Under the pieces are notes generated by a model that was not told the origin of the DNA, did no database searches, and saw only the letters and a program-made list of their open reading frames with translations. Positions 1-64,000 of a DNA stretch of 64,000 bases are shown here, in pieces. This DNA comes from Cloeon dipterum. Lineage: Eukaryota; Arthropoda; Insecta; Ephemeroptera; Baetidae. Each line of letters begins with the position of its first letter. Positions within the stretch are counted from its first letter, which is position 1. The DNA lies in the NCBI RefSeq assembly GCF_949628265.1, contig NC_088790.1:2546545-2610544 (forward strand), written 5' to 3'. Made by a program: the position numbers and the translations under genes.

Positions 1-253
1 ACAATTAACTCCCCACTCCTTTCACTATAGCGTGACGCTATTAGCGTCTCAATCTAACCCAGAACCCAGCGGCTCAATAATGCTGAACTGATCTCCTTAA
101 ACGACTTTACACCCCTCAACCAAAATTAAATTCTTTATTAATTCAATACACCAAATGAGACGATTTTATTTATTTACGATTTGTACACACAATACATTCA
201 TACCTATATGCTGCGTATTGATTGCTTAGTAACCAAACGAGAAGAATTTGGGT
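1..253. other. Flank of the histone cluster, no gene seen
   Basis: AT-rich sequence beyond the 3' end of H4. No coding region is supported. Positions 221-229 hold the minus-strand downstream element of H4 (AAGCAAT core), about 24 nt beyond the H4 stem-loop, the same spacing as in the other histone genes of the window. Confidence 0.6.
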
Positions 254-269
254 GGCCCTGAAAAGGGCC
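254..269 (-). terminator. Histone 3' stem-loop of H4
   Basis: The minus strand reads GGCCCTTTTCAGGGCC: a 6-bp stem with a 4-nt loop, followed by ACCCA. This is the metazoan SLBP-binding hairpin at which replication-dependent histone mRNAs are cleaved without polyadenylation. It lies 29 nt past the H4 stop, with a U7-type downstream element at 221-229. Confidence 0.97.
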
Positions 270-298
270 GATTTGTGCCAAGCTGGGGTGAAGGTAGC

Positions 299-1232
<934 letters not shown>

Positions 1233-1257
1233 GCCGAAGAGCTTCGCGCCACAAATC

Positions 1258-1273
1258 GGCCCTTTTCAGGGCC
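1258..1273 (+). terminator. Histone 3' stem-loop of H3
   Basis: GGCCCTTTTCAGGGCC followed by ACCCAAAT, 26 nt after the H3 stop. The downstream element CAAAGCAAT lies at 1298-1306, 24 nt beyond the hairpin. Confidence 0.97.
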
Positions 1274-1306
1274 ACCCAAATTATTCTCGTTACAGTACAA
1301 AGCAAT

Positions 1307-2562
1307 ACTACCTTGGTCCTCGATAAATAACTAAAATGACCTGGTCGCTTTCATTTGATCACGCTGCGAATACTATTCTTTCACGGCGGCATAAATTATC
1401 GCAAGCTTATCTCCCTTTAACGTAATTAGCTTCGCAGCTGATTAGATTAATCTACGCAGTATTCTTTCGACGCTGATATTTCGCTCCAGAATTATTAGGA
1501 ACGTTGACAAACTTCCTGTAGCTCTAGGAATGTCCGACATTTTGACTACGCATTATTGGATATTTCGTCATTCCTGGCTAACTGAAATTACTATGAATTT
1601 TAATGACATGTGGCAAGTACTTATGTTTTGCTCAACCAGCATTGTTGATGAAACCATTTTCAGAATAAAATTCAATTATTTTAGACCGTCAGTCAGTCCT
1701 ATTACACGATAAGACGTATTTTGTTCCGCAGTAAGTCTGTAAGTTAAGAATTTTATGAATTTTGCTCAATCACGACCGTTGGAAAGCGCTTTGCGTCTTG
1801 CGACCGACGGTTGAGCGGGAAACAGATGATCGTCTGATCGAGAGCATCACGTCAGCAGCGCCACAGCCGCGCAACGGAGCTCGAAGGACCTGCCATGTAG
1901 CGACGATCCATCTGAGCGAGCTGTTTGCGCGGCTACCGAGTGGTCAACACGTCAACAGCCGAGCATGGCGAACGAGGGGACAAGAAAAACCAACTTTTTG
2001 CTTCATCTTGTTGGAAGAAAACTCGTCATTATTTATGAGTGTTAAGGTTTGCATAGACTTAAAAATTCAGGAAATAATATAATATACATCGATCTTTGTA
2101 ACTCGCTGTGTACCATTAATTTATATGAAATACATATCGTAGGAAAATAAAAAAAAAATGAAAAAGAGCAGCGTCGAAGTCGAATAGCTCCCTAAAAACT
2201 CAATTTATTGGATAGTTCATTGCTTTGAAACCATATATTCATCGTAACGTAAATCTCGGGCTCTGTCAATGAGCGGGCTGTTTGCGGCAGACGAGGAGCT
2301 GAGCTAACTGCCGAGAACAGCCTACCACCTCAAACGTGGTGAACGCAGAAACAAAAGATCTTTGCTCTATTTATTTCATCGAAGATTCGCTGCGGGTGAT
2401 AGCATTGTCTAACCTTGTTGATTTCCAAGTTTGCAATTTATTGAACATGCATAATATATATTAAATTCTTCCGTCGTTTAAGTATTAAGAAATAGTGATA
2501 TTTTAGTAAAAGAAGGCAACAACACTAAGAAGCTTAGTGCATCACTACGAATTATTAGGTTC
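1307..2562. other. Spacer between H3 and H2B, no gene
   Basis: AT-rich intergenic DNA between the two convergent histone genes. No H1 or other protein is recognisable. Parts of it (about 1741-1925 and 2157-2440) recur, diverged, at 40958-41330 and 45527-45700, so this spacer or a relative has been duplicated elsewhere in the locus. Confidence 0.7.
2219..2275 (-). other. Possible relic of a histone gene 3' end
   Basis: On the minus strand, 2219-2227 reads CAAAGCAAT, identical to the histone downstream element. About 30 nt upstream of it lies a degenerate hairpin-like sequence (plus-strand GGGCTCTGTCAATGAG) resembling the histone stem-loop. No coding sequence follows. It may be the decayed tail of a lost histone gene; this is inference from position and spacing. 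Confidence 0.3.
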
Positions 2563-2594
2563 GTTGCTTTGGAACTTTTCAGATTTATTTGGGT

Positions 2595-2610
2595 GGCCCT
2601 GAAAAGGGCC
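2595..2610 (-). terminator. Histone 3' stem-loop of H2B
   Basis: Minus strand GGCCCTTTTCAGGGCC followed by ACCCAAAT, about 30 nt past the H2B stop. The downstream element (CAAAGCAAC) is at 2563-2571. This 3' end is the template for the tail of the RNF146-like copies. Confidence 0.97.
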
Positions 2611-2640
2611 GATTTGGAAGCCTTGTGTCGATCTTAGGCC

Positions 2641-3015
2641 TTACTTGGAGCTGGTGTACTTGGTTACGGCCTTGGTGCCCTCAGACACGGCGTGCTTGGC
2701 CAGCTCTCCGGGCAGCAGCAGACGCACGGCGGTCTGGATTTCCCGGGACGTGATGGTGGAGCGCTTGTTGTAGTGCGCCAGGCGGCTGGCTTCGGCGGCG
2801 ATGCGCTCGAAGATGTCGTTCACGAACGAGTTCATGATCGACATGGCCTTGCTGGACACGCCGGTGTCGGGGTGCACCTGCTTAAGCACCTTGTAGATGT
2901 AGATGGCGTACGACTCCTTCCTGCGCTTCCTCTTTCCCTTCTTGTCCGACTTGCTGATGTTCTTCTGGGCCTTGCCAGACTTCTTGGCGGCCTTTCCCGA
3001 AGTTTTGGGTGGCAT
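2641..3015 (-). CDS. H2B: Histone H2B
   Basis: Encodes 124 residues beginning [18 protein letters not shown] and ending [13 protein letters not shown]: a lysine-rich tail, then the histone fold with [21 protein letters not shown]. Full length and intronless. It forms the H2A-H2B dimer of the nucleosome; the ubiquitin-acceptor lysine region near the C-terminus (AVTKYTSSK) is intact. It is divergent from H2A over a 237-bp promoter. Its C-terminal codons and 3' UTR are the source of the 3' tails of the RNF146-like genes in the array. Confidence 0.99.
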
Positions 3016-3627
<612 letters not shown>

Positions 3628-3657
3628 GCTCACACCGTGCAGGTTCACGGCGAAACC

Positions 3658-3673
3658 GGCCCTTTTCAGGGCC
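3658..3673 (+). terminator. Histone 3' stem-loop of H2A
   Basis: GGCCCTTTTCAGGGCC followed by ACCCAAAT, 30 nt past the H2A stop. The downstream element CAAAGCAAT is at 3698-3706. Confidence 0.97.
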
Positions 3674-3706
3674 ACCCAAATAATTCTCGTTAATTTACAA
3701 AGCAAT

Positions 3707-4184
3707 ACGAGACGTCTCAAACACTAATTTAATTTACCTCTATTATCAGTGAGACTCTTGTTTAAACTTTAACTGTCCTGCTTAAACATAACATAAACGG
3801 AATAGTTCTTTAAAGATCAGTTTATTGGATGGATGGTTCATTGCTTTGAAACCTACTTTAACATACATCGTAAATCTCGCGCTCTGAAAATGAGTGAGCT
3901 GTTAGCTGTTTGCGGCGGATGAGCGAGCAACAACCGAGACCGGTGTAACCCCTCTAACGCAGTGAAGACTGAAGAGAGAAGCAATATATTTGCTTCAATT
4001 ATTTAATCGGTAGTTCGTCATGACAGAATTAATGATGGCATTGATTTAATTAGGTTATTTCTTTGCAATTTATTTTATTACTAATTCTCAACTTCCTTTC
4101 TAATTAAGTAATATTGGAATTATAATGGAGGCAAACGAACATAAAAAAGCGGCGAAATTACTTAAAAATTTTAAAAATTATTTC
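3707..4184. other. Spacer between H2A and RNF146-like copy 1
   Basis: AT-rich spacer repeated in every array unit. Like the H3-H2B spacer it contains an isolated minus-strand CAAAGCAAT (3840-3848) with a degenerate stem-loop-like GCTCTGAAAATGAG about 33 nt away (3881-3894), possibly a relic histone 3' end. No open reading frame of note. Confidence 0.5.
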
Positions 4185-4217
4185 ATTGCTTTGAAACTTT
4201 ATTCAGATGTATTTGTT

Positions 4218-4233
4218 GGCCCTGAAAAGGGCC
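4218..4233 (-). terminator. Histone-type 3' stem-loop on RNF146-like copy 1
   Basis: The minus strand carries GGCCCTTTTCAGGGCC, identical to the four histone genes, 70 nt past the RNF146-like stop. The downstream element CAAAGCAAT is at 4185-4193, 24 nt beyond, the same spacing as in H2A and H3. The flank after the hairpin is AACAAAT instead of ACCCAAAT. A minus-strand AATAAA at 4198-4203 lies between hairpin and downstream element, so a polyadenylated 3' end is also possible. Confidence 0.93.
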
Positions 4234-4303
4234 GATTTTAAAGCCTTGTGTTGATTTTGAGGCTTTCTTGGAGCTTTGGTGTACTTGGTCACGACGTGCT
4301 TGG
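4234..4303 (-). pseudogene. H2B C-terminal codons and 3' UTR fused to RNF146-like copy 1
   Basis: Directly after the RNF146-like TAG the minus strand continues CCAAGCACGTCGTGACCAAG and on to the hairpin. It aligns with the end of H2B (codons for AKHAV, an internal deletion, then TKYT and SSK) and with its 3' UTR (ACACAAGGCTT). Several substitutions and small indels are present and the H2B stop is gone. The H2B frame is not translated, since the RING gene stops just upstream. It serves as 3' UTR. Confidence 0.93.
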
Positions 4304-5053
4304 CTATTCGGGCGAGAGTTTGAGCCCGGCCACCCCCACAGCTTCAAAGGTGCCGTTGCGAGCAATGGAAAGTGCGCCAACCTTGCGATGTTGCTTAATT
4401 AAAAGCGACCGAAAATCCAAGGTCGCCTCTTCGCCCGCGATGGTGAGACTGAGCTTGCAGATTCCTGCACTCAACGCCCGCCGAATCGCCTGCTCCTGGC
4501 GCCAAGAGAAACGCCACCAGCCGGATGTGGTTTTGAAGATCCAGCTGTACTGGGTCGCCGGCTCAGGCACAGGACAGCTGAGGAAATCTTCCGGCGTGGC
4601 CCAGAAATCCAGCGGCAGGAACGCCCGGCACATTGCGCAGCGTTTTATTTTGCCCCAACTGCAGTCGAAGCAAAATAAATGCCCGCAACATGGCAAGCGC
4701 ATCGGCATGTCCAGGGCCAGCAGACAGATGGGACATCGAGTGTCGTCTGCGGAAACAAAATCAGAGAAATCTATTAGAAAAGGTCGCAAAAATAATTTGT
4801 AAAATAAATAAAGAGGCTAATAGTTCAATTCTGGAGGCAAATGAACTTAAATTTATATAATTGTCGTCAATGTAACTTTCAACATTTATTTTATTAACAA
4901 AAACTTACTCTCGACGTCCCCTTCCTCGTCCTCCAGGCTGACGATGTCCTGGTCGACGTCCGTCAGCGTGCGTGCCATGTTGAAGGTGGTGGCGCAGACG
5001 TGATCGTCGCTCCGCGTCCGAAGAGCCCAAGGTTCTTGCAAGAAGATTGCCAT
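4304..5053 (-). CDS. RNF146-like: RNF146/Iduna-like RING-WWE E3 ligase, copy 1
   Basis: Two exons, 5053-4909 and 4746-4304, joined across a 162-nt phase-1 intron (donor A|GTAAGT, acceptor TTTCCGCAG|A), give 195 residues from MAIFLQEPWALRTRS to VGVAGLKLSPE. A C3HC4 RING occupies residues 53-88 (C53, C56, C69, H71, C74, C77, C85, C88). A WWE-like domain follows at about 113-180 with SGWWRF, LIKQ and IARN; the order, spacing and the trailing GVAGL match RNF146, a ligase that ubiquitinates poly(ADP-ribosyl)ated proteins. Human RNF146 is much longer C-terminally. By eye, some WWE aromatic and basic ligand positions are changed, so PAR binding is inferred, not shown. The start follows a TATA box and begins the segment homologous to the single-copy paralogue. 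Confidence 0.9.
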
Positions 5054-5290
5054 TTCTGCTGAGTAGAGCGAAGGAGAGAGCAAAGTTCGATGTGATAGCA
5101 GGTTTATGAAATTCCCTTTACAACCCCCGAGTTTATATACCCGAGAATCCACCCCCTCTTCGAGAACACTTTGTTCGCGCGGAGTGCGCAGCGAGCCAAT
5201 GAAAGCGTCGCCTGCTGTCTGCATGCGTCTCGGCTCGCGCTCCTTTGCCTCAGTATATAAGGGAAGCTCAGTAGTTTTCGCCGCATTCGT
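5054..5290 (-). promoter_or_regulatory. Composite promoter of RNF146-like copy 1
   Basis: Two origins are joined. The proximal part (TATATAAA on minus at 5132-5139, a TTCATAA start region near 5107, and the AGAGGGGGTGG block) resembles the promoter of the single-copy RNF146-like gene at 43.6 kb. The distal part, from GAGTGCGCAGCGAGCCAAT outward, is the H2B/H2A promoter: CCAAT at 5196-5200, CATGCGTCTCGGCTCGCGCTC, the H2A-side TATA at 5254-5260, and CCGCATTCGT at 5281-5290, where homology to H2A stops. Confidence 0.85.
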
Positions 5291-5630
5291 AAAAAAATTT
5301 CCTGTCCTGTTCCTGTTTTTCCCTTTTTTTTCTTAAATTTAATTCAAATATACAAAATGATCTTCTAGATCAATATTTATACCTGTTTTTTGTTTGCTTC
5401 TAATTATTTGAAACTTCCATTTGACAGATTTTTCAAAGTGTTTAAATTGTGCCTGTTGATATAGTATATAATTTTTAATTAATCTAATTCCCCTTTATGA
5501 ACAAAACGGAAAAAAAGTATGCATCCCGTCCAGAATTTAGTATCCAACAAAAAGTGCCTGAAAAAGTATTTCAAAAGTGCTTAAAATGAAAAAGAATCGC
5601 AGAAACCCCTAAGAAATGTTATTTTTGATA

Positions 5631-5837
5631 CAGTTGATTGTTTCCGTTAAATGCTTGTTTTTCGAACACCACTGACTATATAATTAAAGATTTTTGCATT
5701 TTAAATAAAGCTTTAGAGCAAAATTGTAAACGTCGTGGATAATTTTTAGGCTTTTTTGGAAAAATGTTTATAGTTACATGAAAGGAAGTAAACATTTTGT
5801 AAGGTAGCATCAAAATGAAAAGTAATGCTGTCTATAA
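5631..5837 (+). repeat. Direct repeat A of the insert
   Basis: About 207 bp starting CAGTTGATTGTTTCCGTTAA, repeated in the same orientation at 11371-11582 in diverged form, so the two frame a 5.5-kb internal segment. No TG...CA ends are visible. Other copies: 13688-13894, 23720-23926, 31774-31980, and inverted at 54933-55139 and about 60096-60302. Confidence 0.75.
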
Positions 5838-6060
5838 ATGAGGTATATTTGATACAAAATAGACCAAGAATGGGATTGTTTTGAAACAAAATTCTTGTCT
5901 TGTCCTGTTCCTCAAAAATATATTCCTGTCCTGCCGGAATTCTTGTTTCCTGTTTCAATTTCTTGTCTCGGAATTTGGGGTGACAGGCAAGCATTCACGG
6001 GGTTGCAGACCAGCGTACGCCACGGCGGCAGGCCAGCAGTGATCGACACAGTTTAAGTTT

Positions 6061-6210
6061 GTTAAATTGACGATGACCTGGTTTTAACTAGTGTTAAGCT
6101 AGTCAGCGACAGTATGCTAGTCGAGAGCTTAAAATCGTGACGAGTTTAAAGCTTGTTAAAAAGCGGTCATCGTCAATTTGACAAAGATTTTTCCTTGTCA
6201 AATTGACCCA
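6061..6210. repeat. Palindromic, hairpin-forming module
   Basis: Arms AAATTGACGATGACC (about 6064-6078) and GGTCATCGTCAATTT (6165-6179) are near-perfect inverted repeats around about 85 nt. A second inverted pair, CAATTTGACAA and TTGTCAAATTG, adjoins. The module is conserved in all six units and in a more diverged copy near 46275-46430, where the arms are kept. It could be a transposon end, a foldback or a structured RNA; the function is unknown. Confidence 0.6.
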
Positions 6211-8639
6211 TTTTAAATACAGTGCAATCGTCATCATTTTTCATGATTCGTGAAGATTTCATGTTTTTGGAAATAAATTGAGTACAGAAGAAAAAGGTCG
6301 ACCGTCTAAGCTTCCCAAGGACCCCATATTTTAATTTATTCTATTTTATCTTACTTTTTGCAAGGAAAAATCAGAGTTGTGTTTTTTTTTAAATTTGGAG
6401 AGGCATGTTTATAAAATTTAAAACTCGGCTTTTAATTAATGCATGCAGAGAAAGGAGAGATATCTCAGCAGATATTGGAACATTCACGTTTATTCGTTTT
6501 GTTTATCACTTACCAATAATTCTTGGCTAAATTTAACTGATTGAAGCCTGCTCTTTTGGCTGCGATCATGCGTAATTGAGGCAACTCACATATCGGCCAA
6601 AACACAATAAAAATGTTGAATATAATTAAACCCAGGCTTCATCCTCGTTGTCAACAAAGAGAAATTCGTCGTTTTTATTCCTCGACCAGTTCCGTTGTCA
6701 TCACATACGTCCATATCATGAGTTACAATTAAAATCAAATACAACAATGCAATAATGTCACATCTAAAATCACACATAAAAAAACAATAAAAATGTTCAT
6801 TAGTGACTTAAGTAAAGGCTTGTCCTAAGTTCCTCGTCTTCGACACTACACTCTCTAGAATGCCAACGTCAGCTTGAATTTTATCTCTCGTGATGCGCAA
6901 CACCTGATAATGAACGTCATGCTTTTCACTACCTTCGTCGTTCTTCCAGCGCACAGCGCAAGGGGAAACGCAATATTTTACCTCCGCTGCGTATATCTAT
7001 TGTTATTTTCACGCACAACGAACGCTACCCCTCCGAAAATACCTACGCGCAAACAATGATTTCCAACAAAATTCTCTCAAATTGGAAGGAAAATGGTGTG
7101 TGGTCCATTTTCTTGGCGATGTGGGTGGGCGAAAGAGGGGGAGAAAAAAGCAGGCGATGGAATTTTGTCCGTTTTCAGAACTATATATCCCAGTGGATTC
7201 ACGCGTAGTTGGTAGTAAACCACATAAATTCAATTTTTAAAAATTGATTTATTCTTTTCAAATCGATGAATTTTCCCTTATACGACAGCGCTCACGAAGG
7301 GAATGCCCAAACGACCTTTCTCAGGGTATCCCGATCTAAGACCGTTTCCGAGGCCGAATTTAATTGTTTTTCAGCGTTTTTAAGCGAGCGACAGAGGGTA
7401 CTGCGACTCGCTGCAAAAGTAACAATGGTGGGAAGGGGAGGAACGACGCATCAAGGTTTCGTCTTTAGATGGTGGATGTGGCCTAAAAGCAATGTTACTT
7501 AATAAAAAAATTTGCTTGCAATATCTTTGATTTCCTGGTGCATTCACATGCATCGAAAATTTTTAAAATGTGTGTCGATATCAAGATAATTATAATATCA
7601 ATAATAACATGACAATCGAGTCTGCTTTTAGTTACTTAAATTCTGAAAGTTTTACTTTGGGCACGACTCTGCCGCGTAACTCGCTTCAACTGTGACCGTG
7701 AGACGAGCTTGCAACGCAGCACCCTTCGAGTGTGTTTGCGTGTTTATTGTTAGCCCGTGGCATAGGCGATCGGTGCATGTAAATGGGTCAAGGGTCACTT
7801 GAAGTTTCCAAAGGAGGCAGGAAGGAAAAATTCCTAAATTTCAATTTTCCTGGCCAAATTTCCCTTTGGTCGCTATATATATTTCAATCTGTAGGCTTGC
7901 CGCCTGCTCGCTCTAGAGCGCAAGCACACGGACGCATGCGTACTAGCGACCCGTGTGCTAGGCTAGTTCAAATTATATCTTGCCACTAAAAGAGGCGTTG
8001 GCTGCGAAATAAAATTTAAGATTATTTAAAAAAACGGTAATTACCACAAACTTTATCTTTTCAAACACATTTTTCCATAGATATTCAAAACTTTTGCGCC
8101 TTGAGAATAATTTTTAATGGTTTCCATGTGGCAATGAATTATTATCAAACATTTTGTCATACATATGACCAGAAAATATACAAAAGGGCCAGCTTCGCCT
8201 TCTGCATAATTCTCATCCCTCATACGGGGAAAACAGTTAAAGAATTAGGGCAGCAACCAGCAGTTGTGGACTAAAAGAGATGCCCTCGATGCGAAGGATA
8301 GCGATATAATACACATGACGCATTGGCAGCTTTACAAAACGTTTTGTTTAAGTCTCCTCTGTCCAGTGTCAATTTTCCCATTTATCGAGCCCCATGCTCA
8401 TGCAGTAAAATATAGTGAGAACCCATGCACAGAACAAAGAAAGCAGAATTCTTAGCAAAAGGCCAAGAGGATAAAGCAGTTGGGGCGCGTTTATATTCAA
8501 TTCATTTTATTTGACTTTTAGCATGGCACTACATCAAGGTGAAGATCTTCTCACAACATATTCCATCGCTAATTGCAAATTACAAACACAATATACAATA
8601 GAAAAATAATTACCACACAACAACATCATAAGTTTTTGA

Positions 8640-8870
8640 CAAAAGAGAAATATACTCTTGGGAAGAGTAAAATTTGTGTTTGCAAAGGAAACCTTTCAAA
8701 GCCGTACTAAATTCTTTGACTCGGGGCTCTAGGCGTAGTGACACTGGCAAGGCATTGTACACGCTCGCAACGCACAAGCAAGGGGATTTTTCTTTGAAAG
8801 CAGCGATGCCTGGACCGGAATGTACAGCTCTGGCTTGCCCCGCGTGTCATAGCCGTGAACGTCACGTGTT
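8640..8870 (-). mobile_element. LINE ORF2 C-terminal fragment (CR1/Jockey-like)
   Basis: The minus strand encodes HGYDTRGKPELYIP followed, after a frameshift near 8765, by VYNALPVSLR and FSTALKGFLCKHKFYSS. This is the typical end of a non-LTR retrotransposon reverse transcriptase ORF (H-x-YDTR ... YN-LP ... F-x-x-x-LK). Only the C-terminal end and probably a 3' UTR (to about 8460) remain, so it is dead. All array copies share the frameshift, so the decay predates amplification. Confidence 0.7.
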
Positions 8871-11370
8871 CTTTTGAAGTACACTGCAAGTCAAGGTTGA
8901 GAAAATCTCACCGTGCTGCAGTGAGAAAATCACAAATTGTATCGAAATCCACCGATCGCCTATGGCCCGTTATGGTGGCTGCCGAAAGGTGGCGTTCTCT
9001 CCTACCCTGGCTGCCTGAGTATATCCGTGTTAACCTGATAAGGAATTATTCTAAACTCGACGATCAACGTGTGCGGTAGCAGCAAATATTGCTCCCTCGG
9101 CCGCACATTTAGGAGTTCGTTAACCTTGAGCACATATGCTCCCTTTGTAAGTGATTATCTCTGTGAACAATATTACTATTTGTGGTTTGTGAATTTAGTT
9201 AGTTATAATGACGTGTATGTATTACAGTACGAACCCTATAATTGACGAATAATTGAACTACCTTGCTTGTATATTGCCAATCTCTGACAACTCCCTTTTA
9301 GGGGTAAGCTTATGTTATTATATATTGTGTTGTGTTTTATTAATTGAGTTATTATTTTATTCTTGTCATTTTATATATTATATTTTAATAATTGACAATG
9401 GCCTTTTGCCTTTTTTAATGTGTTTAGTTTTAACATTCTTTTCTATGCATTTATGGAATTTATTATATTATTTCAGACCAAATAACGGCAAATACAAATA
9501 AAGGCATTGCAACAATTTGTGGGGTTTGACTTATCTCGACCATTCCCCATACCGTGCACAACATATTCAGGCTGTGCATCAAAATGGGGCGCACTGCTTC
9601 ACAGATAAAAAGGTCGCTCGCAGGTCAAACTTTTCGTTCGCTTTTGTGTGCTCCACAATAATGAACGACGGATGCGATGCTAGGGTGCGAGAAAAATCAC
9701 GAATGCTCTTGGATTCTCATCCACAAAAATCGAAAATCAAGCGTGGGAACATTTGTGCCGTACACCAGTATTCTAAATTAAATTCGATTTTAAAAAGTTA
9801 GCAATCACACGAAACGATAATTGAGTGTACATTTATCTATATTTTTATATTAATTGTAAAATGCAGTGGAATGGAAACATCCGAACCGTAAAAATACCAA
9901 GAAGGAACTGATATTCTTGCGTCCGAATCGAAGATAAAAAAATGGAAATATTTAGATCAAAACTTTCTTCTGACAGTGGTAATTTCCATATCAATGAAGG
10001 CAACAATTTTTTTTACTAGATAAACGACTTTCGTATTTTTAGTTGATTTGATATTTTAAATATTGCAAAATTGGTGTTTTTAATTAATGTCTCAGTCATT
10101 AATAAGTTTAGCGGAAAATTGTTCATGACCAATTAGTTTCAAAACTTAGAATTGAAATATATTTTATCAAGTCCAAAGCGTTTACGCCAATTAGAACCGA
10201 ACAAAATTGATCGATCTGGCGCAAAATAAAATCCGGCCGCACTCTTTTTTGAATCGACGGGGGCTTGTACGAAGAATGGCAAAGTCGGTGTAAAATTTTG
10301 TTTTTTCTCATTATTTCGATTATTTCGCTCCCTCATACAATTAAAGCAATGAGTATTTTACACAAGACAAAAAATCATAAATATCGATAAAAAAAAGTTC
10401 ATTACGAGTTTGAAGAAAAAAGAAAAGATCTAGACTTGAACTACAATATTATAATTTATGTGTATTTAAAGAGGAATGATTATGAATTTCCCCGCAAAAT
10501 CCTTTAATACCCATACAGATTGGGTCCTACAAATCATGTACAGTTAAAAAAATACATAGGCAGCACAGTAAATTTTCGTGAAAATCGGCCTCAAACTTAG
10601 CATTGTTTTAAATGGAGAATTTTCAACGGAATTTTGCAATTGCGATTTTCTCTGAAATTCCACATTTCCCCAAAAAGACTCTGGCTGTCCGATAGATCTC
10701 GATGAGAGGATTCCAAATCATGTGAGAAAACATAGTCGAGCACCGTAAATTTCGGAGAAAATTGGCAAAAATTTTCGCAAGTCTCAAATCTCAGGTTCTA
10801 TAAGGATCAGAATTGCAAAAACTACCCACCGTTGGACTCGTCTCGACCTACCCTAACCATCTGAAAGGTTTAGGTGTGCTTTTACCCCCCACCCCTAAGA
10901 CGCTAAATTTTTGTTTTACATTTTTTTGAGGGGGTTGAAGTATATAAACTTATATTCTATGCATTCAGGGCTACATTTTTTACGTTTCCATGAAAAAAAT
11001 CCGAGGGGGCGTATTTTGTGATATTTTTAATTGAACATTTTTCATGCGAATTTGTGACCTTGACCTCTGACCTACAAATTTTTGACCAATGGCAAACATG
11101 TTCTACTCAAAAAGTTACGCCCGAAGGTGAAAAAACCACATCAAAATTCCAATCTGGACCGAAGATACCTTGATATTTCGGAGTTACTATCTCAACTTTT
11201 CAATTTTCGAAAATCGCGATTTCCCGAAAAGGGCCACCGAATTTTTTGCTCAAAATTTCAGGTTACACACTATGAAACATCCCTAACAACCTTATATGTA
11301 AAATTCAGGATGGGCAAATAAAGTCGGTAAAAATTGACAATTACCCTTAATCCTATCGCGACAATCGTCA

Positions 11371-11582
11371 CAGTTGATTGTCTCTGTAAAATGCTTGTTT
11401 TTGCGAACACCACTAACTATATATAATTAAAGATTTTTGCATTTTAAATAAAGCTATAGAGCAAAATTGTAAAAACGTCGTGGATAATTTTTACGCTTTT
11501 TTGGAAAAATGTTTATAGCTACATGAAAGAAGTTAAACATATTGTAAGGTAGTATCAAAATAAGAAGTAATGCCTTCTATAA
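11371..11582 (+). repeat. Direct repeat A' at the unit end
   Basis: Diverged partner of the repeat at 5631-5837, abutting the H2A fragment of the next unit. Other copies are at 21403-21614 and 29457-29668. Unit 4 lacks it. Confidence 0.75.
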
Positions 11583-11681
11583 AACAAACGGCTGTCCGGC
11601 GTGACCATCGCCCAGGGAGGTGTCCTGCCCAACATCCAGGCCGTCCTGCTCCTGCCCAAGAAGACCGACAAGAAGGCCTAA
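11583..11681 (+). pseudogene. H2A C-terminal fragment, unit 2
   Basis: The last 33 or so codons of H2A (NK[R][10 protein letters not shown] through KKTDKKA and TAA), with CTG-to-CGG at one leucine and one extra CTG codon in the VLLP stretch. Everything upstream is replaced by the AT-rich insert, so there is no start codon or promoter. Its 3' UTR, stem-loop and downstream element are intact. Confidence 0.93.
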
Positions 11682-11711
11682 GCCCACACCGTGCAGGTTC
11701 ACGGCGAAACC

Positions 11712-11727
11712 GGCCCTTTTCAGGGCC
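11712..11727 (+). terminator. Histone stem-loop behind H2A fragment, unit 2
   Basis: GGCCCTTTTCAGGGCC followed by ACCCAAAT, unchanged although the H2A gene upstream is broken. It faces the RNF146-like stem-loop at 12275-12290 from the opposite strand, 547 bp away. Confidence 0.92.
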
Positions 11728-12274
11728 ACCCAAATAATTCTCGTTAATTTACAAAGCAATACGAGACGTCTCAAACACTAATTTAATTTGACCTCTATTA
11801 TCACTGAGACTTTTGTTTAAACTTTAACTGTCCTGCTTAAACATAACATAAACGGAATAGTTCTTTAAAGATCAGTTTATTGGATGGATGGTTCATTGCT
11901 TTGAAACCTCTACTTTAACATACATCGTAAATCTCGGGCTCTGAAAATGAGTGAGCTGTTAGCTGTTTGCGGCGGATGAGCGAGCAACAACCGAGACCGG
12001 TGTAACCCCTCTAACGCAGTGAAGACTGAAGAGAGAAGCAATATATTTGCTTCAATTATTTAATCGGTAGTTCGTCATGACAGAATTAATGATGGCATTG
12101 ATTTAATTAGGTTATTTCTTTGCAATTTATTTTATTACTAATTCTCAACTTCCTTTCTAATTAAGTAATATTGGAATTATAATGGAGGCAAACGAACATA
12201 AAAAAGCGGCGAAATTACTTAAAAATTTTAAAAATTATTTCATTGCTTTGAAACTTTATTCAGATGTATTTGTT

Positions 12275-12290
12275 GGCCCTGAAAAGGGCC
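12275..12290 (-). terminator. Histone-type 3' stem-loop on RNF146-like copy 2
   Basis: Identical hairpin to copy 1; the H2B-derived tail occupies 12291-12360 and the downstream element 12242-12250. Confidence 0.93.
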
Positions 12291-12360
12291 GATTTTAAAG
12301 CCTTGTGTTGATTTTGAGGCTTTCTTGGAGCTTTGGTGTACTTGGTCACGACGTGCTTGG

Positions 12361-13110
12361 CTATTCGGGCGAGAGTTTGAGCCCGGCCACCCCCACAGCT
12401 TCAAAGGTGCCGTTGCGAGCAATGGAAAGTGCGCCAACCTTGCGATGTTGCTTAATTAAAAGCGACCGAAAATCCAAGGTCGCCTCTTCGCCCGCGATGG
12501 TGAGACTGAGCTTGCAGATTCCTGCACTCAACGCCCGCCGAATCGCCTGCTCCTGGCGCCAAGAGAAACGCCACCAGCCGGATGTGGTTTTGAAGATCCA
12601 GCTGTACTGGGTCGCCGGCTCAGGCACAGGACAGCTGAGGAAATCTTCCGGCGTGGCCCAGAAATCCAGCGGCAGGAACGCCCGGCACATTGCGCAGCGT
12701 TTTATTTTGCCCCAACTGCAGTCGAAGCAAAATAAATGCCCGCAACATGGCAAGCGCATCGGCATGTCCAGGGCCAGCAGACAGATGGGACATCGAGTGT
12801 CGTCTGCGGAAACAAAATCAGAGAAATCTATTAGAAAAGGTCGCAAAAATAATTTGTAAAATAAATAAAGAGGCTAATAGTTCAATTCTGGAGGCAAATG
12901 AACTTAAATTTATATAATTGTCGTCAATGTAACTTTCAACATTTATTTTATTAACAAAAACTTACTCTCGACGTCCCCTTCCTCGTCCTCCAGGCTGACG
13001 ATGTCCTGGTCGACGTCCGTCAGCGTGCGTGCCATGTTGAAGGTGGTGGCGCAGACGTGATCGTCGCTCCGCGTCCGAAGAGCCCAAGGTTCTTGCAAGA
13101 AGATTGCCAT
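12361..13110 (-). CDS. RNF146-like: RNF146/Iduna-like RING-WWE E3 ligase, copy 2
   Basis: Exons 13110-12966 and 12803-12361. The 195-residue product is identical to copy 1. The only difference noticed around the gene is one base in the 5' UTR, about 10 nt before the ATG. The H2B-derived tail and hairpin follow the stop. Confidence 0.9.
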
Positions 13111-13347
13111 TTCTGCTGCGTAGAGCGAAGGAGAGAGCAAAGTTCGATGTGATAGCAGGTTTATGAAATTCCCTTTACAACCCCCGAGTTTATATACCCG
13201 AGAATCCACCCCCTCTTCGAGAACACTTTGTTCGCGCGGAGTGCGCAGCGAGCCAATGAAAGCGTCGCCTGCTGTCTGCATGCGTCTCGGCTCGCGCTCC
13301 TTTGCCTCAGTATATAAGGGAAGCTCAGTAGTTTTCGCCGCATTCGT
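13111..13347 (-). promoter_or_regulatory. Composite promoter of RNF146-like copy 2
   Basis: Same composite structure as copy 1, keeping TATATAA on the former H2A side. Confidence 0.8.
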
Positions 13348-14117
13348 AAAAAAATTTCCTGTCCTGTTCCTGTTTTTCCCTTTTTTTTCTTAAATTTAAT
13401 TCAAATATACAAAATGATCTTCTAGATCAATATTTATACCTGTTTTTTGTTTGCTTCTAATTATTTGAAACTTCCATTTGACAGATTTTTCAAAGTGTTT
13501 AAATTGTGCCTGTTGATATAGTATATAATTTTTAATTAATCTAATTCCCCTTTATGAACAAAACGGAAAAAAAGTATGCATCCCGTCCAGAATTTAGTAT
13601 CCAACAAAAAGTGCCTGAAAAAGTATTTCAAAAGTGCTTAAAATGAAAAAGAATCGCAGAAACCCCTAAGAAATGTTATTTTTGATACAGTTGATTGTTT
13701 CCGTTAAATGCTTGTTTTTCGAACACCACTGACTATATAATTAAAGATTTTTGCATTTTAAATAAAGCTTTAGAGCAAAATTGTAAACGTCGTGGATAAT
13801 TTTTAGGCTTTTTTGGAAAAATGTTTATAGTTACATGAAAGGAAGTAAACATTTTGTAAGGTAGCATCAAAATGAAAAGTAATGCTGTCTATAAATGAGG
13901 TATATTTGATACAAAATAGACCAAGAATGGGATTGTTTTGAAACAAAATTCTTGTCTTGTCCTGTTCCTCAAAAATATATTCCTGTCCTGCCGGAATTCT
14001 TGTTTCCTGTTTCAATTTCTTGTCTCGGAATTTGGGGTGACAGGCAAGCATTCACGGGGTTGCAGACCAGCGTACGCCACGGCGGCAGGCCAGCAGTGAT
14101 CGACACAGTTTAAGTTT

Positions 14118-14267
14118 GTTAAATTGACGATGACCTGGTTTTAACTAGTGTTAAGCTAGTCAGCGACAGTATGCTAGTCGAGAGCTTAAAATCGTGACGA
14201 GTTTAAAGCTTGTTAAAAAGCGGTCATCGTCAATTTGACAAAGTTTTTTCCTTGTCAAATTGACCCA
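14118..14267. repeat. Palindromic module, unit 2
   Basis: Same as 6061-6210 apart from a single base in the loop between the minor arms. Confidence 0.55.
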
Positions 14268-17127
14268 TTTTAAATACAGTGCAATCGTCATCATTTTTCA
14301 TGATTCGTGAAGATTTCATGTTTTTGGAAATAAATTGAGTACAGAAGAAAAAGGTCGACCGTCTAAGCTTCCCAAGGACCCCATATTTTAATTTATTCTA
14401 TTTTATCTTACTTTTTGCAAGGAAAAATCAGAGTTGTGTTTTTTTTTAAATTTGGAGAGGCATGTTTATAAAATTTAAAACTCGGCTTTTAATTAATGCA
14501 TGCAGAGAAAGGAGAGATATCTCAGCAGATATTGGAACATTCACGTTTATTCGTTTTGTTTATCACTTACCAATAATTCTTGGCTAAATTTAACTGATTG
14601 AAGCCTGCTCTTTTGGCTGCGATCATGCGTAATTGAGGCAACTCACATATCGGCCAAAACACAATAAAAATGTTGAATATAATTAAACCCAGGCTTCATC
14701 CTCGTTGTCAACAAAGAGAAATTCGTCGTTTTTATTCCTCGACCAGTTCCGTTGTCATCACATACGTCCATATCATGAGTTACAATTAAAATCAAATACA
14801 ACAATGCAATAATGTCACATCTAAAATCACACATAAAAAAACAATAAAAATGTTCATTAGTGACTTAAGTAAAGGCTTGTCCTAAGTTCCTCGTCTTCGA
14901 CACTACACTCTCTAGAATGCCAACGTCAGCTTGAATTTTATCTCTCGTGATGCGCAACACCTGATAATGAACGTCATGCTTTTCACTACCTTCGTCGTTC
15001 TTCCAGCGCACAGCGCAAGGGGAAACGCAATATTTTACCTCCGCTGCGTATATCTATTGTTATTTTCACGCACAACGAACGCTACCCCTCCGAAAATACC
15101 TACGCGCAAACAATGATTTCCAACAAAATTCTCTCAAATTGGAAGGAAAATGGTGTGTGGTCCATTTTCTTGGCGATGTGGGTGGGCGAAAGAGGGGGAG
15201 AAAAAAGCAGGCGATGGAATTTTGTCCGTTTTCAGAACTATATATCCCAGTGGATTCACGCGTAGTTGGTAGTAAACCACATAAATTCAATTTTTAAAAA
15301 TTGATTTATTCTTTTCAAATCGATGAATTTTCCCTTATACGACAGCGCTCACGAAGGGAATGCCCAAACGACCTTTCTCAGGGTATCCCGATCTAAGACC
15401 GTTTCCGAGGCCGAATTTAATTGTTTTTCAGCGTTTTTAAGCGAGCGACAGAGGGTACTGCGACTCGCTGCAAAAGTAACAATGGTGGGAAGGGGAGGAA
15501 CGACGCATCAAGGTTTCGTCTTTAGATGGTGGATGTGGCCTAAAAGCAATGTTACTTAATAAAAAAATTTGCTTGCAATATCTTTGATTTCCTGGTGCAT
15601 TCACATGCATCGAAAATTTTTAAAATGTGTGTCGATATCAAGATAATTATAATATCAATAATAACATGACAATCGAGTCTGCTTTTAGTTACTTAAATTC
15701 TGAAAGTTTTACTTTGGGCACGACTCTGCCGCGTAACTCGCTTCAACTGTGACCGTGAGACGAGCTTGCAACGCAGCACCCTTCGAGTGTGTTTGCGTGT
15801 TTATTGTTAGCCCGTGGCATAGGCGATCGGTGCATGTAAATGGGTCAAGGGTCACTTGAAGTTTCCAAAGGAGGCAGGAAGGAAAAATTCCTAAATTTCA
15901 ATTTTCCTGGCCAAATTTCCCTTTGGTCGCTATATATATTTCAATCTGTAGGCTTGCCGCCTGCTCGCTCTAGAGCGCAAGCACACGGACGCATGCGTAC
16001 TAGCGACCCGTGTGCTAGGCTAGTTCAAATTATATCTTGCCACTAAAAGAGGCGTTGGCTGCGAAATAAAATTTAAGATTATTTAAAAAAACGGTAATTA
16101 CCACAAACTTTATCTTTTCAAACACATTTTTCCATAGATATTCAAAACTTTTGCGCCTTGAGAATAATTTTTAATGGTTTCCATGTGGCAATGAATTATT
16201 ATCAAACATTTTGTCATACATATGACCAGAAAATATACAAAAGGGCCAGCTTCGCCTTCTGCATAATTCTCATCCCTCATACGGGGAAAACAGTTAAAGA
16301 ATTAGGGCAGCAACCAGCAGTTGTGGACTAAAAGAGATGCCCTCGATGCGAAGGATAGCGATATAATACACATGACGCATTGGCAGCTTTACAAAACGTT
16401 TTGTTTAAGTCTCCTCTGTCCAGTCAATTTTCCCATTTATCGAGCCCCATGCTCATGCAGTAAAATATAGTGAGAACCCATGCACAGAACAAAGAAAGCA
16501 GAATTCTTAGCAAAAGGCCAAGAGGATAAAGCAGTTGGGGCGCGTTTATATTCAATTCATTTTATTTGACTTTTAGCATGGCACTACATCAAGGTGAAGA
16601 TCTTCTCACAACATATTCCATCGCTACCCGCACAGAAAAATATGTTCCAAAGTTAACCCTGGGCTATACCATCTTCACCAAAGATTAACCGCCAGGAATG
16701 ACTTTTTTATGTCCCAAAGTTAACTAATGTCACGCTTTTTCTTGTTCAAGGTTAACCTTTTTGGTTAATCAGAAAAAATATTCCTGGAATAACCGAGGAA
16801 TATCCTTGGAGAAGAATTATTTTCTGCCTCTTGGATTAACCCTGGGTTATTCTTGGAACAATATTTTGGTTAACCTTTCGATTATTCTTTGAACAACTTT
16901 AAGCGTGACATAAGTTATCCCTGGATTATTTTTTTAAGTTAACCCTAGATTGTTCCTAGAGAATAACCCTGGAATATTATTTATTTTATTTTCATTTTTT
17001 TTGCTTTTATTTAGGATTGTTGATTTAAATAGCAAAAACTTTATTCTTTATTACTTAAAATATAGCATAATTTATTTTTATCCAAACAATTACATATATA
17101 CATATTACGAAAAATTATGGAAAAAAT

Positions 17128-17258
17128 ACAGTTTCCGCCGGGCTACACAACTCGCCAGTTCCTGCAAGACTCCCCTAATACTTTTATGTTGGATTCTCAC
17201 GATTCTCATAAGAACTGGCGAGATGTGACCGGATGTGACAATGAAGTCCGGCAGAAAC
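17128..17258. repeat. Nested inverted-repeat insertion
   Basis: Starts CAGTTTCCGCCGG and ends CCGGCAGAAACTG, with an inner inverted pair CTCGCCAGTTC and GAACTGGCGAG. It may be a small MITE nested in the larger transposon; no target duplication is clear. Confidence 0.5.
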
Positions 17259-17547
17259 TGAAATTTTTCCATGTACAAAATTTTCTAACACGCCGGTATC
17301 GTTTATCTTGACGCCTAAATCAAAACTGAGGATCGCGGCAGCCGTTGGCAAATAAGCGTCCGACGCGTCCTTGTCCAGCCGATCCAGGCAATCCGTCCGA
17401 ACCGCCGGCTGTCCGATTGTCCTTCACTTTTGGCGTCTAGCGATGTCCGATGTCCGTTAAAACACTTTGAACTTAAACTTTGAACGGCCGTTAACGACTC
17501 GCTTGACTCTTTCGTTAGAGTGAAGCAGGAATTATGGAAGTGGAAGA

Positions 17548-17711
17548 TAAGGAGAGTAAAGGTAGGAGATGCGAATAAACAGCCAGAGTCACCAAAAGTG
17601 GGGAAGGGGTGGGGGCGAACAACCAGCGAACAAGCGACGTTCACCCCCACCCCTTCCCCTCTTTTGGTGACTCTGGCTGTTTATTCGCATCTCCTACCTT
17701 TACTCTCCTTA
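17548..17711. repeat. Long near-perfect hairpin in the transposon
   Basis: Two arms of about 72 nt (TAAGGAGAGTAAAGGTAGGA... and its reverse complement ending ...TACTCTCCTTA) surround a loop of about 20 nt. They are almost perfectly complementary, so a transcript would fold into a long double-stranded stem. It could be a source of small RNAs or simply a foldback duplication; nothing here shows transcription. Confidence 0.8.
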
Positions 17712-18674
17712 GTGGAAGACGCCTGCTTGTTCTTGCCTGTCTGTCCTGCTGCCCGTCGCCCCCTCCCCCGCTCCATAACACAGGCACAGGCAGGCAGAAG
17801 GCATTCCATGCAAGCGCGTGCACGCTTGTGCAGCCGCCGCTACCGCGCGGCGCGCGCAGACTAAAATCGCCCTTTTAACCCTTTTTTGTCCTTCGTCATG
17901 ACCAGATCTGTATTTAAAGATTTGCCCGTTTGTCGTTAAATTTAATTAGGAAAATTTATTTGGCTTTAGTGATAGTAATAAAGCTTATTAAAATGAATTT
18001 ATAGCAAAATTTCAATTTTTGACTCTGGGGCTTCATGAATTTTAGTTGAATAATAAAAAATTGTTTGGTTGTAATATTTTAATTAAGTAAAACATCAAAC
18101 AATTATAAATAAATATTTGCGAATTTTTTTGCGCGTACAAGTTTGAATAATCTATAAAAATGTGGAATGCGCGTGTATTTAATTTTAAATAATTAAGAAC
18201 CGCTCGAAAAATATGGGGAAGTAGTTAATTATTCTAGTGGGCATCTTGAAGAAATATTCCTGGAATATTCATAAGGTTAATTTTTTAGGTTAACCCTGGA
18301 ATGATCCAAAAGAATATTTCTGGAACATTTAAAAAGATTAATTTTTTGGGTTAACCCTGCAATGATCCAAAAGAATGTTCCTGGAATATTTATTCATGGT
18401 TAATAAAATTTTCACCGCCAGGAATATTCTAGGGATATTCCTGATGATTAATTTTAAGGGTGAACTTTAAACATTCTGTGGCTAACCTGGAATAATCGTG
18501 GAATAATCTTGGATTAATTTTTCGGATTAATCTTTTCGGATAAAAATCGAATAGCCCAAGATTATTCCGGATATTTTTGGAATATAATTTTCTGTGCGGG
18601 TAATTGCAAATTACAAACACAATATACAATAGAAAAATAATTACCACACAACAACATCATAAGTTTTTGACAAA

Positions 18675-18903
18675 AGAGAAATATATACTCTTGGGAAGAG
18701 TAAAATTTGTGTTTGCAAAGGAAACCTTTCAAAGCCGTACTAAATTCTTTGACTCGGGGCTCTAGGCGTAGTGACACTGGCAAGGCATTGTACACGCTCG
18801 CAACGCACAAGCAAGGGGATTTTTCTTTGAAAGCAGCGATGCCTGGACCGGAATGTACAGCTCTGGCTTGCCCCGCGTGTCATAGCCGTGAACGTCACGT
18901 GTT
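18675..18903 (-). mobile_element. LINE ORF2 C-terminal fragment, unit 2
   Basis: Copy of the fragment at 8640-8870, separated from its own 3' remnant (16537-16626) by the transposon insertion. It has two extra bases (AT) in the ATATATAC stretch near 18685. Confidence 0.65.
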
Positions 18904-21614
18904 CTTTTGAAGTACACTGCAAGTCAAGGTTGAGAAAATCTCACCGTGCTGCAGTGAGAAAATCACAAATTGTATCGAAATCCACCGATCGCCTATGGCC
19001 CGTTATGGTGGCTGCCGAAAGGTGGCGTTCTCTCCTACCCTGGCTGCCTGAGTATATCCGTGTTAACCTGATAAGGAATTATTCTAAACTCGACGATCAA
19101 CGTGTGCGGTAGCAGCAAATATTGCTCCCTCGGCCGCACATTTAGGAGTTCGTTAACCTTGAGCACATATGCTCCCTTTGTAAGTGATTATCTCTGTGAA
19201 CAATATTACTATTTGTGGTTTGTGAATTTAGTTAGTTATAATGACGTGTATGTATTACAGTACGAACCCTATAATTGACGAATAATTGAACTACCTTGCT
19301 TGTATATTGCCAATCTCTGACAACTCCCTTTTAGGGGTAAGCTTATGTTATTATATATTGTGTTGTGTTTTATTAATTGAGTTATTATTTTATTCTTGTC
19401 ATTTTATATATTATATTTTAATAATTGACAATGGCCTTTTGCCTTTTTTAATGTGTTTAGTTTTAACATTCTTTTCTATGCATTTATGGAATTTATTATA
19501 TTATTTCAGACCAAATAACGGCAAATACAAATAAAGGCATTGCAACAATTTGTGGGGTTTGACTTATCTCGACCATTCCCCATACCGTGCACAACATATT
19601 CAGGCTGTGCATCAAAATGGGGCGCACTGCTTCACAGATAAAAAGGTCGCTCGCAGGTCAAACTTTTCGTTCGCTTTTGTGTGCTCCACAATAATGAACG
19701 ACGGATGCGATGCTAGGGTGCGAGAAAAATCACGAATGCTCTTGGATTCTCATCCACAAAAATCGAAAATCAAGCGTGGGAACATTTGTGCCGTACACCA
19801 GTATTCTAAATTAAATTCGATTTTAAAAAGTTAGCAATCACACGAAACGATAATTGAGTGTACATTTATCTATATTTTTATATTAATTGTAAAATGCAGT
19901 GGAATGGAAACATCCGAACCGTAAAAATACCAAGAAGGAACTGATATTCTTGCGTCCGAATCGAAGATAAAAAAATGGAAATATTTAGATCAAAACTTTC
20001 TTCTGACAGTGGTAATTTCCATATCAATGAAGGCAACAATTTTTTTTACTAGATAAACGACTTTCGTATTTTTAGTTGATTTGATATTTTAAATATTGCA
20101 AAATTGGTGTTTTTAATTAATGTCTCAGTCATTAATAAGTTTAGCGGAAAATTGTTCATGACCAATTAGTTTCAAAACTTAGAATTGAAATATATTTTAT
20201 CAAGTCCAAAGCGTTTACGCCAATTAGAACCGAACAAAATTGATCGATCTGGCGCAAAATAAAATCCGGCCGCACTCTTTTTTGAATCGACGGGGGCTTG
20301 TACGAAGAATGGCAAAGTCGGTGTAAAATTTTGTTTTTTCTCATAATTTCGATTATTTCGCTCCCTCATACAATTAAAGCAATGAGTATTTTACACAAGA
20401 CAAAAAGTCATAAATATCGATAAAAAAAGTTCATTACGAGTTTGAAGAAAAAAGAAAAGATCTAGACTTGAACTACAATATTATAATTTATGTGTATTTA
20501 AAGAGGAATGATTATGAATTCCCCCGCAAAATCCTTTAATACCCATACAGATTGGGTCCTACAAATCATGTACAGTTAAAAAAATACATAGGCAGCACAG
20601 TAAATTTTCGTGAAAATCGGCCTCAAACTTAGCATTGTTTTAAATGGAGAATTTTCAACGGAATTTTGCAATTGCGATTTTCTCTGAAATTCCACATTTC
20701 CCCAAAAAGACTCTGGCTGTCCGATAGATCTCGATGAGAGGATTCCAAATCATGTGAGAAAACATAGTCGAGCACCGTAAATTTCGGAGAAAATTGGCAA
20801 AAATTTTCGCAAGTCTCAAATCTCAGGTTCTATAAGGATCAGAATTGCAAAAACTACCCACCGTTGGACTCGTCTCGACCTACCCTAACCATCTGAAAGG
20901 TTTAGGTGTGCTTTTACCCCCCACCCCTAAGACGCTAAATTTTTGTTTTACATTTTTTTGAGGGGGTTGAAGTATATAAACTTATATTCTATGCATTCAG
21001 GGCTACATTTTTTACGTTTCCATGAAAAAAATCCGAGGGGGCGTATTTTGTGATATTTTTAATTGAACATTTTTCATGCGAATTTGTGACCTTGACCTCT
21101 GACCTACAAATTTTTGACCAATGGCAAACATGTTCTACTCAAAAAGTTACGCCCGAAGGTGAAAAAACCACATCAAAATTCCAATCTGGACCGAAGATAC
21201 CTTGATATTTCGGAGTTACTATCTCAACTTTTCAATTTTCGAAAATCGCGATTTCCCGAAAAGGGCCACCGAATTTTTTGCTCAAAATTTCAGGTTACAC
21301 ACTATGAAACATCCCTAACAACCTTATATGTAAAATTCAGGATGGGCAAATAAAGTCGGTAAAAATTGACAATTACCCTTAATCCTATCGCGAAAATCGT
21401 CACAGTTGATTGTCTCTGTAAAATGCTTGTTTTTGCGAACACCACTAACTATATATAATTAAAGATTTTTGCATTTTAAATAAAGCTATAGAGCAAAATT
21501 GTAAAAACGTCGTAGATAATTTTTACGCTTTTTTGGAAAAATGTTTATAGCTACATGAAAGAAGTTAAACATATTGTAAGGTAGTATCAAAATAAGAAGT
21601 AATGCCTTCTATAA

Positions 21615-21713
21615 AACAAACGGCTGTCCGGCGTGACCATCGCCCAGGGAGGTGTCCTGCCCAACATCCAGGCCGTCCTGCTCCTGCCCAAGAAGACCGA
21701 CAAGAAGGCCTAA
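21615..21713 (+). pseudogene. H2A C-terminal fragment, unit 3
   Basis: Same truncated H2A end as at 11583, with the same extra codon. Confidence 0.93.
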
Positions 21714-21743
21714 GCCCACACCGTGCAGGTTCACGGCGAAACC

Positions 21744-21759
21744 GGCCCTTTTCAGGGCC
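21744..21759 (+). terminator. Histone stem-loop behind H2A fragment, unit 3
   Basis: Intact GGCCCTTTTCAGGGCC with ACCCAAAT flank. Confidence 0.92.
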
Positions 21760-22306
21760 ACCCAAATAATTCTCGTTAATTTACAAAGCAATACGAGACG
21801 TCTCAAACACTAATTTAATTTGACCTCTATTATCACTGAGACTTTTGTTTAAACTTTAACTGTCCTGCTTAAACATAACATAAACGGAATAGTTCTTTAA
21901 AGATCAGTTTATTGGATGGATGGTTCATTGCTTTGAAACCTCTACTTTAACATACATCGTAAATCTCGGGCTCTGAAAATGAGTGAGCTGTTAGCTGTTT
22001 GCGGCGGATGAGCGAGCAACAACCGAGACCGGTGTAACCCCTCTAACGCAGTGAAGACTGAAGAGAGAAGCAATATATTTGCTTCAATTATTTAATCGGT
22101 AGTTCGTCATGACAGAATTAATGATGGCATTGATTTAATTAGGTTATTTCTTTGCAATTTATTTTATTACTAATTCTCAACTTCCTTTCTAATTAAGTAA
22201 TATTGGAATTATAATGGAGGCAAACGAACATAAAAAAGCGGCGAAATTACTTAAAAATTTTAAAAATTATTTCATTGCTTTGAAACTTTATTCAGATGTA
22301 TTTGTT

Positions 22307-22322
22307 GGCCCTGAAAAGGGCC
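22307..22322 (-). terminator. Histone-type 3' stem-loop on RNF146-like copy 3
   Basis: Same hairpin; the H2B-derived tail is 22323-22392. Confidence 0.93.
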
Positions 22323-22392
22323 GATTTTAAAGCCTTGTGTTGATTTTGAGGCTTTCTTGGAGCTTTGGTGTACTTGGTCACGACGTGCTTGG

Positions 22393-23142
22393 CTATTCGG
22401 GCGAGAGTTTGAGCCCGGCCACCCCCACAGCTTCAAAGGTGCCGTTGCGAGCAATGGAAAGTGCGCCAACCTTGCGATGTTGCTTAATTAAAAGCGACCG
22501 AAAATCCAAGGTCGCCTCTTCGCCCGCGATGGTGAGACTGAGCTTGCAGATTCCTGCACTCAACGCCCGCCGAATCGCCTGCTCCTGGCGCCAAGAGAAA
22601 CGCCACCAGCCGGATGTGGTTTTGAAGATCCAGCTGTACTGGGTCGCCGGCTCAGGCACAGGACAGCTGAGGAAATCTTCCGGCGTGGCCCAGAAATCCA
22701 GCGGCAGGAACGCCCGGCACATTGCGCAGCGTTTTATTTTGCCCCAACTGCAGTCGAAGCAAAATAAATGCCCGCAACATGGCAAGCGCATCGGCATGTC
22801 CAGGGCCAGCAGACAGATGGGACATCGAGTGTCGTCTGCGGAAACAAAATCAGAGAAATCTATTAGAAAAGGTCGCAAAAATAATTTGTAAAATAAATAA
22901 AGAGGCTAATAGTTCAATTCTGGAGGCAAATGAACTTAAATTTATATAATTGTCGTCAATGTAACTTTCAACATTTATTTTATTAACAAAAACTTACTCT
23001 CGACGTCCCCTTCCTCGTCCTCCAGGCTGACGATGTCCTGGTCGACGTCCGTCAGCGTGCGTGCCATGTTGAAGGTGGTGGCGCAGACGTGATCGTCGCT
23101 CCGCGTCCGAAGAGCCCAAGGTTCTTGCAAGAAGATTGCCAT
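22393..23142 (-). CDS. RNF146-like: RNF146/Iduna-like RING-WWE E3 ligase, copy 3
   Basis: Exons 23142-22998 and 22835-22393; protein identical to copy 1. Splice signals are unchanged. Confidence 0.9.
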
Positions 23143-23379
23143 TTCTGCTGAGTAGAGCGAAGGAGAGAGCAAAGTTCGATGTGATAGCAGGTTTATGAAA
23201 TTCCCTTTACAACCCCCGAGTTTATATACCCGAGAATCCACCCCCTCTTCGAGAACACTTTGTTCGCGCGGAGTGCGCAGCGAGCCAATGAAAGCGTCGC
23301 CTGCTGTCTGCATGCGTCTCGGCTCGCGCTCCTTTGCCTCAGTACATAAGGGAAGCTCAGTAGTTTTCGCCGCATTCGT
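23143..23379 (-). promoter_or_regulatory. Composite promoter of RNF146-like copy 3
   Basis: The RNF146-proximal TATA is intact. The former H2A-side TATA has changed from GTATATAAG to GTACATAAG, consistent with no selection on that direction. Confidence 0.8.
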
Positions 23380-24149
23380 AAAAAAATTTCCTGTCCTGTT
23401 CCTGTTTTTCCCTTTTTTTTCTTAAATTTAATTCAAATATACAAAATGATCTTCTAGATCAATATTTATACCTGTTTTTTGTTTGCTTCTAATTATTTGA
23501 AACTTCCATTTGACAGATTTTTCAAAGTGTTTAAATTGTGCCTGTTGATATAGTATATAATTTTTAATTAATCTAATTCCCCTTTATGAACAAAACGGAA
23601 AAAAAGTATGCATCCCGTCCAGAATTTAGTATCCAACAAAAAGTGCCTGAAAAAGTATTTCAAAAGTGCTTAAAATGAAAAAGAATCGCAGAAACCCCTA
23701 AGAAATGTTATTTTTGATACAGTTGATTGTTTCCGTTAAATGCTTGTTTTTCGAACACCACTGACTATATAATTAAAGATTTTTGCATTTTAAATAAAGC
23801 TTTAGAGCAAAATTGTAAACGTCGTGGATAATTTTTAGGCTTTTTTGGAAAAATGTTTATAGTTACATGAAAGGAAGTAAACATTTTGTAAGGTAGCATC
23901 AAAATGAAAAGTAATGCTGTCTATAAATGAGGTATATTTGATACAAAATAGACCAAGAATGGGATTGTTTTGAAACAAAATTCTTGTCTTGTCCTGTTCC
24001 TCAAAAATATATTCCTGTCCTGCCGGAATTCTTGTTTCCTGTTTCAATTTCTTGTCTCGGAATTTGGGGTGACAGGCAAGCATTCACGGGGTTGCAGACC
24101 AGCGTACGCCACGGCGGCAGGCCAGCAGTGATCGACACAGTTTAAGTTT

Positions 24150-24299
24150 GTTAAATTGACGATGACCTGGTTTTAACTAGTGTTAAGCTAGTCAGCGACA
24201 GTATGCTAGTCGAGAGCTTAAAATCGTGACGAGTTTAAAGCTTGTTAAAAAGCGGTCATCGTCAATTTGACAAAGTTTTTTCCTTGTCAAATTGACCCA
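24150..24299. repeat. Palindromic module, unit 3
   Basis: Same as unit 2. Confidence 0.55.
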
Positions 24300-26726
24300 T
24301 TTTAAATACAGTGCAATCGTCATCATTTTTCATGATTCGTGAAGATTTCATGTTTTTGGAAATAAATTGAGTACAGAAGAAAAAGGTCGACCGTCTAAGC
24401 TTCCCAAGGACCCCATATTTTAATTTATTCTATTTTATCTTACTTTTTGCAAGGAAAAATCAGAGTTGTGTTTTTTTTTAAATTTGGAGAGGCATGTTTA
24501 TAAAATTTAAAACTCGGCTTTTAATTAATGCATGCAGAGAAAGGAGAGATATCTCAGCAGATATTGGAACATTCACGTTTATTCGTTTTGTTTATCACTT
24601 ACCAATAATTCTTGGCTAAATTTAACTGATTGAAGCCTGCTCTTTTGGCTGCGATCATGCGTAATTGAGGCAACTCACATATCGGCCAAAACACAATAAA
24701 AATGTTGAATATAATTAAACCCAGGCTTCATCCTCGTTGTCAACAAAGAGAAATTCGTCGTTTTTATTCCTCGACCAGTTCCGTTGTCATCACATACGTC
24801 CATATCATGAGTTACAATTAAAATCAAATACAACAATGCAATAATGTCACATCTAAAATCACACATAAAAAAACAATAAAAATGTTCATTAGTGACTTAA
24901 GTAAAGGCTTGTCCTAAGTTCCTCGTCTTCGACACTACACTCTCTAGAATGCCAACGTCAGCTTGAATTTTATCTCTCGTGATGCGCAACACCTGATAAT
25001 GAACGTCATGCTTTTCACTACCTTCGTCGTTCTTCCAGCGCACAGCGCAAGGGGAAACGCAATATTTTACCTCCGCTGCGTATATCTATTGTTATTTTCA
25101 CGCACAACGAACGCTACCCCTCCGAAAATACCTACGCGCAAACAATGATTTCCAACAAAATTCTCTCAAATTGGAAGGAAAATGGTGTGTGGTCCATTTT
25201 CTTGGCGATGTGGGTGGGCGAAAGAGGGGGAGAAAAAAGCAGGCGATGGAATTTTGTCCGTTTTCAGAACTATATATCCCAGTGGATTCACGCGTAGTTG
25301 GTAGTAAACCACATAAATTCAATTTTTAAAAATTGATTTATTCTTTTCAAATCGATGAATTTTCCCTTATACGACAGCGCTCACGAAGGGAATGCCCAAA
25401 CGACCTTTCTCAGGGTATCCCGATCTAAGACCGTTTCCGAGGCCGAATTTAATTGTTTTTCAGCGTTTTTAAGCGAGCGACAGAGGGTACTGCGACTCGC
25501 TGCAAAAGTAACAATGGTGGGAAGGGGAGGAACGACGCATCAAGGTTTCGTCTTTAGATGGTGGATGTGGCCTAAAAGCAATGTTACTTAATAAAAAAAT
25601 TTGCTTGCAATATCTTTGATTTCCTGGTGCATTCACATGCATCGAAAATTTTTAAAATGTGTGTCGATATCAAGATAATTATAATATCAATAATAACATG
25701 ACAATCGAGTCTGCTTTTAGTTACTTAAATTCTGAAAGTTTTACTTTGGGCACGACTCTGCCGCGTAACTCGCTTCAACTGTGACCGTGAGACGAGCTTG
25801 CAACGCAGCACCCTTCGAGTGTGTTTGCGTGTTTATTGTTAGCCCGTGGCATAGGCGATCGGTGCATGTAAATGGGTCAAGGGTCACTTGAAGTTTCCAA
25901 AGGAGGCAGGAAGGAAAAATTCCTAAATTTCAATTTTCCTGGCCAAATTTCCCTTTGGTCGCTATATATATTTCAATCTGTAGGCTTGCCGCCTGCTCGC
26001 TCTAGAGCGCAAGCACACGGACGCATGCGTACTAGCGACCCGTGTGCTAGGCTAGTTCAAATTATATCTTGCCACTAAAAGAGGCGTTGGCTGCGAAATA
26101 AAATTTAAGATTATTTAAAAAAACGGTAATTACCACAAACTTTATCTTTTCAAACACATTTTTCCATAGATATTCAAAACTTTTGCGCCTTGAGAATAAT
26201 TTTTAATGGTTTCCATGTGGCAATGAATTATTATCAAACATTTTGTCATACATATGACCAGAAAATATACAAAAGGGCCAGCTTCGCCTTCTGCATAATT
26301 CTCATCCCTCATACGGGGAAAACAGTTAAAGAATTAGGGCAGCAACCAGCAGTTGTGGACTAAAAGAGATGCCCTCGATGCGAAGGATAGCGATATAATA
26401 CACATGACGCATTGGCAGCTTTACAAAACGTTTTGTTTAAGTCTCCTCTGTCCAGTCAATTTTCCCATTTATCGAGCCCCATGCTCATGCAGTAAAATAT
26501 AGTGAGAACCCATGCACAGAACAAAGAAAGCAGAATTCTTAGCAAAAGGCCAAGAGGATAAAGCAGTTGGGGCGCGTTTATATTCAATTCATTTTATTTG
26601 ACTTTTAGCATGGCACTACATCAAGGTGAAGATCTTCTCACAACATATTCCATCGCTAATTGCAAATTACAAACACAATATACAATAGAAAAATAATTAC
26701 CACACAACAACATCATAAGTTTTTGA

Positions 26727-26957
26727 CAAAAGAGAAATATACTCTTGGGAAGAGTAAAATTTGTGTTTGCAAAGGAAACCTTTCAAAGCCGTACTAAATT
26801 CTTTGACTCGAGGCTCTAGGCGTAGTGACACTGGCAAGGCATTGTACACGCTCGCAACGCACAAGCAAGGGGATTTTTCTTTGAAAGCAGCGATGCCTGG
26901 ACCGGAATGTACAGCTCTGGCTTGCCCCGCGTGTCATAGCCGTGAACGTCACGTGTT
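26727..26957 (-). mobile_element. LINE ORF2 C-terminal fragment, unit 3
   Basis: Copy of 8640-8870 with a G-to-A change near 26811; the empty target site of the unit-2 transposon lies just to the left. Confidence 0.65.
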
Positions 26958-29668
26958 CTTTTGAAGTACACTGCAAGTCAAGGTTGAGAAAATCTCACCG
27001 TGCTGCAGTGAGAAAATCACAAATTGTATCGAAATCCACCGATCGCCTATGGCCCGTTATGGTGGCTGCCGAAAGGTGGCGTTCTCTCCTACCCTGGCTG
27101 CCTGAGTATATCCGTGTTAACCTGATAAGGAATTATTCTAAACTCGACGATCAACGTGTGCGGTAGCAGCAAATATTGCTCCCTCGGCCGCACATTTAGG
27201 AGTTCGTTAACCTTGAGCACATATGCTCCCTTTGTAAGTGATTATCTCTGTGAACAATATTACTATTTGTGGTTTGTGAATTTAGTTAGTTATAATGACG
27301 TGTATGTATTACAGTACGAACCCTATAATTGACGAATAATTGAACTACCTTGCTTGTATATTGCCAATCTCTGACAACTCCCTTTTAGGGGTAAGCTTAT
27401 GTTATTATATATTGTGTTGTGTTTTATTAATTGAGTTATTATTTTATTCTTGTCATTTTATATATTATATTTTAATAATTGACAATGGCCTTTTGCCTTT
27501 TTTAATGTGTTTAGTTTTAACATTCTTTTCTATGCATTTATGGAATTTATTATATTATTTCAGACCAAATAACGGCAAATACAAATAAAGGCATTGCAAC
27601 AATTTGTGGGGTTTGACTTATCTCGACCATTCCCCATACCGTGCACAACATATTCAGGCTGTGCATCAAAATGGGGCGCACTGCTTCACAGATAAAAAGG
27701 TCGCTCGCAGGTCAAACTTTTCGTTCGCTTTTGTGTGCTCCACAATAATGAACGACGGATGCGATGCTAGGGTGCGAGAAAAATCACGAATGCTCTTGGA
27801 TTCTCATCCACAAAAATCGAAAATCAAGCGTGGGAACATTTGTGCCGTACACCAGTATTCTAAATTAAATTCGATTTTAAAAAGTTAGCAATCACACGAA
27901 ACGATAATTGAGTGTACATTTATCTATATTTTTATATTAATTGTAAAATGCAGTGGAATGGAAACATCCGAACCGTAAAAATACCAAGAAGGAACTGATA
28001 TTCTTGCGTCCGAATCGAAGATGAAAAAATGGAAATATTTAGATCAAAACTTTCTTCTGACAGTGGTAATTTCCATATCAATGAAGGCAACAATTATTTT
28101 TACTAGATAAACGACTTTCGTATTTTTAGTTGATTTGATATTTTAAATATTGCAAAATTGGTGATTTTAATTAATGTCTCAGTCATTAATAAGTTTAGCG
28201 GAAAATTGTTCATGACCAATTAGTTTCAAAACTTAGAATTGAAATATATTTTATCAAGTCCAAAGCGTTTACGCCAATTAGAACCGAACAAAATTGATCG
28301 ATCTGGCGCAAAATAAAATCCGGCCGCACTCTTTTTTGAATCGACGGGGGCTTGTACGAAGAATGGCAAAGTCGGTGTAAAATTTTGTTTTTTCTCATAA
28401 TTTCGATTATTTCGCTCCCTCATACAATTAAAGCAATGAGTATTTTACACAAGACAAAAAGTCATAAATATCGATAAAAAAAGTTCATTACGAGTTTGAA
28501 GAAAAAAGAAAAGATCTAGACTTGAACTACAATATTATAATTTATGTGTATTTAAAGAGGAATGATTATGAATTTCCCCGCAAAATCCTTTAATACCCAT
28601 ACAGATTGGGTCCTACAAATCATGTACAGTTAAAAAAATACATAGGCAGCACAGTAAATTTTCGTGAAAATCGGCCTCAAACTTAGCATTGTTTTAAATG
28701 GAGAATTTTCAACGGAATTTTGCAATTGCGATTTTCTCTGAAATTCCACATTTCCCCAAAAAGACTCTGGCTGTCCGATAGATCTCGATGAGAGGATTCC
28801 AAATCATGTGAGAAAACATAGTCGAGCACCGTAAATTTCGGAGAAAATTGGCAAAAATTTTCGCAAGTCTCAAATCTCAGGTTCTATAAGGATCAGAATT
28901 GCAAAAACTACCCACCGTTGGACTCGTCTCGACCTACCCTAACCATCTGAAAGGTTTAGGTGTGCTTTTACCCCCCACCCCTAAGACGCTAAATTTTTGT
29001 TTTACATTTTTTTGAGGGGGTTGAAGTATATAAACTTATATTCTATGCATTCAGGGCTACATTTTTTACGTTTCCATGAAAAAAATCCGAGGGGGCGTAT
29101 TTTGTGATATTTTTAATTGAACATTTTTCATGTGAATTTGTGACCTTGACCTCTGACCTACAAATTTTTGACCAATGGCAAACATGTTCTACTCAAAAAG
29201 TTACGCCCGAAGGTGAAAAAACCACATCAAAATTCCAATCTGGACCGAAGATACCTTGATATTTCGGAGTTACTATCTCAACTTTTCAATTTTCGAAAAT
29301 CGCGATTTCCCGAAAAGGGCCACCGAATTTTTTGCTCAAAATTTCAGGTTACACACTATGAAACATCCCTAACAACCTTATATGTAAAATTCAGGATGGG
29401 CAAATAAAGTCGGTAAAAATTGACAATTACCCTTAATCCTATCGCGAAAATCGTCACAGTTGATTGTCTCTGTAAAATGCTTGTTTTTGCGAACACCACT
29501 AACTATATATAATTAAAGATTTTTGCATTTTAAATAAAGCTATAGAGCAAAATTGTAAAAACGTCGTAGATAATTTTTACGCTTTTTTGGAAAAATGTTT
29601 ATAGCTACATGAAAGAAGTTAAACATATTGTAAGGTAGTATCAAAATAAGAAGTAATGCCTTCTATAA

Positions 29669-29767
29669 AACAAACGGCTGTCCGGCGTGACCATCGCCCA
29701 GGGAGGTGTCCTGCCCAACATCCAGGCCGTCCTGCTCCTGCCCAAGAAGACCGACAAGAAGGCCTAA
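29669..29767 (+). pseudogene. H2A C-terminal fragment, unit 4
   Basis: Same truncated end. The base after the stop (TAAGCTC) matches intact H2A, whereas units 2 and 3 have TAAGCCC. Confidence 0.93.
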
Positions 29768-29797
29768 GCTCACACCGTGCAGGTTCACGGCGAAACC

Positions 29798-29813
29798 GGC
29801 CCTTTTCAGGGCC
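29798..29813 (+). terminator. Histone stem-loop behind H2A fragment, unit 4
   Basis: Intact GGCCCTTTTCAGGGCC with ACCCAAAT flank. Confidence 0.92.
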
Positions 29814-30360
29814 ACCCAAATAATTCTCGTTAATTTACAAAGCAATACGAGACGTCTCAAACACTAATTTAATTTGACCTCTATTATCACTGAGACTTTT
29901 GTTTAAACTTTAACTGTCCTGCTTAAACATAACATAAACGGAATAGTTCTTTAAAGATCAGTTTATTGGATGGATGGTTCATTGCTTTGAAACCTCTACT
30001 TTAACATACATCGTAAATCTCGGGCTCTGAAAATGAGTGAGCTGTTAGCTGTTTGCGGCGGATGAGCGAGCAACAACCGAGACCGGTGTAACCCCTCTAA
30101 CGCAGTGAAGACTGAAGAGAGAAGCAATATATTTGCTTCAATTATTTAATCGGTAGTTCGTCATGACAGAATTAATGATGGCATTGATTTAATTAGGTTA
30201 TTTCTTTGCAATTTATTTTATTACTAATTCTCAACTTCCTTTCTAATTAAGTAATATTGGAATTATAATGGAGGCAAACGAACATAAAAAAGCGGCGAAA
30301 TTACTTAAAAATTTTAAAAATTATTTCATTGCTTTGAAACTTTATTCAGATGTATTTGTT

Positions 30361-30376
30361 GGCCCTGAAAAGGGCC
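30361..30376 (-). terminator. Histone-type 3' stem-loop on RNF146-like copy 4
   Basis: Same hairpin; the H2B-derived tail is 30377-30446. Confidence 0.93.
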
Positions 30377-30446
30377 GATTTTAAAGCCTTGTGTTGATTT
30401 TGAGGCTTTCTTGGAGCTTTGGTGTACTTGGTCACGACGTGCTTGG

Positions 30447-31196
30447 CTATTCGGGCGAGAGTTTGAGCCCGGCCACCCCCACAGCTTCAAAGGTGCCGTT
30501 GCGAGCAATGGAAAGTGCGCCAACCTTGCGATGTTGCTTAATTAAAAGCGACCGAAAATCCAAGGTCGCCTCTTCGCCCGCGATGGTGAGACTGAGCTTG
30601 CAGATTCCTGCACTCAACGCCCGCCGAATCGCCTGCTCCTGGCGCCAAGAGAAACGCCACCAGCCGGATGTGGTTTTGAAGATCCAGCTGTACTGGGTCG
30701 CCGGCTCAGGCACAGGACAGCTGAGGAAATCTTCCGGCGTGGCCCAGAAATCCAGCGGCAGGAACGCCCGGCACATTGCGCAGCGTTTTATTTTGCCCCA
30801 ACTGCAGTCGAAGCAAAATAAATGCCCGCAACATGGCAAGCGCATCGGCATGTCCAGGGCCAGCAGACAGATGGGACATCGAGTGTCGTCTGCGGAAACA
30901 AAATCAGAGAAATCTATTAGAAAAGGTCGCAAAAATAATTTGTAAAATAAATAAAGAGGCTAATAGTTCAATTCTGGAGGCAAATGAACTTAAATTTATA
31001 TAATTGTCGTCAATGTAACTTTCAACATTTATTTTATTAACAAAAACTTACTCTCGACGTCCCCTTCCTCGTCCTCCAGGCTGACGATGTCCTGGTCGAC
31101 GTCCGTCAGCGTGCGTGCCATGTTGAAGGTGGTGGCGCAGACGTGATCGTCGCTCCGCGTCCGAAGAGCCCAAGGTTCTTGCAAGAAGATTGCCAT
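30447..31196 (-). CDS. RNF146-like: RNF146/Iduna-like RING-WWE E3 ligase, copy 4
   Basis: Exons 31196-31052 and 30889-30447; protein identical to copy 1. Confidence 0.9.
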
Positions 31197-31433
31197 TTCT
31201 GCTGAGTAGAGCGAAGGAGAGAGCAAAGTTCGATGTGATAGCAGGTTTATGAAATTCCCTTTACAACCCCCGAGTTTATATACCCGAGAATCCACCCCCT
31301 CTTCGAGAACACTTTGTTCGCGCGGAGTGCGCAGCGAGCCAATGAAAGCGTCGCCTGCTGTCTGCATGCGTCTCGGCTCGCGCTCCTTTGCCTCAGTACA
31401 TAAGGGAAGCTCAGTAGTTTTCGCCGCATTCGT
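31197..31433 (-). promoter_or_regulatory. Composite promoter of RNF146-like copy 4
   Basis: As copy 3, with the GTACATAAG variant on the former H2A side. Confidence 0.8.
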
Positions 31434-32203
31434 AAAAAAATTTCCTGTCCTGTTCCTGTTTTTCCCTTTTTTTTCTTAAATTTAATTCAAATATACAAAA
31501 TGATCTTCTAGATCAATATTTATACCTGTTTTTTGTTTGCTTCTAATTATTTGAAACTTCCATTTGACAGATTTTTCAAAGTGTTTAAATTGTGCCTGTT
31601 GATATAGTATATAATTTTTAATTAATCTAATTCCCCTTTATGAACAAAACGGAAAAAAAGTATGCATCCCGTCCAGAATTTAGTATCCAACAAAAAGTGC
31701 CTGAAAAAGTATTTCAAAAGTGCTTAAAATGAAAAAGAATCGCAGAAACCCCTAAGAAATGTTATTTTTGATACAGTTGATTGTTTCCGTTAAATGCTTG
31801 TTTTTCGAACACCACTGACTATATAATTAAAGATTTTTGCATTTTAAATAAAGCTTTAGAGCAAAATTGTAAACGTCGTGGATAATTTTTAGGCTTTTTT
31901 GGAAAAATGTTTATAGTTACATGAAAGGAAGTAAACATTTTGTAAGGTAGCATCAAAATGAAAAGTAATGCTGTCTATAAATGAGGTATATTTGATACAA
32001 AATAGACCAAGAATGGGATTGTTTTGAAACAAAATTCTTGTCTTGTCCTGTTCCTCAAAAATATATTCCTGTCCTGCCGGAATTCTTGTTTCCTGTTTCA
32101 ATTTCTTGTCTCGGAATTTGGGGTGACAGGCAAGCATTCACGGGGTTGCAGACCAGCGTACGCCACGGCGGCAGGCCAGCAGTGATCGACACAGTTTAAG
32201 TTT

Positions 32204-32353
32204 GTTAAATTGACGATGACCTGGTTTTAACTAGTGTTAAGCTAGTCAGCGACAGTATGCTAGTCGAGAGCTTAAAATCGTGACGAGTTTAAAGCTTGTT
32301 AAAAAGCGGTCATCGTCAATTTGACAAAGTTTTTTCCTTGTCAAATTGACCCA
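32204..32353. repeat. Palindromic module, unit 4
   Basis: Same as unit 2. Confidence 0.55.
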
Positions 32354-34778
32354 TTTTAAATACAGTGCAATCGTCATCATTTTTCATGATTCGTGAAGAT
32401 TTCATGTTTTTGGAAATAAATTGAGTACAGAAGAAAAAGGTCGACCGTCTAAGCTTCCCAAGGACCCCATATTTTAATTTATTCTATTTTATCTTACTTT
32501 TTGCAAGGAAAAATCAGAGTTGTGTTTTTTTTTAAATTTGGAGAGGCATGTTTATAAAATTTAAAACTCGGCTTTTAATTAATGCATGCAGAGAAAGGAG
32601 AGATATCTCAGCAGATATTGGAACATTCACGTTTATTCGTTTTGTTTATCACTTACCAATAATTCTTGGCTAAATTTAACTGATTGAAGCCTGCTCTTTT
32701 GGCTGCGATCATGCGTAATTGAGGCAACTCACATATCGGCCAAAACACAATAAAAATGTTGAATATAATTAAACCCAGGCTTCATCCTCGTTGTCAACAA
32801 AGAGAAATTCGTCGTTTTTATTCCTCGACCAGTTCCGTTGTCATCACATACGTCCATATCATGAGTTACAATTAAAATCAAATACAACAATGCAATAATG
32901 TCACATCTAAAATCACACATAAAAAAACAATAAAAATGTTCATTAGTGACTTAAGTAAAGGCTTGTCCTAAGTTCCTCGTCTTCGACACTACACTCTCTA
33001 GAATGCCAACGTCAGCTTGAATTTTATCTCTCGTGATGCGCAACACCTGATAATGAACGTCATGCTTTTCACTACCTTCGTCGTTCTTCCAGCGCACAGC
33101 GCAAGGGGAAACGCAATATTTTACCTCCGCTGCGTATATCTATTGTTATTTTCACGCACAACGAACGCTACCCCTCCGAAAATACCTACGCGCAAACAAT
33201 GATTTCCAACAAAATTCTCTCAAATTGGAAGGAAAATGGTGTGTGGTCCATTTTCTTGGCGATGTGGGTGGGCGAAAGAGGGGGAGAAAAAAGCAGGCGA
33301 TGGAATTTTGTCCGTTTTCAGAACTATATATCCCAGTGGATTCACGCGTAGTTGGTAGTAAACCACATAAATTCAATTTTTAAAAATTGATTTATTCTTT
33401 TCAAATCGATGAATTTTCCCTTATACGACAGCGCTCACGAAGGGAATGCCCAAACGACCTTTCTCAGGGTATCCCGATCTAAGACCGTTTCCGAGGCCGA
33501 ATTTAATTGTTTTTCAGCGTTTTTAAGCGAGCGACAGAGGGTACTGCGACTCGCTGCAAAAGTAACAATGGTGGGAAGGGGAGGAACGACGCATCAAGGT
33601 TTCGTCTTTAGATGGTGGATGTGGCCTAAAAGCAATGTTACTTAATAAAAAAATTTGCTTGCAATATCTTTGATTTCCTGGTGCATTCACATGCATCGAA
33701 AATTTTTAAAATGTGTGTCGATATCAAGATAATTATAATATCAATAATAACATGACAATCGAGTCTGCTTTTAGTTACTTAAATTCTGAAAGTTTTACTT
33801 TGGGCACGACTCTGCCGCGTAACTCGCTTCAACTGTGACCGTGAGACGAGCTTGCAACGCAGCACCCTTCGAGTGTGTTTGCGTGTTTATTGTTAGCCCG
33901 TGGCATAGGCGATCGGTGCATGTAAATGGGTCAAGGGTCACTTGAAGTTTCCAAAGGAGGCAGGAAGGAAAAATTCCTAAATTTCAATTTTCCTGGCCAA
34001 ATTTCCCTTTGGTCGCTATATATATTTCAATCTGTAGGCTTGCCGCCTGCTCGCTCTAGAGCGCAAGCACACGGACGCATGCGTACTAGCGACCCGTGTG
34101 CTAGGCTAGTTCAAATTATATCTTGCCACTAAAAGAGGCGTTGGCTGCGAAATAAAATTTAAGATTATTTAAAAAAACGGTAATTACCACAAACTTTATC
34201 TTTTCAAACACATTTTTCCATAGATATTCAAAACTTTTGCGCCTTGAGAATAATTTTTAATGGTTTCCATGTGGCAATGAATTATTATCAAACATTTTGT
34301 CATACATATGACCAGAAAATATACAAAAGGGCCAGCTTCGCCTTCTGCATAATTCTCATCCCTCATACGGGGAAAACAGTTAAAGAATTAGGGCAGCAAC
34401 CAGCAGTTGTGGACTAAAAGAGATGCCCTCGATGCGAAGGATAGCGATAATACACATGACGCATTGGCAGCTTTACAAAACGTTTTGTTTAAGTCTCCTC
34501 TGTCCAGTCAATTTTCCCATTTATCGAGCCCCATGCTCATGCAGTAAAATATAGTGAGAACCCATGCACAGAACAAAGAAAGCAGAATTCTTAGCAAAAG
34601 GCCAAGAGGATAAAGCAGTTGGGGCGCGTTTATATTCAATTCATTTTATTTGACTTTTAGCATGGCACTACATCAAGGTGAAGATCTTCTCACAACATAT
34701 TCCATCGCTAATTGCAAATTACAAACACAATATACAATAGAAAAATAATTACCACACAACAACATCATAAGTTTTTGA

Positions 34779-35009
34779 CAAAAGAGAAATATACTCTTGG
34801 GAAGAGTAAAATTTGTGTTTGCAAAGGAAACCTTTCAAAGCCGTACTAAATTCTTTGACTCGAGGCTCTAGGCGTAGTGACACTGGCAAGGCATTGTACA
34901 CGCTCGCAACGCACAAGCAAGGGGATTTTTCTTTGAAAGCAGCGATGCCTGGACCGGAATGTACAGCTCTGGCTTGCCCCGCGTGTCATAGCCGTGAACG
35001 TCACGTGTT
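34779..35009 (-). mobile_element. LINE ORF2 C-terminal fragment, unit 4
   Basis: Copy of 8640-8870; carries the same G-to-A change as unit 3. Confidence 0.65.
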
Positions 35010-37516
35010 CTTTTGAAGTACACTGCAAGTCAAGGTTGAGAAAATCTCACCGTGCTGCAGTGAGAAAATCACAAATTGTATCGAAATCCACCGATCGCCT
35101 ATGGCCCGTTATGGTGGCTGCCGAAAGGTGGCGTTCTCTCCTACCCTGGCTGCCTGAGTATATCCGTGTTAACCTGATAAGGAATTATTCTAAACTCGAC
35201 GATCAACGTGTGCGGTAGCAGCAAATATTGCTCCCTCGGCCGCACATTTAGGAGTTCGTTAACCTTGAGCACATATGCTCCCTTTGTAAGTGATTATCTC
35301 TGTGAACAATATTACTATTTGTGGTTTGTGAATTTAGTTAGTTATAATGACGTGTATGTATTACAGTACGAACCCTATAATTGACGAATAATTGAACTAC
35401 CTTGCTTGTATATTGCCAATCTCTGACAACTCCCTTTTAGGGGTAAGCTTATGTTATTATATATTGTGTTGTGTTTTATTAATTGAGTTATTATTTTATT
35501 CTTGTCATTTTATATATTATATTTTAATAATTGACAATGGCCTTTTGCCTTTTTTAATGTGTTTAGTTTTAACATTCTTTTCTATGCATTTATGGAATTT
35601 ATTATATTATTTCAGACCAAATAACGGCAAATACAAATAAAGGCATTGCAACAATTTGTGGGGTTTGACTTATCTCGACCATTCCCCATACCGTGCACAA
35701 CATATTCAGGCTGTGCATCAAAATGGGGCGCACTGCTTCACAGATAAAAAGGTCGCTCGCAGGTCAAACTTTTCGTTCGCTTTTGTGTGCTCCACAATAA
35801 TGAACGACGGATGCGATGCTAGGGTGCGAGAAAAATCACGAATGCTCTTGGATTCTCATCCACAAAAATCGAAAATCAAGCGTGGGAACATTTGTGCCGT
35901 ACACCAGTATTCTAAATTAAATTCGATTTTAAAAAGTTAGCAATCACACGAAACGATAATTGAGTGTACATTTATCTATATTTTTATATTAATTGTAAAA
36001 TGCAGTGGAATGGAAACATCCGAACCGTAAAAATACCAAGAAGGAACTGATATTCTTGCGTCCGAATCGAAGATGAAAAAATGGAAATATTTAGATCAAA
36101 ACTTTCTTCTGACAGTGGTAATTTCCATATCAATGAAGGCAACAATTATTTTTACTAGATAAACGACTTTCGTATTTTTAGTTGATTTGATATTTTAAAT
36201 ATTGCAAAATTGGTGATTTTAATTAATGTCTCAGTCATTAATAAGTTTAGCGGAAAATTGTTCATGACCAATTAGTTTCAAAACTTAGAATTGAAATATA
36301 TTTTATCAAGTCCAAAGCGTTTACGCCAATTAGAACCGAACAAAATTGATCGATCTGGCGCAAAATAAAATCCGGCCGCACTCTTTTTTGAATCGACGGG
36401 GGCTTGTACGAAGAATGGCAAAGTCGGTGTAAAATTTTGTTTTTTCTCATTATTTCGATTATTTCGCTCCCTCATACAATTAAAGCAATGAGTATTTTAC
36501 ACAAGACAAAAAATCAAAAATATCGATAAAAAAAAGTTCATTACGAGTTTGCCGAAAATAGAAAAGATCTAGACTTGAACTACAATTTTATCATTTATGT
36601 GTATTTAAAGAGGAATGATTATGAATTTCCCCGCAAAATCCTTTAATACACATACAGATTGGGTCCTACAAATCATGTACAGTTAAAAAAATACATAGGC
36701 AGCACAGTAATTTTTCGAGAAAATCGGCCTCAAACTTAGCATTGTTTTAAATGGAGAATTTTCAACGGAATTTTGCAATTGCGATTTTCTCTGAAATTCC
36801 ACATTTCCCCAAAAAGACTCTGGCTGTCCGATAGATCTCGATGAGAGGATTCCAAATCATGTGAGAAAACATAGTCTAGCACCGTAAATTTCGGAGAAAA
36901 TTGGCAAAAATTTTCGCAAGTCTCAAATCTCAGGTTCTATAAGGATCAGAATTGCAAAAACTACCCACCGTTGGACTCGTCTCGACCTACCCTAACCATC
37001 TGAAAGGTTTAGGTGTGCTTTTACCCCCTACCCCTATGACGCTAAACTTTTGTTTTACATTTTTTTGAGGGGGTTGAAGTATATAAACTTATATTCTATG
37101 CATTCAGGGCTACATTTTTTACGTTTCCATGAAAAAAATCCGAGGGGGCGTATTTTGTGATATTTTTAATTGAACATTTTTCATGCGAATTTGTGACCTT
37201 GACCTCTGACCTACAAATTTTTTACCAATGGCAAACATGTTCTACTCAAAAAGTTACGCGTGGAGAAGAAAAAACCACAACATAGGAATTCCAATCTGGA
37301 CCGAAGATACCTTTTGATATTTTGGATTTACTATCTGAAATTTTCAGTTTTCGAAATTCGCGATTTCCCAACAAAGGCCCCCGAATTTCTTGCTCAAATA
37401 TTCATGTTACACACAATGAAACACCCCTAACAACATAATTATGTAAAATTCATGATGGAGTAAAAAGGTCGGTAAAATTGACAATTACCCTTAAAAGTTT
37501 CCCGAACACACACTTG

Positions 37517-39463
37517 AATAAGTGCTTTGACTTGGTTTCACATCGCCTATGCAGAGACTTGAATTTTGAGTTTTGTCATTAGAACGTAAGGTTCCAATAA
37601 GGAGTCCTACCCGCGTGAGTCGTAATAGGAGGGAGAGCGGCATAGTCCCATCAGAGGGGAATCGAGCAGCAAGGAACTGACAACGTGGCCGCTATATCAG
37701 GGGGTCGACGTATTGAACGCTCAAAGCAAAACCTTAATGTTTGCCGCGCGTATCTTAATTTAAAATTATATGTATGCTCGTTTGAGGCGTTTTTGCGTAA
37801 TGAAATATATTTGAAAGCATTATTTCACAATTATATAATATTTGAAGTTCTATTTAAAAAAATCTTCTAGGTTGATTGGGGCTTCTTAATAATTTCAAAT
37901 TATTTTCACCACGTTTTAACACTCGAGCGCGTTTGTATGTACAAAACATCCCAATGGGACCATCTTTTCGCCTCCCCGCACCGAGGTGTTAAATTGAAAA
38001 AACCAGACATTTTGTCCATAAAGCCATTGGAAAGGTGCGAAAACCAGCAAGCGTCGAGTCGGCGCCGGTGCGCCTTGCTGCTTTTGGGAGCAGAATATAT
38101 TTTTTATTCTATTGATTACTATAGTTTTCGCAGAGGAATATTGTTAAAATCTAAGATAATACTTTCTTTGATTTATCTTTCGAGAGAAGCAATCGTGCGT
38201 GATTCAAAAAATTAAAAGTGAAAATACGAAGAAAAGAAGAGCAGATATAGTTGAACCGCGCTGAATATCAAAAGCGGCAAGCTCAAGGCTCAAGCTGCAG
38301 AGAAGCAGGCGTTCGCTGCTTTCAAACTCTATTTATTTAGCAACTCAACTTTTGGTTCACTTCTATACACCCAACAATGTCTATATTGAGGAAAGCTGCG
38401 GAAAATTTCGGTGGAATTCAGCAAAATAAATATTCTGCTGCCTATACTTGAGAAAAGATCTCCAAAGACAAAGATTCAATGTAAGATGCATTTTCAACAA
38501 GAACGGTTTAAAATTTCATCAATATACAGCAACGAAAGCTTAAAGCAGTTCACACCAAATCACTAATTCCTTCAGGATTTAAGAATATCTTTGAAAAAAA
38601 TGACCCTTGAATGACCTTTTTACCACATTTTGTCGTGACATCAGCAGTTGAGAATTGTGTTTGTCCCTAGAGCTCGCAGCTCACCCCTCCTCAAAAAAAT
38701 TGAATTCCCTCCAGGTTAAAGATGACTTTTTGTGCAGTCCACGGTACAAAAAATTCTCAAAACATCCAAATCGTTTATGAATGGAAGGAAATTTAACTGA
38801 ATTTATTACGTGTGTCGTTAATAGCGTTTTCCAAAACCAAAACAATTTATTATTGCCTATTAAAGTGATTTTTTAAACCATCACAATATCTATATTGAAC
38901 CTGACGCAAATTACCCTGGTTTAAAATCTACATACTTTTAACTTTTTCTGTTGCAGATTCGGTGAGTGAGAGTGGCTGCACGCGACGATGTGTGTACTAC
39001 TATTACTACAATCAGTCTGATCGACTCGATTCTAAATGTTATTTTTTTTAGTTTTCGCTAAGCAAGCTATTTTTTATTTTACTCATATAAAAAAATCCAA
39101 ATTTTTTAAATCGATTTTCAGATAACATGAAATTTCGAATTATTGCTATCAATTATTTTTCTACGCGCAAGAACGCCTCAAACGCATACTGATAATTTTC
39201 ATTTAAGATATTTAAAGGTGGCAAACAAATAATAGGTTCTGGTTTGAGCGCTCAATATACGTCGACCCTCTGATAGCGGCCACGTTGCCAGTTCCTCGCA
39301 GTTCGATTCCCCTCTGAGGAGATTCTGCCGCTCTCCCTCCTATTACGACTCGCGCAGCCAGGACTCCTTATGGGAACCTTGCATTCTAATTACAAAACTC
39401 AAAATTCAAGTCCCGGCACATGCCAAAACCAAGCCGATGTGAAACTAAGTCAAAGCACTTATT
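37517..39463. mobile_element. Non-autonomous element with about 290-bp inverted repeats
   Basis: The left end AATAAGTGCTTTGACTTGG and the right end reading AAGTCAAAGCACTTATT are inverted. Complementarity continues inward (GTCGACGTAT, GTGGCCGCTAT, GTTTGAGGCGT), making repeats at about 37517-37800 and 39172-39463. The interior of about 1.4 kb has no recognisable protein; the largest open frame (37937-38215) is featureless. The repeat arms differ by many substitutions, so the insertion is old. A single end recurs at 46686-46818 next to unit 5. Confidence 0.75.
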
Positions 39464-40957
39464 TAATTAATCTTTGTTTAGCAAACTGATTTATCGCTGC
39501 AGCTTCAGACTCGGAGAAATGTCAACTTGCCGCGACTAAATCAAATCTGAATTTTCATAAATTGAACCTTTTCAGTTCATTCGAACAGTGTCACGGCATT
39601 GAATTTTAATTAAAACCGGATAATGTAACTGCAGCCATCATTTTAAGTCAATTCAATCGCACCCTTTGTTACCGTTTTGATTACTCGACTTAGATTCCAA
39701 TATTAAAGTCTTTTTGTATTAAAAACTAGAATTATCAACGGGTTGGAGGTCAAAACGGTGTACTCAAGCCCAATTGTTCAGACCAAATTTTTTGCCAAAC
39801 GCCTAACTAGAGCGGCCAGGTTGCAAACTCAGAATCAGAATGATGATAATAACCAGAGCAGGCGCGCTTTATTTATACGCTTGTCCCCTACTCCTCATTT
39901 ACATACAGACATATAATGACAGGTTATATCTTACATGGTGTAGGTCGTCTCACATTATGCTATTACCTAAATTTCTACAAAAATATAGATTCAAAGTGAT
40001 TTTATTGCAAATCAGCAGAGTTACTGTGCTCCACACCTCCCCACATTCAGAACACAACAGATAAAAATGCATTTTGACTCCAATACATTCAAGGGATTAC
40101 TGGAACTTTTATGCAAAATGAAACCACCAAATGCACCTCAGGTTGCATAAGTTCAATGCTATATTTGTTTCTCAGAGGGTGAAATGTCATAATTATTATT
40201 TATTGATAACATAATTCACGCCTGCATTGACAATCGTTGAAATATTGTTGTGCACCATGTTCGTACAGAAAATGATTAACTTTTTTGCGCAATCACGGGT
40301 CAGTGCAACACGAGAGAAAAATCAAGTCATTAATTTTTTTCCTTCAAAATACCCAGTTGGAAGTTTATGTATCCGAATATCATCAGAAATACATGTTCCA
40401 TTTCGAACACTTTGTTCCCTCGATCGTATACAGTTACTTCCTCTTTTCTACTCAATATTTTGATCTTTTCGAATCAATTTTTGATAAGAAATAATTTAGA
40501 CTAGAAAATTAATTAATTATTCAAAAATTATCTTTATTGTCTTTTGGCGAGGACATACATCAGAAATGGTTACAATTGCGTTCATATGCCCTCCAATTGC
40601 GCACTAAACTCACAAGAAATAAACTGCTCAATTTCATTCGTCCGAAAGCACAAACCGCAGTCACCTTTTTGTCCAAAAGAACAGAAATCTGCCAATTTTG
40701 TTAAAAATTTATTCTGTAGGTGCATTATATAAATTTTAGCAGCAATGGGGTGAATAGAACAAACTTAAAATTGTATGTGGGCACGAAAAAAATGGAATAT
40801 TATTTGTAGAGAGTTAGAATGCAAATTAATTCACTAAAAACTCGTGTAAAAAAACAATATATTAAACTCACTGTGTACTCGATGAAGCTTTTTGGAAGCA
40901 ATATGCGATTCAAAATCGAAATTCCTGGCTCCCAAAAGCACTAGAGGTTGCAGTATA
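39464..40957. other. Unique AT-rich DNA, no gene seen
   Basis: Only short, featureless open frames. No RNA gene or repeat is supported, although 39840-40065 looks vaguely repeat-like. Confidence 0.5.
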
Positions 40958-41330
40958 AGTAAAGAATTTTATGAATTTTGCTCAATCACGACCGTTGGAA
41001 GTTTGAAAGCGCTTTGCGAGCGACGATTGAGCGGGAAACAGGTGACACGATTAAAAAGAGCAGCGTCGAAGTCGAATAGTTCCCTAAAAACTCAATTTAT
41101 TGGATAGTTCATTGCTTTGAAACCATATATTCATCGTAACGTAAATCTCGGGCTCTGTCAATGAGCGGGCTGTTTGCAGCAGACGAGGAGCTAACTGCCG
41201 AAAACAGCCTACCACCTCAAACGAGGTGAACGCAGAAACAAAAATTCTTTGCTTGATTTTTTCCATCGAAAATTCGCTACGGGTGAACATTAAGGATAGC
41301 AATGTCTAACCTTGTTGATTCCCAAGTTTG
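40958..41330 (+). repeat. Diverged copy of histone spacer
   Basis: AAAGAATTTTATGAATTTTG matches the H3-H2B spacer near 1745. The match continues to about 41040, then jumps to the part corresponding to 2157-2440 (AGAGCAGCGTCGAAGTCG onward), including the isolated CAAAGCAAT on the minus strand. About 330 bp of the original is deleted. Confidence 0.85.
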
Positions 41331-43600
41331 CAATTTATTTAACTTTTCCAATTAAAAAATGTATAGATAGAAAAATATATAATTCATCGTCTATATAGGA
41401 ACAGGAAACCACATATGAAACCGATTATTTGATAGATTATTTGACTAGAAACTGATTATTAAACCGATTATTTGCCTCTGAATTTCCAACTGTAATAATC
41501 GATTATTTCTTTGCCAAATCGACTATTTTTGCACATCCCTAGGTCCCAATCTGTATGTGTGTTAAAGGATTTTGCGGGGAAATTCACTATCATTCCTCTT
41601 TAATTTACCCTAATAAATTAATTTTTACACCAAAATCGATCATTTTTTACAATTTTTTGTCAAATCTAAAATAATTCTTTAAGCGCCAAAATTTAAGATG
41701 TATATTGCAAATTTTTTATTAAAACTAGATCATTAGTTATTGCCATTAAATGCTTATATAGGCTACGCAGATTAAATAAATACCAAAAGACTGCAAGTGA
41801 TTTTTTATTTACTTTGAAATATATCGGGCGTATTTTAGAGGTTAACTCACAAAACTCACAGATATTCGAGAGAAAAAAAACTATATTTTTTTCCCACAGA
41901 TCGGAATTTTCAGAGGAACGCGCATTTCAAAGTCCCCCCTGAGGTGAATGGTAAAAGGTTACTCCAGGCTGGAAAGAATAATCCTCATGGGATTGTCAAT
42001 GCAAGGTATTTTTTTCTTCTCTCGTATAGTCGTTTTGGTACTTCAATCACGTTTTACTTTCAAACACCCAAAGCGCTTTTAGAAATGAGAAAAAGGTCTC
42101 AGCACTATGGAACGAATTTATGTCGCTTCCAGGTGGTCTATCTTGTAATTCACTTTTGTTTGTTTCCCTGTTAAGTCGGACGTTTTAAAAAAAGTTGTCA
42201 CCCAGAAACTCATCTCATCTTTTCAACTCGACAGTAAAACGACCGCAGTAGCTACCAACCCATTCCATCTGTCATATTTTTGAAGAGGGACCTCTCTGTA
42301 TTCATCTCAAAGAATGCGACCGCCCGCAAGGGATTAGGTGGCTTAGGCGATTCTTTAAATCTTTATACCCCCAGAAACCTTTAGTGTTCCCAAAGCCATG
42401 TGTGACTCTTCCTTAAAGTTAGCAACAATCGGAATGGGAAGGGAATTGAACATATATTTTGGAGCGTGAATTCCTGAGTACACAGAGTCGAATTTCACGT
42501 TTATTTATTTATTTTATTTGTCTACATACAACGATACAATAATTGAAGCTACTCAGTTATCAGTTCCTATTATCGCGTATTTAAAAATAAAGTCACACAA
42601 AATTAAATGAAAAAAGAAGATAAAATAACATATATAGTGTATATACATTTAAACTACTAGTCACTTAAAATTTTCCTGAATTGATTCTGGATAATCGTGA
42701 ATCGTGAGGAATGTATTGTTTGTTAAGACATTTTATATGCGACGGTTATTTTTGGTTTACGTTTTGGTTATAGGCCTTGTCCGGCGCGACTATCTTTTGA
42801 TTGCCGTAGTTTCAGAAACGTGTTCGCTTCTTTTTTGTATGTGTCATTGACATCAGTGAAATAAAGTTTAATAATCTCAATTTGCGGACTTAAAATAATA
42901 ATTATTAATACCCTCCCTCTTACAGAAGTAGTTTGTTAAATTGTTAAATTGAAGCAAAATCTTAGCTGTAAAGTCCCGTAGTTTTTTCAATCAGAAGTTG
43001 AGAAGAGAAGCTAATTTTATTTGAAACAATGTGCAAATACATCCTCTAGAGTCAGTGTGTGTTACAAATGTATTTAATATAATAGCGAATCACTTATAAA
43101 CAACTAAAATTGGATTTTTTTGCCTTCCGTTTGTCCAAATTCTATGAAAAAACTCGGTAAACTTTTTAATTCAATCAATTCAAAAGTTGACAGGAATATA
43201 TATGAAATTTTACAAGCAAACCGAAAGAGTGAGAATTTATTAATTTTACGAACATTTTGGAATAAAATTATATATGAATATCATAAAGCGATAAATTGAA
43301 GGAGGAGTCGGCCTGGACAAGATTTGATTTTTTTAATTTCTTTTCTAATTTTTAGTTCCCGAAATCTATTATAATATTGAAAAATCGAGCATGATCGTTT
43401 TAGTATAGCGAGCTAAATCACACTTTTCCAAGAAGTGCAGATTTTAAATTTATTTTTCAAAATTGATTCATTCTTATCCTGCGTACATTATTTGAATAAG
43501 AAGATTAAAATAAAAAAATCTCTATACTTAATTCTTGTACAGCCAAAATCAAGTTCGTTGCTACGGACGACGGGTCGAAGAGGGGGTGGTTTCCAACATG
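41331..43600. other. AT-rich intergenic DNA
   Basis: No gene supported. Positions 41541-41604 are a fragment of the array-unit insert in inverted orientation (matches about 47670-47730). A TTTATTTATTTATTTTATTT tract near 42502 may be a retroelement tail. Confidence 0.5.
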
Positions 43601-43760
43601 TCCGCCACTGGTATATAAACTGGGGGGTTACAATGAGCATCTCATAAAACTGTCAGAGCGTGCTGCTGTCGCATCGCACTTTGCTCCGTCTCCCTGCTTT
43701 GCTCCGCTTCGCACACGACGCTTTGTCAGTTTTTTCTAGTTGATCCATTGCATTTCTTTG
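43601..43760 (+). promoter_or_regulatory. Promoter and non-coding first exon of the single-copy RNF146-like gene
   Basis: TATATAAA at 43612-43619, a CTCATAAAAC start region about 30 nt downstream, then a 5' UTR ending TTTCTTTG|GTAAGTG at 43760. The 156-nt UTR intron ends CTTCAG at 43916. The AGAGGGGGTGG block near 43580 and the TATATAAACT context are shared with the array copies, but the CCAAT and histone segment is absent. Confidence 0.75.
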
Positions 43761-43921
43761 GTAAGTGAATATTTTTTGTTTCCTCGCATGTTATTCTTTT
43801 TAATAAGCATTTCACCATTTTCAAACATTTTAACAGCCCATTTTTAAAAATTAAGAATAAAAACCGCGCGAAAAATCACGGAACAAATTTTTAACTATAT
43901 ATTCTTTTATCTTCAGGTGAA

Positions 43922-44686
43922 ATGGCCGGATTACGAGAACCCTGGGCCCTATGGACGAGCAGAGACCCTGATGGCGCTACCAGCTTCAACATGGCAAGGT
44001 GTCTGACGGACATTGACGAGGACATCGTCAATCTGGAGGACCAGGAAGGGGACGTGAATGGTGAGATTATGTCAATAAAATAAATTTTAGATATAATTGG
44101 CCTGCATGAAAATAAAAACGAGTGATGCAAAAGAAATTATAGTTCTTTATTCTTGCTTAGCTGTGTCGAATTCATTCATAACATTTTTTATTTTGTTACC
44201 TAGCTTTGCTAATAGCTCTCTCGTTTTAATTCCTCAGAGGGCACCGAATGCCCCATCTGTCTTCTGGCTCTGGAGTTGCCTCTGCGCTTGCCCTGCTGCG
44301 GCCATTTATTCTGCTTTGAGTGCAGCTGGAGCAGATTGAATCGCTGCGCTATGTGCCGAACTCCAGTGCCACGCGAATTCTTGGACAAGCCCGAAGAGTT
44401 CCTCAGCAGTCCCCTTCCACAGCCAGCCACACAGTTCAGCTGGATTTTTAAGACCAGCGCCGGCTGGTGGCGTTTCTCGCCGCGCCAGGAGCAGGCGATA
44501 AGGCGGGCGTTGCGTTCAGGCACACCTGAGCTCAAACTCATCGTCGCGGGCAAGGAGGCTACCTTGGATTTCAAATCGCTTTTAATTAAGCAAAATCTCA
44601 AGGTAGGCGCCATTACAATTGCCCGCAATGGTAGCTTCGACGCTCTTGGGGTCGCTGGGCTCAAACACTGGCCGGCCTCTCCGTGA
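43922..44686 (+). CDS. RNF146-like: Single-copy RNF146/Iduna-like RING-WWE E3 ligase
   Basis: Coding exons 43922-44060 and 44238-44686 with a 177-nt phase-1 intron (G|GTGAGA ... CCTCAG|A) give 195 residues from MAGLREPWALWTSRD to KHWPASP. The RING is CPICLLALELPLRLPCCGH ... CAMC. The segment PREFLDKPEEFLSS closely recalls the RNF146 linker after its RING. The WWE-like region has FSWIFKTSAGWWRF and LIKQ, then GVAGLK. It has the same length and intron position as the array copies, with perhaps 70% identity by eye. The 3' flank has no histone hairpin, so ordinary polyadenylation is expected (ATTAAA at 44982-44987 is one candidate). It is probably the donor lineage of the array gene, or its sister. 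Confidence 0.9.
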
Positions 44687-45526
44687 CCGGCGGCTGCCAA
44701 GAAAACAGGTGATCTCGCCGCGTGGTGGATAACACACGTCCCTCGCGCGCCCATTCCTCGTCCATATCGTGTACATTTTTGTACATACTAAGTTCCTACT
44801 AGTTAGTTTATCAATTAGTAAGTAAAGTCAAAAATGATAATTTTAGAATTTTTTTTAATTTTAATTTGTAAAAGTGATTTTCGGCATTTTTAACTTTTTT
44901 TAGCATAAATTTTGTACATAATTTAATTTAGAATATTATTATTCCTGCCCGACATTTCAATGATTACCTCCACAAGTTATCATTAAATATGTGATGGCAC
45001 ATTGTTCTGATGAGAAATGTCGGAAGAAAATTTAAAGTGCTTTGCGGGTCACACATTAACAGCTGGATGGGAATACCTCTTTTTTCTGACCGCCTTGGAT
45101 TTGCTCATAAAATGTGTACCTAAAAATCTTGGCTAACATGAGACAAACGCCGCAGGTTTCGTGCAATAATAGTCTGTATACCAAGTCGGAATATTTTAAA
45201 TTTAACCCATTTACGGAATGTGTTAGAAAATGTGAAAGATATGCTTCTATACTTTTGTGGTATTATCTTTAATTGTGTCCCTTTATTGAGAACACGCTCG
45301 TGAATTCAGCTGTGAATTCTTATACTTGTGAAGTATTTGAAATGACTGACCTATTTGAAAAATAATAAAATTGTTGATACGTGCGTACCTGAAATAAATT
45401 GTAAATTTTGTTTGTTTTGATATACTGAAAACAATAAAGCAAAATTGTTCAAAAATATAAAGACTTGATAATTTAATTTAATCAATACTCTTTCTTTTTT
45501 AAATTTTCGCATTTTTTCATAACTGT
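44687..45526. other. 3' flank of the single-copy RNF146-like gene
   Basis: AT-rich, no further gene. No GGCCCTTTTCAGGGCC-type hairpin was found on the sense strand, in contrast to the array copies. Confidence 0.6.
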
Positions 45527-45700
45527 TGAGCGGGAAACACTGCATGGTGGTCGAGAGCATTATCACGTCAGCAGCGGCATAGCCGCGCACGCATAGGAGC
45601 TCTTGGAACCTGCAATGTTAGCGATCCATCTGAGCGAGCTGTTAGCGGCGGATGAGCGACCAACTGCCGAGAACAGCGTGCATCGCCTTGAACGTGGAGC
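45527..45700 (+). repeat. Second diverged copy of histone spacer
   Basis: TTGAGCGGGAAACA, GAGAGCATTATCACGTCAGC and GATCCATCTGAGCGAGCTGT match the H3-H2B spacer (about 1813-1925), followed by a piece like 2290-2350. Confidence 0.8.
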
Positions 45701-45789
45701 CGAGGACTGCTGCGTGTGGCCTTAATGAGCCCCCCAGTAAGGAAATACCAATCTCTCCTTGAGTTTAATGATCGTGAATAAGTCATATT

Positions 45790-46676
45790 TGATGACGTCG
45801 AAACTGGTCGAGGAATAAAAACGACGAATTTCTCTTGTATGACAACGAAGATAAAGCCTGGGTTTAATTATATTCAACATTTTTATTGTGTTTTGGCCGA
45901 TGTGAGTTGCCTCAATAACGCATGATCGCAGCCAAAAGAGCAGGCTTCAATCAGTTAAATTTAGCCAAGAATTATTGGTAAGTGATAAACAAAACGAATA
46001 AACGTGAATGTTCCAATATCTGCTGAGATATCTCTCCTTTCTCTGCATGCATTGTTTAACAGCTGAGTTTTAAATTTTACAAACATGCCTCTCCAAATTT
46101 AAAAAACACGACTCTGATTTTTCCTTGCAAAAAATAAGATAAAATAGAAAAAATTAAAATATGGGGTCCTTGGGAAGCTTAGACGGTCGACTTTTTCTTC
46201 TGTACTCAATTTATTTCCAAAAACATGAAATCTTCACGAATCATGAAAAATGATGACGATTGCACTGTATTTAAAATGGGTCAATTTGACAAGGAAAAAA
46301 CTTTGTCAAATTGACGATGACCGCTTTTTAACAAGCTTTAAACTCGTCACGATTTTAAGCACTCGACTAGCATACTGTCGCTAACTAGCTTTTAAAACTG
46401 GTTAAAACTAGGTCATCGTCAATTTAACAAGCTTAAACCGTGTCACTGCTGGCCTGTCGCCGTGGCGTACGCTGGCCTGTCACCCCACGGCCGCTTTGCG
46501 CAGGCCGCCGCACAAGAGCGTATTCCAAGCAAGACAGGAAATTGAAACAGGAAACAAGAATTCCTGCTTTTTCCTGGAATTCCGGCAGGACAGGAAAATA
46601 TTTTTGAGGAACAGGACAAGACAAGAATTATGTTTCAAAACAATTCCATTCTTGGTCTATTTTATGTCAAATATAT
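45790..46676. repeat. Older, diverged inverted copy of part of the array insert
   Basis: Reverse complement of about 5860-6700 of unit 1 (sequence around the palindromic module, the AAGCTTAGACGGTCGAC stretch and GGTCGAGGAATAAAAACGAC), with more substitutions than between array units. The palindromic arms at about 46310-46425 are retained. Confidence 0.85.
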
Positions 46677-46685
46677 CACATATAT

Positions 46686-46818
46686 GGGACTATGCCGCTC
46701 TCCTTCCTATTACGACTCACGCGGGTAGGACTCCTTATTGGAACCTTACGTTCTAATGACAAAAATCAAAATTCAAGTCTCTTCATAGGCGATGTGAAAC
46801 CAAGTCAAAGCACTTATT
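46686..46818. mobile_element. Single end of the inverted-repeat element
   Basis: Matches 37517-37655 in reverse orientation and is joined to unit 5 exactly as the full element is joined to unit 4, so it predates the inversion or duplication. Confidence 0.75.
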
Positions 46819-47762
46819 CAAGTGTGTGTTCGTGAAACTTTTAAGGGTAATTGTCAATTTTACCGACCTTATTACTCCATCATGAATTTTTCATAATTAT
46901 GTTGTTAGGGGTGTTTCATAGTGTGTAACATGAATATTTGAGCAAGAAATTCGGGGGCCTTTGTTGGGAAATCGCGAATTTCGAAAACTGAAAATTTCAG
47001 ATAGTAAATCAGAAATATCAAAAGGTATCTTCGGTCCAGATTGGAATTTTGATGTGGTTTTTTCACCTTCAGGCGTAACTTTTTGAGTAGAACATGTTTG
47101 CCATTGGTCAAAAATTTGTAGGTCAGAGGTCAAGGTCACAAATTCGCATGAAAAATGTTCAATTAAAAATATCACAAAATACGCCCCCTCGGATTTTTTT
47201 CATGGAAACGTAAAAAATGTAGCCCTGAATGCATAGAATATAAGTTTATATACTTCAACCCCCTCAAAAAAATGTAAAACAAAAGTTTAGCGTCTTAGGG
47301 GTGGGGGGTAAAAGCACACCTAAACCTTTCAGATGGTTAGGGTAGGTCGAGACGAGTCCAACGGTGGGTAGTTTTTGCAATTCTGATCCTTATAGAACCT
47401 GAGATTTGAGACTTGCGAAAATTTTTGCCAATTTTCTCCGAAATTTACGGTGCTAGACTATGTTTTCTCACATGATTTGGAATCCTCTCATCGAGATCTA
47501 TCGGACAGCCAGAGTCTTTTTGGGGAAATGTGGAATTTCAGAGAAAATCGCAATTGCAAAATTCCGTTGAAAATTCTCCATTTAAAACAATGCTAAGTTT
47601 GAGGCCGATTTTCACGAAAATTTACTGTGCTGCCTATGTATTTTTTTAACTGTACATGATTTGTAGGACCCAATCTGTATGGGTATTAAAGGATTTTGCG
47701 GGGAAATTCATAATCATTCCTCTTTAAATACACATAAATTATAATATTGTAGTTCAAGTCTA

Positions 47763-50334
47763 CCCGTGCAGAAATTTATTGGCAAAACATATTCCAGGAA
47801 TAATCCAACTTTGTCAAAGAATATTCCGCGAGAATATAATTCGATTAAGAAATGTTTACGCTTTATTTAATCCAGGATTAATCCATAGAATATTCCAAAA
47901 AAGATATTCCAGGAATGTTCCTGGATTAATTCAAAAGGAGAACTTTTGAAATACAAAATTTCTCCTTTGGTTTAATCTAGGAACAATCCTGGAATATCTT
48001 TTAGGAATATTCTTTGGATTAATCCTGGATTAAATAAAGCGTAAACATTTCTTAATCGAATTATATTCTTCTTATGTAGCTTATAATATTCCTAGAATAG
48101 TCTTTTTTCCCCTTTTAGATAATCTTAGAATATTCCCAGAACATTTCCTAAGGGTGAATTGGGTTTTATTAGGTAATTATTTAAATAATCAACTACATAT
48201 TTTTTAAATTAAAAATTTGCAAAATTTATTGATTTATCGACGCATTTCACATTTTATCAATTCATTACATTTACATTTTTTGGTTTATCTTTTAAAAATC
48301 TGATGACAACGAAGGGTTTTCGCGACCGCCATGTGATTTTTTCTGCAAGAAATGATAACACACGACGGGGTTAAACACAAAACAAAAATATTTTGCTCAC
48401 CAAGCGTTTTACCGTGCACAAAACCATAAATAATTGAACGAAATGATTTCGTTTAAAATATAAGATTGTAGGAAATACACAAACTTAACATTAGAATATG
48501 ACACTGTTCGCTGCTTAAATTTAAATTTATTTAAAACCATTTAAAATTTCAGAAAAATATTTTCAAACAAAAAGTCGAATTCAACAATACTGCAAAATCG
48601 ATGATGTAAATAAATGTTGAGTTCAAAGGTACAAAAGCATACATGTTACATACATTTATTATGCCAGCCCAATCTTAAGTTTAATTTAATGATGTTAACA
48701 ATATTTGTTTTATGTATCTAAACGCCTTTTTTGTTACTGAACTTTCTTGCATCATAAGTATAGTATTAGAAGACTCTGTACATGATATTAGAAGTGATAA
48801 AAATTACATACAATACATGGCCGGAATAAAAAAACTAATATGCTTACATTTATTTCAAAGGCAAAATCGAGTAAGTACATACTGCTGTTACGAACGATGC
48901 TTGGACACATTAAATAACATTGTTCAAATGTAAATTAATTAAGTTACAGTAGTTAATATATAAATATTATCCAAGGCAACTACACAATTATGTATACAAA
49001 TAATATACATACATACATATTACTGAATAGCATTAATTTTACATAACATCAACTATGCATTATAATTGCGCAGGTTCATTCAAGCATTCGCGATGGTGTT
49101 TCCGAACACACATAAATGATAATATTCTAAAATACATAAGTTAACCACGTATACATATACCTTTTACTGCTCATGATGAGGTGACACTGATTGTGAGTGA
49201 TTGATTTTGCGAGTACTTATTCAACTGAGACGGGATTGCAAATGCAAAAACATACGCTGGATGCGACTACCATGCGCGCGTCAGAGCGTCTTGAGGTCTT
49301 GAGTCTTGATGAGGATTGGTATGCGGCGCTTGGGCGCTCGTGGTTCAAGGACAGTGCGCATTGAGGAAATGGAAGGAATCGACTGTAATTCTGACATTCC
49401 ATCAACGGCAGAAGCGAGTCCTTGCAAGTTTGGGCGACGGCAGAAACCCAAGCAGCCAACCGCCTGCTGCCGTAAACCCCTCCTACGCTGGACGATTGAG
49501 CGAGAGTAGTGTAGCAATGCTGCAGCTCTAACGTGCGCGCTCCTTTCATTCCCGCCAAATATATTTCTCTCTTTATCTCAACAAAATAAAGAAAACTTGG
49601 AAACTTATAAAAACCTCGATCTCTACGCGTTCTCTGAATCTTCTACCGCAACACCATAAATTGTATAAAATAGTGCGCCCTCTCTATGCCTTTCGCCACC
49701 CATTATATGTAGGAGCGTACATGCTTGTGCAGTCGCCGCAAACGCGAGCAGACTATAAAAGCCCTAAAATCCTCTTTTTAACCCTTTTTGTCTTTCGTGA
49801 CCAGACTTGTTACAAATTTGACAGTTTATTGGTTATTAAATACAAAAGAATATTCCTGGAATATTCCTTGAAATAATTTTTTGGATTGTTCCTAAACTGA
49901 TCCAAAGAATATTCCTAGAATAATCACGAATGCAAATTAATTTTTACACCATCAGGATTAATCTAGGAATATTCTTTGGATCAGTTTAAGAATAATCCAA
50001 AAATTTATTCTAAGGAATATTCCAGGAATATTCTAAAAATATTCTTAATGATTAATCTTCAGATTGATCTCCAACCATTCTCTGACTTAACCAAAGATTA
50101 ATTTTGGAATAATAAAAAGATATTTCTGGATTAATCCAAAGAATAATCCTTTGGATTATTCCAGGATCATTCCAAGATCATCTCGAAGACTATTTTTTCA
50201 GGATCATCTTAGAATGTCCTTAGAATAGTCAAAGATTAATCTAAGATTGTGTTTTTGGGAATATTCTGTTCTGCCATCCTCAGAATATTCTGGAATATTC
50301 CGGAATAATTTTTGCCAAAAAATTTCTGTGCGGG
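47763..50334. mobile_element. Non-autonomous TA-flanked DNA transposon, 2572 bp
   Basis: Starts CCCGTGCAGAAAT and ends ATTTCTGTGCGGG, flanked by TA (47761-47762 and 50335-50336). The empty site, AAGATCTAGACTTG, is seen in unit 1 near 10425-10438. The ends are rich in GGAATATTCC and GGATTAATCC words. It is the same family as 16627-18600: termini match and the core near 49710-49810 (GCTTGTGCAG, AACCCTTTTTGTC, GACCAGA) recurs near 17825-17905. No transposase; inner frames are short and unrecognised. Confidence 0.87.
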
Positions 50335-51895
50335 TAGATCTTTTCTTTTTTCTTCAAACTCGTAATGAACTTTTTTTATCGATATTTTTGATTTTTTGTC
50401 TTGTGTAAAATACTCATTGCTTTAATTGTATGAGGGAGCTAAATAATCGAAATAATGAGAAAAAACAAAATTTTACACCGACTTTGCCATTCTTCGTACA
50501 AGCCCCCGTCGATTCAAAAAAGAGTGCGGCCGGATTTTATTTTGCGCCAGATCGATCAATTTTGTTCGGTTCTAATTGGCGTAAACGCTTTGGACTTGAT
50601 AAAATATATTTCAATTCTAAGTTTTGAAACTAATTGGTCATGAACAATTTTCCGCTAAACTTATTAATGACTGAGACATTAATTAAAAACACCAATTTTG
50701 CAATATTTAAAATATCAAATCAACTAAAAATACGAAAGTCGTTTATCTAGTAAAAATAATTGTTGCCTTCATTGATATGGAAATTACCACTGTCAGAAGA
50801 AAGTTTTGATCTAAATATTTCCATTTTTTCATCTTCGATTCGGACGCAAGAATATCAGTTCCTTCTTGGTATTTTTACGGTTCGGATGTTTCCATTCCAC
50901 TGCATTTTACAATTAATATAAAAATATAGATAAATGTACACTCAATTATCGTTTCGTGTGATTGCTAACTTTTTAAAATCGAATTTAATTTAGAATACTG
51001 GTGTACGGCACAAATGTTCCCACGCTTGATTTTCGATTTTTGTGGATGAGAATCCAAGAGCATTCGTGATTTTTCTCGCACCCTAGCATCGCATCCGTCG
51101 TTCATTATTGTGGAGCACACAAAAGCGAACGAAAAGTTTGACCTGCGAGCGACCTTTTTATCTGTGAAGCAGTGCGCCCCATTTTGATGCACAGCCTGAA
51201 TATGTTGTGCACGGTATGGGGAATGGTCGAGATAAGTCAAACCCCACAAGTTGTTGCAATGCCTTTATTTGTATTTGCCGTTATTTGGTCTGAAATAATA
51301 TAATAAATTCCATAAATGCATAGAAAAGAATGTTAAAACTAAACACATTAAAAAAGGCAAAAGGCCATTGTCAATTATTAAAATATAATATATAAAATGA
51401 CAAGAATAAAATAATAACTCAATTAATAAAACACAACACAATATATAATAACATAAGCTTACCCCTAAAAGGGAGTTGTCAGAGATTGGCAATATACAAG
51501 CAAGGTAGTTCAATTATTCGTCAATTATAGGGTTCGTACTGTAATACATACACGTCATTATAACTAACTAAATTCACAAACCACAAATAGTAATATTGTT
51601 CACAGAGATAATCACTTACAAAGGGAGCATATGTGCTCAAGGTTAACGAACTCCTAAATGTGCGGCCGAGGGAGCAATATTTGCTGCTACCGCACACGTT
51701 GATCGTCGAGTTTAGAATAATTCCTTATCAGGTTAACACGGATATACTCAGGCAGCCAGGGTAGGAGAGAACGCCACCTTTCGGCAGCCACCATAACGGG
51801 CCATAGGCGATCGGTGGATTTCGATACAATTTGTGATTTTCTCACTGCAGCACGGTGAGATTTTCTCAACCTTGACTTGCAGTGTACTTCAAAAG

Positions 51896-52126
51896 AACAC
51901 GTGACGTTCACGGCTATGACACGCGGGGCAAGCCAGAGCTGTACATTCCGGTCCAGGCATCGCTGCTTTCAAAGAAAAATCCCCTTGCTTGTGCGTTGCG
52001 AGCGTGTACAATGCCTTGCCAGTGTCACTACGCCTAGAGCCCCGAGTCAAAGAATTTAGTACGGCTTTGAAAGGTTTCCTTTGCAAACACAAATTTTACT
52101 CTTCCCAAGAGTATATTTCTCTTTTG
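51896..52126 (+). mobile_element. LINE ORF2 C-terminal fragment, unit 5
   Basis: Inverted copy of the unit-1 fragment. Confidence 0.65.
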
Positions 52127-53525
52127 TCAAAAACTTATGATGTTGTTGTGTGGTAATTATTTTTCTATTGTATATTGTGTTTGTAATTTGCAATTAGCGA
52201 TGGAATATGTTGTGAGAAGATCTTCACCTTGATGTAGTGCCATGCTAAAAGTCAAATAAAATGAATTGAATATAAACGCGCCCCAACTGCTTTATCCTCT
52301 TGGCCTTTTGCTAAGAATTCTGCTTTCTTTGTTCTGTGCATGGGTTCTCACTATATTTTACTGCATGAGCATGGGGCTTGATAAATGGGAAAATTGACTG
52401 GACAGAGGAGACTTAAACAAAACGTTTTGTAAAGCTGCCAATGCGTCATGTGTATTATATCGCTATCCTTCGCATCGAGGGCATCTCTTTTAGTCCACAA
52501 CTGCTGGTTGCTGCCCTAATTCTTTAACTGTTTTCCCCGTATGAGGGATGAGAATTATGCAGAAGGCGAAGCTGGCCCTTTTGTATATTTTCTGGTCATA
52601 TGTATGACAAAATGTTTGATAATAATTCATTGCCACATGGAAACCATTAAAAATTATTCTCAAGGCGCAAAAGTTTTGAATATCTACGGAAAAATGTGTT
52701 TGAAAAGATAAAGTTTGTGGTAATTACCGTTTTTTAAATAATCTTAAATTTTATTTCGCAGCCAACGCCTCTTTTAGTGGCAAGATATAATTTGAACTAG
52801 CCTAGCACACGGGTCGCTAGTACGCATGCGTCCGTGTGCTTGCGCTCTAGAGCGAGCAGGCGGCAAGCCTACAGATTGAAATATATATAGCGACCAAAGG
52901 GAAATTTGGCCAGGAAAATTGAAATTTAGGAATTTTTCCTTCCTGCCTCCTTTGGAAACTTCAAGTGACCCTTGACCCATTTACATGCACCGATCGCCTA
53001 TGCCACGGGCTAACAATAAACACGCAAACACACTCGAAGGGTGCTGCGTTGCAAGCTCGTCTCACGGTCACAGTTGAAGCGAGTTACGCGGCAGAGTCGT
53101 GCCCAAAAAGTAAAACTTTCAGAATTTAAGTAACTAAAAGCAGACTCGATTGTCATGTTATTATTGATATTATAATTATCTTGATATCGACACACATTTT
53201 AAAAATTTTCGATGCATGTGAATGCACCAGGAAATCAAAGATATTGCAAGCAAATTTTTTTATTAAGTAACATTGCTTTTAGGCCACATCCACCATCTAA
53301 AGACGAAACCTTGATGCGTCGTTCCTCCCCTTCCCACCATTGTTACTTTTGCAGCGAGTCGCAGTACCCTCTGTCGCTCGCTTAAAAACGCTGAAAAAGC
53401 AATTAAATTCGGCCTCGGAAACGGTCTTAGATCGGGATACCCTGAGAAAGGTCGTTTGGGCATTCCCTTCGTGAGCGCTGTCGTATAAGGGAAAATTCAT
53501 CGATTTGAAAAGAATAAATCAATTT

Positions 53526-53894
53526 TTAAAAATTGAATTTATGTGGTTTACTACCAACTACGCGTGAATCCACTGGGATATATAGTTCTGAAAACGGACA
53601 AAATTCCATCGCCTGCTTTTTTCTCCCCCTCTTTCGCCCACCCACATCGCCAAGAAAATGGACCACACACCATTTTCCTTCCAATTTGAGAGAATTTTGT
53701 TGGAAATCATTGTTTGCGCGTATAGCTATTTTCGGAGGGGTAGCGTTCGTTGTGCGTGAAAATAACAATAGATATACGCAGCGGAGGTAAAATATTGCGT
53801 TTCCCCTTGCGCTGTGCGCTGGAAGAACGACGAAGGTAGTGAAAAGCATGACGTTCATTATCAGGTGTTGCGCATCACGAGAGATAAAATTCAA
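53526..53894 (-). other. 122-codon open frame of unit 5, function unknown
   Basis: Begins MNFISRDAQHLIMNVM and ends VVGSKPHKFNF. No family recognised. The direct units 1-4 have a short indel here and only keep the first 61 codons open, so either the frame is incidental or it has decayed in the direct array. Unit 6 has the same open frame at 58688-59056. Confidence 0.25.
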
Positions 53895-54571
53895 GCTGAC
53901 GTTGGCATTCTAGAGAGTGTAGTGTCGAAGACGAGGAACTTAGGACAAGCCTTTACTTAAGTCACTAATGAACATTTTTTGTGTTTTTATATGTGATTTA
54001 TTTTAGATGTGACATTATTGCATTGTTGTATTTGATTTTAATTGTAACTCATGATATGGACGTATGTGATGACAACGGAACTGGTCGAGGAATAAAAACG
54101 ACGAATTTCTCTTTGTTGACAACGAGGATGAAGCCTGGGTTTAATTATATTCAACATTTTTATTGTGTTTTGGCCGATATGTGAGTTGCCTCAATTACGC
54201 ATGATCGCAGCCAAAAGAGCAGGCTTCAATCAGTTAAATTTAGCCAAGAATTATTGGTAAGTGATAAACAAAACGAATAAACGTGAATGTTCCAATATCT
54301 GCTGAAATATCTCTCCTTTCTCTGCATGCATTAATTAAAAGCCGAGTTTTAAATTTTATAAACATGCCTCTCCAAATTTAAAAAAAAACACAACTCTGAT
54401 TTTTCCTTGCAAAAAGTAAGATAAAATAGAATAAATTAAAATATGGGGTCCTTGGGAAGCTTAGACGGTCGACCTTTTTCTTCTGTACTCAATTTATTTC
54501 CAAAAACATGAAATCTTCACGAATCATGAAAAATGATGACGATTGCACTGTATTTAAAATGGGTCAATTTG

Positions 54572-54716
54572 ACAAGGAAAAAACTTTGTCAAATTGACGA
54601 TGACCGCTTTTTAACAAGCTTTAAACTCGTCACGATTTTAAGCTCTCGACTAGCATACTGTCGCTGACTAGCTTAACACTAGTTAAAACCAGGTCATCGT
54701 CAATTTAACAAACTTA
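54572..54716. repeat. Palindromic module, unit 5
   Basis: Inverted-orientation copy of 6061-6210; the arms are unchanged. Confidence 0.55.
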
Positions 54717-55479
54717 AACTGTGTCGATCACTGCTGGCCTGCCGCCGTGGCGTACGCTGGTCTGCAACCCCGTGAATGCTTGCCTGTCACCCCAAATTCC
54801 GAGACAAGAAATTGAAACAGGAAACAAGAATTCCGGCAGGACAGGAATATATTTTTGAGGAACAGGACAAGACAAGAATTTTGTTTCAAAACAATCCCAT
54901 TCTTGGTCTATTTTGTATCAAATATACCTCATTTATAGACAGCATTACTTTTCATTTTGATGCTACCTTACAAAATGTTTACTTCCTTTCATGTAACTAT
55001 AAACATTTTTCCAAAAAAGCCTAAAAATTATCCACGACGTTTACAATTTTGCTCTAAAGCTTTATTTGAAATGCAAAAATCTTTAATTATATAGTCAGTG
55101 GTGTTCGAAAAACAAGCATTTAACGGAAACAATCAACTGTATCAAAAATAACATTTCTTAGGGGTTTCTGCGATTCTTTTTCATTTTAAGCACTTTTGAA
55201 ATACTTTTTCAGGCACTTTTTGTTGGATACTAAATTCTGGACGGGATGCATACTTTTTTTCCGTTTTGTTCATAAAGGGGAATTAGATTAATTAAAAATT
55301 ATATACTATATCAACAGGCACAATTTAAACACTTTGAAAAATCTGTCAAATGGAAGTTTCAAATAATTAGAAGCAAACAAAAAACAGGTATAAATATTGA
55401 TCTAGAAGATCATTTTGTATATTTGAATTAAATTTAAGAAAAAAAAGGGAAAAACAGGAACAGGACAGGAAATTTTTTT

Positions 55480-55716
55480 ACGAATGCGGCGAAAACTACT
55501 GAGCTTCCCTTATATACTGAGGCAAAGGAGCGCGAGCCGAGACGCATGCAGACAGCAGGCGACGCTTTCATTGGCTCGCTGCGCACTCCGCGCGAACAAA
55601 GTGTTCTCGAAGAGGGGGTGGATTCTCGGGTATATAAACTCGGGGGTTGTAAAGGGAATTTCATAAACCTGCTATCACATCGAACTTTGCTCTCTCCTTC
55701 GCTCTACTCAGCAGAA
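55480..55716 (+). promoter_or_regulatory. Composite promoter of RNF146-like copy 5
   Basis: Histone-derived distal part (CCAAT on the opposite strand, former H2A TATA as CTTATATAC) and RNF146-like proximal part with TATATAAACT near 55632-55641. Confidence 0.8.
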
Positions 55717-56466
55717 ATGGCAATCTTCTTGCAAGAACCTTGGGCTCTTCGGACGCGGAGCGACGATCACGTCTGCGCCACCACCTTCAACATGGCACGC
55801 ACGCTGACGGACGTCGACCAGGACATCGTCAGCCTGGAGGACGAGGAAGGGGACGTCGAGAGTAAGTTTTTGTTAATAAAATAAATGTTGAAAGTTACAT
55901 TGACGACAATTATATAAATTTAAGTTCATTTGCCTCCAGAATTGAACTATTAGCCTCTTTATTTATTTTACAAATTATTTTTGCGACCTTTTCTAATAGA
56001 TTTCTCTGATTTTGTTTCCGCAGACGACACTCGATGTCCCATCTGTCTGCTGGCCCTGGACATGCCGATGCGCTTGCCATGTTGCGGGCATTTATTTTGC
56101 TTCGACTGCAGTTGGGGCAAAATAAAACGCTGCGCAATGTGCCGGGCGTTCCTGCCGCTGGATTTCTGGGCCACGCCGGAAGATTTCCTCAGCTGTCCTG
56201 TGCCTGAGCCGGCGACCCAGTACAGCTGGATCTTCAAAACCACATCCGGCTGGTGGCGTTTCTCTTGGCGCCAGGAGCAGGCGATTCGGCGGGCGTTGAG
56301 TGCAGGAATCTGCAAGCTCAGTCTCACCATCGCGGGCGAAGAGGCGACCTTGGATTTTCGGTCGCTTTTAATTAAGCAACATCGCAAGGTTGGCGCACTT
56401 TCCATTGCTCGCAACGGCACCTTTGAAGCTGTGGGGGTGGCCGGGCTCAAACTCTCGCCCGAATAG
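55717..56466 (+). CDS. RNF146-like: RNF146/Iduna-like RING-WWE E3 ligase, copy 5
   Basis: Exons 55717-55861 and 56024-56466; 195-residue protein identical to the direct-array copies despite its inverted location. The H2B-derived tail (56467-56536) and hairpin follow. Confidence 0.9.
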
Positions 56467-56536
56467 CCAAGCACGTCGTGACCAAGTACACCAAAGCTCC
56501 AAGAAAGCCTCAAAATCAACACAAGGCTTTAAAATC

Positions 56537-56552
56537 GGCCCTTTTCAGGGCC
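56537..56552 (+). terminator. Histone-type 3' stem-loop on RNF146-like copy 5
   Basis: GGCCCTTTTCAGGGCC, then AACAAAT, AATAAA at 56567-56572 and CAAAGCAAT at 56577-56585. Confidence 0.93.
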
Positions 56553-57057
56553 AACAAATACATCTGAATAAAGTTTCAAAGCAATGAAATAATTTTTAAA
56601 ATTTTTAAGTAATTTCGCCGCTTTTTTTGTTCGTTTGCCTCCATTATAATTCCAATATTACTTAATTAGAAAGGAAGTTGAGAATTAGTTATAAAATAAA
56701 TTGCAAAGAAATAACCTAATTAAATCAATACCATCATTAATTCTGTCATGACGAACTACCGATTAAATAATTGAAGCAAATATATTGCTTTTCTCTTCAC
56801 TGCGTTAGAGGGGTTACACCGGTCTCGGTTGTTGCTCGCTCATCCGCCGCAAACAGCAAACAGCTCACTCATTTTCAGAGCCCGAGATTTACGATGTATG
56901 TTAAAGTAGGTTTCAAAGCAATGAACCATCCATCCAATAAACTGATCTTTAAAGAGCACGGGCCATAGGCGATCGGTGGATTTCGATACAATTTGTGATT
57001 TTCTCACTGCAGCACGGTGAGATTTTCTCAACCTTGACTTGCAGTGTACTTCAAAAG

Positions 57058-57288
57058 AACACGTGACGTTCACGGCTATGACACGCGGGGCAAGCCAGAG
57101 CTGTACATTCCGGTCCAGGCATCGCTGCTTTCAAAGAAAAATCCCCTTGCTTGTGCGTTGCGAGCGTGTACAATGCCTTGCCAGTGTCACTACGCCTAGA
57201 GCCCCGAGTCAAAGAATTTAGTACGGCTTTGAAAGGTTTCCTTTGCAAACACAAATTTTACTCTTCCCAAGAGTATATTTCTCTTTTG
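57058..57288 (+). mobile_element. LINE ORF2 C-terminal fragment, unit 6
   Basis: Inverted copy; the unit 5/unit 6 junction lies about 100 bp to its left. Confidence 0.65.
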
Positions 57289-59733
57289 TCAAAAACTTAT
57301 GATGTTGTTGTGTGGTAATTATTTTTCTATTGTATATTGTGTTTGTAATTTGCAATTAGCGATGGAATATGTTGTGAGAAGATCTTCACCTTGATGTAGT
57401 GCCATGCTAAAAGTCAAATAAAATGAATTGAATATAAACGCGCCCCAACTGCTTTATCCTCTTGGCCTTTTGCTAAGAATTCTGCTTTCTTTGTTCTGTG
57501 CATGGGTTCTCACTATATTTTACTGCATGAGCATGGGGCTTGATAAATGGGAAAATTGACTGGACAGAGGAGACTTAAACAAAACGTTTTGTAAAGCTGC
57601 CAATGCGTCATGTGTATTATATCGCTATCCTTCGCATCGAGGGCATCTCTTTTAGTCCACAACTGCTGGTTGCTGCCCTAATTCTTTAACTGTTTTCCCC
57701 GTATGAGGGATGAGAATTATGCAGAAGGCGAAGCTGGCCCTTTTGTATATTTTCTGGTCATATGTATGACAAAATGTTTGATAATAATTCATTGCCACAT
57801 GGAAACCATTAAAAATTATTCTCAAGGCGCAAAAGTTTTGAATATCTACGGAAAAATGTGTTTGAAAAGATAAAGTTTGTGGTAATTACCGTTTTTTAAA
57901 TAATCTTAAATTTTATTTCGCAGCCAACGCCTCTTTTAGTGGCAAGATATAATTTGAACTAGCCTAGCACACGGGTCGCTAGTACGCATGCGTCCGTGTG
58001 CTTGCGCTCTAGAGCGAGCAGGCGGCAAGCCTACAGATTGAAATATATATAGCGACCAAAGGGAAATTTGGCCAGGAAAATTGAAATTTAGGAATTTTTC
58101 CTTCCTGCCTCCTTTGGAAACTTCAAGTGACCCTTGACCCATTTACATGCACCGATCGCCTATGCCACGGGCTAACAATAAACACGCAAACACACTCGAA
58201 GGGTGCTGCGTTGCAAGCTCGTCTCACGGTCACAGTTGAAGCGAGTTACGCGGCAGAGTCGTGCCCAAAAAGTAAAACTTTCAGAATTTAAGTAACTAAA
58301 AGCAGACTCGATTGTCATGTTATTATTGATATTATAATTATCTTGATATCGACACACATTTTAAAAATTTTCGATGCATGTGAATGCACCAGGAAATCAA
58401 AGATATTGCAAGCAAATTTTTTTATTAAGTAACATTGCTTTTAGGCCACATCCACCATCTAAAGACGAAACCTTGATGCGTCGTTCCTCCCCTTCCCACC
58501 ATTGTTACTTTTGCAGCGAGTCGCAGTACCCTCTGTCGCTCGCTTAAAAACGCTGAAAAAGCAATTAAATTCGGCCTCGGAAACGGTCTTAGATCGGGAT
58601 ACCCTGAGAAAGGTCGTTTGGGCATTCCCTTCGTGAGCGCTGTCGTATAAGGGAAAATTCATCGATTTGAAAAGAATAAATCAATTTTTAAAAATTGAAT
58701 TTATGTGGTTTACTACCAACTACGCGTGAATCCACTGGGATATATAGTTCTGAAAACGGACAAAATTCCATCGCCTGCTTTTTTCTCCCCCTCTTTCGCC
58801 CACCCACATCGCCAAGAAAATGGACCACACACCATTTTCCTTCCAATTTGAGAGAATTTTGTTGGAAATCATTGTTTGCGCGTATAGCTATTTTCGGAGG
58901 GGTAGCGTTCGTTGTGCGTGAAAATAACAATAGATATACGCAGCGGAGGTAAAATATTGCGTTTCCCCTTGCGCTGTGCGCTGGAAGAACGACGAAGGTA
59001 GTGAAAAGCATGACGTTCATTATCAGGTGTTGCGCATCACGAGAGATAAAATTCAAGCTGACGTTGGCATTCTAGAGAGTGTAGTGTCGAAGACGAGGAA
59101 CTTAGGACAAGCCTTTACTTAAGTCACTAATGAACATTTTTTGTGTTTTTATATGTGATTTATTTTAGATGTGACATTATTGCATTGTTGTATTTGATTT
59201 TAATTGTAACTCATGATATGGACGTATGTGATGACAACGGAACTGGTCGAGGAATAAAAACGACGAATTTCTCTTTGTTGACAACGAGGATGAAGCCTGG
59301 GTTTAATTATATTCAACATTTTTATTGTGTTTTGGCCGATATGTGAGTTGCCTCAATTACGCATGATCGCAGCCAAAAGAGCAGGCTTCAATCAGTTAAA
59401 TTTAGCCAAGAATTATTGGTAAGTGATAAACAAAACGAATAAACGTGAATGTTCCAATATCTGCTGAAATATCTCTCCTTTCTCTGCATGCATTAATTAA
59501 AAGCCGAGTTTTAAATTTTATAAACATGCCTCTCCAAATTTAAAAAAAAACACAACTCTGATTTTTCCTTGCAAAAAGTAAGATAAAATAGAATAAATTA
59601 AAATATGGGGTCCTTGGGAAGCTTAGACGGTCGACCTTTTTCTTCTGTACTCAATTTATTTCCAAAAACATGAAATCTTCACGAATCATGAAAAATGATG
59701 ACGATTGCACTGTATTTAAAATGGGTCAATTTG

Positions 59734-59878
59734 ACAAGGAAAAAACTTTGTCAAATTGACGATGACCGCTTTTTAACAAGCTTTAAACTCGTCACGATTT
59801 TAAGCTCTCGACTAGCATACTGTCGCTGACTAGCTTAACACTAGTTAAAACCAGGTCATCGTCAATTTAACAAACTTA
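59734..59878. repeat. Palindromic module, unit 6
   Basis: Same as unit 5. Confidence 0.55.
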
Positions 59879-60642
59879 AACTGTGTCGATCACTGCTGGC
59901 CTGCCGCCGTGGCGTACGCTGGTCTGCAACCCCGTGAATGCTTGCCTGTCACCCCAAATTCCGAGACAAGAAATTGAAACAGGAAACAAGAATTCCGGCA
60001 GGACAGGAATATATTTTTGAGGAACAGGACAAGACAAGAATTTTGTTTCAAAACAATCCCATTCTTGGTCTATTTTGTATCAAATATACCTCATTTATAG
60101 ACAGCATTACTTTTCATTTTGATGCTACCTTACAAAATGTTTACTTCCTTTCATGTAACTATAAACATTTTTCCAAAAAAGCCTAAAAATTATCCACGAC
60201 GTTTACAATTTTGCTCTAAAGCTTTATTTGAAATGCAAAAATCTTTAATTATATAGTCAGTGGTGTTCGAAAAACAAGCATTTAACGGAAACAATCAACT
60301 GTATCAAAAATAACATTTCTTAGGGGTTTCTGCGATTCTTTTTCATTTTAAGCACTTTTGAAATACTTTTTCAGGCACTTTTTGTTGGATACTAAATTCT
60401 GGACGGGATGCATACTTTTTTTCCGTTTTGTTCATAAAGGGGAATTAGATTAATTAAAAATTATATACTATATCAACAGGCACAATTTAAACACTTTGAA
60501 AAATCTGTCAAATGGAAGTTTCAAATAATTAGAAGCAAACAAAAAACAGGTATAAATATTGATCTAGAAGATCATTTTGTATATTTGAATTAAATTTAAG
60601 AAAAAAAAAGGGAAAAACAGGAACAGGACAGGAAATTTTTTT

Positions 60643-60879
60643 ACGAATGCGGCGAAAACTACTGAGCTTCCCTTATATACTGAGGCAAAGGAGCGCGAGC
60701 CGAGACGCATGCAGACAGCAGGCGACGCTTTCATTGGCTCGCTGCGCACTCCGCGCGAACAAAGTGTTCTCGAAGAGGGGGTGGATTCTCGGGTATATAA
60801 ACTCGGGGGTTGTAAAGGGAATTTCATAAACCTGCTATCACATCGAACTTTGCTCTCTCCTTCGCTCTACTCAGCAGAA
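60643..60879 (+). promoter_or_regulatory. Composite promoter of RNF146-like copy 6
   Basis: Same as copy 5. Confidence 0.8.
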
Positions 60880-61629
60880 ATGGCAATCTTCTTGCAAGAA
60901 CCTTGGGCTCTTCGGACGCGGAGCGACGATCACGTCTGCGCCACCACCTTCAACATGGCACGCACGCTGACGGACGTCGACCAGGACATCGTCAGCCTGG
61001 AGGACGAGGAAGGGGACGTCGAGAGTAAGTTTTTGTTAATAAAATAAATGTTGAAAGTTACATTGACGACAATTATATAAATTTAAGTTCATTTGCCTCC
61101 AGAATTGAACTATTAGCCTCTTTATTTATTTTACAAATTATTTTTGCGACCTTTTCTAATAGATTTCTCTGATTTTGTTTCCGCAGACGACACTCGATGT
61201 CCCATCTGTCTGCTGGCCCTGGACATGCCGATGCGCTTGCCATGTTGCGGGCATTTATTTTGCTTCGACTGCAGTTGGGGCAAAATAAAACGCTGCGCAA
61301 TGTGCCGGGCGTTCCTGCCGCTGGATTTCTGGGCCACGCCGGAAGATTTCCTCAGCTGTCCTGTGCCTGAGCCGGCGACCCAGTACAGCTGGATCTTCAA
61401 AACCACATCCGGCTGGTGGCGTTTCTCTTGGCGCCAGGAGCAGGCGATTCGGCGGGCGTTGAGTGCAGGAATCTGCAAGCTCAGTCTCACCATCGCGGGC
61501 GAAGAGGCGACCTTGGATTTTCGGTCGCTTTTAATTAAGCAACATCGCAAGGTTGGCGCACTTTCCATTGCTCGCAACGGCACCTTTGAAGCTGTGGGGG
61601 TGGCCGGGCTCAAACTCTCGCCCGAATAG
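60880..61629 (+). CDS. RNF146-like: RNF146/Iduna-like RING-WWE E3 ligase, copy 6 (no stem-loop)
   Basis: Exons 60880-61024 and 61187-61629; protein identical to the other array copies. After the stop only CCAAGCACGTCGTGACCAA of the H2B-derived tail remains before a tandem repeat begins, so the histone hairpin and downstream element are lost. An mRNA from this copy would need another 3' end. Confidence 0.9.
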
Positions 61630-61646
61630 CCAAGCACGTCGTGACC

Positions 61647-62400
61647 AACCCAGCGAGCAGAGGGGTGACCGCGGTCACTTTTCGGTCACCCAACAAAAGT
61701 TGAACAAAACGTGGTTTTGTAATTTAGGCATGATCCTGAATCAAGTTTCACTGGAATTTTTTCGAAATTTGGCTTGGATCATCGAAATTGCCAGTGCCCA
61801 GTCTTGGGCACCCATCGGGCACCTTTCGGATACCGAGAGCGGGCAGGGGGTCACTTGCGGTCACGTAACAAAATTTAAACTAAGGGTGGTTTTGCATTTC
61901 AGGCATGATCCTGATTCATGTTTCATTGGAATTTTTTTGAAATTTGGCTCGGATCACCGAAATTGCCAGTGCCCAGTCTTGGGCACCCATCGGGCACCTT
62001 TCGGATACCGAGAGCGGGCAGGGGGGTCACTTGCGGTTACCTAAAATATATTAAACAAAGGGTTGTTTTGCGTTTAAAACGTGACCCTGAAGCATTTTTC
62101 ATTGGAATTTTTTTAAATTTAGCTTTGACCATCTCAAAATGGCAGTGCCCAGTGTTGGGCACTCATCGGGCACCTTTCGGGTACTCGGAGCGGGCAGGGG
62201 GTTAACCATGGTCACTTGCGGTCACATAAAAAAATTTAAACAAAGGGTGGTTTTGCATGCAAGGCATGACCCTGAACCTGGTTTGATTGGATTTTTTTTA
62301 TTTTTGGCTTGGACCACCTCAATTTGCCAGTGCCCAGCCGTGGGCACCCAAAGGGCACCTTTCGGGTAGCTCGGATCGGATAACTGCGGTGTGACCGGTG
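61647..62400 (+). repeat. Tandem repeat of about 175-185 bp, about four copies
   Basis: The motif CAGTGCCCAG recurs at about 61792, 61967, 62143 and 62328 (spacings about 175, 176, 185). Each copy carries TTGGGCACCCATCGGGCACC, a CGGGCAGGGGG block and GGTCACTTGCGGTCAC. The copies differ by about 10-20% by eye. The open frame running from copy 6 across the first repeats (to 62044) is a by-product. Related GGTTACC and GGTTAACC words continue sparsely to about 62690. Confidence 0.85.
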
Positions 62401-64000
62401 TATGGAATTTTTGGGTTAATTTTTGGGCAAAGAAAAAAAATGTTATTTAATAAGTAAAAATAAAAATTTTGATGCATTTTAAAATAACCACTCGAGGGTT
62501 ACCTTTTGGCCACCCAATGGTTAACCGAAGCGTGGGCACTATATTTCTTACACTAGTTTTTACTCTAAAATTTTGTCAGAATTTTTTCAGTCCAGATTTT
62601 AATTTATCTAGTATAATTACACAAGTAAATTAAAATATTAACTTTGATAACCAAAACGGGTTACCCAATGGTTAACCAATGGGCAACCTCAAAATCACAA
62701 TTAATTATTTAGTCCGTGTTTCGTTATTAATTATTTATTAAAAATTTTTTGACTTGTAATACTCTAATTAGCATTTTAAACTCTTTTAATTTACTCGTTT
62801 TGAGTACTTCCGTGCTCAGGCAGCATAATATATCGCGCGCGCTTTCTTGGCTACACTGGTTGACCGCAAGTGTGGCGCCACTGTCGGCAGCGGCTAGCAG
62901 CAACAGCTGCCGCTTTGCTCGCATGCTCGCTGACTGACTGTTTGTGTTTGAACTTGGGACGGTTGAGGATTGCATCATCATTGTCGGCAGAGATTTTCTC
63001 AGTGTTTTTGGTCATTTTTCGACAAATGGACTACTACAACGGATCCTTGGAAGGACGATGGATGTTTTACAAGGTAAGGGAATTATGAATTTACATAGAT
63101 TCGATCACGGGGGGCTTAAAAAATACGCGCGCGTACATTTACTTAAAAATCGTCATTTTAAATCGCTTTTTAATCATTCTTTGTGTCATCAGGCTTGCAC
63201 CGCGTCCCGCCCTGATCTTCTGTTTTGATGTCCTGGTCGGGAATAGCTGCCTGTACGCGATGGCCATCCGGATTTCAAGCCTGGACAACTAAACAAAACT
63301 TCTCCCGTCTCCGGTGTATCCAGGTATGCAGTTGAATGCATGGCGATATTAATGAGTAGAAAATTGATTCTTTTTATTTTATTTTGCAGGGTTATCATCT
63401 GCTGTTTTGTTTCCATTTTCAACTGACAATGAGTGCCGACAGTACATAAATGGGACTGGACTCAGGAGACGAAAAGCAACATGACAAGATACATAGTATA
63501 GTGCTGCTGGACGATGACATGAGTGTTGGGAGATAAAGTGGTAATTCTGTGTGTGTTCCATGGTTATTTTTTGTGTTAAATTTTGTGTATGTCTTCAAAA
63601 TTAATTTTGACTCAAAATTTCAATATATTATTCATTTTTTGTACTAATGTTTGCAACAGTTGAATTCCTAAACAGATTTATGTGAATAGTATACAGTATG
63701 TTTGCGGCATATTTTAAATTAAAGCAATTTTCTAGACAGTTAATTGTGGCAACTAAAATTTTTAATCTATTACTTTGACAATTATCATAGGCTTAAAATC
63801 AACCATCTCAAATGCCTTAAGTATCTTAAGTCAATTACAGCTGATGGTGCCATTGTATAATTCCTATTTTAATTCCTTTAAGGAATTAATCTTGCTGCAG
63901 TGCATTATGGACTAAAAATAATTCATTTTACTGTGCTGGAAACAGTGGAAACCAAAATAAGTTCAGCAAATCACCGTTCAATTTTTATAATTATTTGTTC
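62401..64000 (+). other. Possible spliced transcript, otherwise unique DNA
   Basis: A GC-richer segment at 62810-62940 is followed by plausible splice sites: donor AAG|GTAAGG at 63074, acceptor CATCAG at 63192, donor CAG|GTATGC at 63324, acceptor TTTTGCAG at 63389, giving an internal exon 63193-63323. The best coding run across the first junction is only 27 codons (MDYYNGSLEGRWMFYK then ACTASRPDLLF and stop), so a non-coding RNA or the 5' exons of a gene leaving the window are both possible. Confidence 0.3.

Follow-up and report, generated by a model that had tools for sequence, protein, structure and literature searches.

How has a gene for a RING-WWE protein come to lie between pieces of a histone H2B gene, and could its mRNA be ended in the histone manner? 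The question is raised by positions 4182-5290 (minus strand) of the 64,000-nucleotide stretch of Cloeon dipterum DNA analysed here (the window), which hold an intact RNF146-like RING-WWE gene with one intron and a product of 195 aa. The window opens with a histone unit, in what resembles a histone gene cluster of an insect, and the following genes were located there:

299-610, minus strand: H4
822-1232, plus strand: H3
CDS 2641-3015, with the 3' end 2563-3015, minus strand: intact H2B, the comparison gene (Pfam)
3253-3627, plus strand: H2A (Pfam)

One and the same 16-nt hairpin ends all four histones of this unit, and no H1 was noticed among the ATG frames of at least 90 aa in positions 1-8000. 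Three further units open with just the last 31 H2A codons and the H2A 3' end, as truncated H2A copies (11583-11762, 21615-21794 and 29669-29848).

The RING-WWE gene and its histone flanks, together called the chimera, comprise these parts, followed by the adjoining spacer:

5179-5290, no strand assigned: piece of the divergent H2B/H2A promoter, 79% identical to 3095-3214 (motif search, alignment)
5133-5163, minus strand: core promoter from the RNF146-like gene, a TCGAAGAGGGGGTGG block plus TATATAA (alignment with the promoter of the paralogue described below)
4909-5053, minus strand: coding part of exon 1 (spliced model; 195 aa open in six of six copies)
4747-4908, minus strand: CDS intron of 162 nt, GTAAGT...CAG, predicted from frame and splice sites
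4304-4746, minus strand: exon 2 with RING and WWE; stop codon TAG (4304-4306) at the H2B seam
4183-4303, minus strand: H2B remnant, i.e. last codons, 3' UTR, hairpin, linker and downstream element
4218-4233, minus strand: histone 3' hairpin GGCCCTTTTCAGGGCC, identical to the H4, H3, H2B and H2A hairpins here
4198-4203, minus strand: AATAAA, 14 nt past the hairpin and 4 nt ahead of the downstream element
4185-4193, minus strand: histone downstream element CAAAGCAAT, 24 nt past the hairpin
3800-4182, no strand assigned: spacer, a diverged duplicate of the 3' flank of H2B (about 2182-2560)

The first-pass annotation had placed the ligase gene between pieces of H2B and had staked this on a match of 4218-4303 to the H2B end. 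Both flanks matched H2B. On the 3' side, 4182-4293 was 84% identical to the end of the intact gene (2560-2668) in an alignment of 113 columns (E 5e-27 in a search of the window). Local alignment of 2561-2720 and 4183-4312 scored 147.5, and none of 500 single-base shuffles exceeded 40.3. Identity was found at 43 of the 46 sites of the H2B codons, with four indels including a 21-nt deletion, the first few of these sites sitting at the seam, where they may not be H2B. The 3' UTR segment was identical at 25 of 30 sites (one indel), the hairpin at 16/16, the linker at 19/22 (two indels) and the downstream element at 8/9; for the part before the hairpin, a second aligner gave 61/79 identities and 81 gap columns. 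The order proposed earlier after the stop codon, with H2B codons, 3' UTR, stem-loop and downstream element, is thereby confirmed, as is the spacing of 24 nt from hairpin to element, which is also that of H4, H3 and H2A, and is 23 nt in H2B. The flank just after the chimera hairpin is altered, with AACAA instead of ACCCA.

The Rfam model Histone3 scored 31.1 bits on the chimera, under the family cut-off of 34, as did H2A (33.1), H3 (30.8) and H4 (30.2), while H2B reached 36.6. The predicted fold of the hairpin had -11.4 kcal/mol in the chimera and in H2B, a value equalled by 5/200 and 12/200 shuffles, respectively. A hairpin followed by AAGCAA at 18-30 nt was matched 12 times in the window where 0 matches were expected, namely at the four histones, the three partial H2A copies and five of the six chimera copies. 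AATAAA is found in intact H2B as well, 5 nt past the hairpin, and is absent from H4, H3 and H2A within the 74 nt examined. Past the 3' end, the spacer agrees with that of H2B in 232 of 381 aligned columns (a BLAST alignment including H2B end and spacer gave 68.6% over 523 columns); being a diverged copy, it indicates that the duplication exceeded the gene.

On the 5' side, 5179-5290 matched the H2B/H2A promoter by BLAST at E 3e-23. The CCAAT block GCCAATGAAAGCGTCG at 5195-5210 is retained, and the pattern GCCAAT-N{1,4}-AGCGTCG occurred eight times in the window with 0 expected: at H4/H3, at H2B/H2A and in all six chimera copies. The H2B/H2A promoter has two CCAAT boxes, only one of which survives in the chimera. 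By alignment, paralogue and chimera have in common the TCGAAGAGGGGGTGG block, the TATA box and a portion of the 5' UTR. Since H2B similarity begins at 5179, about 16 nt upstream of this shared block, the core promoter of the chimera is not of histone origin. The upstream H2B/H2A promoter claimed by the first-pass annotation was thus found as far as its CCAAT block is concerned; with TATA box and 5' UTR supplied by the ligase gene, and with a single CCAAT box left, capture of the histone promoter was only partial. As a separate observation, an H2A-side TATA (5254-5260, by eye) and start region persist at 5254-5290 with no H2A gene beyond, and this remnant might drive a non-coding transcript.

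The source of the inserted part could be compared with a relative within the window:

43612-44686, plus strand: paralogue without histone parts, CDS 43922-44683, own TATA
43761-43916, plus strand: predicted 5' UTR intron of the paralogue (by eye)
44061-44237, plus strand: CDS intron of the paralogue, 177 nt

This comparison, proposed earlier, gave 132 identical residues out of 193, and the CDS introns of the two genes (162 and 177 nt) lie at the identical position. The shared codons end in GVAGLK, followed by about four more codons and the stop; the chimera TAG aligns with an H2B TGG, 19-20 codons ahead of the H2B stop (all by eye, as is the position of the 3' seam). In the paralogue no Histone3 match was obtained, and no hairpin core in the 814 nt after its stop. 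A retrocopy of the ligase gene was rejected, as the CDS intron is kept. In a side observation, both CDS introns carry AATAAAATAAAT 13 nt past the 5' splice site (4884-4895, minus strand, in the chimera; 44074-44085, plus strand, in the paralogue), a possible conserved polyadenylation signal.

All eight RING zinc ligands are present, in a C3HC4 pattern in both chimera and paralogue, and a WWE domain follows (Pfam WWE, 27.2 bits against a cut-off of 21.1, E 5e-6). No RING family was returned by Pfam, the query frames having ended within or after the RING. The best PDB match of the chimera was RNF146 (4qpl, E 3.6e-15), with RING and WWE covered by the alignment, and a two-sequence profile against PDB gave RNF146 at E 2.4e-17; an AlphaFold model on the two-sequence alignment had a mean pLDDT of 44 and was too poor to use. 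Like RNF146 (Iduna), a RING-WWE E3 ligase, the chimera protein has RING and then WWE within a short stretch, and it would presumably act as an E3 ligase; it differs from RNF146 in its 195 aa, in its pocket residues and in its setting between histone promoter and 3' end. At the iso-ADP-ribose pocket of the human protein (Y107, R110, W114, Y144, Q153, R163, K175), the chimera has F, T, W, A, I, S and V, although the WWE alignment is weak and a shift could alter single calls, above all that of the Gln. Y107, R110, W114, K175 and an adenine-binding Gln are given as pocket residues in PMC11269756. Since six of the seven are replaced, in the paralogue too, and only one is kept, the protein is unlikely to read poly(ADP-ribose) in the manner of RNF146.

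Chimera and paralogue differ with dN/dS of 0.19/0.81 (NG86), 0.20/0.78 (YN00) and 0.18/0.94 (ML). The NG86 ratio ranged from 0.15 to 0.37 in a bootstrap, the largest of 500 values being 0.46. One unconstrained branch would give a ratio of about 0.5 or more, if equal branches are assumed. The ratio of about 0.24, as computed from the two coding sequences, shows purifying selection on the chimera protein, part of which may predate the fusion. An alignment of exon 2 from both genes gave 68 pattern matches in viral_contigs and 27 in genome_contigs with 0 confirmed in either, both being poor places to find an insect gene.

Five further copies of the chimera, two of them inverted, were located in the window:

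12239-13347, minus strand: copy 2, hairpin present
22271-23379, minus strand: copy 3, hairpin present
30325-31433, minus strand: copy 4, hairpin present
55480-56588, plus strand: copy 5, inverted, hairpin present
60643-61648, plus strand: copy 6, inverted, coding part intact, without hairpin or downstream element

Thus five of six copies keep the hairpin; in copy 6 the H2B remnant stops about 20 nt past the stop codon, where a satellite follows (61673-62365, 175-bp unit, 3.9 copies). The 195-aa frame has the same length, with splice sites, in all six, and the coding part is free of differences among them. In the 4286 bp compared, each of copies 2-6 has at least 99.5% identity with the first. 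The near identity of the copies, inverted ones included, would suit a dead gene or an assembly artefact, that is, a functionless product of chance recombination or a misjoin that the assembly has multiplied. This explanation is nevertheless very improbable: the flanks are 16-21% diverged from intact H2B/H2A and so are not misjoined pieces of these genes, the 5' junction recurs in six of six copies, all frames are open, and the dN/dS of the protein speaks for function, with the proviso on its history given above. A misjoin in particular was rejected on the divergence of the flanks from intact H2B and on the six copies. On constraint the copies are uninformative, because only two of their 12 substitution sites in 4286 bp fall in the gene region of 1006 bp (p 0.74).

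The claim that an RNF146 paralogue replaced the H2B body is well supported by its two junctions and six copies; both kinds of source are present in the window (H2B 2563-3015 and the paralogue at 43.6 kb), as a chimeric replacement would have it. The paralogue itself is flanked by pieces of histone spacer at 40956-41343 and 45522-45697. As it lies between such pieces, the ligase gene was perhaps resident in the histone cluster, and an exchange with an H2B copy is plausible. In the order of events that we infer, the cluster first gained a second copy of a histone unit with its divergent H2B/H2A pair, and a copy of the resident RING-WWE gene then replaced the H2B body by recombination. The inserted part would run from just upstream of the TATA box to the last codons; the replaced part would begin immediately below the CCAAT block and end about 20 codons ahead of the H2B stop, and the H2A of the duplicated pair would have been lost. 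Since the codon remnant is much less changed than the spacer, the fusion probably postdates both duplications.

The product would be a non-histone gene, intact and spliced, whose own core promoter lies beneath a histone upstream element and whose transcript would carry the histone hairpin, AATAAA and the histone downstream element. Because the H2B upstream promoter element and the mRNA-end signals are kept, this gene may borrow a machinery known for histones, and histone-type processing of its mRNA is possible. In dividing cells, the mRNA would be cleaved after the hairpin by SLBP/U7; alternatively, it would be polyadenylated from AATAAA, which the intron would favour. Human H2AC18 likewise has a hairpin, then AATAAA, then the downstream element, and PMC9756948 describes that either processing complex can be recruited there, each to the exclusion of the other, the AAUAAA at that element recruiting the canonical one. 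H2AC18 is, however, a histone gene whose signal overlaps the element, whereas the AATAAA of the chimera ends 4 nt before it. A two-way 3' end is expected from the AATAAA between hairpin and element, from the H2AC18 precedent and from the intron. The reading we tentatively prefer, with a chance that we put just short of even, is that of a recombinant gene whose promoter is hybrid and whose 3' end is of this two-way type. The altered flank after the hairpin, the missing hairpin of copy 6 and the loss of a CCAAT box weigh against it.

That histone expression signals were captured, as the first-pass annotation had it, holds for one CCAAT/AGCGTCG block, the hairpin and the element, all intact, and has to be qualified for the gene's own core promoter, the missing second CCAAT box, the intron and AATAAA. 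The AATAAA, the non-histone core promoter and the five other copies go beyond that annotation. Like a replication-dependent H2B gene, the chimera has the CCAAT block, hairpin, downstream element, spacing and place in the cluster; unlike it, it encodes no histone, contains an intron and has a foreign core promoter. For a histone-type transcript it has the hairpin and element at the histone spacing, and it is not intron-free, given its predicted 162-nt CDS intron. Full capture, with an mRNA processed at the hairpin, unpolyadenylated and confined to S phase as a non-histone client of SLBP, would agree with the complete hairpin, element and spacing, the histone CCAAT block and the site within the histone cluster; against the intron, AATAAA and the non-histone core promoter it appears improbable.

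Introns in histone genes were reportedly studied by Pandey et al. in 1990. According to PMC3661734, stem-loop processing does not proceed properly when an intron is present, which would favour an inert remnant, i.e. a real gene with ordinary polyadenylation at AATAAA or at sites beyond, in which hairpin and CCAAT block have no role. On the other hand, bdelloid rotifer histone genes join introns with hairpins as the chimera does, although they encode histones, and two of the H2A variants also carry a putative polyadenylation signal (PMC2642717). For the inert remnant speak further the presence of AATAAA, the youthful look of the fusion and copy 6, whose frame is kept without a hairpin. It is opposed by the hairpin, element and 24-nt spacing, which are intact in five of six (non-independent) copies while the surrounding remnant is mutated. 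We regard this reading as possible, if rather doubtful.

Constraint at the 3' signals was examined by counting changes, and the 25 sites of hairpin and element had 0 departures from the histone consensus. Post hoc one-sided Fisher tests, in which changes on both branches were counted, gave 0.040 against the codon remnant (7 events in 46 sites: three substitutions and four indels), 0.012 when all other parts of the remnant were the reference (18 events in 98) and 0.073 for substitutions alone (11 in 98). With the seam sites omitted (one substitution and three indels in 38 sites of the codon remnant), the values became 0.124, 0.019 and 0.100, respectively, and with the element's one difference from H2B also counted, 0.334 against the codon remnant and 0.091 against the whole rest. 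These tests do not establish constraint on the 3' signals, which suits an inert remnant, and as the H2B remnant has diverged much less than the adjoining spacer, the fusion may be too young for visible decay.

Chimeric genes with captured regulatory parts are a known kind. A non-histone gene with histone 3' signals was not evident among the papers listed from an open-access library, as far as titles and the openings of abstracts tell. A spliced non-histone mRNA that ends at a true histone hairpin, as a client of SLBP in step with DNA replication, is somewhat unlikely on present sequence evidence; if it is real, a single transcript undergoes both splicing and hairpin processing. The locus would offer a natural test of whether hairpin, AATAAA and downstream element suffice outside histones, behind an unrelated coding sequence and an intron, of how splicing tips the choice between two 3' ends, and of whether the cell-cycle control of a gene array can pass to a gene next to it.

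Some minor features of the window may be added. The spacer copies hold further TTTCAAAGCAAT on the minus strand (2219-2232, 3835-3853 and about 41111-41124), which resembles the downstream element; no Rfam hairpin was found beside it in these copies, and it is perhaps an older, decayed histone 3' end. Matches to miRNA families, far under the cut-off and on both strands, were obtained at 17560-17699, 47907-47994 and 49880-50001; these stretches are probably inverted repeats of small transposon-like elements.
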